Below are positions 1-64,000 of a DNA stretch of 64,000 nt, one piece after another. Position numbers and translations under genes: made by a program. Every line of letters begins with the position of its first letter. Position 1 is the stretch's first letter. The stretch covers positions 6,698,501 to 6,762,500 of the forward strand of contig NC_135263.1 in assembly GCF_964204865.1 (NCBI RefSeq), read 5' to 3'. The notes beneath the pieces are model-generated. The model was not told where the DNA came from. It saw only the letters and a program-made list of their open reading frames with translations, and did no database searches. Source of the DNA: Styela clava. Lineage: Eukaryota; Chordata; Ascidiacea; Stolidobranchia; Styelidae.

Positions 1-85
1 TATTAGCATGCATAGGCACACTTTTTCGGAAATACAGGTCTGGTGAATTATTTTCCATTGTTATACATACTTGCCCCAAACAATC

Positions 86-398
86 GGCTCGGCGGTGTGG
101 CTCATCGTGCTAAGCGTTAGGAATACGCTCGCCACCGCATCTCTGATTACGTTTCGTGGAATCGCATGTTCGAATCCCATGCGGGGATGATCATGTGCGA
201 GAGGATTGCTGGACTCCTCGTCGCCGTAGGGTGGTTCGCGTAACCGCTGGTCGGTTACGGCTTCCTCCACCATCAAGTCCATGCTTCCGAAAACAAATAA
301 CTGGCTAACTAATCCCATACCCGACCTGGACTGGTAACCGTACGAGAGGCCGTGGTTCGCCATATGATTAAGACGTTCTCTTTTTGTGTCGAACAGGC
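86..398 (+). repeat. tRNA-derived SINE, copy A
   Basis: One of five dispersed copies seen in the window, and the only one in this orientation. Near its left end lies an A-box-like TGGCTCATCGTG (about 98), and about 70 bases later a B-box-like GTTCGAATCC (about 169). These are the internal RNA polymerase III promoter elements of a tRNA-derived SINE head. The body carries a perfect 7-bp hairpin (GTAACCG, loop, CGGTTAC) near 239-258. A long open frame on the opposite strand covers the element, but it is a by-product of repeat sequence. The 3' end looks truncated relative to the other copies, which end in a CTTTTCTCTCCCC-like tail. The element lies just upstream of the peflin start exon. Confidence 0.75.
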
Positions 399-640
399 TC
401 CCTCCCTTTCGAACAGAAGTTCGAAAAGCGTTTTCTTGGCTAATTCGAATATGGCCGTGTTGTGTCACGTGACTATGACATATTTGTTATTTCAATCGCC
501 TATTAACCGTACTTCAGCTGGGTAAAGTGTTGCTGATTTGTTTCGTCGCATTCAATCAATTACGGTAAACAATGGTTGTGTGTGGCGTGAGATTTTCATA
601 CGAATAAACATTGATCATTTAGTACAAAATTTGTCAGACA

Positions 641-3542
641 ATGTCTTGGGGCTATGTGAGTAAAATATTATTTTTTTTTACTGTACCTTAGCTGTTTTAT
701 TTTTGTGAATTGATCCCTAAACTTGGGACACTGATAGGCCTACTGCTGTACTGTGATACGATGTTTCATACATCTAATCTCTAATAATAAGAAAATATGA
801 TACATGTATCTGGAGTTATCACCGGTACTAGCTGTTTTTTAGTGAAACCTGTACCGGTATCTGTCCCTGATTCTGTGCTTTCTTTGTTTTGTGGTCAGAT
901 GGTGTAAAAACTCGGTAACTTACCAGTAGTTACATAGACAACCTGCCAACCCTATAGTGATGAAGAGTCCTGTAATTCTCTGTCACTTTTTTAGCATTCA
1001 TGGGGTTACAGTTACCGTAGTACAAGAAAAAAAGTGATTTGTAGCCAACAAAAGATGCAGAAGTCTTAAGCGCCTATATTGTATTTTGCAACTGTATAAG
1101 CAACATCTTTTATTTTCGATTTTTTTACTGTTCATGTTAAAGTCACACCATGGTTCTTCACACCATGGTTCTCACCATGGAGCACACTCTGGATATGGTC
1201 ACCATCAACAGTCTGGATATTATCCTCATCCGCAACAACCTCAGTTACCTCCTGGATGTCCACCAGGAATAGATCCTGTTGTCTTTTATTGGTTTCAGGT
1301 GTGTATTCTGTGATAAAAAATTTAGATATTATTTACTCAATTAAAAATTGCGACTAGGTACTGGAGTACACAATAGGACATATCTAGACAAGATGAAGCT
1401 TTGATCTATAGACCGTTTTTGGAAAGTATTGTTCTTGTTAAAGACCAAATGCTTTGAAAGTATTGAAATTAATGATGTTGACAATGCCTTGTTTTGATAT
1501 ATTTTACTTTCATTTATAAGGATTGATTTCCTTTTTTAGTCTGTTGATCAAGATGGATCCAAAAAAATATCTGCAGATGAATTAAGAACTGCATTGATGA
1601 ATAATAAGATGAAAGAATTCAACCACGAAACTTGTCGACTAATGATTGGAATGTTTGATAAGAATAAGTAAGTTTATCAGGTTGAACCTAAAGGCTTCAT
1701 TGTAACAGAAATTCCTATTTTTTAGTATTGCTTTTTTAAGATATGTTTTGCCCTGGTTGAACCTCAGCAAGATGTTCAATATTTGGAGTGATATTTAATT
1801 TTATTTGACTGTCACAACTAAAACATCAAAAATTGCAAACTCTATAATCCACATTGATGTAGTTTAGTTAATTTAAAATGAAAATATTTGTTCTCTATGT
1901 AAGAATATGGATATCTATCACTACATATTCCATAACATTAAATAAATAATGGAATATTTAACACAGCATTGGGTTTCATGTTTAGTAATGGACAAAGTGG
2001 GTCTCAAGCAAGGCAAGTGAATTTAATGTAGTGGTGTAGCAATAGTGCTTAGTTTTGTGATTGGTAGATATAACATACCTGACCAAAGCAAAAGTAGTCT
2101 TTATGTAATTTAAAGGTAAACAGAAGCAAATCTTGATGTTGTTTTGTAAGAGTTATGGATGGATGATTTAATGTATTGTTGTTGGGAATTAACACTAATT
2201 TTAGTCATTGTAGTATAATGTTTTTCCTCAAGTTATTCTTAGATTCAGGGAAGAAATGATTGTTCCTTTGATCTATCAGATCTAATAGTTTTTACATTAT
2301 ATGCTATCATACATATTTTGGTACTCCTGAAGTATGTGCACCAAGATGTTGCACAACCTGAACCCTAACCTTGTACACAACCTGAGTTCAGGTTGTGCGC
2401 CATCTTGGTGCGCATACTTTAGGAGGTCCCATATTTCTTTATTTAAAACAAATTTTCCAGTTCTGTTTTATATAGAGTTGTTGTCTACTTTATTTTTTTT
2501 CGATTACAAAGACTTTTTAGGATTATTCATGTTTTCAACTTTTAACAGAATATTATTTAATACAACACAAAAATAAAAAAGTAAAACCTGTTAATGAATA
2601 TGTAAGGTTGTAAGCTATAAAATCTGGTATTAAATTAAGTCTTTCAGGGTATAACTTATCCCTTCATGTATGACTTATTGTTTATATGGATAATTGGATT
2701 GATGACCTTGTTTGAGATTCGCACCAAAAGCCAATGATCAAATTTATTCAAAAACACCAAACACTAAACTCATCAGGATAGAACTCATTAAAAACCTAGC
2801 TCTGACTCCATGAAATTCTGTGCAAGCGCTCCTTTGTCAAAACTCGGGCAATCCAAAAACTTCACTTTTTTCAAGTATTTCATATTTTAATAGGGATGGT
2901 CAGATTGATATACACGAGTTTTCTGCTCTTTGGGGTTATATACAGCAGTGGAGACAATGTTTTGATTCGTTTGATACTGACAGATCTGGGAATATCGATG
3001 CGAATGAACTGTCAAGAGCTTTTGCAACATTTGGTTACAGATTGTAAGTGGTCAAGTTGGAAATTGGTTATGCTACGAATGAATTATCACAACGAAAATA
3101 TTTTTTTTACTCTTCATTTATAGGTCAATGGATTTTACCAAACTTGTTGTGAGACAATTTGACAGAACGTCTGTTAATACCATCGATTTTGATGATTTTA
3201 TACAAGTTTGTGTTATGTTGAAAACTCTGACAGATAAATTCAGAGAAAAGGACCGTAATCAGAATGGGAATATTCAGCTAAGATATGAAGAAGTGAGTAC
3301 TTTGATAACAGTATTTATCATACCATTATTTTTATCTATGTGTTTTTTGTTTTATCCAGTTTCCTCGTCATGACTATTAATTTATTTAGTTAGTAATTGG
3401 ATGTATTCAGCATCAACTAATGGATATAGATTATGTTGGATATGGTTGCTTTATCCCTTGTATGACTGGAGTTTTAAAATTTTCTACTTTTCTCTTTCAG
3501 TTTCTCGAAATGGTTTTGGACAACACCCTCAATATGGTTTGA
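641..3542 (+). CDS. PEF1: Peflin-like penta-EF-hand protein (six coding exons, 219 aa)
   Basis: Exons read from splice sites: 641-655, 1143-1298, 1540-1667, 2894-3043, 3124-3292 and 3501-3542 (TGA). All junctions are GT-AG and keep frame. The start is MSWGY followed by a Gly/His/Pro/Gln-rich segment (residues 6-45), as in peflin and sorcin. EF1 loop is 60-71 (D-Q-D-G-S), EF2 97-108 (D-K-N-K-D-G), EF3 127-138 (D-T-D-R-S-G). EF4 (D-R-T-S-V-N-T) is non-canonical and EF5 is of the dimerisation type. The strings YWFQSVD, FSALW.YIQQW, DFDDFIQVC and FREKD are peflin-specific signatures by family knowledge. Family role: Ca2+-dependent adaptor that heterodimerises with ALG-2 and acts at ER exit sites. 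The 5-codon first exon is inferred only from a good donor and matching phase. A candidate AATAAA lies at 4045-4050. Confidence 0.9.
2320..2429. mobile_element. 110-bp palindromic MITE, hAT-like, copy 1
   Basis: Inserted in the intron between peflin exons 3 and 4. The ends are inverted copies of each other: GGTACTCCTGAAGTATG at the left, and CATACTTTAGGAG near the right. The whole element folds back around CACAACCTGA/TCAGGTTGTG. It is flanked by CATATTTT (2312-2319) and CATATTTC (2430-2437), a 7/8 match to an 8-bp TSD, the size typical of hAT insertion. A second copy at 28731-28840 has exactly the same length. Confidence 0.8.
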
Positions 3543-4598
3543 GTGAGAAACATTCCAAAGTTTGTATTGAGACTGGAGAGTTGTTACTTTAATTTCGTGT
3601 ATTATAATTCTTATTGCTTTGTTTGTTTACTATGAAATTTTTTTCATATTTGTTTTATGATATTTAAGATTTTTAGAGTTTAATCGTAATTTTCTTAAGT
3701 GTGGTGGCTTTTGATGCTGCAGTATTTTGTATACATTTTAATCTCATCTTCAATTTGGCAGGTTCATAAACAAAAATCTGGTACATAATCACTTCTTTTT
3801 TCGGCCCAGAATAATGTCATAGTGTTGCACGCAATTTTTAGTGCCACTGAACTGTCTCATACTCTGTATATATTATTTGGTGTGCTTTCAGCTATGTTAC
3901 TTTCCTGCATTCTCAATAATTTTAATCAACAATTTCCCTATCCAGACCCACTGAATTTTACCTATTTATGCACCAATTCAAAAACCACCCGTTTTTTTTT
4001 TAATTTTGAGTTTTTTGAAAAATGATAATTGCTTGGTGCCACTGAATAAAGGAGTCACATCCAACCTGAAATATCCCATAGTTGTTTCATTATTTTTTAA
4101 TGACAAAGTCTATCCCAAATTGCAAGGATTTGAATAATGCAATTCAAGCTACCTAAAAGCAGATTGCACTCTCATTTCTAACATTATGTCATTGCCTCAA
4201 TTAATTTAATTGTTTTAACAGTTTAATAAATTATATTCAAACTTCCTATATCTTGTTTTAATTGCTGTAGAAGTTACCAGTTTGATCTCACCATGAAGGA
4301 GCATTATTTTGGGACTTATTGGGTGATACTGGTGGTGAATATCTCATAAAAGTTATAGAATAGTATTTGGATGTGGGTTCTGTGAGTGTGTGTCTTTATA
4401 TTGGGGCTTACTTATTAAGCTAGTGAAGATTTATGTGCCCCTCATTGACCATTGCTACTAAAATTATTAAAAACAGACCCACAAGTCAACCACATCGGAC
4501 GGAGAATCAGGCCAGTTGCCAAAACTTCAAAATGGGGTTCGGACATGAAAGATAAAAGCACAACATGGACGATCTCACCGTGTGACATAGAACCTCAG
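3543..4598 (+). other. Peflin 3' UTR and flank, no other gene
   Basis: AT-rich sequence after the peflin stop. Candidate polyadenylation signals AATAAA occur at 4045-4050 and 4225-4230. No conserved coding stretch or repeat was seen before the hAT insertion at 4607. Confidence 0.5.
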
Positions 4599-4606
4599 AT
4601 AGAATA

Positions 4607-5322
4607 ATGGTTCTCAAACTGGGGTCCGCGACGCGATTTTAGGAGGACCGCGAGACGGCTTTAGCCCCGGCACAGACGCACTTTGATTTGAAGTAAAATT
4701 TTGATGTTATGCTTTTACAGTGTTTCTCCAAAGCACGACACGCTCTACCGAAGACATTATTACGCAACAAACTTTGGCGAACGTGGCAAGTACCGCAAAT
4801 CAGAGCGTATTGTTTGTGGAAGGCGTATGCATCTGATTGTAAATATTTTTCGGGATAATCTGAAAATGCCCCCCATCATAAAAAATAAATTTAGATATAA
4901 CGATTCACATGTAAAATTTGATTTTGCTGTGATAAGTGCTGGAGGAAAAGAAAAACCACAGTGGTGCCGTCCTATCCCGATGTCGCTGAGATGGCCCTAA
5001 AAACGCTCATTCCATCTACAATAACTTACGAATGTGAGGCAGCTTTTTCTACGCTACTAACTGTTAAAACAAAATGTTGCAACAGAATGTTAAAACGTGA
5101 GACATGATTTGAGAGTTGAGTTATCCAAAACAGAACCCAAGGTAGAAAAACTAATGGATGCCAAGCAGGCTCATTGAACTGTTTTAATGTCATTCAATAG
5201 AATAGATGATTGCTTGATATACCGCGTTGCTATTTGCTTTCATTTTTTGGTGGCCCGCAAGTCATCAAAAAATTGCAAGGGAACCGTTATGCATAATTTT
5301 TCAAAAAGTTTGAGAACCACTG
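4607..5322 (+). mobile_element. Internally deleted hAT transposon (ZBED/SCAND3-like) with broken transposase
   Basis: Terminal inverted repeats match the hAT/Charlie type: TAATGGTTCTCAAACT at the left and AGTTTGAGAACCACTG at the right. TSD is AGATAGAA (4599-4606) and AGATAGAT (5323-5330), 7 of 8. Inside, residues resembling the region before the BED zinc finger (FRYNDSHVKFDF...GKEKPQWC) end near 4967. In another frame there then follows the C-terminal dimerisation domain: YPDVAEMALK, CEAAFSTLL.VKTK..NR, DLRVELS and DAKQAH, with a stop near 5177. The middle of the transposase, including the catalytic core, is absent, and the tail has a further frameshift. It is therefore a dead, non-autonomous derivative. 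Family assignment rests on recognising the hAT C-terminal motif. Confidence 0.85.
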
Positions 5323-7962
5323 AGATAGATTGTGATAATACAGGTCAGTGAGGTAAAGCTAAGGAAAATAAAGTGGTAAACGAAGACACATTACCCGGAT
5401 ATTTAGGGCCAGACAATAACTCGTACATGTCATGAACCATGTTCAGGGTCTATTTACCAGTGCCTGGCTTCGTCCATGATATCTACTGTAGTGCCGTTTT
5501 AGTAAGAAGACATATTCTCTGTGACAATGGATATTACTCCAGGCTTGATTGACCCCAGAAAAATTCTTACTATATCTGCTTTTTGGAAATTTTTATAATG
5601 TACAGTTTGACAATGATTTCGCGATATGGCGTTCTGGATGGCTGATAAGTTGTGTAATTGCAGCCTTGTCTATCCAATATTTTTCCGAAATACCTCTCAA
5701 CTACTGCAACTAAACTAATACTCCCCGGAACACAAAATGACCAACGTGGTCTTTTATAAATGTATGTTTATTCGTCTCGTAAAATCAGTATAAAAGAGTT
5801 ACGGTAGTAATTATCAATACTGAAGACGGGATGTATGCACAAGGCCATACTGGCCTAAAACACACGAATGTGCGGCATGCACCCCTTATGATGAGCATAA
5901 AATACAATAAATCAAATACGTATAAATTCCGGAGGCACATCCAAACGATGAAAATGCTGAAAATCCGTCGGAACAAAAAGTGTCCGAGGGATGCTACAAT
6001 TTTAATTGTTGTGCCATCAATGACTGGTTAGGGAATAAACAAAGAATTATATTCTATACTTGAAAATACACATTCATGAAGAATCCATGAAGCTACAAGA
6101 TTTCAGATGAATCTCGGACTTCTGTAGCATTTTGTGATTTTTTTGGGCAATAATCTGGCAACCATCATAAACGTCAAGTAACAGACAGGCTGACAGATCG
6201 AATCCTCTTGTAGTAGTGTAATGTCGTAGTGCTGGCGGTACGGTTTCTTTGTCCATGTACGAAATCGGATTTCACAGCGTTATGTTTATTAAAATAAAGT
6301 TGATGATGTGATATTTTCTTCTCGGGATACAACTTGGAAATCGTTTTTCACTTGGTCGAATCACCTGAAAGTTTATGTCGTGTTGGTTATGTTACAGCAT
6401 TTGAATTCGTCAATCTAAACAGTCATATGGAGAAACTAGAATACGTGAGCAGAATTTTGTATCTTTTTTTAAATCTAATCAAATTAATGCTTGCCAAGTT
6501 AACATTTTCACTTTGTCATGACATTGCTTAGTATAATACGGCACCTGATCCGTTGAATCATGTGTCAGTAGCCATATTTTGGGCCAACTGTCATTTCTCG
6601 CCAATATTTTCACGAAATGGTCGGTCTTTTATTTTGATTTCGATTAGTGCGCCAAACAATTGGGAATATGTCTTTTTAATGATGTTTATTTTTGAATTAT
6701 CTTTGTAACTCATGTATACTAATACGATACTCACGTACGTACTCTATAAGTATACGTATATTATACTCATAGAGTGGAGACAACACCATCCCCCAAATTT
6801 AGAAACGTCAAACCCAAAGTGACTACTACCAATGCATGTCCTCACTTGGTTTATAGTCACTTTGGTCAAACCAGATTAGGTATTTAAAATAAATTTTCCA
6901 GATGTTAAACTCCGTATGCCTGGCGGCATGATAAGCCGTTTCACGCATGAACCGAACTTAAGATTGATTATCGAAAATCAAAAGTTGAAATGACGTGTCC
7001 TTATAAGCTGTAACCAGGAGGGAAAAGGGACCTTTTAAACTTTCTATTAGCTCGTTCATGATCCCTTTCATCCTTGACCAAGTAATGTTTCAAAAATGTG
7101 AACATTTTACTCGACCATGCATGGCGGGTGGAGTGTTAAAATCGTAAACAAGAGTAGATCGTGAAATCAATCGTGAATTTCGTTATAATAACGCACACTG
7201 ACCCGTTTACGAATTGTTGCGCATGTTATCGTCGAAAATGATTACATTCGTTATATTGTGAGCATTTTTGCACTGATGATTATGGCGTGACATCATCAAA
7301 ATCGTCAAGTGGAGTGGTGAATTTGCAAATTAGGTAAATAAATTTGTGAATTACTCGGTAACGATTTTAGCTATAATGATCGCCGGTGTATTGTTTTGTT
7401 AACAAAAAAACGTTGAAACTTTGAAGGAATTAGTTATAATTGGCGCTGTCTGACACTATTATGCACAAAAGCGCTCGAGCGCAAAATTTTTCTAGCATAT
7501 GTAAAATATCATTCAAGAAGTGCTGTTCAACGTCATCTCGTCTTATGACCACGTAGAATTGCCTCTATTGCCAAATTATTCAATCACAATCTTAAATCAA
7601 CATTGGGGATTGCGCAATCGCAGCTTTAGTAGGTTTATCTGTAAAATAACATAGATACCATAGAAAAGCATTTAAAATTAATTTTCGCCTTAATAAATAT
7701 CTCCAGCCCGGTACTGATAATAATATTACCGTCCGCTTAAAAATGGGACGGTAAACTTACACACGTTGATTAGTAAGATCAAAGCCAACGCAAAAGATAA
7801 AAATTAGAATAAAATTAATTTGGGGTTTAAAATCAGTCCTTGGTGTCTTTAACAGCTGTTGCCGACGTGAACGCACGGTTATGCCCGAACTATAAAACTT
7901 CGATATCTGTAGACCTTCAAGAATTAATACTTGCAAAAAAGACAAAGGACGGAAATATAGAT

Positions 7963-8040
7963 CAGGGCTACTCAACTGGCGGACCGCGGTCCGAATCCGC
8001 CCCTTTCGGGTATTCGATTCGGACCGCGCCTAATTCTTTA
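7963..8040 (+). mobile_element. Isolated hAT-like transposon end
   Basis: CAGGGCTACTCAACTGGCGG followed by a GC-rich palindromic stretch (GGACCGCGGTCCGAATC, then GATTCGGACCGCGCC) has the look of a hAT 5' terminus. No convincing partner terminus or TSD was found within the next 1.2 kb, so the boundaries of any full element are unknown. Confidence 0.45.
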
Positions 8041-9298
8041 TTTTGAATTATTAGCCCCACTTTTGAAGTTTCCTTCCAAAAAATCACTTTTATAGATTTA
8101 AATGTATATATGAAAAACTATTACGCCATAATAAACAATCTTGATTAGCTAATAATCCTTAGCCGACCGAGGAAGCGCGTGTTCAAGGATGCAGAAATAT
8201 AATTTCTGAAAAGACCGGACCCAATATTTTTAAAGTTTCGTATGCAATATATCGCCGCCGAAACGATCGCGGGGATAAAAACAATCAGCGATTATGATGA
8301 AATTGTCCAGCATAAAAAAACGGTTCGCTGCCGATTTTTCAAATTTTTTTATTTTTTATTTCCGAAAGGAGTATCGACCGTGGTTCTGGTCTCCTGTCGT
8401 GTATAAAAAATATTCGTTTCGAAAAAAATATTCGATTTTACCCACCCGTAGTTGTAACTCCTTCTTCGTTTTTAACACAGGCAAAGCAGCATCGAGTTGT
8501 TAATCATTATGTATCAGAGCAATATTGATATCCGGATGCGTGTTCTAAAGGTTTCCGAGTCACAGATGTGAAGATGGGGTAAGTGGTTTTTCGACATTAT
8601 ATCGGTTCAAGTGTTTCATGTCTATCATAGAAATAAAATGTGTTATGGGCAATTCTTTATACCTAACGCTCTGCAGTAAATATGCGTAGTCATGACACAT
8701 AGTACACAACTTTAGAGAGTTTTGGGATCACTGTGATTACGCAAAGTTAATACATTACTGATAATCCAATACTTCTCCCAAGTGTTATGCTGTCTCAGTG
8801 ATGGACTATGATGCTCCCGTGTCCTATTAAGCAAGCACGCACTATTTTAGAAAAGACTTTCCACCAATATCTATGAAGTATACATGAGATAAAATGTATT
8901 TATCAATATGCGGAAGATGCTATTTTTTCAACTGGCATTCCTCAGGAGAAAAAATTTGCTTTCTAAATCCTGAGAATCTTCATACTTGGATTTTGGTCAA
9001 GAGTATCTCGTTATTATCAATTTAAAATTATTGTTATTAAAAATTATCAGAAAATATTATTGCTTCCGTGGCAGTGACTTTTTTTAGCGAACAGTTGAAA
9101 GTTCGACTCCTAGTTTTGAAAGCCCTGCTCCACCAGAATGTTGAATTTCTTAGTTATTCCTTTTAACGTTAGAGCCATGAAGCAGTCGATACTCATTTTG
9201 CTTATAACATTTCTGGGGAATGATAAGATAACACCCAACGCGTTTTTAATTCTGCGTACTAGTATACCGGTAATTGTTTTGTTTTTTCACATTTACAA

Positions 9299-9323
9299 TA
9301 TATATATATATATATATATATAT
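9299..9323. repeat. (TA)n microsatellite
   Basis: About 12 uninterrupted TA dinucleotides. Similar short TA runs occur near 25814, 34698, 41767 and 41870. Confidence 0.85.
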
Positions 9324-10022
9324 TCGTTTTGCATTTTTGTTGATCGGTTTTCGTCGTTGAAAATCAGGGTTGAATTAGGGAAAATCGCTCTCACGCATGT
9401 TTTTGGCTTCCAAAAGACGCTTTCTATTAGCTCTGCCAATTCGCATCAATTTTTTTTCAGAACGTGCATTAAATATAGTTTAACCTTATGTGCCATGTAT
9501 CGCGAAGGCATATTTATATTCGCCAAACGACTAACAGAGACTTCTGTTTAATCATTTCGCCAACTACAGTGTTTCTTTTTCAAATATAAATAAAGCATGT
9601 ACACAAATTAAATAGGTAACAAAAAGTATTTGCAGTTGAATCAGACGGACAACGGGGAAACCAGTTTTGCCATTTGAATAGTATCTTTCGAGAATGTACA
9701 CAACAACGAAGGTTTAGGACGAACTCTTTTAGTAACAGTAATTCTCCCATACACAGGCTCAAAACGTGTGAGGCTGTGTGAAATAAACAATCTAGCTAGA
9801 ATAAGTTAGATCAAGGATCGGCCTGAATAAATATTGAGCAATCAACCTTTTTTGTTGTGCCAGAATTCTTTAAATAGCTATTTGCCGACCCTTGAACTAG
9901 GCCGAAGTTTCAATTCATATTTTGCTGTCTCCCGTTTCGAGATGAGTTTTCGCGCATTTATGTTTGTTTTCTTGAACTAGCCATATTTTTAGTGAGTTGA
10001 GTTTTTCAGAAAAACATATGAA

Positions 10023-13000
10023 ATGGAAGGTTCTTCAAACAATGGCGAAGAACTGAAGTCTAGGCGTCGAAGCAGCTCATTTTCCGTAAGATCATTGAAA
10101 TCGCCGCGTTCTGAAAATAGGTCACACGGTAGATCGAAGAATGCCCTAGAACACAAGGAGATTATTTCCGCAGAGGCCAGCAAAACTGATGGCGATTTTT
10201 CCGAGCATATGAGAAAACTCAAAAGCAAGCATTCACATGGAATTAAGCACAAGCATCCAAGAAGAAAACATACTGTTATTAACGAGAACGATCTCATCGA
10301 TAATTTGAAGCGACTGACACCCCTATATCGCCGTAAAATATTTTTCGATCAATTGAAGCGGTACTGGTATATAATTGTAATCGCTGCTGTTTTGCTAACT
10401 GGAATATCAGTGGGTATTTCACTTATATTTTTACCCCAAAGTAGTGAAAGATTAATTGAAGTTGAGACTCCGCCGAGTCCACTGCATGGCCGATGGGGTG
10501 TAGTAAGGATGAACGACATGGGGGTCGAATCAATTGTGCAGGGATTGAAAAATGATAATCTATCTGTAATAAAAATTGCAGAAGATTCAATAAAAAGTGT
10601 GTACTTAGAAGCTGGACTTCCGATTCAAAAAGTAAAAATATTCTATTTTAATGGTTCCAACACACAACATGACCGACGTCTTGCTACGAACAAAAACACG
10701 GTTGTTCTGGAACATACAGCATTTTTCAATGAAAGTGCCGAAGTAGGCGAATTAGATATTGATGCTATTGTACGCACTGTACGGAAAATTTTATCAATCA
10801 ACGATACCTGGATATTTGACCCAAATTTATTAAGCGTTCGACAAGGCTCTAATCGAGCTGTTGCGAATTCCGTAGATAGCTTTGTGCGTTCTGAATTTCC
10901 CCAACTAGATTTGAAATCAAGACGAGGGAGAATGGGTTTTGCGAGTAAAGTAACACTTTGTGAAGTATTTTTTAATGTTTCTAATGGAAAAGTTTCACCC
11001 GATATTTGCCTTGTACCTGGAAGAATTCGCACTGGTCTAGCATGCTACATTTCTTGCGATGACAATTTTATTCTGACGGGTTCTAAGGTACGAACATGCT
11101 TATCCAGTGGTGCCTGGACTGGCTCAGAGTCAAGATGCGAATTACCGTGTCCTCATATAACGCCCCCAACGAACGGGATTGTTGATCCAAGATGGTGCAA
11201 AATGGTAAAGGCGAAATCAACGTTGTTACTGGGCATGAGCTGTAACTTCTTCTGTTCGCCCGGGTATACTCTAATTGGGAGCTTCAGAGCCGTATGCCAA
11301 TCAGATGGAACTTGGTCGTCAATGCCCCCAACTTGCAAACGCGTTTGTCCGGGTGCTGTCTTTCCAGAAAACGGTCATGTTGTGCCGACATCATGTTCCA
11401 GTAATTGGGTCAAGGAGGGGACATTCTGTTCTTTTTTCTGTGACGATGGTCATGTAATACAAGGCAAAACAACTGCGACATGCGATAGTGATGGATCATG
11501 GACAACAGAAGCTCCGGTGTGCAAAAAGAAATGCCATGCTTTGCAGACATTGCATAATGGAAAGGTTCATCCAAGTATTTGTGGCGAAGATAAAGCTGAT
11601 GTTGGAACGCGATGTACCTTCAGTTGTGGAGAAAGTTATAAGTTAGTGGGATCAAAAGAAAGATCGTGTGATGTAACAGGTCAGTGGACTGGCACAACAT
11701 CGGAATGTGTCCGAATATGTGCAAAAATAGGACAACGTCAATATCTGAAAATGTCTCCAGAATGTGCACTTCAAACATCTCAAGCAGGCACACAATGCAA
11801 TATGTCATGTGTTCGGGGGTTCGAAATAGATGGCGCAGAAGTACTCACATGCCAAGATGATGGACTCTGGGATAAAGATCCACCAGTTTGTCGAGCAACT
11901 TGTATACGCTTCGAAGAACCAAAAAATGGTTACCTAATTTGTTCTGGATTCAGCGAAGGAGCTTCGTGTTCACTTTTTTGTCCAGAACAATATGTTTTGT
12001 TCGAACCGAGTTCTGTGGTGTGTCGCACTGACGGGGCCTGGAGCGAACCTATAGGACGTTGTGTCAACACTTGTCCGAAATATATGGTTCCTGATCACGC
12101 TAAGCTTCATCCAACAAAATGTGGACTGGAAATGAGCTTGGTCGGCCAAATATGTTATTTTGAATGTAACAACGGTTATGGTATATCTGGTAATTTCAAA
12201 ACAGAGTGTTTGGAAGATGGTACGTGGAGTCACAATACTACTATCTGTGTGGAGGAACAACAATATCTGATACAAATTGATACCAGCGAATTAAAAATGT
12301 GTTTGATACTCGAGCAGGAAACCTCTTTTCTATTGAAAATTGAGTGGGTTGAATGCATTCGAGGTATGCAATACACCAAGTGGACAGTGTTGCCAAGTGG
12401 TCTTATCAGAAATGTAGACTCAAACAAATGCTTGGCCGCAGAAGGATTGGGTTCAATGTCCTTTCTGGTCGGAAAATCCTGTGACGAAACTGATAAACTT
12501 CAAATTTGGAATTGGCCATTTTCTTCAGATGAAGGATATTCGTTGAAGCTTAAACATTACGATCTATATCCTTGGGAAGGTTATTCTTCGCTTTCAAAAA
12601 CTGTTATAACCAGCCAGATTACTCATTTAAAAGCGAGTTGGAAGCTTTACGACCTCACAGCCAGTAGAGTTTCTTCATTTTATGGTGCTTTCAATAACGG
12701 AGGATGTCCGCCTTTAAAAAATGGTCAAAACGGCCGTTGGTCTCCATCATCGTGCTCTCAAATTACAAGTAGAATATATTCGTATTGTACATTCGTTTGT
12801 TCAACAGGGTTCACTTTCCGTGACCAAGACCTCGAAAGCCAATGCGTAAACGGAATATGGTCGAACGCAATTACTCCTAATTGTGTTGCTGGATGCAGGG
12901 GATTGCATACGGATTCAAAAATGTCGATTGCCCCAGTTGCGTGTCACGATAAGTATGTTGATCAGGAAATCATTTGCACAGCATCGTGCCCGACAAATAC

Positions 13001-16000
13001 AATTCTTGTCGGGGAAAAACACTTGGTTTGCTTGAAAGGAGGTATTTGGACGTTTCCCCCACCAATTTGCGTACCGCTGTGTAACACTTTAGTTGTAGTT
13101 GGAAGTGGATCGATCAAATCGTCGGATAAATGTTTTGACAACAGCGGTTTGCATCGCAATGGAAGTTTATGTGAAATAGAGTGCGCAGAAGGCTTTGTTC
13201 TTTCAACATCTTCATTTTATCGTTGTGTGAACGGGGCATGGGATAACGATCAACCCGTGTGCCAGAGAAAATGCAATAAACCAACTTTCTCGAGTCACGG
13301 ATCAAGCAGTTGTATGAATGGCCCAAGCTTTTATGTAGAAGGAGAATCATGCACGTATACATGTGATACTGACTATGCCATGTTAACCAATATTTCAACA
13401 ATCAAATGCCTTTCTTCGGGATTATGGAGTCATAATACGCCAGTATGTAAGCGCATTTGTCAAGGTCTACCTATTGCAGTTGGAATGTCGTTGACGCCAT
13501 CTAGTTGCTCTGGAACAGGGGATATTGTTGAAAATACAATTTGTACAGTGTCATGCGATGCTGGTTTTATTCTTTCTGGGTCTCGTATTCGAACTTGCCT
13601 AGCGTCGGGAAGCTGGTCTGGATATACCAGTAGCTGTGTTGTCGATAGACAGTTTTTCATCTGGAATAACCATGATGAAGATAAGCGATGCTTGTATGCG
13701 AATAAATATTTGCTACAAAATACCTATCGTCTAGTGCTTAAACCGTTTCATCTATGTGTAAAAACTGATCCAATGTTTATATGGAAAGCTGATGAAGATG
13801 ACAAACTTCGAAATGTCGGAGCTAACTTATGCCTGGGTTCTGAAAGCATTCGAGATAATGCACTGATCATTCTGAGTTCTTGTGAAGCATCTCGGGCTAT
13901 TCGCTGGCAATATGTGTTACGCCTTGGTCGATATGTAATTTTGAATAATAACGGCACACACTATCTCCGCAGACATGACAACTCGCATGTTGAGTTGGAC
14001 TCGTTGTTTGACGAAAATTTTGAAAATCGCAGCTATTACGGATGGAAAGCGACAGACTTGGATTTAAATGAGGGAAGTGTGTGCGGTATTGCGCATAATA
14101 CATGTCCCAGGATTAGCCTCCTAGATGGAACATATTTTGTTTCAAGTGACTTGCATTGCCACTCTGCGGTAGATACTGGCTCTAATTGTACTTTATTTTG
14201 CCCAAGCGGGCCTCAAATAGGTAGTCCCTCAGAAGGTGTTCTTTTCAATTGTCTCCAATATGGAATGTGGTCCAATGTCAACATCGACTGTTCTTATAAG
14301 ACATGTCGGCCACTAACTCTTCCATCGAATGCATCAATCAATGATGAAACCTGCTTAAACACAAATTCATCTACGACTGGCGATAGAGTATGTGAAATAT
14401 CCTGTGACGAAGGGTCCGTGAAAATCGCAACGAACAAGCTCAATAAAGGTACAGTGTGCCTAATAAACGGAGAGTGGAGTGAACCTGCTCCAGAATGTCT
14501 TAGTAAATGTATGCATGTATCGTCCCCTATAAACGGATCTGTTTCACGCAATTGCAATGGCGAACAAGTGCTCCTCGATGGAGACACATGCGAGTTCTTT
14601 TGCAACTTCGATCATGAAATCGTAGGGAATAACTCAATAAAGTGTGTAGGAGGTGAATGGAGTGGTCCTGTGCCTACATGTGCTCTACTGACTACTAATC
14701 CTCCCATTAAATGCCCCGGTCTATCTCCGCCAGCCAATGGTTATCTCATGCCCTCATCATGTACTCAAGGTGCAGTGGCACACGGAACGATGTGCAGTAT
14801 TAATTGTAACATGGGTTATTTACCGGATAGGACTATTCCAAGCAGTATCAGGTGCCAAGCTAACGGAGGTTGGACAGGACCTGAAAATCGTTGTTTAAAG
14901 ATTTGCAATGTATTTGATTTTGTATCAGAGTCCAATCGGAATCATCAAAAATCTAAATTTATCATGTCACCAGAAAGATGTTTTGAAGGAAATAACACAG
15001 AAGGGGATTTGTGTTATCTGGATTGTGTTGACGAGTATGACATTTTCGCCGGCCCTTATGCTTATGGGTCACCGTTATATATTAAATGTCAAAGAGATGG
15101 AGAGTGGTCTTTGTCGGAAAATGAACATGAAAAATTATACAAATGCTTGAAAGTTGCCGAGTTTAAAATACAATCTAGGTCAACAGGACTGTGCATTAAC
15201 GCTATCACTCCCACGTTTGTGGGCTTCACATCGTGTGATACGAATGATCGTGGGGTTCTGTGGGTATTTTATCACCATGTGTTGAAAAACAGGAAAAATC
15301 TTACTCACTGCCTCAACATTGACGACTCTGCAACTTCTCTATCAACATTGTCACTTGCGCCCTGCTCATTGACTGATGTCAGACAAAGATGGGACTGTGG
15401 TGTGAACGACCTAGAGTATGAAATCATTAATTATTATATTGGTGTTAAGCTCGTACATATTAATAACAGCAATAGAGTATTTGCCATTAAAATGCGGAAT
15501 GCGGATTTTTCTTTGGTATCTCCTTCATTTTTTGACCCGAAAGACGGCAAGGACGAATGGACAAACATCGAAAATGAGCATATTTGTGGGCGCCGGACTA
15601 ATGCGGATGTATGCATGATACACAAATGGACTACTATTGAGAATGGCGCTGTTAGTCCAAATTGCCAATTGAAACACTCCACAATACCGCAATATGACTT
15701 TATTTCAGTCGGCGAGGTATGTTCCTTTCACTGCAATGAAAACTACACACTTGTAGGAAGTTCAAGTGCCAAATGTATGTGGCGTGGAAGATGGGAGTAT
15801 GATCAGGATCCAAAATGCGTAAGGATGTGTCCCGCCCTGGCAGTTCCAGATTTTGCCACGGGCACTAATGTAAATTGCAGCAGACATCCGTCAATGCCAG
15901 GCTCTCGGTGTGAATTTATTTGTGATTACGGTTTCATCCATTCCGGTGATTTAGTTCAGCTTTGTCTTCCGACTGGTACTTGGGCTGGAATTCAGCCGTT

Positions 16001-19000
16001 TTGTTATAAATTATGTGCACCCATTAAACACAGGCACGCGTCAACGATCCAACCACCGGAATGTACAGAAGAAACACAAGTAGCCGGAACAATATGCTCA
16101 ACAGTATGTAACGATGGTTATGAAATTGAGGGCAAAAGTACCCAACTATGTCAGCCAAATGGTGAATGGTCAAGCCCACAGGGCTCATGTGCCATATTAT
16201 GTCCAGCTTTATCGTCAGTAATCCATGGCATTGTCGCCCCTTCCGATTGCTTCAGTTCAAAAAAGATGCCTGGCAGCGTTTGTATTCACAGGTGCAAATC
16301 GGGATATAAATTGATTGGTGGGGAATCGAGAACTTGTGGTGCAAATGGGTTGTGGAGTGGAAAGATTGCAACATGCTTACGAAAATGCCCAAAGTTGTAC
16401 CCTCCGTCAAATGCAGTCTATATACTACAAAGTGGCCACGAAAATGTGGAAGGTGCGATCATTCGAACGATATGTAAAGTTGATTACACAGTTGACAAGA
16501 ATCCGATTCGCCAATGCCTTAGTAACGGTCTATGGAGTGGAAAGAAGGCTACTTGTGTGTACGAGAAACAGTTTCTTTTGTTGCAAAGTTCTCCGCCATC
16601 TCCTAGTATTTGTCTTTTTACTGATGAAAAATTGATTGTACGCATTTCAAATATTGCCCAATGTAATCTAAAATCGCCATGGTTCTTATGGGCGTGGCAC
16701 GGATCTAACCAAATACGCAACGTGGGTGCTAATATGTGCTTGTCAGCTTCTTCCCGTGATTTCGGTAATTATCTTATACTTGAAAACTGCATTGATATTG
16801 AAAATAATCAAAAGTGGCATTGCTCTACTTTCGGTCATAAAAATGTCATATCTTTGAAAAATACTGATGCAATTCCTGTGTTCACTTCTCTTTCGCCATC
16901 CAAAGTAATTCTGCTAAGTACCGATATCATTATTTTTTTAAACAAGAAATCCATTGTTCCTCTTGCAAATTTGCAGTGGTACGCCATGACGTCGGAAAGC
17001 AACCACACATTACTCTGCTCTGCTAAAGACGCCGATGCATGTCACGGTTTGCAACCAAGCGAACATTTATCAATAACGCCCCAATGTCAATTGACCCCTG
17101 TGCCGATTGGAACCGATTGCTCATTCCAGTGTAAAAGTGGCTTTGTTCCAACCACTGATATTCTGACGTCGACCTGTTTAAATTCTGGATATTGGAGCAA
17201 TGGTGTACCGAAGTGCGCGCCGGCCTGTGATGGCCTTGTCGCTGACAAACGTGTTAGAGCTACCCCGGAAAATTGCCTTTATTCTGTGTCGTTGCCAGAA
17301 GGACAGACCTGCCGATTTTCATGCCCGCCAGATTATGTACTAGTAGGAGATCATACTTTAACATGTTTGAACAACGGAAAATGGACTTCGAGCCCGCCGA
17401 TGTGTAAAAAAACCTGCTCAACATTGAACATCCCCTTGCTTGGATCAGTAGTTCCAGAATTGTGTATTGACCTAGGTCTAAGACTTATTGAAGGGACAGA
17501 ATGCGAGATTTCCTGCCTTCAACATGATCACATTTTGAGTGGGTCATCTAAACGTGTGTGCACAGAAACTGGCGAGTGGTCTGGCTTTGATTCCAAATGC
17601 ATAAAACCTTGTAATATTGTTGATCAACCACCACATTCGATTGTAGGGCCAGCGCATTGTCTCCGACATCAATCTCAGATCGGTAGTATTTGTTCGTTTA
17701 CGTGTGAGGCTGGATATTCTCCCTCTGAAACTTATTACAGACGGTGTTTAGAGAATGGGACGTGGAGTGGAGAGGAACTGTATTGTCAAATATATTGTCC
17801 CGTAATTGAAAATGTTGCCGTGGATGGCGTTATCTATCCATCAGACTGTTTGCACTTTGATAGTGCTCCTGGGTCGATGTGTAACATTAAATGTGACACC
17901 GGCTACGAAGTAATTGGCAATAAATTTGTCTCTTGCAACAGTGGAGGTACCTGGAACGGAAAACTTGGTGTGTGTACAAGAAAGTGTCCACGTCTTAAAA
18001 AACCTCTTAACGGTAACATTAAACCATCTGTTTGCATGAATGGAGATATATATGCCGGAACGGTATGTACACATTCCTGCCAAGAAAAGTATTTACTAAG
18101 TGGTTCCAATCTTAGAACATGTTCTAGACAAGGTCAATGGACCGGTACAGAAGCAAAATGTGTGCCTAGTTGTCCGCCTCTAGGAACTATCAAATTGGCT
18201 TCAGTATTACCTGTATCCTGCACCAAATCTTCACAACCGGTAAATACAAAGTGTACTGTGGGATGCGTTAATGGAACATTGTGTGCTGATGGAGCAAAAA
18301 CGGTTTCCTTGTCATGTTTGCCTAATGGTTTTTGGAATCGGCCGTCGCCAAAACAATGTTTACATGTTTGTGATGTTTATGAGGTTGAGAATGGAGCCGT
18401 CGTTTGCGAAAATTCAGAAGAAAATAATCTTGGGGTTGTCTTCGACGGGGAAAAATGTACTGTGCATTGCCATAAATTTCACGTTCCGATAACTCATCCT
18501 ACTTCAACTTGTGTCATGGGTAATTGGACCCCTTTTATCACGCGTTGTAAGTATATTCCATATCCACTCTTGATGGTGCAACGAATTGCCTTCGATACGA
18601 AGTGTTTGGGAATAGAAGAGTCTTTTGTCACCATGCATTCGTGGGAGGCGTGCAGGAATGAATCTTCTGGGACAAAGTGGGCTTGGAGAAACCACTATAG
18701 TATTGTTAATCTTGCCAGCGGTTTGTGTCTTACAGCAGTATCATTAGCGGTCGACGAATCAATTATTGTTTCACCTTGCGATGACCATAGTTCTTTACAA
18801 AAATGGGACTGTGATTCTGAAGAGCCCTATAGTATATTTTTGAGTGGGACCTTACTGGGCCCCGGAAGAAGATACCCTGAGTTGCCAGAAATAACCCTCC
18901 AGGAGGTCGGAGCACCAGAATCATTTTTTTATACGTTCAACCCCAATAGCAAGGACGAACTCGGGACGCTTTGTTCCGTGAGACCTCATCGAGGTTGTCC

Positions 19001-22000
19001 AAAATTGTTACTTTCTGGCGGAGTATCTGTAAGTCCTCATATATGCCGAGAAGAAATTGTGCCTCCTTCAACAGTTTGTACATTGGAATGTTTAAATATA
19101 CATCATGTAATTTCAGGAGAATCAGTATTTCAATGTGATGATTCTGGCATGTGGATGCCCGATATTGTCGGAGAATGCGAACCGAGATGCCCACCTTTAC
19201 TCCCAGAAGGGAAAGTACTTTTTGTAAACGAGTCGTGTTTATCAGAACAAGCGGCAGTAGGTACAATTTGTGAATATTCATGTCCATCTGGGTATGTGTT
19301 GCAAGCTGCGTCAAAAACACGCGAATGTTTAAAAAATGGAGAGTGGAGTGGAAATAAACGCGCTACGTGCAAATTATTGTGTACTGAATTGAAAGAGCCT
19401 AAAAATGCCAAACTATATCCTTTGCCTTGTACCCATGGTACATGTACAATACAGTGTGAAGTCGGCTATCGCCTTAACGGACCGAAGGCCAGGGTTTGTC
19501 AGGGTTTCGGCGAATGGTCAGGCACCGAATTTTCCTGTGTTGAAGATGTTCAATTTGCGATATCAACAAAAAATTTAGCTTTGAGAATAGCTATGTGTTT
19601 AACAGTAATAAGTGGAAATCAAGTTGTTAAGCTTCCATGCAAGCTACGTAACAAATCTCAGATGTGGCGATGGAGGTCACATCACACTCTCGAGAATGTT
19701 TACAGCGAGTCTTGCCTTTCTCTACGACAAGCAAACTTTAGTGATGATAAAATGCTAAAGATCACGGGGAAAACAGAAACGCAAACGGTTCATGACGCCG
19801 AAGAGAATACCGACGTCAGCTACGATTTTGAACACTTTCAAAATTCATCGCAACCAAGTGATGTGTTCGTCACAGACTGCAATTCAGATCATGTTAATCA
19901 GTATTGGGAATGTGATGCAACCTCACATTTAAACAAATTTCGTGTTAAACTCCCGAAACTTGGTTTATTTTTGGGGTCAGGTCCACAGTTCACCACCAGA
20001 ATTACACTCAACAACAATTCCCACCCATCCCCACGCTGGATGGTGAACGATTATGAGGGTATCTCAACAATTTGTTCCAAGAGATTGACAGGTGTCTGTC
20101 CACCAATTCAACCAATATATGGTGGTGTAATCACTCCTGCACTTTGTACGTCTGAATTTATAACATCGGGTACGAAATGTCATTTCCAATGTGATGATTC
20201 ATACATAATAGAAGGAGACCAGTCATCAATTTGTCGTCCGAGCGGATTCTGGACAAAAGATCCTCCTGTTTGTATTGGCGTTTCAAAATGTCCGCCACTT
20301 ATGGTGCTGGAACCATTAATAGTTCGTCCGTCGATTTGCAAAGACAAGAGAATTTCAGAAGGAAAACGATGCTTCTTCCGATGTAAAGAAACTTATTTGT
20401 TATCAGGTACTGAGGTCGTTTTATGCACTGCGAATCAAAAATGGAGTGATCGGTTACCTACTTGTAACGTATTTTGTGCAACGCTGCCTCCACCTGTACA
20501 TGGATTAGTATCACCCGAATCCTGTCAAAATTCAGAAAACGATGTTGGGAAAACGTGTTCTTTTAGTTGCCTAGAAGGTTTTGACATAGTTGGAGAGATA
20601 AACCGAACTTGTTTGAGCCGTGGAACGTGGTCTGGCAAGCAAACACTCTGTCGCAAGCTATGTCTCAAACTTGACCCAATCCCCCATGGCTTGATATCTC
20701 CTGAGCGATGTATGTTCAATAAAAGCTCAGCGAGTGGTACTTGTGTTGTAACCTGCGAAATAGGCTTTTGGCTAGATGGACAATCGCGTCTCGTGTGCAA
20801 GGATGGAATTTGGTCTCATGGGTTACCAACTTGTAGAAACAACACATGTCATAAATATTTAACTGAAGTAGATTCCATCATTTCCATAAAATATTCGAAA
20901 TTGAATAATGGTGCCATTGTTAAAGGGACTGACATGAAATATGAATGCGACGATGGATACCGGGTACACGATAATAATGAACGTACGTGTATGTCTGACG
21001 GCTCATGGTCTGGTCCTAAAACGTTGTGTACTCCTTTGAAATGCACTTCATTACAGCGATTGTACCATGGATTTGTCGAACCTGAATCATGCATAACATC
21101 ACTAGGCGTCCCAATCGGAACATTATGTTCTTACTCGTGTGACCATGGCTTTGCTCTTAGCGGCGCGTCATCGGTAGAATGCCTCACTACTGGCAAATGG
21201 TCGGAGAGCGATATTCCACAATGCCATGATACAAACACTTATTCTCATCATATAAACTTCCTAATTAATGAAAAATTTCACCAATCTAACAACGAGAAAA
21301 TCGCATCTAATAATTGTATAGAAGCAACTAAAGGAGAGAACAAAACTCTATTCATGAGCAACTGCAGTCCACTATCTCCTTTCAAATTATGGCGGTGGTA
21401 CGGAAGTTCAAGAATACAGAACGTTGCAAATCACTTATGTTGGGAACTGGAATCAAGTGGGCATTTAGTTCTGGGCAAATGTAATCTAAACATTACTGCA
21501 CAGAGAGTTCATTGCGGCGACATACATTCCATATCCGCCAGTTATCAAATAAGTGTCAACATGGAATTAATAACGCACAGACTTCAAGCAACATCTAATT
21601 TTTCTGCTACAAATCTTGACTGGGTAGCAATAGATTCATCCACTTCTAATGTTGAAGGCGATTTGATTTTGTCAGAATCTTATTCACAGGGTGTTCCGGT
21701 TTGTACATATATGTGCGGAGGAACCTTCCATGACGAAGAAGGTAATCTGGCCACTCCTAATTTCCCGTCGTCGTACCCAGGAGATGTTCTTTGTAAATGG
21801 ACAATAATTGCTTTAACAAAAACCATTTATGTCGACTTTTCATTAGTAGAGCTTTCAAATAGAGCCGAAAAGGGAAACAAATGTTTCACCGACAACATTG
21901 TAATATTTGACGGGGCCACCAGTGACTGCGAACAAAGCGACATTTTGAGTACCGTGTGTCATAGAAGGGATAATTTAAGAGTGAAGAGCTTGCATGGTGT

Positions 22001-22925
22001 GTTACATATTCAATTAACTTCTGATCATAATGATAAAGACAACGGTCAGGGATTTTCTGCTCGTTGGTTTTCAGAAGAATATCCACCCTTGTATCCAACG
22101 TGTGGGGTAAGCGAATTGGGTCCGACTGATTTTCACAATACGACAAACCATGGGTATCCATGGCAAGTTGTTATAGTAACTTGGAAACGTGTGTGTGATG
22201 CAACCTTTATTGACAAGAGGTTTGTAATCACGTCTGCCCAGTGTGTTGAACATATACATAGTGCAAAAGAAGTTGTCAAACTCATTGTCGCGTATGACTT
22301 TTTTACGCAGTCAGAATTTCTTCTAAAGTTCAAACGTCGACGATTCGATCACGCAGACAAAGTGTGGGTTCATCCTAAATACCAACCTGATATGTTACTT
22401 AATAATATTGCTATGGTGCGACTCGTACAAGGGATTCAAATGCCGGAAGATCTCTTACATCCTATTTGTCTCCCTTCTCCTGATGTCGGTCGTGTTGAAA
22501 GAGCTGGTGACAACTGCGTTGTGAGTAGTTACAAATCTTCGTTGATGACAAAACCATCTCAAACCTGGAGATTTACTAAAATAGCTACAGCACGTATACT
22601 CACTCGTGAAGTTTGTGACAGATTGTTAATTTTTGAAAGAGGCCTCTCTTTCGATAGTGGAGATCTTTTATGTACTGAAATGTTTTACGAGTCTGATCCA
22701 CAATTGCCACTGATGTTTGAAAGTAAATACATTGATAACGATGGTGGAACCGTGTTACAATGTCTTTGGAATGAAAACTGGTATGCAGTGGGGTTATTCA
22801 ATTTTGCTTTGAGTGATTCCAAAGACAAGCATTTTCATGTTTATACTGAGATAATTGCTAATCGAGATTGGATCACGAACACAATTGATAACGCCTTTTT
22901 GAAACCATCAAATGTTTTTGTTTGA
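10023..22925 (+). CDS. Giant type II membrane protein: SEA-like, 39 CCP, 7 ricin-B-like, CUB, pseudo-trypsin (4,300 aa, single exon)
   Basis: One intron-free frame. The ATG has a good context (GAAATGG). A pyrimidine-rich AG at 10008-10009 may end a 5' UTR intron. Residues 1-112 are basic and Ser-rich (cytoplasmic) with no signal peptide. A hydrophobic helix spans about 114-137. A SEA-like region follows (about 150-300). From Cys313 come CCP modules, 39 by hand count, in blocks of 7, 5, 5, 5, 8, 3 and 6. Each block is followed by a ricin-B-like module like the Cys-rich N-terminal domain of mannose receptors (W.W, RNV....CL, QKW.C), at about 745-890, 1208-1357, 1711-1858, 2181-2336, 2845-2988, 3175-3355 and 3737-3893. 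Most CCPs have six cysteines, as in selectins. CUB is 3894-4018 and the trypsin fold about 4027-4300. In the latter His becomes Gln4073, Asp becomes Asn4128 and Ser becomes Asp4240, so it should be inactive. The order tail-TM-SEA-CUB-protease parallels type II transmembrane serine proteases. I infer a surface recognition or adhesion role; the ligand is unknown. Confidence 0.9.
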   Translation: MEGSSNNGEELKSRRRSSSFSVRSLKSPRSENRSHGRSKNALEHKEIISAEASKTDGDFSEHMRKLKSKHSHGIKHKHPRRKHTVINENDLIDNLKRLTPLYRRKIFFDQLKRYWYIIVIAAVLLTGISVGISLIFLPQSSERLIEVETPPSPLHGRWGVVRMNDMGVESIVQGLKNDNLSVIKIAEDSIKSVYLEAGLPIQKVKIFYFNGSNTQHDRRLATNKNTVVLEHTAFFNESAEVGELDIDAIVRTVRKILSINDTWIFDPNLLSVRQGSNRAVANSVDSFVRSEFPQLDLKSRRGRMGFASKVTLCEVFFNVSNGKVSPDICLVPGRIRTGLACYISCDDNFILTGSKVRTCLSSGAWTGSESRCELPCPHITPPTNGIVDPRWCKMVKAKSTLLLGMSCNFFCSPGYTLIGSFRAVCQSDGTWSSMPPTCKRVCPGAVFPENGHVVPTSCSSNWVKEGTFCSFFCDDGHVIQGKTTATCDSDGSWTTEAPVCKKKCHALQTLHNGKVHPSICGEDKADVGTRCTFSCGESYKLVGSKERSCDVTGQWTGTTSECVRICAKIGQRQYLKMSPECALQTSQAGTQCNMSCVRGFEIDGAEVLTCQDDGLWDKDPPVCRATCIRFEEPKNGYLICSGFSEGASCSLFCPEQYVLFEPSSVVCRTDGAWSEPIGRCVNTCPKYMVPDHAKLHPTKCGLEMSLVGQICYFECNNGYGISGNFKTECLEDGTWSHNTTICVEEQQYLIQIDTSELKMCLILEQETSFLLKIEWVECIRGMQYTKWTVLPSGLIRNVDSNKCLAAEGLGSMSFLVGKSCDETDKLQIWNWPFSSDEGYSLKLKHYDLYPWEGYSSLSKTVITSQITHLKASWKLYDLTASRVSSFYGAFNNGGCPPLKNGQNGRWSPSSCSQITSRIYSYCTFVCSTGFTFRDQDLESQCVNGIWSNAITPNCVAGCRGLHTDSKMSIAPVACHDKYVDQEIICTASCPTNTILVGEKHLVCLKGGIWTFPPPICVPLCNTLVVVGSGSIKSSDKCFDNSGLHRNGSLCEIECAEGFVLSTSSFYRCVNGAWDNDQPVCQRKCNKPTFSSHGSSSCMNGPSFYVEGESCTYTCDTDYAMLTNISTIKCLSSGLWSHNTPVCKRICQGLPIAVGMSLTPSSCSGTGDIVENTICTVSCDAGFILSGSRIRTCLASGSWSGYTSSCVVDRQFFIWNNHDEDKRCLYANKYLLQNTYRLVLKPFHLCVKTDPMFIWKADEDDKLRNVGANLCLGSESIRDNALIILSSCEASRAIRWQYVLRLGRYVILNNNGTHYLRRHDNSHVELDSLFDENFENRSYYGWKATDLDLNEGSVCGIAHNTCPRISLLDGTYFVSSDLHCHSAVDTGSNCTLFCPSGPQIGSPSEGVLFNCLQYGMWSNVNIDCSYKTCRPLTLPSNASINDETCLNTNSSTTGDRVCEISCDEGSVKIATNKLNKGTVCLINGEWSEPAPECLSKCMHVSSPINGSVSRNCNGEQVLLDGDTCEFFCNFDHEIVGNNSIKCVGGEWSGPVPTCALLTTNPPIKCPGLSPPANGYLMPSSCTQGAVAHGTMCSINCNMGYLPDRTIPSSIRCQANGGWTGPENRCLKICNVFDFVSESNRNHQKSKFIMSPERCFEGNNTEGDLCYLDCVDEYDIFAGPYAYGSPLYIKCQRDGEWSLSENEHEKLYKCLKVAEFKIQSRSTGLCINAITPTFVGFTSCDTNDRGVLWVFYHHVLKNRKNLTHCLNIDDSATSLSTLSLAPCSLTDVRQRWDCGVNDLEYEIINYYIGVKLVHINNSNRVFAIKMRNADFSLVSPSFFDPKDGKDEWTNIENEHICGRRTNADVCMIHKWTTIENGAVSPNCQLKHSTIPQYDFISVGEVCSFHCNENYTLVGSSSAKCMWRGRWEYDQDPKCVRMCPALAVPDFATGTNVNCSRHPSMPGSRCEFICDYGFIHSGDLVQLCLPTGTWAGIQPFCYKLCAPIKHRHASTIQPPECTEETQVAGTICSTVCNDGYEIEGKSTQLCQPNGEWSSPQGSCAILCPALSSVIHGIVAPSDCFSSKKMPGSVCIHRCKSGYKLIGGESRTCGANGLWSGKIATCLRKCPKLYPPSNAVYILQSGHENVEGAIIRTICKVDYTVDKNPIRQCLSNGLWSGKKATCVYEKQFLLLQSSPPSPSICLFTDEKLIVRISNIAQCNLKSPWFLWAWHGSNQIRNVGANMCLSASSRDFGNYLILENCIDIENNQKWHCSTFGHKNVISLKNTDAIPVFTSLSPSKVILLSTDIIIFLNKKSIVPLANLQWYAMTSESNHTLLCSAKDADACHGLQPSEHLSITPQCQLTPVPIGTDCSFQCKSGFVPTTDILTSTCLNSGYWSNGVPKCAPACDGLVADKRVRATPENCLYSVSLPEGQTCRFSCPPDYVLVGDHTLTCLNNGKWTSSPPMCKKTCSTLNIPLLGSVVPELCIDLGLRLIEGTECEISCLQHDHILSGSSKRVCTETGEWSGFDSKCIKPCNIVDQPPHSIVGPAHCLRHQSQIGSICSFTCEAGYSPSETYYRRCLENGTWSGEELYCQIYCPVIENVAVDGVIYPSDCLHFDSAPGSMCNIKCDTGYEVIGNKFVSCNSGGTWNGKLGVCTRKCPRLKKPLNGNIKPSVCMNGDIYAGTVCTHSCQEKYLLSGSNLRTCSRQGQWTGTEAKCVPSCPPLGTIKLASVLPVSCTKSSQPVNTKCTVGCVNGTLCADGAKTVSLSCLPNGFWNRPSPKQCLHVCDVYEVENGAVVCENSEENNLGVVFDGEKCTVHCHKFHVPITHPTSTCVMGNWTPFITRCKYIPYPLLMVQRIAFDTKCLGIEESFVTMHSWEACRNESSGTKWAWRNHYSIVNLASGLCLTAVSLAVDESIIVSPCDDHSSLQKWDCDSEEPYSIFLSGTLLGPGRRYPELPEITLQEVGAPESFFYTFNPNSKDELGTLCSVRPHRGCPKLLLSGGVSVSPHICREEIVPPSTVCTLECLNIHHVISGESVFQCDDSGMWMPDIVGECEPRCPPLLPEGKVLFVNESCLSEQAAVGTICEYSCPSGYVLQAASKTRECLKNGEWSGNKRATCKLLCTELKEPKNAKLYPLPCTHGTCTIQCEVGYRLNGPKARVCQGFGEWSGTEFSCVEDVQFAISTKNLALRIAMCLTVISGNQVVKLPCKLRNKSQMWRWRSHHTLENVYSESCLSLRQANFSDDKMLKITGKTETQTVHDAEENTDVSYDFEHFQNSSQPSDVFVTDCNSDHVNQYWECDATSHLNKFRVKLPKLGLFLGSGPQFTTRITLNNNSHPSPRWMVNDYEGISTICSKRLTGVCPPIQPIYGGVITPALCTSEFITSGTKCHFQCDDSYIIEGDQSSICRPSGFWTKDPPVCIGVSKCPPLMVLEPLIVRPSICKDKRISEGKRCFFRCKETYLLSGTEVVLCTANQKWSDRLPTCNVFCATLPPPVHGLVSPESCQNSENDVGKTCSFSCLEGFDIVGEINRTCLSRGTWSGKQTLCRKLCLKLDPIPHGLISPERCMFNKSSASGTCVVTCEIGFWLDGQSRLVCKDGIWSHGLPTCRNNTCHKYLTEVDSIISIKYSKLNNGAIVKGTDMKYECDDGYRVHDNNERTCMSDGSWSGPKTLCTPLKCTSLQRLYHGFVEPESCITSLGVPIGTLCSYSCDHGFALSGASSVECLTTGKWSESDIPQCHDTNTYSHHINFLINEKFHQSNNEKIASNNCIEATKGENKTLFMSNCSPLSPFKLWRWYGSSRIQNVANHLCWELESSGHLVLGKCNLNITAQRVHCGDIHSISASYQISVNMELITHRLQATSNFSATNLDWVAIDSSTSNVEGDLILSESYSQGVPVCTYMCGGTFHDEEGNLATPNFPSSYPGDVLCKWTIIALTKTIYVDFSLVELSNRAEKGNKCFTDNIVIFDGATSDCEQSDILSTVCHRRDNLRVKSLHGVLHIQLTSDHNDKDNGQGFSARWFSEEYPPLYPTCGVSELGPTDFHNTTNHGYPWQVVIVTWKRVCDATFIDKRFVITSAQCVEHIHSAKEVVKLIVAYDFFTQSEFLLKFKRRRFDHADKVWVHPKYQPDMLLNNIAMVRLVQGIQMPEDLLHPICLPSPDVGRVERAGDNCVVSSYKSSLMTKPSQTWRFTKIATARILTREVCDRLLIFERGLSFDSGDLLCTEMFYESDPQLPLMFESKYIDNDGGTVLQCLWNENWYAVGLFNFALSDSKDKHFHVYTEIIANRDWITNTIDNAFLKPSNVFV

Positions 22926-23583
22926 AAAAAATTGTTTTGCATTTCAATATTATATTTCCATCTATTCATATTTGCATGCCCATATTTACAATATTTCCAT
23001 AATACTTCATGTCAGATCATGATTTTACCCTTTGACAGTAGTAAACGATCTTAGCTAAACGACGGGACAACTTGCGTGACGTTAAACTGCAAACTGTTTC
23101 CCCGGCCAACAAATTCATATTTTATAAATAACCGTTTTGGGAAAATCAGTATTTGAATGCTTATTTTGTAAAATCATAAAATATATTCATACCATTTCAA
23201 GGAGACGCATTAAAAGGTTTGGGTGAATATGGCCACCATCTTACTACGAATCCACTGATTTGCCTCAATATATTGTTTCATCTTCAACTTTATATGTTAT
23301 GATACAGTCTGTTTTTTGTGAGTTGAAATGCTTTTCATTATTGTCTTAATACAAGTGTATAAGTTGATATGGATTGCCACTTATTCTGGAACTGAGTCAT
23401 ATTTTACTATCGAAATGGATTCATTTGGTTGATTTCAATATTTTGAAATGCACCATATTATAGCTAGAGCTTGAAGCTTGTTCTCTCTCTGTGTTCTCTA
23501 TCGGGTATTTGGAAATGTAATACGTAGAAATATTTTGCTTGTTTAATGCTTAGTTATTGTCTCAAAAATTTGATTATATTTCT

Positions 23584-23589
23584 AATAAA
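23584..23589 (+). promoter_or_regulatory. Candidate polyadenylation signal of the giant CCP gene
   Basis: AATAAA about 660 bases after the stop codon, in otherwise featureless AT-rich sequence. It is the clearest canonical hexamer before the next repeat. Confidence 0.45.
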
Positions 23590-23642
23590 AAATGCCATTT
23601 TAAGCTTTATCGTTATTTCTATACTATTTTATTTCTAAATTT

Positions 23643-23866
23643 GGTACTCCCGAAATGTGTGAACCAAGATGGCGGACACCGGAACGTAGTATGTGTACCA
23701 GGTTAGTCCATAATTTCAGGTACAATTACTACGGGAGTCACTTGGCTAGTCCCCAAACTCGTAATAGAACTAAAATGAGGAAAATTGGAATAAAATTATG
23801 GCCTAACCCTAACCTGGTACACGTTCCGGTGTCCGCCATCTTGGTTCACATACTTCGGGAGTATAT
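23643..23866. mobile_element. Palindromic MITE, copy 2 (224 bp form)
   Basis: Same terminal sequence as the 110-bp copies (GGTACTCCCGAA, then CCAAGATGGCG). It is matched in inverted form by CGCCATCTTGGTTCACATAC and TTCGGGAGTA at the right. The arms extend inward (GACACCGGAACGT and ACGTTCCGGTGTC) around a longer centre. No clear 8-bp TSD remains. Confidence 0.75.
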
Positions 23867-23889
23867 ATATGTGGTGTTCACTAATTGAT

Positions 23890-24930
23890 TAGTTTTACAT
23901 AAGTATAAATCAATGACCTTCCTGCTCACCTACATTGTTTTTCGAAACTTCGCCTCCTGTCCAAATATATTTAAAAATAAAACAGATAAAACAAGAACAT
24001 ATTTACTGACTTCTTGCAAGTAAAATATAAATTATAACTTGTGAATTATTGAACTTCACGTCAGAGTTTAGTTCTGACAAACATCCGGCCGTTGTTTTGA
24101 GAAATCTACATCATTGTAGATCAATGGTCCACGTTGCGATGCATTGGTATAATTTTTCACGGATAATTCTCAGTATTTTTCACATGCTCAAACGTTCGTA
24201 TCACTAATTTATTATGTTTGGATTTTTTTATCTCATTTTCAAAAGTGCCAAATCTATCATTTCTTGCATTCACTAAATGCTACGATTTAAGAGAATTACT
24301 TTTTGTTAATGTTTGTTCGTGTTCTTTTGCTTGACGATTTCTTGTTATTAATTGGAAATTTATTATTAAACCGCCTGATGAATTGACTGTTGATAGAACG
24401 TTAATGTTCAGGGCTCAGGCTATAGGTACAAATTCATTCCTCGGGATGTAGTTGGAAATTATTCTCTGTCCACTATACATGAAACACTCACGATAACGCT
24501 TTATTTAAAAATAGATGTTTGAATGGTTTATAAATGCTTACAGTCGCCATAAACTAAACTTGCTTTGAATTGAAAATGCATCGAAAATTGACTCTCGCAT
24601 TATTTATCTAAAGTTCAATGGAATCAAATGACAGTTATCGGTGGGATCAGGAACCGTTTTATTTTATTAAAACATTGTGGTTCAGGTCTATAATATGCGA
24701 GCGGGGGAATATTTATTTCATACTGTACAATGTACAGAATTAAGTGAAGTTATCAAGCAAATACTTCGTGGTTGTGGGTTCATTTCGGGACATATTACTT
24801 GACTTTTTCGTGTTGCAACTTGAAAACCGTAAGAGAATCCCGGCCTTATAGTATTTGTTGCAAGTGTGTGGCTATAGGTCTATTTATGTGGCGTCATGCC
24901 ATCATGTAAGGCACATATGTATTTATATAT
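23890..24930. other. Intergenic AT-rich sequence
   Basis: Nothing recognisable in either strand: no exon-like open frame, repeat or transposon terminus was identified before the duplicated segment begins. Confidence 0.4.
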
Positions 24931-24984
24931 TCTTATCTATTCACTTCCGTATACAATATGTCGGCAGGTTTAATTGCGTTACAC

Positions 24985-25212
24985 TAATTTCAGGTTATTA
25001 TTAGGCTTATAACGATTGAACATTAATTATCATTCTATTACTTAACAAATAATACTATACCTTTGTCGAAGTTTCGTGATAAGAGTCAAGTTGTAATCGC
25101 ACCTTTGGAATACCCAATTAGGCGCACTTCCTCTCGAGCGTCTAGCACATGTCATCGTACTAACAACAATGAAGTCTGTGATGTGCTTTGAAAGATCCAG
25201 GAGAGAGTTGTG
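24985..25212 (+). promoter_or_regulatory. Distal promoter-like module (copy 1)
   Basis: A stretch of about 230 bp repeated in diverged form by the proximal module immediately downstream. Shared pieces in order: GGTTATTATTA, a 33-bp core at 25073-25105 containing CGTGATAAGAGTCAAGTTGT, TCTCGAGCGTCTAG, and AAGTCTGTGATGT. Unlike the proximal module it has no CACGTG and no TATA box. The core includes GATAAG, a GATA-factor-like site. Regulatory function is inferred from conservation and position. Confidence 0.45.
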
Positions 25213-25224
25213 TATGTTGAGTGA

Positions 25225-25705
25225 TTTAACTTAGGTAGCGTTTAATTTCGGGTTATTATTACGCCAATAACGACTGAAATATTATTATCACTCTATTAAT
25301 TGGCTCATCTTATTCATCTTTGCCGAAATTCGTGATAAGAGTCAAGTTGTAATCGCACCTTCCGAAGCTACTCAATTAGGCCACGTGTTCGCCGCGTCCC
25401 CGTCTCGAGCGTCTAGTGCACGTCACCTTGCAAGCAGCGAAGTCTGTGATGTTCATCGCTGAAGCGAGGAGAGGGCAGCCGTGACTTTGAAAAAATGCAG
25501 CCGCTTTTACCGGCGAATAAAAAGAGCTCGATTCGCAGCAGGAAACGAGAAACGCTCGTCGCACATATAAATACTCGTATCTGATTTAGGATATCACACA
25601 CTTCTCTGCCATCCATCTCACAGTACAACGAAGCAGACTCGAAAACAAGAAGGCAATATTGTTTGCACTAATCTACTATCTGAAAATATCATATCGCTAT
25701 ACCAG
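25225..25705 (+). promoter_or_regulatory. Proximal promoter and non-coding first exon of family gene 1
   Basis: Holds the 33-bp core (25329-25361), an E-box CACGTG (25382-25387), TCTCGAGCGTCTAG, and a TATA-like TATAAATA (25566-25573). Transcription would start near 25596. A non-coding exon would then run to a donor at 25705/25706 (ACCAG, then GTAGGT). The same parts at the same spacing occur upstream of gene 2 (E-box 31027, TATA 31217). Confidence 0.6.
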
Positions 25706-26166
25706 GTAGGTGAACGAAATATCATTGCTTCAATATTCATTGTATAAGCATTCGGAAATACATATATTTATAGGCAACGGTTTTCTGGTTGGGTTACTTG
25801 AAGGAATGCAGATTATCTATATATATATATATCTTATAATAATCACCGAAATGTCGAAATAGCTAAAATAATCATTAAATTGTTCATTTTCACTTTCACC
25901 GTCATTTAAGTTGAACCAATCACTTCAAGTATGAGCTTATCAATGGTATATTTTACCCATGGCTGATTACAAGCATGGGTTAGTATTTGAAGAGAAATAC
26001 TCAATTACGAATAAAATACTAAACAATACATTTACTATTCATTTGCAAAATAAATTTTGTGCATTGTTTGCCGTGGTCACAAATTCCACATATACATATA
26101 TCTATTTTCAGATTTCTACGTATCCCTTTCCTGAACTACAATCAGGAATTTCAGTTCACTGAAGAA

Positions 26167-27203
26167 ATGAATCCCACTGCTAACGGTTCACATCACATGG
26201 TAAGTTTTATCTGATACTGCATTTGTGGGAATTTTCGTTAATTACATGGAATTCGTCACGGGGTATTACAGAGTTTTTATCACTGGCTTTTGTTACCTCC
26301 GTTAGTGACCTAACTTAACAGTGCACAAGTGTATCCCGCCAGGTTTACGAATTTCTCCTTCACATCGTTTTTGTTTTCTTAGTCTATCGCGACAGATTAA
26401 TAAGCTGATAAAGAATGGATTGACCTGAATAGTATTAATGACAAACACTTGTCAAAATGCTGGTAGATGTATTCAAATGTGCGATTTCATTTAATATCTA
26501 ATTATTCATTGACACACAGGCATCGAACGATCTTCAGAAACTAAACATGGGATTAGATCAGTGGACTCGGGCTCTGAAGCGTTTACAAAGCATATCATCG
26601 AATTCAATGCCAGAACAGGAGCGTTTGAAAATGAGGAAAACTGGTTCATGTACGAAGAATATGCCTGCATTATATAATTACAGCAAACAAAGCAGTATCA
26701 GAACAGGTTTAAATCACCTTACCAGCACTCAGAGATCGAATGTGGAAATGCAAAAGCTCAGGATCCAACTGCAAACAAATGGATTCAGTTCAACTATAGA
26801 ATATTTTCGGGAACAGCAAAAAATATTGACAGAATCACTTCGACGAAAGTCTACTACGACAAATCAATCTTCCGCCAATCAAACAAATTGTGATGTCAGT
26901 GTAATTAGCAACAGTCCAAATGTTACTCATCGAGTGCGCAAGCGAAAATCAGAAGATAATAAAATGAACTACACGACTCATTTAAACGAGTCAAGTAATC
27001 CCAAACAAGCCCGTGTGGATATGAGTTTGAATATTTCCATCCGCAAAAAGAAAACAACACCTAGAAAAACCACTTCATCCAATGACATCAGAAAAGTATC
27101 GCAGGTCAAATATACTCCACGTAAACCTTGTTTTTGGAAAATGATTGTCTTGAGGCAACATTTTCTCGCAACTCGAAACTACATGAAATGTGCTGTTTGT
27201 TGA
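26167..27203 (+). CDS. Unrecognised basic protein, family member 1 (238 aa, two coding exons)
   Basis: Coding exons 26167-26199 (MNPTANGSHHM) and 26520-27203, joined in phase 0 by a GTAAG...CAG intron. An upstream 5' UTR exon and intron are also visible; its acceptor is at 26109-26111. The protein is Ser/Thr/Asn/Lys-rich with no signal peptide or membrane helix. It has a short motif LDQWTRALKR near the start of exon 2, a basic stretch (RVRKRKSEDNK), and a conserved C-terminal block at residues 216-225, FWKMIVLRQH, before the end CAVC. I do not recognise the family. The basic clusters suggest a nuclear or nucleic-acid-binding role, which is inference only. It is the first of four + strand relatives, about 94% identical over 203 residues to the copy at 31785. 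AATAAA lies at 27308-27313. Confidence 0.75.
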
Positions 27204-27307
27204 TGTATTATTATATAATATTATTTCAATTTTTTAGATTCAGATTTTATATATTCCCTTTATATGTAATACTTTATTTAGATTCACCTTTTTTGACAAT
27301 TTGATTG

Positions 27308-27313
27308 AATAAA
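27308..27313 (+). promoter_or_regulatory. Polyadenylation signal of family gene 1
   Basis: AATAAA about 105 bases after the stop, at the same relative place as AATAAA 32954-32959 after the duplicate gene. Confidence 0.65.
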
Positions 27314-27699
27314 ATTTTCCTCTCCGAATCATGTATGACAGTTCGGAGTGCGTTTAACCAGAATTACATAGTCATTTGAGTTTCATTAACCCAGGCTTTA
27401 TTGTTGAATAGAGCAATTGTATTTGGTTGCAAAGATCTAGCAATTCTGTGACTTGAGGATAACAAAACGTTCAATACTGTGGGGGCTTTGGCATATATGT
27501 CCGATCACTATCCCAATTATTACGGCCTTAGCTGAAGTGCGAAACGCGTTGCGTGTGTAGAGATAATTCGTCTTGACATTCTACCACTTTAATTTCCAAG
27601 TACAAAACTTTTCAATGTTTTGATGTTATGAAAAGTTACGTTGATCGTCCTATCAGCTGAAGCCTCATTTGCTTCATTCCTGTTTTCATTTCTCAGCCA

Positions 27700-28610
27700 G
27701 AAATCTGGGTGTCTCAAAAACGTCGCGCCCCTCATGACACACTTGCCCCAATTGTCACACTTCTGTCACGTGTCCCACTTGCCCTACGTGTCCCTTTGCC
27801 CCACATGTCTCACTTTGCATAATATCGTTATTATTGGAGTGCCTTCGTTTCGAGGCCAAAAAAAATCCGAATCCTTTTATCCGAAGAAATTTTGCATGCG
27901 CGTGAATTTTCGTCTGCGTTTAATTTTATCAAATATCCTGCTTTGGCTTTAGATGGACGCTCTATTCACCTTTGATTCTGGATTTGGCCTAACGATCACA
28001 GGACATGGTTACAAAGATCCCGCTATGTGGATCGAAATAGACGATAGAACGTACGAGTCATAGTAGTTAGTTTGCTTTCGTTGATTTGCTTTCTTTGTAT
28101 CAAATGAATTTAGGACCTGTGTGATTGGCGTTGATAAGATAATATTATTTTATCATCGTAAACAATACAAATGGAACCTATTCGTTAACGCTATATAAAT
28201 GAAATGTTTTGTCTTTGCCAATTTGTATATTTATGGTTTGAAAAATACAGAAAATCGACGTTTATCAATTTTTCGACCGCCTCGTTACATGCATACCGCC
28301 TGCTGTGTGCTTTAGGGTGGCATGGAAAACTTATTCTCTCATACACATTACTATCAATTTTATCGGAAATTTTTGTTATCGACCGATTTTGAGATTTGTC
28401 CAGATCAAACATTTTTAATAATAGTCGTCTATTGTCTCAGTCGGAGGATATCGATATTTAGGGACACTGGCGTAATTCATCAAATTCCAATTTCATAATT
28501 TTTCAAGATCACAACAATACTAAAATAAAAATCTAGGTAAAATAATATATTTCAAGCGTTGTACGTAGTTTGAAACAGTGGTCAACCATCTGGAAGCAGT
28601 GCAATATCAT
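27700..28610. other. Intergenic sequence, nothing recognised
   Basis: Lies between the end of the duplicated segment and the nested hAT cluster. Short runs of related phrases (CACTTGCCC, CACATGTC) occur near 27740-27810, but no gene or element can be supported. Confidence 0.4.
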
Positions 28611-28688
28611 ACCGTTAGAGCAGTGCTCGTCAACCGGGTGTATTGTATAAACCCCAGGGTGTACCAGAAACTTCAAAGGGTGTACCAC

Positions 28689-29528
28689 CAGGGGCGTAGC
28701 CAGAAATTTTCAAAAGGGGGTTCTGAAATTGGCGCTCCGGAAGTATGTGTACCAAGATGACGCACAACCTGAATTCTAACCTGGTACACATTCTATGGTC
28801 AGGTAGTGCGCCATCTTGTTACACATACTTCGGGAGCACCCTGAAATTTGTTATTGCCAAGTTTGACTGTAACAGGTGGTCTGGCCGGAGGCCGCAAAAC
28901 GCGAGTTTCTAAAAGAACTGATGTTCTAACAATTGCTATGTGTGATACAGAATGATTTTAGAAATCGAAACTGAATATGTCAGGATTCAACGGAAACAAG
29001 GGCTTCAAATGGAAATTGCGGACTGAATGAATGTTTCCCCGAGCATCAACTTCCTTGTTTACTTCGCGACATTGGCCAATCAGCAAGATGTAAAAAGTGA
29101 CTTAGTTTCGCATCCGCCCAGACACTTCTTTCGCTCAGACAGATTTTCAGGCGTCGTCGTAAACATTACCTCGTTTTCGCGTTTTTGAAATCTGTTCGCT
29201 AGTTTCTAGTTGTGTTTCGGATATGTAAATATATATCAAATAATTCAATGATCACTTTGTCTTCTCAGAATTTCAGTTTAATTGCAGTAATGAAAAATGA
29301 GTGTAGAAATAGCTGTTAGCCTTAGACTAGGCTAAAATTCTTGACCGGTCTTTGAAAAAACAGATTGTTGAATGCTATGAATCAGAAAGATGGTTTGAAA
29401 CAAAAATACCCCATTCTACAGGGGTCAACTGGCAAAACCACTCTTAAAATAAGCACCGAAAATTTTTCACTGGTAAAGTATTCAACCCGCAGACCCCCCC
29501 CCCCCCCCCCTCCCTGGCTACGCCTCTG
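28689..29528. mobile_element. Middle hAT-like element with perfect TSD
   Basis: Termini CAGGGGCGTAGCCAG and CTGGCTACGCCTCTG are inverted repeats. The flanks are a perfect 8-bp TSD, TGTACCAC, at 28681-28688 and 29529-29536, and the TSD lies inside outer-element sequence. An uninterrupted run of C (29494-29510) sits near the right end. Internal phrases (CCAATCAGCAA, GTAAACATT, TAGTTGTGTTTC) are shared with the element at 50989-51632, so the two are related non-autonomous hATs. Confidence 0.85.
28731..28840. mobile_element. 110-bp palindromic MITE, copy 3 (innermost of the nest)
   Basis: Termini GGCGCTCCGGAAGTATGTGT and ACACATACTTCGGGAGCACC. It has a perfect 8-bp TSD CTGAAATT at 28723-28730 and 28841-28848. 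It interrupts the left part of the 840-bp hAT, so it is the youngest of the three insertions. Confidence 0.85.
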
Positions 29529-30274
29529 TGTACCACATCGATAGGGTGTACCATGGGGTTCACCATGTTTCAAAAGGTATACATACATTAATATGCAACA
29601 TGGTATCTTCTAATTTATTTATAGAAAATTGACAACTTGTCACAAATAACGCACAGATATATATGTGTTTAAACTCATGCACAATGAAAGTCTGGGAATT
29701 CCAAAGTTTTCATTATCGGCAATTCTGTTGCTGTTGTGGAGTTCCTCTCTATTGTACTTGAATCACGGTCAGATTCGGCACAAAATAGAAAGCTTAAAAA
29801 ATTGAAAACTGCAACAAAGTCTCGGCGGCAGTACTATGAATTTCTGAGTACTACAGTCTGGCACACAAGCTGTTTTCATTCTCGTCGGAATGGCTACAAT
29901 ATAGCTTGCCTAACAGGGTTTTTTTTTGCTCTCAGAAAAATAATGAAAAGAAATTCATTTGAGGATTCAGTTACATTAATGAGAGGGTCAATCGAATTAA
30001 AGTTATTTCCTCTCTTTGTACAACTGACTGATGAAATCCAGGAGCAGCGACTGCATAGACAAATAACGAAATATTGTGTCGATATAAATATGTATATATT
30101 TTAAATATTATGTTTTTAATTAAATTAAAAATGTAGGGTGGCTGGGGTGTACCGGATTTTGAGTGAAGGATAAAAGGGTGTACCACTTGAAAAAAGGTTG
30201 ACGAGCACTTCTATACGATAATATCTATTTAATTCCGCAACAATATGTCGGTAGGTTTAATTGTGTTACACTAA

Positions 30275-30494
30275 TTTCAGGTTATTATTACGCAAATAAC
30301 GATTGAGCATTTAATTATCATTCTATTACTTACAAATAATATTATACCTTTGTCGAAGTTTCGTGATAAGAGTCAAGTTGTAATCGCACCTTTGGAACAC
30401 CCAATTAGGCACACTTCCTCTCGAGCGTCTAGCACACGTCATCGTACTAACAACAATGAAGTCTGTGATGTGCTTTGAAAGATCCAGGAGAGAG
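30275..30494 (+). promoter_or_regulatory. Distal promoter-like module (copy 2)
   Basis: Matches 24985-25212, with the 33-bp core at 30360-30392. It is separated from the proximal module by the 360-bp insert. Confidence 0.45.
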
Positions 30495-30495
30495 A

Positions 30496-30854
30496 ACCCG
30501 CATCACATGGCCCTGGATTTTAATAAGTTCTATGTGATGTATACGCATAACTATCTACATAAAAAACACAAGAAATTTCTAAACTGAGTCACCCCACATT
30601 CATATTTGATCATTATTATGTTTTTAAAAACAATCTTTTCCATTATTCCATTAGCCAAAATATGTAAGATTTTCTAGTTGATGATCTCGGACCAGAATCA
30701 TATTAGTCTTCCGTAACCTTTTTTGTAGTTTGTAGAATTTTAAATTCCAATTCTCTTTTTCAATATATGTCATCATCAATGAACAAGCATGTTGATTACA
30801 AAATAATATTATATTTCCGGCAATTGTGATAAGTATGCTCATTTCCGTAAAACA
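30496..30854. other. Insert of about 360 bp present only in duplication copy 2
   Basis: In copy 1 the sequence passes from CCAGGAGAGAG to ATGTTGAG with six bases between. Here 359 bp intervene. No terminal inverted repeat or TSD is obvious, so it may be a degraded insertion, or a deletion in copy 1. Confidence 0.55.
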
Positions 30855-30864
30855 ATATGTTGAG

Positions 30865-31351
30865 TGGTTTAACTTAGGTAGCGGTAAATTTCGGTTATTA
30901 TTATGCCAATAACGATTGAAAAATTATTATCACTCTAGTAATTGGCTAAAATCATTCATCTTTGCCGAAATTCGTGATAAGAGTCAAGTTGTAATCGCAC
31001 CTTCCGAATGGCGTACTCAATTCAGCCACGTGCACGCTAAGTCCCCGTCTCGAGCGTCTAGCGCACGTCACCTCGCAAACAGCGAAGTCTGTGATGTTCC
31101 TCAGGGGAGCGAGGAGAGAGCAGCCGTGCCGGTGACTTTGAAAGAATGCAGCCGCTTTTACCGGCGAATAAAAAGAGCTCGATTCGCAGCAGGAAACGTG
31201 AAACGCTCGTCGCACATATAAATACTCGTATCTGATTTAGGATATCACACACTTCTTTGTCATTCATCTTACAGTACAACGAAGCAGACTTGAAAACAAG
31301 AAGGCAATACTGTTTGCACCAATCTACGAACTGCAAATATCGCTATACCAG
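30865..31351 (+). promoter_or_regulatory. Proximal promoter and non-coding first exon of family gene 2
   Basis: Core 30971-31003, E-box CACGTG 31027-31032, TATAAATA 31217-31224, then a non-coding exon ending at 31351 before GTAGGG. The arrangement matches gene 1. Confidence 0.6.
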
Positions 31352-31784
31352 GTAGGGGAACGAAACATCATTACTATAATATTCATTGGATAAGCATTCG
31401 GAAATACATATATTTATAGATTAATTTACCCTGCAAACTTCTAGATTAGATATCTTTAAATATAATATATATTAGAATAATCGCCGAAATGTCGAAAACA
31501 GCTAAATAATCATAAAATGGGTTCATTATCGTCATTTAAGTTGAACGCAAGGATGATCTCCATTTCGGTTCGTCTTATCAATAGTATATTTTACCCATGA
31601 CTGATGACAGGCATATATATATATGAAAAGAATACTCAATTCGGAATAAAATACTAAACAATAAACATTTGCAATATTAATTTTGTGATTTTTTTGGTGT
31701 GATCACTAATTCCACATATCTATTTTTAGATTTTCACGTATCCCATTTCTGAACTACAATCAAGAGGGTCAGTTCACTGAAGAA

Positions 31785-32850
31785 ATGAATCCCACTGCTA
31801 ACGATTCACAACAACACATGGTAAGTTTCATCTAATACTGGATTTGTGGGAATTTTCGTTAATTACATGGAATTCGTCACGGGGTATTACGAAGTTATTA
31901 TCACTGGCTTCTGTCATCTCCGTTAGTGACCTAACTTAACAGTGCACAAGTGTATCCCGCCAGGTTTACGAATTTCTCCTTCGCATCGTTTTTGTTTTTT
32001 TAGTCTATCGCGAGAGATTAATAAGCTGATAAAGAATGGATTGACCTAAATAGTATTAATGACGAGCACTTGTCAAAATGCGCTTTCACGTTTTTCTCTT
32101 TTGAATCAGCGGGTAGTATTCAAATGTGCGATTTCATGTAATATCTAATTATTCATTCACACACAGGCATCGAACGATCTTCAAAACCTAAACAACGGAT
32201 TAGATCAGTGGACTCGGGCTCTGAAACGGTTACAAAGCATGTCATCGAATTCAATGCCAGAACAGAAGCGTTTGAAAATGAGAAAAACTGGTTCATGTAC
32301 GAAGAATATGCCTGCATTATATGATTACAGCAAACAAAGCAGTATCAGAACAGGTTTAAATCACCTTACCAGCACTCAGAGATCGAATGTGGAAATGCAA
32401 AAGCTCAGGATCCAACTGCAAACAAATGGATTCAGTTCAACTATAGAATATTTTCGGGACCAGCAAAAAATATTGACAGAATCACTTCGACGAAAGTCTA
32501 CTACGACAAATCAATCTTCCGCCAATCAAACAAATTGTGATGTCAGTGTAATTAGTAACAGTCCAAATGTTACTCATCGAGTACGCAAGCGAAAATCAGA
32601 AGATAATAAAATGAACTACACGACTCGTTTGAACGAATCAAGTAATCCCAAACTAGCCCGTGTGGATATGAGTTTAAACATTTCCATTCGCCAAAAGAAA
32701 ACAACAGCTAGAAAAAACACTTCATCCAATGACAACAGAAAAGTGTCGCAAGTCAAATATACTCCACGTAAACCTTGTCTCTGGAAAAAGATTGTCTTGA
32801 GGCAACATTTCCTAGCAACCCGAAACTACATGAAATGTGCCGTTTGCTGA
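31785..32850 (+). CDS. Unrecognised basic protein, family member 2 (239 aa, two coding exons)
   Basis: Coding exons 31785-31820 (MNPTANDSQQHM) and 32167-32850 with the same phase-0 junction as member 1. The 5' UTR acceptor is at 31728-31729. I count 12 differences from member 1 over 203 aligned residues. Most are in lysine/threonine-rich parts, and the C-terminal block is LWKKIVLRQH. No stops or frameshifts separate the copies, so both look intact. AATAAA is at 32954-32959. Function is unknown. Confidence 0.75.
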
Positions 32851-33359
32851 TGTATTAATATATAATAATATTTCATTTTTTCGTCAGATTTTATATATAC
32901 CCCTTTAAAAATTATATACTTTATTTATGTTTACTTTTTTGACAATTTGATTGAATAAAGTTCTCTTCTCCGAATCATGTATAAAAAGTGTTTATTGCGT
33001 TCAGATTAACCAAAATTTGAGCCAGTCATTAAGCATTCATTTGAGTTTCAGTAACCCAGACATCTTCATTGTTGAATATATTTGGTTGCGAAGATCTAGC
33101 AATTCTGCAACCCGGGGACAACGAAACGTTTAAATTTTGGGGCTTTGGCATATATGTGTGTCATCAATGCCGATTGCCATCCCACTTTTTACGGCCTTAG
33201 CTTATGTGCGAAACGCGTTGCGCGGGTAGAGATAATTTGTCTTCACATTCTAGCACTTTTTATTCAAGTACAAAACTTTTTGATGGTTATGAAAACTTAC
33301 GTTGATCGCCCGTTCAGCTGAAGCCTCATTTGCTTCATTCCTATTTTCGATTCAGATGC

Positions 33360-34472
33360 ATGCTACTTACCAACATCTCTTTACCGTTCGGTGATATACA
33401 ATATAACATAATAAAAAAAAAGCTAATGAACACACTGACGCTGACTATACACGAGTATAATTTATAATAATTTTCATCTATAATTAGCGCCGGTTCATTG
33501 CGGTCGCACGTAGGTCACAATGGCTCAAAATTGGTTTGGAAATGGGGATATACGTTACATAATAAAAACCACGCCGCCATTTTCGTCTAGAATCTATTGC
33601 CAATCAATATGTGTATTATTAAATATTTTAACGGGTTTCATGTTCTACGTTTTGATTTGCCAAGCAAAGGTGCTAACACATATATATAGGCACACGGTGG
33701 GCATATAGTGCATAAACAGATTTTTACCGTAAAAAATTGATACGTAATTTGGAATCATTTGAAGAATAGCAAAGTAATAGAATCTTCTATAAAGCACAAT
33801 TAACTATATACGAGTACAAAGACGGAGATTAAAATACGAATCGATAATAGAATATGTACTGCAATATTGAGCAAATACTGTCTATCGAAAATACTTTCCT
33901 TTCTTTTCAACGCGACATTGCAAACGAAATCGAAATATTGTCGTCACAGCTAACCATTTTTATGGTTTTGATGGATGCGTTAACTTTTTAAAAATCAGAT
34001 GTTTCTCTACCTTCCCGTCTGAAGTTATGCTTGGTCTTGAGTTGAATTGGACGCTGTGGAATGGTCAATTGTGGCAGAATTCTGAGGTTGCTGTTTCTTA
34101 TGATGTATAAGTCAGAAACATTAACATTCGTCTACTAAAACATGTTACAAATTTCTCACTTCTGGTTAATAACGTGAGAAAATCTTATCATTATTTCTGA
34201 GGGTAAACTAACGCCCCATGGCGATAACGACTTTTCAATCGGCGTATCAGTCGCACAAATGATATGTCTCATACGCTTTACCTGATAACCAAGAAAGGTA
34301 GCACTTTGTACAGCGAAAAGCAAATAGAGACGGCCTTTGTGCCAACTATTAGTAAGACTAATTGTGCGAAAATTGTTTAGAAATCATTCCGTTTCCGAAA
34401 AGCAAACAATAGCTACAGATAGCATGAAATTTGGTGCAGCCAACAAGTAAAAATATATGTAGTATATATACC
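33360..34472. other. Intergenic region and 5' flank of family gene 3
   Basis: No promoter module like those of genes 1 and 2 could be found. A nine-codon upstream open frame (MKFGAANK, stop; 34424-34450) precedes the gene 3 start and could act as a uORF. Otherwise nothing is recognised. Confidence 0.4.
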
Positions 34473-35369
34473 ATGGAAAAATACGCAAATCCCATCACTA
34501 CTCTGTATCGCACTTCCAATTTTCGGACTACTATATACGATATCGGAGAACCTAAAATGAAGCTACCACAAGAAAGCCTAAAACAGTTTGTAAGTATATT
34601 AGTAATGAATACATTCGTTTAATATGTAATGATAAAACATGTCAGTCGCTTCATTCTTTACTTGGACATGCTTAGTCGATAAATTTATGCATAATTATAT
34701 ATATATATATATCAATGAAAATGCTCAATTGCAAATTCAATAATATTCTTACTCATTTATTTACAGCAGAGCTTCGGCAATTTGACCCAGTTTGAGAAAC
34801 TTTTGAGGTCTTGGACATTAAACGCACCAAGTAAATTCAAGCTATGTTTGCGGCCTGCTTTAATTCCAAAGACTTTATCGGACTCAAAGTATTCACCAAG
34901 TTTGGAAAAGCACAGCAAAGCGCTGTTAAGATGTGATCGGGTAACACCGCATTTGAGAGAGAAAGAAGGTCTCAATTTGGCCGCAATTTTGTGTTGTACA
35001 AATTTTATTGAAGATACACGGGATTATTACCAAAGAACGGATTTAAAATGTGCTCTGATAAATAAGGAAGAAAACAGAAAAGAAAAAAGATACGAAAGTG
35101 TCCTCGATCGACTTGGAGACTCGTCAGGAAAAGTATTCTCTCTCAGTAGTATACATCAACATCACAAACCAACACCTCCAAAACGACCTGTACTTGTTCC
35201 ACTTCAAGCTAAAATTCTTCAAGCGAGGAGATATATAAACGATGTTAAAAATGGGAAGCAAAGCAAACGAAAAAATTTTCCGTTTTTCAAAAAGGTTGTA
35301 TTAAGGCAACACTATGCTGCAATTCGACATAATCGAACATTGCGTGAGGCTGCCGGTAAAAAGAAGTAG
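34473..35369 (+). CDS. Unrecognised basic protein, family member 3 (239 aa, two coding exons)
   Basis: Exon 34473-34589 (39 codons, ATG in ACCATGG context) ends at a GTAAGT donor. Exon 34767-35369 starts after TTTACAG. The junction is phase 0, as in members 1 and 2, and total length is 239 aa. Sequence is strongly diverged. The beginning of exon 2 (LTQFEKLLRSW) is comparable in position to LDQWTRALKR, and the C-terminus carries FFKKVVLRQHYAAIR. The tail is lysine-rich (AAGKKK). A proline/lysine-rich middle (KPTPPKRPVL) and no membrane helix are seen. AATAAA is at 35609-35614. Membership rests on exon structure, length and the C-terminal motif; overall similarity is low. Confidence 0.65.
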
Positions 35370-35639
35370 GCTTTTCTGTATGGGATGGTTTTGGACTATG
35401 CGGTTAGTCCACATTCCAATTGAAAATGTAGCTCAGATATCCATGATTCAAGCCCTGAATATTCCAACAGTCAACTGAAGACTACAACATTATCTTGGGT
35501 GCATCGATACACCAGGCTGACGACTCCGGAATACCTCTTGTTTCATTATTTAGTTTCATTATAATATTGTGTATTTTTGTACGAAATAGTTGCAATAATT
35601 ATATTTTTAATAAAAGCTATTGCATAAATTCCATTTTAC

Positions 35640-37510
35640 GTCAACAGTAAGGAGTAGAGATGGATATATGGTTCCAATTACCATTTAAATATCCTTTCCA
35701 CAGGGTGCTCATTGGGCTATCACGTAGACAGCGGGTGGTTTTTAGGGCAGCTGCATGAGTGAGAAGTAGGTAGTTATTGTAAAAAATGTTCAACAGAAAA
35801 AGAAACACTTCTAAAATACCGAGATCATTTTTAACTTGGCGTTATTAAAAAGGGCGCCTATCGCATATATTTTTATCGAATTTCGCAATAATAGATAGTA
35901 CTTTTGTTAAATAAGACGAAATGTATTTTGAAAAATTTTGGTAGAGTTTAAACACCTTTTCCACTATTATAGGCCCAGCACTTTTGAATAGTTCTTTAAT
36001 TGTTCGACTCAAAAATTTTGGCACTAGTAGTTAAATATTTCGGGTTTAAATTCCATGCTGAGGGTGTAATAAATTGAATAGGCAATGCCGAACCAACATC
36101 AAACCGACCCTTCCACAAAACAACAGCTCCTTACATGTTAGTGGCTGCACGGAGCTTTGTCCATCGTTAACGCGTGAAAACGCCGTATAAAAAAGAAGTT
36201 TATCTGTTCATAAATAACTTATAACAGAAATAGCATCCATTGGGACTGCCGGAGTAGGAGATGTTTCCGACCGATTCAAAGGTTTACCCCAGCTCAAAAA
36301 AGCTCCCCACAGCACTTCCACGTTAGATAATTAGTATATATATATTTACTACTAATGGCAAATATGGTAAAGTTTCTCGCACTTAAATTTTAAAATTATT
36401 GATTTTATGTGCGAACTGATTTTACGTAGGGCTGGACATTTTCGAAAAACTGGTGTTTCGAAATCGAAACGAAATTTTGCCTTCGAAACGAAACGGAACA
36501 CACGTTTGTCAGAAACAGTAAAATATGATACCATTATTATCCATCGAATTTAATGTATAATGACACATACTTTCCAGAATTAAATCCACGAAAAGGAAGC
36601 ACTGGATGCTAATTCGAGAGGATACAACGATAATGATAATTCCACGAAGGTTTCTGCTTAATGTCAAAGCAGTGACCAAATGGCACCAGGATAATACGAA
36701 TTACGTCATTGTTAGAGATGGGGCTCACAAGTAGCATAGCATGGGGCCTCTCAACGTATCAATGCGGCCCTGCCTTCATCTCATGTAATAAGTGGGCTCA
36801 TTTTCTACTTTATCCGACGCCACAAATCCTTGTGATCCAGTGTGGTAATTATACCAGGGAGAGCCATAACCGAATACCTGACTATTTCAAATACATTCTG
36901 GAAAAAGATATTTTTGAATCTTCCGAATTCCGAATACATTCTAAACTCCAGGAACATAGCAATTGGACTTTTATTGATTGAAATTAGTTATTTTTTTGCT
37001 CTAAGGAAATGGACTTGATAAACATTACAGTATTTACGAATTGTGGTGCATCTTGGCAAGCACAGAAAAAAGAACAACTAGGTGGAATGTTTTAAATTAT
37101 ACAGTAAAATCAACATTACCTCGAATTTGACACGGCTGTGTTAATTTTATCAAATATCAGAAAATTAAGATAAGGAACATTTAATGAACTGAACGGATTA
37201 TTGATATTTCCCCCCAAACCTGTGTAAAGTTTTGTAAGGTGATGCATGATCGAAAATTGTAAAGAATTTTTAAAGGTCGAAATAAAATAGTATTTGGCTG
37301 GTAGATGACGAATCGAACTTACGTAATTTATCAAATAGTCACGAAATTTAAATAAAATATAGACACCATAACACAGCTCGAACTTCGCAGTTGAAAAGGC
37401 TATAATATGCACGGAATAATTGCTCGATAACTCGAATACGAACACAATAGAGCAGTGCCCAAATATATTGACACAAATGTAGGACCGTATCACCGCACAT
37501 GGTAGTCGGT
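35640..37510. other. Intergenic region, no gene recognised
   Basis: AT-rich. A stretch at 36428-36502 repeats TTCGAAA/GAAACGAAA several times in palindromic fashion and may be a transposon end, but no partner was found. Open frames on both strands lack motifs. Confidence 0.4.
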
Positions 37511-37521
37511 ACCGGTAAAGC

Positions 37522-38348
37522 ATTGGTCGGCAAACTTTATGTACTTTCGGACCAAATATACACATTTCTGGTAGCGTGCGGGCCGCATTAATTTCTGCCT
37601 ACGAATAATCGCCACATTAAGCTTTAAATTAAGGCGCACTCGCACCTTCTAATGCCCCATTAAAAGCCTGCCACAATGAGAAGTGTATGTGGCCTTTTAT
37701 AATAATATTTTAATAAACGATGCATTGTTTTTATTTACATATTATCAATGCGAAGGATGATGTTGTTTCTGTGTCATGGCCAAACCGTTAAAATCAAATG
37801 CCAACGTTATTGCCCCGCAGTACGTCGTCCAAATGACTATCTGACAAGCGAGTACGAAATTTATTCTTAGTGTAATACATTTTAGTTTAGTCGCAAAGAT
37901 GAGCAGTGTCGCAGCCCCGGGTTTTGGGGTCTAATATCGTATTTACAATCACACGTTTCGTAATGACGTTTAACATCAAATCTTTTAATAACTCCGATGC
38001 TGATTTGGGATCTGAAGCTAACTGGTTTTGAAATGCGCAAGAAAGAAAAATATTTTTCCGTCCACGCACTTTGAAATGTTCGTCCCTCATGGCAAACTTC
38101 CTTCCGTTCCCCAGACATTTTTATATTTTTAAAATCAAAATAAACTTCGACTTATAATTCCAACCAACGATGGGACGTTCGTCAAGTAAACGACATACAA
38201 CTGACGCTACTTACTATAAAACAAGCGCTGTACAGCAGCACTTGTTACCACATAAATCCGTATGGAGACAATAATAAATTATGGATCAATTTTTGTTTGG
38301 TGCATTAAAAGTCTGGTCGTTCGCGGGCCGCAGTTTGCCGACTCCCAT
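37522..38348 (-). mobile_element. Degenerate hAT element with transposase N-terminus
   Basis: Inverted ends ATTGGTCGGCAAAC and GTTTGCCGACTCCCAT. It has a perfect 8-bp TSD GGTAAAGC at 37514-37521 and 38349-38356, and internal GCGGGCCGC at both ends. On the minus strand, 37882-38118 encodes EGRTFQSAWTEKYF and, out of register, VKRHYET. These resemble the N-terminal zinc-finger region of GTF2IRD2/ZBED-type hAT transposases. The rest of the transposase is missing, so it is non-functional. Confidence 0.8.
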
Positions 38349-38359
38349 GGTAAAGCTTT

Positions 38360-41300
38360 AGCTGGGCATGGGCGTCCTCCCGACCTTCGACCCTAGAAAA
38401 ATTCTCCCTGTACTCTACCATTGCAAAATTCCTTACGATTATTCTGAGAATGTTATCGCGAGTTGGCGCTTACAGCCTGGTTTACATGTTTCAAACCATC
38501 ATTTTGATTCAAAATGTTTAACCACCCGCCATTTGAAAGTAGGCCCCGGTACAAATTTTCGTCAATCGCAGCTCCGAGACTAATTTTTGATTACTGCAAC
38601 TAAACAAAACCTTCCAAAAAACAAATTGGTCATTGAGTTATTAAATTTATATCTAAATTTTGTAAATACAACGAAAAACTGACAAATAGCCAGCAAATCC
38701 GCGAAAAGAAGCTAATGCTCATCACCACACCCGAAAATCTATCTGACGGAAAAAGATGTTCGAGTGCCTGCTAAAATTCTAATTGTTACATCATCATGGG
38801 CGTTGTATTGATTAGCCAATGTTACGGGAGTAAAAAAGAAGTCGATGGTTGTGGAAAGTGGAAACATCCGGGATCGGGATAGTCCGACAACATGCTACGT
38901 GGTGGCGAAATATTCACGATATATAAAGTTTAGGTGGAAATATTGAGCCCTGTATAAATGAGATAGAAACAACATCAATCACCACAACAACGGCAATAAC
39001 AAATTAGCAAAAAGCTTCATACGTTTAATTCGAGTCCAGAAACTTTCATCTACCGAGTGCAATGTCGTAAAGTGTATGATAATCACCTTCATACATGTTG
39101 TTAGCGAGCGACAGTATTGCCGCGAATAATCGATTCTAGTCAGCGAGGTTCCGGTAAGTTATGTGCCCAATAGATAGTATTTTACAGCATCTGGAAGCTA
39201 TAGTTCGTTGGTGCATTTTAATAAACCGTTGAATATCCACCTTTCTATAAAAATCTAAGTTAATTTAATATTAACGTACAATTATACGATATAAACAAGA
39301 GAGATGTGCTCAAATATATGGACATGTCACAAGGTGTCGCTATTTTTTATTCTGATACATAAAAAACGAATCTCTTGAAGTCAACAGAAATTTTCGAAAT
39401 AAGTAAAAGTAATAGCCTTCTGGCAAAAAATCAATCTTTAACCACTGAAAATTTCAAAGCAATTGGTCCAGTATTCGAAGAGAAAAGCGATTTCATCATG
39501 ACGAAAGAGAAGAAGACTAACAAGAACAACAACATAATATTGAAACGATCGTTATGTACACTGACGTGTCCAAAAAAAACTCATTATACGTAAATGTCCA
39601 AATCTGAGAGCGTAAATCAAGTTTGTTTCAGAGACGTTTACAAGTATACCCAACTTTGGTTTTCTAATTTACAGTTGGATCAAAACCGATAAGGTCGAAG
39701 GTAATTTTCTTGAATTACTATAACAAGAGTACCATGATACATGATGGCGCGCAAAACTTTTGCGGTTTTTCATTTTTAGTACCCATCATCGCATGTTGTT
39801 TCTTCCCTAAATTTTGAGGCAGAATGCATCCATTTGTGCCCGGGAAATATTGAAAGAGATATATACGGTAATTGCTACGGTAGTAACTCTATATTTTTTA
39901 TTGGTAGCTTTCTCTTCAAAGCTTTACAGAAATTATTTGTAATGTCCACATAGTAACTTAGATAAAAAAATTATTAATATTGAAATATAGAACCATATCG
40001 GTAATCGCTCAAATAGGTTCTTAATCGGGTCATTGGGTATACCGGATTGTTCTGGGTAATAAATTTATAATTAGGTTGAGCCGATGTCTTTTTCGTTGAC
40101 GTATGCTTGTAAATACTGAGCGCGTGCAGATCTTTTTGTGTAAAGAAAAAAATAGGAAAACTCGAAAATAAATTAATTTGAAAAAAGAAAAGAAACATAG
40201 ACATGCATGTTAGAAGCGTTGCCTATGTCTGCTTCTAAATAGGTAGTTTGAAAAAGACATCGCTACATGACTGTCGCCTCAAACCTAATTAGCTACATCT
40301 TTGTACATACATTATTTGATATCGCATGTAACAGGTCTAGTGCTCAATTGATATTTAATTTGCGGAAATATTGAAAAAATCAAGAAATAGACCTGCGACA
40401 TCCTCTGCCTTAATTTAGTGTTAATTCACCTGTAAAGCACATAAATAATCAAAGACGTTATTAATTTTATCACGATAAGATACTTTTTATCTTCTCTGTG
40501 CAAACAAATATTTATGTTAATCCTGGGCCGTCGGCAATCTGGCAACAGATCATCGAGACGAGAGATCAATGCTGTCAGACGTTTTATGGAAGCGGGATAT
40601 CGCGATAAAAGAAGAAGACTTTGCTAATTGCCTTTAATTTCGATTCAATAGTCTGTGCATAAAATCATCAGAACACATTAGAGCATCATTTATTGAAGCC
40701 TCACCAGTGGATGATTAGTTGGGAAAAGCCTAAAGTACTACTACATTAGAAGGACTCAGAAAACCGATTGGGATATTCAGAAAATTTCAGACCATCTGCC
40801 TGCGTTTTTAAAGAAAAATGAAGCAACAGCTAAAACATCGTAAGAACGTGGTACGTAATTTTTCCAACATTTGCTGCTGCTGCATTTTTTATAGACTATG
40901 TCAACACCAAATTAAATATATTGTGTAGTATAAAATAGTTAATATAATAAAAAGTCAAGGTTTCCATTTATACAAACCCTCTGACGTCGATACCAATTTG
41001 TGACCCATTCGTAAAAAGTTGTAATCAAATCGTATTTGGTGAATTAATACTAATATAGCAGTGCATATAATAAAGAAAGTGATCGAGTGAAAGTTTAGAT
41101 TTGGATCACCATCAAGTTTGTGACAAGGTATCCATCTGTTCAACACCTCGTAGGATTGTTTAGTCAGGCTCTGTTACAAGTATACAGGACGCGCTTGCGT
41201 TAGGAATATGACATCTAAATTTTAAATAAACATTTCAGGCGCTCTTTTTAATAAAATGCTGTAAGTATGAGTGTTTCGACAATCAAAATAGCGACCGCCA

Positions 41301-42426
41301 CGTCGTGTCATATTTGTCTTTGTAAATCGCACCATATATGAGCTATTCGTTCAGTTGTAACTCTGTAAATGAATATCTTTCGCGTTTAGATCCTATGACC
41401 TATATGGTTATTGTCAAATATTTAGGTGGGTGGATGGGTGAGTGTATCTATGTCATTGGGTCTTTGTTCCCGACTGAGCGCGTCCAAAACATATTCTGCT
41501 GTTTAATTATAATTAAAATGAGAGTACCGTAACCGTTGCTCTTCACGTCTATATGCCTGTCGGGAATGTTTAGGTTAACACTATAAATTTTGAGACAGTT
41601 GTACAAAGCTGCTGCGAAATATGCTCGACTCGAAACAAGAAACGAATTGTGCAATTCCAATTTTCATATCATATATTGGGGAATTACGATTTTGTGAATT
41701 GAAGGTCATTGTTTCGTTCATCTATAATTGATCACTCATTTTCGTGGGTAAATTGTTGAAATCAAACGATTAATATATATATACATATATATACATATTA
41801 TTCTAATTGAGAAATGATATTGAAGCGAGCATAGAGAAAAAGTATATTTTTAAATTAAGCAAACTAATATATATATATATATGTGTGTGTAGAATTTAAC
41901 TGATATATATTATTGAAGTCATACAAAATCCTTGGAGATAAACGACGCTCACAGACAATATCAAAGCATGAATAATTACGTTTGGTGCACATAGATGACA
42001 TATGTCGCGTGACGTAATTGGCCTTTTAAATATTTATTATTTAACAAGGTATTTTTCAGTGCGAAAAAGTGACATACCTTGAATGCCAAATAACAAAGCG
42101 TTAATGTGCGCTCTATGTTTCCAATTTTGACGCTCTCGTTTGAATTAGTATTACTCTCTATTATCTGCCTTGTGTATTATGGTCAATGGGCAATCAGACT
42201 GAGGTGTTGTATGAATGGTGATCACCCTGTGAGACTCGCGCCCTCACCGTTGTACGCTGCAAAGATAACGCGTCACGCACGATAGCGCCCCCCATTGTTC
42301 TTCTTGGTCTAGCGAATATTTTGCAATCTAATCCAAGGATAATCTATTGCTTATCTATGATAACCTACAACATTGTAGCCTATTTTATAAGAAAAAATCA
42401 CGGATTTTGTATATTTGCATTAATAG
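38360..42426. other. Long interval between family genes 3 and 4
   Basis: No supported gene. An open frame ending at 39592 has a tail NNNIILKRSL loosely like the family C-terminal block. It is too weak to call. The unseen first coding exon of gene 4 should lie here: 41338-41364 (MSYSFSCNS, then GTAAAT) and 42212-42229 (MNGDHP, then GTGAGA) both end in phase 0 at donor-like sites, but neither is convincing. Confidence 0.4.
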
Positions 42427-43431
42427 GCCTTCTGCAACCTCCACGCACTTGAGATTGCTTTGGATTCCTGGGCGTCAACTGTTTCAAGAAACAAACCGTC
42501 ATCCGTGTTACCGACTTCATTGTCTTTCGTTCACTTTAGTTCTACTCTACCCATTCAAGAAAAACACTCAAATGCAATTTTCAACTGTTTAGTCAGACCA
42601 AGACGACATAGCATGGACATAGAGAACCGATCATTGATTTCACCAGAAAAACCAAATATTAATGATTCCTCTAATTCGCAAAATTCAAATAATTTTGCCA
42701 CCAGAACGGAACTTCAAAAAGTGAGAAGCGAATACAAAAAACTTTCGGAGAAAAATGTTTGTCGTCCGTTTCGGAGAAGAACGGCGGTACCGGATACTTC
42801 AAACATCATTTTAAAGTCAGCCCTAAACCCACGACACAAGCGGTCAACATTCGAGTGTCGATTGTTCAGCGTTGGAAGTAAAAATTTCAGCACAAAGTCA
42901 AGAACGAATCGAGACGAACTTGCTCAAACTGAAAAAGAAAGTAACAAAGACGATAGTCGAATATCCACTGCACTCAGCAATTTTGAAAACCTACCAGAAA
43001 ATTATGAAAATGAAGAATCACTCAAAGAAAAATCAAATAAGAGCAATGTTGATGACGAAGAAAAAGCCTTCGAAGAAGCCGTTAAAAGATTACTCATATA
43101 CAGCGCAAGCAAACGGGCAGAAATTGCAAAAGAAAAAGTAACCAATCAGCCTTCAATCGTAAGAAAGAACGCAGTCAAAAAGGCCATTACGTTCCGAAGT
43201 TGCTATTTAGACACAAACAGCGAAAAGGACACGAAACAATCTAAAAGACTGACAAAATGTCCAAATCCTATTATTCGACCTGGATATAAATTTAACTCAG
43301 ACACCACAACTCTTTGTAAGTCTTCCCCAAGAAGAAAGAAAGTGTCGTTGTGGAGACGAGTCATTTTGAAGCAGCATCACTTGTCCTGTCAAGTTCATTT
43401 GAAGAGCCAATATGGCGTTAGAGCTCGTTAG
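42427..43431 (+). CDS. Unrecognised basic protein, family member 4 (last exon, 334 codons; 5' exon not located)
   Basis: Open frame from an acceptor TTAATAG (42420-42426) to TAG. The first residues AFCNLHALEIALDSWASTVSR align without gaps to the start of exon 2 in member 1 (ASNDLQ...LDQWTRALKR); I count 7 identities in 21. The C-terminal block is LWRRVILKQHHLS. It is longer than its relatives because of a charged middle rich in Lys, Glu, Ser and Asn (EEKAFEEAVKRLL). An upstream exon with the start codon is required but was not identified. Alternatively, translation could begin at ATG 42613, giving MDIENRSL. ATTAAA at 43494-43499 is a likely poly(A) signal. Confidence 0.6.
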   Translation, partial: AFCNLHALEIALDSWASTVSRNKPSSVLPTSLSFVHFSSTLPIQEKHSNAIFNCLVRPRRHSMDIENRSLISPEKPNINDSSNSQNSNNFATRTELQKVRSEYKKLSEKNVCRPFRRRTAVPDTSNIILKSALNPRHKRSTFECRLFSVGSKNFSTKSRTNRDELAQTEKESNKDDSRISTALSNFENLPENYENEESLKEKSNKSNVDDEEKAFEEAVKRLLIYSASKRAEIAKEKVTNQPSIVRKNAVKKAITFRSCYLDTNSEKDTKQSKRLTKCPNPIIRPGYKFNSDTTTLCKSSPRRKKVSLWRRVILKQHHLSCQVHLKSQYGVRAR

Positions 43432-43959
43432 TCTTCGGTTATGATATACTGTAATTACTTAAACGCAAAGTTGTCGATTATACCTTTACGTCCATTAAAA
43501 CTTTATAATTCGCTGTGCATGCATACTTTCTTGACGATAAAGTGGTGGATGTTGAAAGTTGTGTTTGTTAGGCAAAGGTGATTCAGACTTTTCAGCCTTA
43601 CAAGACGGGAGCAGTATTATAAGCAAACATTTGCTCTATAAGTTAGCTGGAATCATGGCGCTTTGCAGATGCTTTTGTTTTGAGCTCGGATAAACACAAA
43701 ACTTAAGAAAAATTATCAGAGTAGACTACGTAGAAATTGTAAGTGGCTGGGGTGTGTTTTACTCAGAAAAGTGACAAATTGGACCAAGCTCCCGCCGTGA
43801 GGAATACCAAACCAATATTGAAATGTCTGGAGAAGATGGGGTTTCACAAGTGTGAAATTTTGTGATAGAAAAATATGTGTTCGAATATTCAAAAATTGGG
43901 AAAAAAGTTTCAACTTAAAAAAATAGGAAGTATAAAGTATACGATAGAATTTCACGAGT

Positions 43960-44150
43960 GTATCCCGGGGAGAGGAAAGCCGTTAAGACGGCTTAATCAT
44001 ATGACGAACCACGGCCTATCACCAGTCCATGTCAGGTATGGGGTTAGTTTAGTTAGCCAGTTATTTGTTTCAGATGCATGGACTTGATAGTAGAGGAAGC
44101 CGTCACCGACCAGCGGTCACGAGAACCACCTTATCGATAACCAATGACAT
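43960..44150 (-). repeat. tRNA-derived SINE, copy B (5'-truncated)
   Basis: The reverse complement matches the body of copy A: ACGAACCACGGCC, GGTATGGG, CATGGACTTGAT and GAGGAAGCCGTCACCGACCA on the plus strand. It extends to the GGGGAGAGGAAAGCC end. The tRNA-like head is missing. Confidence 0.7.
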
Positions 44151-44620
44151 TAACTAAGCTGTCAGTTCTTTTTACTGGAAGCGTTTTACATTTTACGACA
44201 AAGGACTTTTTTTCAAAAATGTTAACCAGCTTACACGCGTCAACTTACTGACTTATGAAAATATTCCCAAAACATTCACCAAAGGTCGGGAAGAAAGGAG
44301 GATAGAATTTCTGGGGTCAAGAGTCAGGGAAATATCCATTGCCTTCTGCATACACTTCGAGCATACGGTAAATACCAGCAAATGCTAATCCGGGGATGTC
44401 TCAGTGTACGGTACCGATCATTGAGGTGTATTAATTATACACCTCAGTGGTACACCACTGTGAAGTGACTCACATGCCTTCTTCTATTCCTGTGAAGTGG
44501 TGCGATGAATCTCTCGTCTGTGTTCAGTGAAGGGTGGTGGTGTGAAACATGGGCGAGTCCTAAATTCAACACGGAGAAAATTCTCTCGAATTTGGGATAT
44601 GAACTAAATACATCTCGATA

Positions 44621-45462
44621 CAGTGGTTCTTAAACTTTTTCGAGCGCGACCCAAATCTGAATTTTATGAATACTCGCGACCCAATTCTAAATAACGCAAA
44701 ATGTGTTTTTAATGTTCGTACAAATACAGACAACTATTTATTAGAAACAGTCCATTGACTCAGTGAGATTGATGAAACTGAAATTTCCTTTTCATTATAT
44801 CTTCAATACACAGCTTTATTTTACTGAGCGCAATACGCAAGTTGTCATGGAAATCGAGGCGATTGCGAGCTTAGTTTTAATATCATTCAGTGCCAAATAT
44901 CCTCGCTCGCACAGGTGCCTTGTCGCGAATTGTAGCAGAAACCTCGTCCACTGTCTGTCGCAAACACGACATTCTAGCTGGACTTAAGTATCTCTCGCAA
45001 TATACAACTTTTTACTCATCAAATGTGTACACACTGATTCGTTCGCGGTAAATGGTGCCTCGAGATGAAGTCACATTTCTCTCTAGATATTGAATAATTT
45101 AATGTTGAGAAGCGAGATTTTTCATTGCATCGTCTATTACAATTTACATTACCAAAAAGACACCCATTTTTGGTTATTTTAATCCACTAAGACGACATTC
45201 CTCGAGGTCAACACAACGACAAGCGACGTGCATGGTTACCGATGCCATAAAATAATACACGTGAGTGGCATATCAGAATTGTGATGTAACAATGAGCTCA
45301 AGACAGTTCTTTCCGTGAATGAAACTTTATATTTCATTATTTTTAAATACCAGAGTTTAGAAGCTAAATTGAATCATTGGGAAAGCTGAAAATTCGTCCT
45401 TCTCCTCTTAGATTGCCCTTGCATTGACGACCTTGTCGCGACCAATACTTTAAGAACCACTG
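44621..45462 (+). mobile_element. Non-autonomous hAT-like element (842 bp)
   Basis: Termini CAGTGGTTCTTAAACTTTTT and AATACTTTAAGAACCACTG with subterminal GCGCGACCC and GTCGCGACC. Only five flanking bases match (CGATA at 44616-44620 and 45463-45467), short of the 8 expected for hAT. No transposase-coding remnant was recognised. A related isolated end lies at 55878. Confidence 0.7.
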
Positions 45463-45777
45463 CGATAAGCGGTAAATTCAAGTACATTTTACGGTAACTT
45501 AGGGATAAGAATTTCAAGGAATATACTGTATTTTCACAATATCTTATCAAAAAAGTATTCACCCGACTAACAAAATAAGATCTGAGCAAGTCAGTTAATA
45601 AGATTCGTAATCGAATAAGATTCAATTGTGGCAATAATTAGCTGTTGTTGTTGCCACTAATGCGCCTAGCAATCAATAAGATTCTAATATAATTTCTGTC
45701 AAATCAATCATTTCAACTGCCCAACCCGAGCGCCCGGAATAAGAACCTCTACCCTTGAAATAAAACAGAAATAAGGA

Positions 45778-48480
45778 CACATGTCAAAAGAGGATTTTAT
45801 TGATTGATATAAAAAAGATTCATACACTCTACACAATACAATTTGAGTCGATGGGTACAAAATTTTAAAATTATGTGTAATCCATTGCTGAAAAAAGCCT
45901 ATTTCGCCTATATCGTCATAGGTGAAAAATCGTAAATTTATGCACTTTTCAAACATTACTCACATGTCTTTCCGCCCAAGAGGGGCGAGATTTTATTGAT
46001 TGATATAAAAAAGATTCATACACTCTACACAATACAATTTGAGTCGATGGGTACAAAATTTTAAAATTATGTGTAATCCATTGCTGAAAAAAGCCTATTT
46101 CGCCTATATCGCCATAGGTGAAAAATCGTAAATTTATGCACTTTTCAAACATTACTCACATGTCTTTCCGCCCAAGAGGGGCGAGATTTTATTGATTGAT
46201 ATAAAAAAGATTCATACACTCTACACAATACAATTTGAGTCGATGGGTACAAAATTTTAAAATTATGTGTAATCCATTGCTGAAAAAAGCCTATTTCGCC
46301 TATATCGTCATAGGTGAAAAATCGAAAATTCATGCACTTTTCAAACATTACTCACATGTCTTTCCGCCCAAGAGGGGCGAGATTTTATTGATTGATATAA
46401 AAAAGATTCATACACTCTACACAATACAATTTGAGTCGATGGGTACAAAATTTTAAAATTATGTGTAATCCATTGCTGAAAAACGCCTATTTCGCCTATA
46501 TCGTCATAGGTGAAAAATCGTAAATTTATGCACTTTTCAAACATTACTCACATGTCTTTCCGCCCAAGAGGGGCGAGATTTTATTGATTGATATAAAAAA
46601 GATTCATACACTCTACACAATACAATTTGAGTCGATGGGTACAAAATTTTAAAATTATGTGTAATCCATTGCTGAAAAAAGCCTATTTCGCCTATATCGC
46701 CATAGGTGAAAAATCGTAAATTTATGCACTTTTCAAACATTACTCACATGTCTTTCCGCCCAAGAGGGGCGAGATTTTATTGATTGATATAAAAAAGATT
46801 CATACACTCTACACAATACAGTTTGAGTCGATGGGTACAAAATTTTAAAATTATGTGTAATCCATTGCTGAAAAAAGCTTATTTCGCCTATATCGTCATA
46901 GGTGAAAAATCGTAAATTTATGCACTTTTCAAACATTACTCACATGTCTTTCCGCCCAAGAGGGGCGAGATTTTATTGATTGATATAAAAAAGATTCATA
47001 CACTCTACACAATACAATTTGAGTCGATGGGTACAAAATTTTAAAATTATGTGTAATCCATTGCTGAAAAAAGCCTATTTCGCCTATATCGTCATAGGTG
47101 AAAAATCGTAAATTCATGCACTTTTCAAACATTACTCACATGTCTTTCCGCCCAAGAGGGGCGAGATTTTATTGATTGATATAAAAAAGATTCATACACT
47201 CTACACAATACAATATGAGTCGATGGGTACAAAATTTCAAAATTATGTGTAATCCATTGCTGAAAAAAGCCTATTTCGCCTATATCGTCATAGGTGAAAA
47301 ATCGTAAATTTATGCACTTTTCAAACATTACTCACATGTCTTTCCGCCCAAGAGGGGCGAGATTTTATTGATTGATATAAAAAAGATTCATACACTCTAC
47401 ACAATACAATTTGAGTCGATGGGTACAAAATTTTGAAATTATGTGTAATCCATTGCTGAAAAAAGCCTATTTCGCCTATATCGTCATAGGTGAAAAATCG
47501 TAAATTTATGCACTTTTCAAATATTACTCACATGTCTTTCCGCCCAAGAGGGGCGAGATTTTATTGATTGATATAAAAAAGATTCATACACTCTACACAA
47601 TACAATTTGAGTCGATGGGTACAAAATTTTAAAATTATGTGTAATCCATTGCTGAAAAAAGCCTATTTCGCCTATATCGTCATAGGTGAAAAATCGTAAA
47701 TTTATGCACTTTTCAAACATTACTCACATGTCTTTCCGCCCAAGAGGGGCGAGATTTTATTGATTGATATAAAAAAGATTCATACACTCTACACAATACA
47801 ATTTGAGTCGATGGGTACAAAATTTTAAAATTATGTGTAATCCATTGCTGAAAAAAGCCTATTTCGCCTATATCGTCATAGGTGAAAAATCGTAAATTTA
47901 TGCACTTTTCAAACATTACTCACATGTCTTTCCGCCCAAGAGGGGCGAGATTTTATTGATTGATATAAAAAAGATTCATACACTCTACACAATACAATTT
48001 GAGTCGATGGGTACAAAATTTTAAAATTATGTGTAATCCATTGCTGAAAAAAGCCTATTTCGCCTATATCGTCATAGGTGAAAAATCGAAAATTCATGCA
48101 CTTTTCAAACATTACTCACATGTCTTTCCGCCCAAGAGGGGCGAGATTTTATTGATTGATATAAAAAAGATTCATACACTCTATACAATACAATTTGAGT
48201 CGATGGGTACAAAACTTTAAAATTATGTGAAATCCATTGCTGAAAAGTGCCTATGTCTCAAATATCGGTATAGGTCAAAAATCGTAATTCTATACACTTT
48301 TCAAACGTTAGTCACATCGCTTTCCTCCCAAGTGGGGAGAGATTTTATTATTTGATATTAATAAGGTTCTAAAAGTCTACAAAAAACAACTTGAGTCGAT
48401 GGGTACAAAATTTTAAAATTATGCGTAATCCATTGCTGAAAAAGCCTGTTTCGCATATATCGGCATGGTTGAAAAATCGT
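45778..48480 (-). repeat. Left array of the 196-bp tandem repeat (about 13.7 units)
   Basis: Exact 196-bp periodicity from GATTTTATTGATTGATATAA to its next copy. Central units differ at only a few positions; units near the right edge (48200-48480) are strongly diverged. Each unit carries a 67-codon minus-strand open frame that overlaps the next by 8 bases. Because 196 is not a multiple of 3, these frames are separate, and I treat them as by-products of near-identical units. Variants such as ATCGAAAATTCATG recur nine units (1,764 bp) apart, at 46321 and 48085. Confidence 0.95.
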
Positions 48481-49069
48481 ATATCATATATCATTCGATC
48501 GACGTACACAAAGGAAACAAAATATTCTTAAAGTTTGAGATTTATTCATATTTATTCAAAGTCCCAAATGCATATTTGATACATAATAAACAGACCTAAT
48601 ATTATACAGACAAAATTTGGAAGCCAAATCGTAGAGAATTAAACTAGAAAAAGCCCGGTTTAATTATTGAATATAAAACATACAAAAATACATACAATAT
48701 ATACATGTTATAAGTCTTTCGAATTCAAAATGTTTTGCCTAAGGTGCAATTAAAATACACATATTTAAGATGCAAAAAATTTAGAAGTCCATGTATCCAC
48801 GCAAACAGGGTGAGATTTTATCATTTTATACAAATGAGCTATATTTAATTAATAAGGTACATACACTATACATACATCTCAAAAACATACATTGCGTATA
48901 TATATATGTAATCAGTAACTGATAATTTTATATCTGAGCATGTCGTTTAGCATGTTTAATGGTCTAATAATGAATAAAACACATTTGATGCATTTACACT
49001 AATGAAAATCCAAAATGTCCGATTAAAAAAGAAATTGATAAAATTATCTGAACAAAATTTACCTGTTAC

Positions 49070-49158
49070 GCCAGTAAGGGGGTGCTGTTACTTCTGGGTG
49101 AGCCCCCAGACTAGTGGAGCGATGTAGCTGCCTTAAGGCTCCATTCTCTACTGGCACC
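49070..49158 (+). other. GC-rich segment with tRNA-like three-way fold
   Basis: A closing stem of 7 bp (GCCAGTA 49070-49076 with TACTGGC 49149-49155) encloses two hairpins: GGGGG/CCCCC (49078-49082 with 49103-49107) and TGGAGC/GCTCCA (49115-49120 with 49138-49143). The bases after the closing stem are A-CCA, as in a mature tRNA 3' end. There is no B-box (GTTCGANNC) and no normal anticodon or T arm, so it is not a canonical tRNA. It could be a structured RNA, a SINE head of another type, or chance. Confidence 0.35.
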
Positions 49159-49871
49159 AACAGGCAACAGTAAGGCCACGAGCCATCATCCATCCTTCGT
49201 GTTGACTAAACTTCTGAAAAAAATATGTGATATGCTAACTAATTAATATTTAATATAATTCTACACGGACTCGAGACCAATAAAATGTGGACAGTATGCC
49301 CGTGGTTTGATTGTCAGCATGTTCGTGGTTTGCCCGTTATCCCTTTGAAAGATTGGCTGCGCATTTTACTGTTCTGAATTTAAACACTTCTGGTTTAGTA
49401 TCAATTTTTACCTCTTTTTCTGAAAACATTAATCTTATACGTCAACGAAGCAGTAAATACAAGTTTTACATTGATAATTAGTAAGACATCAGAACAACTT
49501 AACACATATACCAGAAATTTAGTTTTCAGGTTTAAAAATCTTTCCCTAATTGAACAAACTTGACATCTTCAACTTACATCAGTTGAACGTGGTTGGTGGA
49601 ATAATCTGATAACACTCATCGTTATTGGGGTACGTGAAAAAGCATCAAAAGGAAATTAGTCTTGTATTATGGCACCGTGTCATAGGCCGAAAACAAATAT
49701 ATAGTCAACAAAGTGATAAGGAAAATACCGGTACAGAATATGGTGATACTGCACCTGATCAATTAGAGCCTTTTTTTTTCTTGACGAGACACATTTCAAT
49801 ATAGAGTTCAATAAACCATTTTGATGCAAAGATTCGAATTATGTCATATTGGATAGAATTGTCCTATTTAT

Positions 49872-50130
49872 TACGGGGAGAGGGAAGGCCGATAGAATGG
49901 TTTATTCATACGGCGCGACACGGCCTTAGGACAGGGTTACGAGTCCATAAAAATAGCCAACCAGGTATTTAATTCCGGTGCACGGACTTGACGTCGGAGG
50001 AAGTTGTAATCGACCGGGCATTACATGAACCACTTTCTAGAGACCAGCAGTCCTCTTGCATATGATTATCCCAAAGGATTTGAATCTTTGAACCTGCCCA
50101 TCGCATTCGGAGATGCGGTGGTAAACTAAT
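49872..50130 (-). repeat. tRNA-derived SINE, copy C
   Basis: The reverse complement retains a B-box-like GATTCAAATCC (plus-strand 50076-50086), the GATGCGGTGGTAAAC-like linker and the body shared with copy A (GGAGGAAGT, GACCGGGCATTACATGAACC). It ends at GGGGAGAGGGAAGGCC. Confidence 0.7.
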
Positions 50131-50988
50131 TTAAAACGTTTGCACCATGCAAAAACCGAAGCACCAACCGTTTTGTAACAAGACATTGTCCGTTGTTATG
50201 GTGTGCGGATGCTATAATGTCATCAATATTCCCATTCTCTCCAAGTTGAAGAGGTGCAGAAAAAGGAATCACATCCGCGGTGAGATGAAAAGTCGTTCAT
50301 AACTCTTAGTCACCTTACGTCACCCATCATATCCAACCATCCAACGTCAACATCGCACAAAATCCATAATTTCAGCGAGTATGTAAACAAGTTTTTAAAA
50401 AAAGGTTTCGAAATTGTGACATGTATTTGAATGTGGTGATCGGATTATATGGTCGAGAAAATTAAAAGAACCAAAACCTATAAGCCGTTTCATAATTTCT
50501 CGTGTACTCGTTTGTCATCTTTGACTGATAAGAAAGCCCATGCATTAATAACATCGCGTGAACTAAAAATCTATTTCTTGCAACTTCTGAACGGCGAAAA
50601 AGTCATTTTATATTAAAAACGGTTGCGCTCATGCTACTGAAGAAAGAAGTCAACCTATGATCCCCAACACCAAACCATGAGATATTTTGACCTATCTAAT
50701 TGCTAATCCCATATCTGATATGGAGACCGTATCCCGCTATGCAGTTTTCTGCATCTGCCTCGAGATAAATATGAATATATACTAGCATACAATCCTACCA
50801 AATATTCCAAACAACTATTCAAGTATGCCAATATGAGCACAAAAACATCATAAAATGTAGGTCAATAATTATGACAAACAAACCTTTTTTAAAAATTGCA
50901 TCAACATTTTGTTGCAGGATTACGACGAACGCCTGCAGCCCCATATCGGAAAGATTGACGTCGTCCCCAGCCCAGTATTCACCTAATG

Positions 50989-51632
50989 CAGGGGTGGGCA
51001 AATTACGGCCCGCGGGCCGGATCCGGCCCACCCGAGTGTTTCATCCGGCCCACTTGTGCCGACATCAAGACTATGGTTTTTATGAATATAAATTTCCGTT
51101 GAAAGTATCGATGATTTAAAATGACATTTCATTGAAAATATCGATTACTGATCTTCGGCTAAAGTAAATACCGTAATCCCTACGTATGGATGTTTCCCCC
51201 TGGTTATATCCGTAACAATGACCAATCAGCAAAAAGTTTACGATGAGGTAGCTAACAATTAAAGATATTCGAGCATAGATGTAAACATTGCCTAGTTTTA
51301 GCGATTTTGCGTGAATTTGTCGATTTTTAGTTGTGTTTCAATAAATTAGTTGTAAATGAACTGTTTAAATTGTCACTATGTCTTTCGGTGAGATGTAAAT
51401 CAGTTTGTACGTGTCAACTATCCAAAACACTTGCAAACTTCTTTTTCTATAAACTTTATTCGTGCAGCTGCCGTAATTTGCCATCCTCTGCAATAACGTC
51501 CCATTAATAATCGTTATGTCTACGTATTTACAAATAACCGTTTTTGATCATTCTGATTTTGGATCCTCTGGCCCAGTAACCAGGTCTATTATCCGAATCC
51601 GGCCCACTCAGTAAAGTAATTGCCCACCCCTG
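50989..51632. mobile_element. Non-autonomous hAT-like element with perfect TSD (644 bp)
   Basis: Ends CAGGGGTGGGCAA and TTGCCCACCCCTG are perfect inverted repeats. The TSD ACCTAATG is perfect (50981-50988 and 51633-51640). CCGGCCCAC repeats lie inside both ends. Internal phrases are shared with the element at 28689. No transposase was recognised. Confidence 0.9.
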
Positions 51633-52095
51633 ACCTAATGCTTCTAAGTTTATAATGCTCTATCTTTTAGTTATTGCCAATCGACAAATAGCATCATTGA
51701 CCTCTGGCACGCAGTGAGCATGTCGGCCTGGTTGAGGAAGCACCAATACCAAAACAACCTAAAATAAATAAATAAACTTGATCTATTAATGAAATGGAGA
51801 TGGTATTTGACGCAGCATTTCAAGTTACAATGTGAATATAATAGCTTGGCTTACAGAGTTTGATAATTCTTGTTCCCTATTGTTGTCAAATGTAACGAAA
51901 AAGCAGCAAAACTATAAACGAAAAGATGTATCTCCCTTTGTACTCAGATACACGAGCGACACGGCATCCAAAAGTGGGTTCAAGTCTTTCTCGTTTCGCT
52001 TTCCATACGTTGAACAAGGGCCATCGATGTCGTTCGTACTGAGCGCAAGGATTATATGTCTACCAGGTGGAACATTTTACCCTCCAATATCTAAT

Positions 52096-55000
52096 AAATG
52101 ATTTTAAAATTTTGTACCCGTCGACTTAAATTGTATTGTGCAGAGATATTGAATCTTTTCAATATCAATCAATAAAATCTCGCCCCTCTTGGGCGGAAAG
52201 AAATGAGAGTAATGTTTGAAAAGTGCCTAATTTTACGATTTTCCACCTATGACGATATAGGCGAAATAAGCTTTTTTCAGCAATGGATTACACATAATTT
52301 TAAAATTTTGTACCCATCGACTCCATATGTATTGTGTAGAGTTTAAGAACATTTTTAATATTAATCCATAAAATCACGTGACACTTGGGCGGAAAGATAT
52401 GTGAGTAACGTTTGAAAAGTGCATAAATTTACGATTTTTCACCTATGACGATATAGGCGAAATAGGCTTTTTTCAGCAATGGATTACACATAATTTTAAA
52501 ATTTTGTACCCATCGACTCAAATTGTATTGTGTAGAGTGTATGAATATTTTTTATATCAATCAATAAAATCTCGCCCCTCTTGGGCGGAAAGACATGTGA
52601 GTAATGTTTGAAAAGTGCATAAATTTACGATTTTTCACCTATGACGATATAGGCGAAATAGGCTTTTTTCAGCAATGGATTACACATAATTTTAAAATTT
52701 TGTACCCATCGACTCAAATTGTATTGTGCAGAGTGTATGAATCTTTTTTATATCAATCAATAAAATCTCGCCCCTCTTGGGCGGAAAGACATGTGAGTAA
52801 TGTTTGAAAAGTGCATAAATTTACGATTTTTCACCTATGACGATATAGGCGAAATAAGCTTTTTTCAGCAATGGATTACACATAATTTTAAAATTTTGTA
52901 CCCATCGACTCAAATTGTATTGTGTAGAGTGTATGAATCTTTTTTATATCAATCAATAAAATCTCGCCCCTCTTGGGCGGAAAGACATGTGAGTATTGTT
53001 TGAAAAGTGCATAAATTTACGATTTTTCACCTATGACGATATAGGCGAAATAGGCTTTTTTCAGCAATGGATTACACATAATTTTAAAATTTTGTACCCA
53101 TCGACTCAAATTGTATTGTGTAGAGTGTATGAATCTTTTTTATATCAATCAATAAAATCTCGCCCCTCTTGGGCGGAAAGACATGTGAGTAATATTTGAA
53201 AAGTGCATAAATTTACGATTTTTCACCTATGACGATATAGGCGAAATAGGCTTTTTTCAGCAATGGATTACACATAATTTTAAAATTTTGTACCCATCGA
53301 CTCAAATTGTATTGTGTAGAGTGTATGAATCTTTTTTATATCAATCAATAAAATCTCGCCCCTCTTGGGCGGAAAGACATGTGAGTAATATTTGAAAAGT
53401 GCATAAATTTACGATTTTTCACCTATGACGATATAGGCGAAATAGGCTTTTTTCAGCAATGGATTACACATAATTTTAAAATTTTGTACCCATCGACTCA
53501 AATTGTATTGTGTAGAGTGTATGAATCTTTTTTATATCAATCAATAAAATCTCGCCCCTCTTGGGCGGAAAGACATGTGAGTAATGTTTGAAAAGTGCAT
53601 AAATTTACGATTTTTCACCTATGACGATATAGGCGAAATAGGCTTTTTTCAGCAATGGATTACACATAATTTTAAAATTTTGTACCCATCGACTCAAATT
53701 GTATTGTGTAGAGTGTATGAATCTTTTTTATATCAATCAATAAAATCTCGCCCCTCTTGGGCGGAAAGACATGTGAGTAATGTTTGAAAAGTGCATAAAT
53801 TTACGATTTTTCACCTATGACGATATAGGCGAAATAGGCTTTTTTCAGCAATGGATTACACATAATTTTAAAATTTTGTACCCATCGACTCAAATTGTAT
53901 TGTGTAGAGTGTATGAATCTTTTTTATATCAATCAATAAAATCTCGCCCCTCTTGGGCGGAAAGACATGTGAGTAATGTTTGAAAAGTGCATAAATTTAC
54001 GATTTTTCACCTATGACGATATAGGCGAAATAGGCTTTTTTCAGCAATGGATTACACATAATTTTAAAATTTTGTACCCATCGACTCAAATTGTATTGTG
54101 CAGAGTGTATGAATCTTTTTTATATCAATCAATAAAATCTCGCCCCTCTTGGGCGGAAAGACATGTGAGTAATGTTTGAAAAGTGCATGAATTTTCGATT
54201 TTTCACCTATGACGATATAGGCGAAATAGGCTTCTTTCAGCAATGGATTACACATAATTTTAAAATTTTGTACCCATCGACTCAAATTGTATTGTGTAGA
54301 GTGTATGAATCTTTTTTATATCAATCAATAAAATCTCGCCCCTCTTGGGCGGAAAGACATGTGAGTAATGTTTGAAAAGTGCATAAATTTACGATTTTTC
54401 ACCTATGACGATATAGGCGAAATAGGCTTTTTTCAGCAATGGATTACACATAATTTTAAAATTTTGTACCCATCGACTCAAATTGTATTGTGTAGAGTGT
54501 ATGAATCTTTTTTATATCAATCAATAAAATCTCGCCCCTCTTGGGCGGAAAGACATGTGAGAAATGTTTGAAAAGTGCATAAATTTACGATTTTTCACCT
54601 ATGACGATATAGGCGAAATAGGCTTTTTTCAGCAATGGATTACACATAATTTTAAAATTTTGTACCCATCGACTCAAATTGTATTGTGTAGAGTGTATGA
54701 ATCTTTTTTATATCAATCAATAAAATCTCGCCCCTCTTGGGCGGAAAGACATGTGAGTATTGTTTGAAAAGTGCATAAATTTACGATTTTTCACCTATGA
54801 CGATATAGGCGAAATAGGCTTTTTTCAGCAATGGATTACACATAATTTTAAAATTTTGTACCCATCGACTCAAATTGTATTGTGTAGAGTGTATGAATCT
54901 TTTTTATGTCAATCAATAAAATCTCGCCCCTCTTGGGCGGAAAGACATGTGAGTAATGTTTGAAAAGTGCATAAATTTACGATTTTTCACCTATGACGAT

Positions 55001-55165
55001 ATAGGCGAAATAGGCTTTTTTCAGCAATGGATTACACATAATTTTAAAATTTTGTACCCATCGACTCAAATTGTATTGTGTAGAGTGTATGAATCTTTTT
55101 TATATCAATCAATAAAATCTCGCCCCTCTTGGGCGGAAAGACATGTGAGTAATGTTTGAAAAGTG
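52096..55165 (+). repeat. Right array of the 196-bp tandem repeat, inverted relative to the left array (about 15.6 units)
   Basis: Same unit as the left array in reverse orientation. The left edge (52096-52580, facing the spacer) is diverged and the rest is nearly uniform. Each unit includes CGCCCCTCTTGGGCG (a 5-bp hairpin) preceded by AATAAA, and a 67-codon plus-strand open frame. Variant GAGTATTGTTTG recurs nine units apart, at 52991 and 54755. Confidence 0.95.
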
Positions 55166-56290
55166 TATGTTTTACGATATTTACTTTTAAAGTAATTACT
55201 CGTGCTGCATTTTTTTTGTTCAAAACTCATATTTATAAGCTTTTGTTTGATGATTCGCACTTTACATTTTTCTGGCACGCACTTATTGTTCCAATTTACA
55301 GAAATAACGTATATAACTTCATTTTTGTATTTTTATATTCATTCGCTTCCTAATTGCGTATGGAAATTTAGTCCCGCCTCCGATTCTGATATGATATTTG
55401 AACTTTTCGCTTGGTTGCACACAAAGTCACCGTGAGAGTCACTTCACAGTGGTCAGTGGTACCGATATGTTTCAGAATAAGTAAGCCGGGGCGTGGAGTC
55501 ATTTATTCCTGTTTATTGACAAAAGTTGCAAGGAGCCATATGATCGAATTCTTGAAAATTGACTTTTCTATTACAGGAGGTAGGCTACAGCGGGTGTAGT
55601 AATGAATCAAATGATAGATACCATTACGGTACCGGTAGCCTAGTGTTTGTTCCTTATTATTGAAAGCAAACAAATTACGGTAATTTCATCTGTCCATTGA
55701 ACTTGTATTACAGTATGACACATTTCTCAGTTTCCAAAAATAGCCCAATTATAACACCTGGACAATGAGTGGGAAACCCCTCCTTTACGAGACAGTTTGG
55801 ACCTCCATATAGGCGTAAATTCTGTATTACTTGGTCTATGGATTGGAATAAGGCTTGTTTCTACTCTGGAGTTGAATTTCCAAACTTCTTAAACTTTTTT
55901 GAGCGCGAACCAAATCTAAGTTTTTGACGTCAGAGTGACATAATTTTTGGATGACACAGTCTGGTCTGGTGGGGTTAGGATTGAAATACAGACATATGCA
56001 AAAATTGTCATGCTGCGGTAAGTCCACTAGTACTTGAGGTACGAATCTACACTAAATCCTAATACTGTAATATGTAGGCTATGCATGTCTAATATTATCC
56101 AATTGTAGTTATATTACAATATATTATACGGTACTCGAGCCCCCTTTCTACCACCATGTTCTTCAATAATTGTCAATATCTGTATTTTACCAGGCTTGAA
56201 AAGTATTATCTTTATATTTCCATATTTTGCCACTTTCCATGTTGCAAACCTTGTGTCATGCAATGTCCTGGCATGGCATGAATAAAGAAC
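55166..56290 (+). other. Flank between the right array and the DHHC gene
   Basis: Presumably 5' flank and UTR of the DHHC gene; no TATA box or first non-coding exon can be fixed. An isolated hAT end lies at 55878-55920. Confidence 0.4.
55878..55920 (+). mobile_element. Isolated hAT end related to the element at 44621
   Basis: TTCTTAAACTTTTTTGAGCG followed by CGAACCAAATCTAA matches bases 7-45 of the 44621 element in the same orientation. The outer CAGTGG is lost and no partner end is present. Confidence 0.6.
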
Positions 56291-59200
56291 ATGGTCTGCA
56301 CTGACGGGAATAAAGTTCGGGTTCATCCACGTAATCAGCAAAATCAGTTTGTTAGGATTAACGGGTGGACACGACCTATCCATTATTTACAGGTAACGAT
56401 TTCTTTGTAAACTATATTTATTCTTGGGTTTGGTATATATCATCATTCTACCACCTATTCTCTCAATATTATAATTCTACCTTCTATTGAATGACAAAAA
56501 TAATTTAACTTGGAATAATCTTTTCGAATATGAAATATCGAATATATTCGGAAATGGGTCTGTTCCGGAAGAGAAACCCTTCAATACTTTGAGACTATTG
56601 TAAATTTGTAAAAATTGAATTTGTTTATGCAGAATAATTGAGATAGACATTTTAAATGAAAATATTTTAAATTATTCTCAAAATCACAAAGGCATTCGTG
56701 CTACTTTAATTGCGTAAAATGATAATGTTTCGAAATGAAAATTTCAAAAATATTCCCAAAATCAAGAATATAGGATATGATTAATTTCAAATTGATTCAA
56801 ATAGTTATAATCCTTTTGGACATCAAGTCCATGCAACTGAACTGCCATGGTTTGTCATATGATTTGGTCTTATCGAGATTACTTTTCCCAAGGATGGATA
56901 TCAAAAACCTGTCCTATCCCAGCTTCTTTATATATGTATTTGGCCTCCCAACTTCTGTTTGAATTTATTAATTTTGCAGGTGATTGCCTGGGTTGTGCTT
57001 TTCCTCTTTTCACTTGTATATTTTGGAGTTGTTGCTATAGCTGTAGTTACACCATGGAAACCTGCAGCTTATGTGGTATGTGTACAGAGTTCATATTATT
57101 TTATCTTTGTCATTTTGAGATGATCATATTTTCATAATTTATCACAGACTAATTACATCATCTCCCCATTAATCATTTGGCGAAAGTTTCGAAAAAATTG
57201 TAGTTTTGCCTCGAAACTACAATTTCTTATCACCTGTCCGAACTGATGAAGGCTATTTTGGAAAATAATTATTCGTATACACTGAATAAATTGATCATAT
57301 TTTGCCTATTTGTATTTCAAGCAAACCCCATATATCTCAAATTGCAGTGCCATGTTTGACTTTGTATGCAATAGGCATCAAAACATTTGCCTTTTTCAGA
57401 CTATTTCTTTCTATCGAATTAAAATCCATATTATCACAGTGTGTAGGGATTCTATTACTTCTTCATGTGGCTGCGCATCTTGCTGCAACAACTAAAAATC
57501 CTGGAGATGAAAATGCTCGTGCACAAATCAAACAAAATCACCAGATGCCAGATTTTGATAGATCAAAACATGAACATGTGATTGAAAATGAATACTGCAA
57601 TTTATGTGAAACATATGTGTAAGTTGTTTTTATCGCTATTGAGTAATTAGTATTCTTTACTTACGCAACCAAGTGCAATACATCATGATTCGAGAATTAT
57701 TGATTAGGTTAACCAAAAAATTTTAAACTTGAGTATAGAGAAAAGTCATTTCCTACGTTTTCATTCCTTACGTTTTCATTCAATGGCCTATTACTTGATT
57801 ATGTTCAAGGTGCCAAGGGTTAATTTTTATCGAAATTTAAACTGAGGTGTATTAGAAAATAGGATCCTAAGAATTAATAATTGAAATTTGCTATTCAAAA
57901 TACATAATTTTGAATTTAACATATATTCACGATTTTATTGAATAATTGATGAAATGAAAATAAACTGCGATGCAAAGTTTGAAAATATCAATACATTCAA
58001 GTGCGATGTTACTTAATCTAAATTTTTAAGCTGTATCCAAGTATATATAATATATAATGTAATCTGTTTTATTTATTACTTTTTCAGCAAATCGTGATTT
58101 TTTTAAATTTCACCAAGGAGATGTAAGCTCCAGAACCATTAAGATATGCCTCTAATCATGTCATATTAAAATAGATAGCCTAATGTAGATTTTTCCATTA
58201 CTAAATTTAATAATACTTTTTGTGTTGAAATCTTTTGAAAAATGTGAATTAGAGATAAAAGCCTGTCATGGTGTCCCATCCAAAATAAATCAATTACCGT
58301 AATACTAATCGCTTATATCCAATTTGCATGTCTCGATCACCTATCTGGATTAACATCACATTAGAGATGGTGGTATTAATTTTTGTCATTTTTTTACATT
58401 ACAGAAACAAGGAAAGCAAACACTGTAGAGCATGTAATAAATGTGTAAAACACTTTGACCATCATTGTCTTTGGCTTAACAATTGTGTTGGACAACGGAA
58501 TTACAGGTGAGATAGATGGAATAGGATAGGACTCATGTTTTTACGATGTGATGACTTGATCATAAGTCGAACTACAGCCTCGTGTCCGCTCACCAGTCCC
58601 TGTTGGGTATGGAGATAGCTGTTATAAATGCATGGACATGATGATACAATAAACCTTAACCTACTAGTGATACGTGAACCACCTCATGACAATGACATTG
58701 TCTTATGGATTGAATAGGGTGGCTCTATTGAATATGGTGGCTCTATTGAATATGGTGACTAAAAATTTTAAAACTAATCTAATGTTCATTGTATGATTCA
58801 ACTATATTGGTCTACTATATTTACTTTGTAATATTAAGCTTTATATTTTAAACACATAATAGCGCGATTTCACAGATATTTATTCAGTTTTTTCAAGTTC
58901 AGTTAGTTCTGGAAAGGTGAAATGTCTTAAATACACTCATTTTTGATATTTCCAAAACTTTCATTTAGAGAGTACCTGCGATATGAATAAAATATAATTC
59001 TACTATTTCTTTCTTTCAGATATTTTTTCACTACAATTTCAACAGCTTTTCTTGGTAGTTTGGTCATCGTGATTGTTTCTTTATTTGTTTTTATCAATTC
59101 TTTGATGGCATTTCAATATCTAGATCCGAGTAAGTATAGTAGTGTATGTGTGGTTGAATTGAGTGGCTAGTTTCGTAATCAGACGTTTAAAAAATTTGAC

Positions 59201-62200
59201 TTTGGCTTTATACTCATCATGGTTTCAGTGGAGCCATAATTCTGCTAATGATGTTGGGGTTTAAAAATATTCGTTTAAATATTCTTCTGTTCGTATCTAT
59301 TTTCATGGTTTTGTTTTGTGTAAGGAAGATAGGATTTTCATATTTGTTTTGGGGGGAGAAAAGGCGATAAGATGGCTCGATCAAATGGTGGATTTGCAAC
59401 CTCTTTGTCCAGTTTGGGTATGGTAATAGTCAACAAGTTATTCATTAAAGATGTATGTACTTGATTGTGGAGGAAGCCATAACCAACCAGTGGTTATGTG
59501 AACCCTCTTGCATACAATGAGTAAGAGTCCAACAATCCTCCTGTACATATAATCTGCATGAGATTTGACCCTGTTAACCAGTACAGGATATTGAGAGTTG
59601 AGCTATGTTGCTATGATGAATCAGTAATCTTATCAATCATCAGTAACTTATTTTTGACGAAATTGTTTGAAGTTTTTATCTACACTTTAGCTATCTTGTT
59701 GCCAGGGCAGAGTTATGAAAACTTTTAATGCATGGAACTAAATTGTTTTTCGAAGCCCTTTATAATACTCCTTTTACTTTGTTTCAGATGTATGGTGGAA
59801 GAGTGTTTCTCCTCCCTTATTTCAAGCATTCATTGGAGTTCTTATCGTACTTTGTATCATCTGTTGTGCTCTACTTGGTCAACTATTCTTTTTTCATCTT
59901 TTGTTAAGTAAGTACTTCGAGACTGCTTGTTTATCAAAGGTAGTACTTGTGGGTCCAAGTATCTTATGGACCCAACATAAATTAATTATGATTTCTCAAC
60001 TGAGATTAAATGACCTGCTAATTAGCTTGAATATGAGCGATATTGGAGTGTTTTAAATATTTTATATCTGTAAATTGATCTGATGGAGTGCTGCTGTTAT
60101 GTTATTTCACCTATTAAATTCAAATACAATTCTCTTTTATACAATAATTTGATAGGCAATAGCATGTTACAGTAGTTTGAGATCATACTGGAAGTTTGAT
60201 GTTAAAATAACTTTAATGATGAATCTGTTCTAATCTAAAGGATTGAAGTGGATAAGACATTTCACTTAATCTCATTTGTAATTATGGAACGCTTCATTTA
60301 TGTTATGTAGCAACAACACTGTGTCATCCTTTGTAGTCCATATATTTGCGTAGTAACTTCTTTTGTGAATTATTGATTGTCTTTATTTGTTCAAGGTTTG
60401 GTTGTATTGTATGACGTGAGTTAATCCCATTTATCCATTTCCTGTAAGTGAATCGATGACTTTACGAGCTGACATCTGGCGAATGAAATTTTCAAATTGT
60501 TATACTCACATTTTCACACACATTTTTGACAGTGTAATAAGTGTTCCTATTTCCACGAAATATGACACTATGAATGAGAATTCTTTGACTGCTTTGTAAT
60601 TTATATTTTTATATAAATTTGTTTGGCAATGAGGTACTAGGGTTCAATACTGGTATTAATAAATTCATTTTCTGTGTTTTTTCAGATTTGGGATTAACAC
60701 TTAAATCATAAATCAGAACTAGAGTTGATCCTTGGTTCCTTTATTCACTTTTATTAGTTTTGCCATTAACTCACTTCTCTATAAAGTTGGGGAAATATTT
60801 TATCTTTCTTTCATTATTCTTTACACAAGAATTTTGCAACATTAAAAAATGATTCTTATTAATCTTACAATAATACCAGAGTTAACTAAGATAGTTTTGG
60901 GTAATATTATATACCTTTTATGATTATCCACCTGTATTCATAATTCGGTAATAAATTATTTCATCAGTCCAAAATATTGTTTCTCGAGCATGCACTTCCT
61001 TGATCACCACGATTTGGGTATATTTGATGTTACCAATCCTAAAGAGTATTTTGTTATTGAAATAGAGGGATTTAAAAATATTGTTAAAAAAAAAACATGA
61101 GTCTGTCACCAAGTTTTATGGAAACTGAAAGATTGTGAGGTTTAGCAAGGTAATATCTTCATTTCTAGTATAGATGCATATACAATACTTATATCTTTTC
61201 ACAGTTCGACGAGGTATTACAACATATGACTACATTCAAAATTCAAGAGCAAAAAAGCAACAAAATTCTACTGGGAATATAAATTCAGCTGCTAATATTG
61301 CGGGTGATGATGTCACAGAGCAAGATGTGGCATGCTCAACGCCATCTGAGTATATTGGTACAGAGGTCAATCAAAAGAAGGATGGGGGTGTGAGGGTAAA
61401 AATTGCAAATGGCGTAGCAGACAATTCCGTTAAATTAGACTCTGAAGATAACATGGCATACAATACACCAGCAGTGATTGTACCATCTGCCTTCGTCACA
61501 GATACAACTCAAAATTCATCACCTAGAAATACACAAACGAAAGTGAAGTCTAGTCCGTCTCCATCTGAATTCACTAATGCCGCATTCACCCCGGAGGAAA
61601 CTAGAAATATAAATGCAAATTCGAATGCAGTACAAATACCACAAATTTCTGTCAATGGTTCAATTCACAGTCAATCTTCTCTTGGAGAGTTGAGGTCATG
61701 GGAGGCAACGAATATCTTACCTAAGCCTGTAAGTATATGTTGCTTAGTTGTGTTTTTTAATTACGTACAAAAATGATTTATAAACAAAATTCTCCAATTT
61801 GTCTTTATCAAAACCTTACTTGTTTATGTGTTTTGATAGTGGAAGTATTTGAAAAGATTCATTTTATGAATTCAGATAATTGGAAATATTTTTCTCTTAG
61901 GTAAATTATTCATTTTTGCAGGAAAATAATATTTGTTAAAATTTTTCTCAATGAATCTTACATATAATGATAGGTCTAAATCCGAATTAATTAAAAATTA
62001 GAATATCAAATTGTTAGTATATGGACGTAATCCTTATGCAACGTGGCGGCCGGCCAATTTACGCTTTATATCAAATCGACCGTTATACTATTGAAATCAT
62101 ATATGATATCTTTATTCCAGAGCGCAGGTGAGCCAGTTATGAGATCACATAACAGCAAGGGTCACATTTCACCAGAAAGACCAGCAAGTGGTCTTAGTGA

Positions 62201-62630
62201 CAGTATAGAAGCAGATGATCAATTAGGGGTCAATGGTAACTTAGTGAAAACCTCCGTCGATTCAAGCACTTCAAAATCTGAGTTGACATCTTCTCGTCGG
62301 CACCATCAAAAAAGATCAAAGCGACATTCGAAGAAAGCAATGATGCTTCATAGAGATGACGGGGCTCCTCGTCCTTTGCCAGTGTTACCAGAAAACTCAA
62401 ATAATCCATTAGGATTGAACGGAATTCCGAGATTGGGTAACTCACCATCACGTCTCCCTCCACTTAGAAACTCTGTCGATTGGGCGTCCAGTACAGAAGA
62501 TTTGCAAAGTTATGTCGCCTCTGGTCGTAAGTTACCTCCATTATCCGCATCCAGTTCAATGACTTCCCTTGCAAGTTATATGTCAGGGAGTATTGCTTCA
62601 AGTCAACCTCCTGCACATCCTTATGCATAG
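56291..62630 (+). CDS. DHHC palmitoyltransferase, ZDHHC1/11-like (eight coding exons, 580 aa)
   Basis: Exons: 56291-56392, 56980-57075, 57440-57618, 58405-58506, 59020-59129, 59788-59907, 61205-61728 and 62121-62630 (TAG). All are GT-AG and frame-consistent. The start is the first ATG after an in-frame TGA. Exon 1 ends [11 protein letters not shown], matching the NGW..P.H..Q of ZDHHC1. Membrane helices lie at about 35-57, 67-83, 167-187 and 205-235. The Cys-rich domain starts CNLC, and D-H-H-C is at 144-147 with Cys147 as the acyl-accepting nucleophile. After the last helix the usual TTxE reads T242-T-Y-D. Exons 7 and 8 encode a long, low-complexity cytoplasmic tail rich in Ser, Asn and Pro with basic clusters ([14 protein letters not shown]). 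Family role: S-acylation of proteins at endomembranes. Orthology to ZDHHC1 versus ZDHHC11 cannot be settled by eye. Confidence 0.9.
58540..58690 (-). repeat. tRNA-derived SINE, copy D (fragment)
   Basis: In the intron after DHHC exon 4. Reads TCACCAGTCCCTGTTGGGTA, CATGGACATGAT and GTGATACGTGAACCACCT, matching the body of the SINE in minus orientation. Head and tail are missing. Confidence 0.6.
59345..59625 (-). repeat. tRNA-derived SINE, copy E
   Basis: In the intron between DHHC exons 5 and 6. Body phrases GAGGAAGCCATAACCAACCA and GTGGTTATGTGAACC are present. The reverse complement keeps weak A-box (TAGCTCAACTCTC) and B-box (GGTCAAATCTC) matches at the right end. The left end is the GGGGGGAGAAAAGGCG terminus. 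Confidence 0.65.
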
Positions 62631-64000
62631 GATTACATTCCAAGATATCTGTACTGTAACTGCATCTTTACATTACACATTTGTTCGTTGTTAGGTGAAA
62701 AATATCCAGTCTTAAACACAGACTAAATAAGGAAATCTGTAAATTTATCATTTCCGCTTTGAACTTATTCCTATATTTTTGTTTGGAGATTTTTATAGTA
62801 TATTCAGTGTTCAAACGATACAAAGTGAACTATGGAATGAGTTGGCTGTATTAGCATATAGTAAAATGGCATTCTTCAATGCTAAATGTTACAAGTCCTT
62901 ACCCTAGAAATGTTGCATCTATATAAATAATTTTACCCTGATAAATCGAAATATTCTTTTTTTGTTGCATTGAAAAATGAGTACTATAATGGCGTTGTCC
63001 ATACCTCAAATTAGGAGACACCGTCCTTTTATAACTACCTAGTTGACTTGTCGTGCCAAGTGTTTCATTATCATTCCATTATGAAATTGTAACTTCATCT
63101 TGTACTTATTTATATTCTTGTAAAAGTTATGTAGCTATCATAGTATATTTGCACAAGGCTTATGGATTGTCCATGCATTTGTTCCTACATATGAATATTA
63201 TTTTCGTGATCTCGGACCTATTTGAAATGGAAATTGTATCTTTTATTATAGTAGGTGTCTAGATCAGTCTCTGACAGTTACTTTCTGGTTCAAATCCCAT
63301 TCATATTCTGATCCTTCCAAACTATGGTAGCTCATTGCATATCGGTGGATATCGATGGCTGCTTGATTAAGCTTTTGTTTGGAGTGAAAAGCGTTGTAAA
63401 AATTGTATTAGGTCCTATGAATGCGATTCATGCTCAATAATTTACTCTCTAATATGCTTTCACTTACCTATATCCAAAAAGATGTACACTTACCGGTAAA
63501 TAAGTTTCATTTATAGACTCTGATGCACTTTTGATTGAATGCCTTTTTGTTTACATGTTAATTAATAGGAGGTATCGTACTGTGTTTATGTCTAATATTC
63601 CATAGTTTCATTATCCCAAGTGCACAACGCTTATTTATATTTGTTTTTCGATAATTTTACAGGTTTCGGCACTCGCTTTTTTCCCCTAATTTTCGCTAAG
63701 TGTTTACAATATTACGTGTATGGCAAAAACTCCTTTTTTTTCTGTACTTTATATACCTATACTTTTTGTGTTTTGTCTCCAAATTGTAATATATATTCAT
63801 TGGTGAAACCAATTTAAAATACTTTTGTTTTTGGTGTTTCTCATATCACGTCCATGAATAGTTAAAAATTTTCTGTCTGTTTGTTGATAAGGCCTACTTT
63901 TGTATTCCAAACCTTATTCATGAAGGTGGTAGATTATTGTACTGAGATTTTTACAGCTATGTGCTTCAAGAGAAAATATTCCCTCATGCCCAAATTTTGA
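62631..64000 (+). other. 3' UTR and flank of the DHHC gene
   Basis: AT-rich, with no clear AATAAA close to the stop and no further gene recognised to the window end. Confidence 0.4.

Follow-up and report, generated by a model that had tools for sequence, protein, structure and literature searches.

The window analysed here is a 64,000-nucleotide stretch of contig C18 (C18:6698501-6762500), and the genome searched along with it comprises 376.6 Mb in 379 contigs. Open reading frame listing and translation of the window give one uninterrupted plus-strand frame at 10023..22925 that encodes a protein of 4,300 amino acids and 476 kDa. The next-longest frame of the window is 323 amino acids, and frames of at least 200 amino acids number five in total. 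Read in either of the other two plus-strand frames, this DNA has 210 and 340 stops in 4,300 codons each, so that the long frame is not due to chance; it is real. An in-frame stop lies upstream at 9993, and just 5' of the ATG a splice-acceptor-like TTTTTCAG (10002..10009) could mark a 5' UTR intron or a trans-splice site; the giant gene may also have 5' exons or be spliced internally. An AATAAA at 23584..23589 (+) is a possible poly(A) signal. Positions 23645-23863, 0.7 kb 3' of the gene, hold a 43-base inverted repeat (arms 95% complementary, spacer of 133 bases) that resembles a small transposable element. In ten adjoining open frames, Pfam found no family above its cut-off.

The protein, all of whose features are encoded on the plus strand, begins with a basic, serine-rich tail (residues 1-113, 10023..10361) that contains 28 Lys or Arg, 14 Asp or Glu and 17 Ser and is presumed to lie on the cytoplasmic side. 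The tail is followed by the only strong membrane helix of the protein (residues 114-137, 10362..10433), with a best hydropathy of 2.71 in a 19-residue window as against a best of 1.68 anywhere past residue 200. Beyond the helix, a stretch at about residues 153-273 (10479..10841) is SEA-like in its predicted order of strands and helices, while its single-sequence fold model, at a pLDDT of 36, is unusable. Pfam matched no family to residues 1-339 at E<=10, and hence no SEA. A PDB sequence search with the N-terminal part returned five sequences at E<=10, the best being a dynein (E 0.39) and none supporting SEA, and the window gene is absent among the six places listed by a genome-wide SEA search. 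A SEA domain in the stem is therefore unproven.

The stem itself is built from CCP (Sushi) modules and trefoil modules (R1-R7) of ricin-B/CysR type. In the whole-protein Pfam scan, Sushi is matched at E=2.4e-183 over 32 stretches, Ricin_B_lectin at E=1.9e-33 over seven stretches and CUB at E=6.8e-11. The automatic cysteine pattern alone gave 36 CCPs, one of them out of register, and the hand count raised the number to 39, of which 36 have six cysteines, one has seven and two have four. The six-cysteine CCP pattern is that of the selectin CCPs. The modules are arranged in seven blocks of 7, 5, 5, 5, 8, 3 and 6 CCPs, each block with a trefoil module behind it. Block 1 (10959..12248), supported by the Sushi profile as well as the cysteine pattern, precedes R1 (12249..12704; Ricin_B_lectin E=1.1e-5). 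The remaining blocks, defined by the cysteine pattern, alternate with the other trefoils in the same way: block 2 (12705..13637) and R2 (13638..14102; E=8.3e-4), block 3 (14103..15146) and R3 (15147..15611; E=1.1e-5), block 4, with four cysteines in its last module (15612..16556), and R4 (16557..17039; E=7.8e-7), block 5 (17040..18548) and R5 (18549..18995; E=7.9e-8), block 6 (18996..19538) and R6 (19539..20096; E=4.4e-9), and block 7, with four cysteines in its fifth module (20097..21224), and R7 (21225..21701; E=4.2e-5). From the start of CCP1 to the end of R7 we count 3,581 residues, in agreement with the roughly 3,580 estimated in the first-pass annotation. Recent internal duplication was rejected as a source of the array: the mean identity among the 39 CCPs is 30% and the best pair reaches 49%. 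Positions 8000-25000 contain no direct DNA repeats of 30 bases or more. A further candidate trefoil piece on the minus strand (window 3477-3626; E=0.003) is a partial, cysteine-free match and was taken as chance.

The seven R modules each match Ricin_B_lectin when searched singly (E 8.3e-4 to 4.4e-9), and three of them exceed the curated Pfam cut-off. R5, modelled from a seven-row alignment, has a mean pLDDT of 62, with about 80 over residues 21-90 and about 35 in the last third, a third lobe too poorly modelled for any sugar site to be judged. A fold search with this model places 1dqg, the CysR domain of the mannose receptor, first (E=1.4e-4, 24% identity). In a sequence-profile comparison 1dqg comes fourth (E=2.9e-12, positions 3-105), behind three lectin chains of ricin-B type from plants. 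Pfam likewise scores Ricin_B_lectin above CysR in six of the seven modules and does not report CysR in the seventh. Because the plant chains score higher by profile, CysR-like is here a statement about the predicted fold and not a settled family assignment. R5 appears to share its fold with the mannose-receptor family, whereas the window protein has no C-type lectin domain in the Pfam scan.

Behind R7 lie a CUB domain (residues 3898-4014, 21714..22064; Pfam E=6.8e-11) and a trypsin fold (residues 4027-4293, 22101..22901). Trypsin has no match in the whole-protein Pfam scan but is matched by the C-terminal piece alone (E=4.7e-13), and the piece also matches thrombin (E=4.7e-15). Aligned to a trypsin-type protease whose motifs are intact, encoded elsewhere in this genome, the fold scores 153, as against 32 +/- 4 for 200 shuffles. 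This protease, on C9 (C9:8152444-8153151, minus strand), is a type II transmembrane trypsin of 401 amino acids in a single frame, has a basic, serine-rich tail and intact triad motifs, and is thus a further intronless member of the protease class. It is the only further place that the genome search with the CUB-trypsin query found, and at 25% identity it was rejected as too distant to be the parent of the window gene.

In alignments of the window protein to thrombin and to the C9 protease, Gln replaces the catalytic His57 (SAQC, 22239..22241) and Asn replaces Asp102 (NNIAM, 22404..22406). The position of Ser195 falls within Asn-Asp-Gly (residues 4239-4241, 22737..22745) and is not Ser in any register: it is Asn in the thrombin alignment, Gly in the alignments to the C9 protease and to the intron-rich relative described below, and Asp if one residue is inserted. 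An R/K-IVGG activation site is absent as well, and TDFHNTTNHGYPWQV (TDFHNTTNHG) occupies its place. Judged by these alignments, the trypsin fold is a catalytically dead pseudoprotease.

Vertebrate type II transmembrane serine proteases, such as corin, enteropeptidase and matriptase, have a tail, a membrane helix, a stem and a C-terminal trypsin fold, with CUB in some of them. The window protein has the tail, the helix and the C-terminal trypsin fold in common with these proteins, and CUB in common with some. It differs in having lost the catalytic residues, in a SEA domain that is unproven and in a stem made of 39 CCPs and seven trefoils; LDLa, SRCR and frizzled have no match in the whole-protein Pfam scan. 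The type II protease scaffold proposed in the first-pass annotation thus holds for the order of tail, helix, CUB and trypsin fold, but its SEA lacks a profile match and its enzyme is dead, the missing catalytic residues having escaped that annotation. Of its other domain assignments, Sushi, ricin-B, CUB and trypsin are all borne out by Pfam.

A genome-wide search for the ricin-B family lists 16 places, six of them in the window gene, and one of the others (C18:6503575) sits 5.5 kb from a Sushi match (C18:6509097). These matches belong to an intron-rich relative, about 170 kb from the window gene and on the opposite (minus) strand of C18, that runs from about 6533273 down to 6487582. Its CCP and R matches (score >=10) fall in 46 separate stretches of open frame, all on the minus strand, and the longest open segment across 46.5 kb is 181 amino acids. 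The CUB-trypsin query missed this gene, whose exons are short. Splice-like motifs flank the CCP pieces, with an acceptor before 10 and a donor after 16 of the 20 examined, whereas the same rule applied to the 39 CCPs of the window gene gives six acceptors and eight donors. The modules of the relative follow the order 12 CCP, R2, 4 CCP, R3, 5 CCP, R4, 8 or 9 CCP, R5, 3 CCP, R6, 6 CCP, R7, CUB and trypsin. R1 is not seen, and the sole ground for splitting the first 12 CCP pieces into 7 + 5 is the larger distance between the seventh and the eighth. Block 3 has four pieces as against five, R3 was recognised by eye, and it was a matter of judgement which half modules to join. Five candidate membrane exons were considered for the N-terminus of the relative and four are at chance level; the candidate at C18:6541713-6541946 (minus strand) resembles the helix of the window gene, and 5 of 500 shuffles score as high.

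The protease of the relative is less altered. RLVGG and TAAHC occur in the open segment 6490523-6490756 and NNDIAV in 6489737-6489952, so that the activation site, His57 and Asp102 are all retained. In the open segment 6487582-6487740, GDDGSSLVC directly follows TTTTCTAG and gives Asp in place of Ser195; DSGG is absent from all three minus-strand frames across 6487000-6491000. The loss of Ser195 may be common to both genes by descent, although, with uncertainty over which residue stands in its place in the window gene, there may also have been two independent losses. As far as the alignments go, the two genes may keep a stepwise record of decay, in which both lack Ser195 but the intronless one alone also lacks His57, Asp102 and the activation site.

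Comparison of the two sequences demonstrates that their module order is common. Block counting places 31 of the 38 CCP pieces of the relative, and the mean normalised similarity of the resulting pairs peaks at offset 0 (0.91; 5.07 standard-error units), whereas its size is at most 2.1 at each of the other 49 offsets that have 12 pairs or more. None of 20,000 permutations reaches the similarity at offset 0. Taken by part, the order test gives p=0.011 for CCP1-12 (12 pieces), p=0.027 for CCP13-25 (10 pieces) and 0 of 20,000 for CCP31-39 (9 pieces). Six of eight R fragments of the relative match their own position best and two match another position. CCP33, the shortest of the 39, has 53 residues, as does its counterpart. 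Two results are weaker. A blind, order-preserving chain over all 38 CCP pieces of the relative scores 587, about 1.8 s.d. above the shuffled 529 +/- 32 (maximum of 1,000 shuffles, 636). Among 32 placed pieces the counterpart ranks first in four and within the top three in 11, with a mean rank of 11.6 of 39. In a genome-wide search with CCP32-CCP33-R6, for which 132 of 158 candidates were scored, 28 of the 45 places listed lie outside the window gene; five of these 28, including the best two, fall in the relative.

The CCP pairs are 35% identical over 1,001 aligned codons (18 of the 31 pairs), and the same 18 pairs show 0.52, 0.48 and 0.63 differences per first, second and third codon position. 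The first-pass annotation had regarded the CCP and ricin-B modules as inserted between SEA and CUB, a view that is not borne out, since the intron-rich relative already carries them ahead of its CUB.

Based on these features, we propose that the window gene encodes a functional type II receptor, a long rod that binds rather than cuts, most likely on sperm facing the egg coat, and that it is an RNA-derived version of the intron-rich relative; we put the probability of this reading at about one half. The rod would consist of the seven CCP blocks, each ending in a lectin-like trefoil module, with the CUB domain and the non-cutting trypsin fold at the membrane-distal end. Trefoils and CCPs together would hold glycoproteins by multivalent binding, and the dead protease would serve as a binding head. 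Membrane orientation, ligand, cell type and RNA route are inferred in this reading. The likeliest site, the sperm surface, is suggested by analogy with HrTTSP-1 of Halocynthia roretzi. The window protein resembles this type in having a single N-side helix, a C-terminal trypsin fold and a long array of small repeats with ricin-B modules. The repeats of HrTTSP-1 were reportedly given as CCP by Harada and Sawada in 2007.

In a review, HrTTSP-1 is described as a 337-kDa type II membrane protein of the sperm side that binds the egg-coat protein HrVC70 and is composed of 23 repeat domains, there called EGF-like, of two ricin-B domains and, at the C-terminus, of a serine protease domain (PMC9265791). 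By that description, it is like the window protein in being very large and anchored in the membrane on its N side, in its numerous small repeats and ricin-B modules, and in ending in a serine-protease domain, but differs in the numbers of repeats and ricin-B domains (23 and 2, as against 39 CCPs and seven trefoils), and the part of the review drawn on here does not mention a CUB (PMC9265791). Because HrTTSP-1 is similarly built, the composition of the window protein has a precedent, and sperm-side recognition is the best guide to its role; the earlier statement that no such protein had been described holds poorly (PMC9265791). Another parallel within the ascidian egg-coat system is HrOvochymase, which, like the window protein, combines CUB with a trypsin-like domain that has no typical triad. 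In contrast to the window protein, it is a secreted polyprotease with further trypsin-like domains, and no CCP or ricin-B is mentioned for it in the portion of the review used (PMC9265791).

An egg-coat partner near the window gene was not found: among at least 23 zona-pellucida places genome-wide, one is on C18, at a distance of 7.7 Mb, and hence nothing points to linked male and female recognition genes, as in a self-incompatibility pair of the s/v-Themis type.

The sperm-side reading has to be weighed against one in which the protein acts on blood cells or epithelium, in innate recognition or complement regulation, and not on gametes. Its CCP, CUB and serine-protease modules resemble those of complement, and the genome is rich in CCP, with at least 150 places scored among 1,557 candidates. 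In addition, vCRL1, a polymorphic CCP protein of Ciona, serves the blood system and is reported to play no part in telling self from non-self at fertilization (PMC9265791, PMC8849226). The same finding weakens the polymorphic-CCP argument that had been advanced for a recognition role, while the gamete idea advanced with it gains from HrTTSP-1 (PMC9265791, PMC8849226). Against a role in blood or epithelium, the sole described protein that we found with such a mixture of parts, HrTTSP-1, is sperm-side (PMC9265791), and we consider this alternative unlikely, though not negligible.

With regard to its origin, the window gene is intronless and a multi-exon relative of the same order is present in the genome, the blind chain test being the weaker part of that comparison. 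Because the module order is common to both, we take the window gene to be, in all probability, a copy that was derived from RNA long ago and has stayed intact. That dozens of introns are absent together would point to an RNA intermediate, made from the intron-rich relative or from its duplicate. Two routes can be envisaged: a spliced message may have been copied into DNA and inserted, or recombination with cDNA of its own may have removed the introns of a local duplicate. At 35% identity, any poly(A) tract or target-site duplication would be expected to have worn away. We infer that the second is favoured, since random insertion within 170 kb of the parent has a chance of about 1 in 1,000 (0.34 of 376 Mb). 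On either route, a gene with dozens of exons would have given a message of about 13 kb that became an intact DNA copy or served to strip a local duplicate; the frame would have stayed open, the remaining catalytic residues would then have been lost, and a lineage of membrane proteases would have yielded a multivalent gamete-recognition receptor that only binds. We offer this whole sequence of events tentatively and think it less likely than not. Searches of the literature on retrogenes and long retrocopies, with passages of PMC7290577 among the results, turned up nothing comparable, although this does not prove novelty.

The window gene is not alone in this genome in having CCPs in a large frame free of introns. 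CCP genes of 725-789 amino acids in a single frame are found on C6, C10 and C19 (loci L056, 2504-4873; L057, 2629-4806; L058, 2011-4281), and the one on C19 has an apparent vWA domain, read by eye. C9 holds a cellulose synthase place (C9:16177457-16177855, plus strand; E=2.2e-4) in which the D, TED and QxxRW motifs were recognised by eye; tunicates are the only animals known to have a cellulose synthase gene, and this one marker fits a tunicate genome. A search by mitochondrial COX1 gave no match.

The direction of change could also have been the reverse, the intron-rich gene being the derived one, or both forms could be old, with no RNA step in this lineage. The single-frame CCP genes of 725-789 amino acids mean that large exons are not unique to the window gene. 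However, dozens of intron gains, many of them at module edges, would be much less probable than a single loss by way of RNA, and we regard this explanation as improbable. A still poorer account is that of a plain retrocopy that is open by chance and has no function. Its trypsin residues are indeed more decayed than those of the intron-rich relative. Against this, 4,300 codons are open although the relative is only 35% identical, from which it follows that the protein has been under selection and which argues for function, and 37 of the 39 CCPs have kept six or more cysteines; so long a neutral decay should have broken the frame. We therefore hold a functionless copy to be very improbable. That the C-terminal domain is still an enzyme by way of a shifted catalytic site is scarcely credible, for although the relative retains RLVGG, His57 and Asp102, all three catalytic residues are changed in the alignments of the window protein and neither gene has kept Ser195.

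The window gene is thus a real and probably functional giant receptor gene. It would add a giant, catalytically dead and intronless member to the ascidian surface proteins implicated in binding between sperm and egg coat. Together with its intron-rich sister, it allows the change from a membrane protease to a pure receptor to be followed by comparison, and it would be a hard test case for the upper limit on the length of a message that, when retroposed or used to strip a gene of its introns, still gives a working gene.
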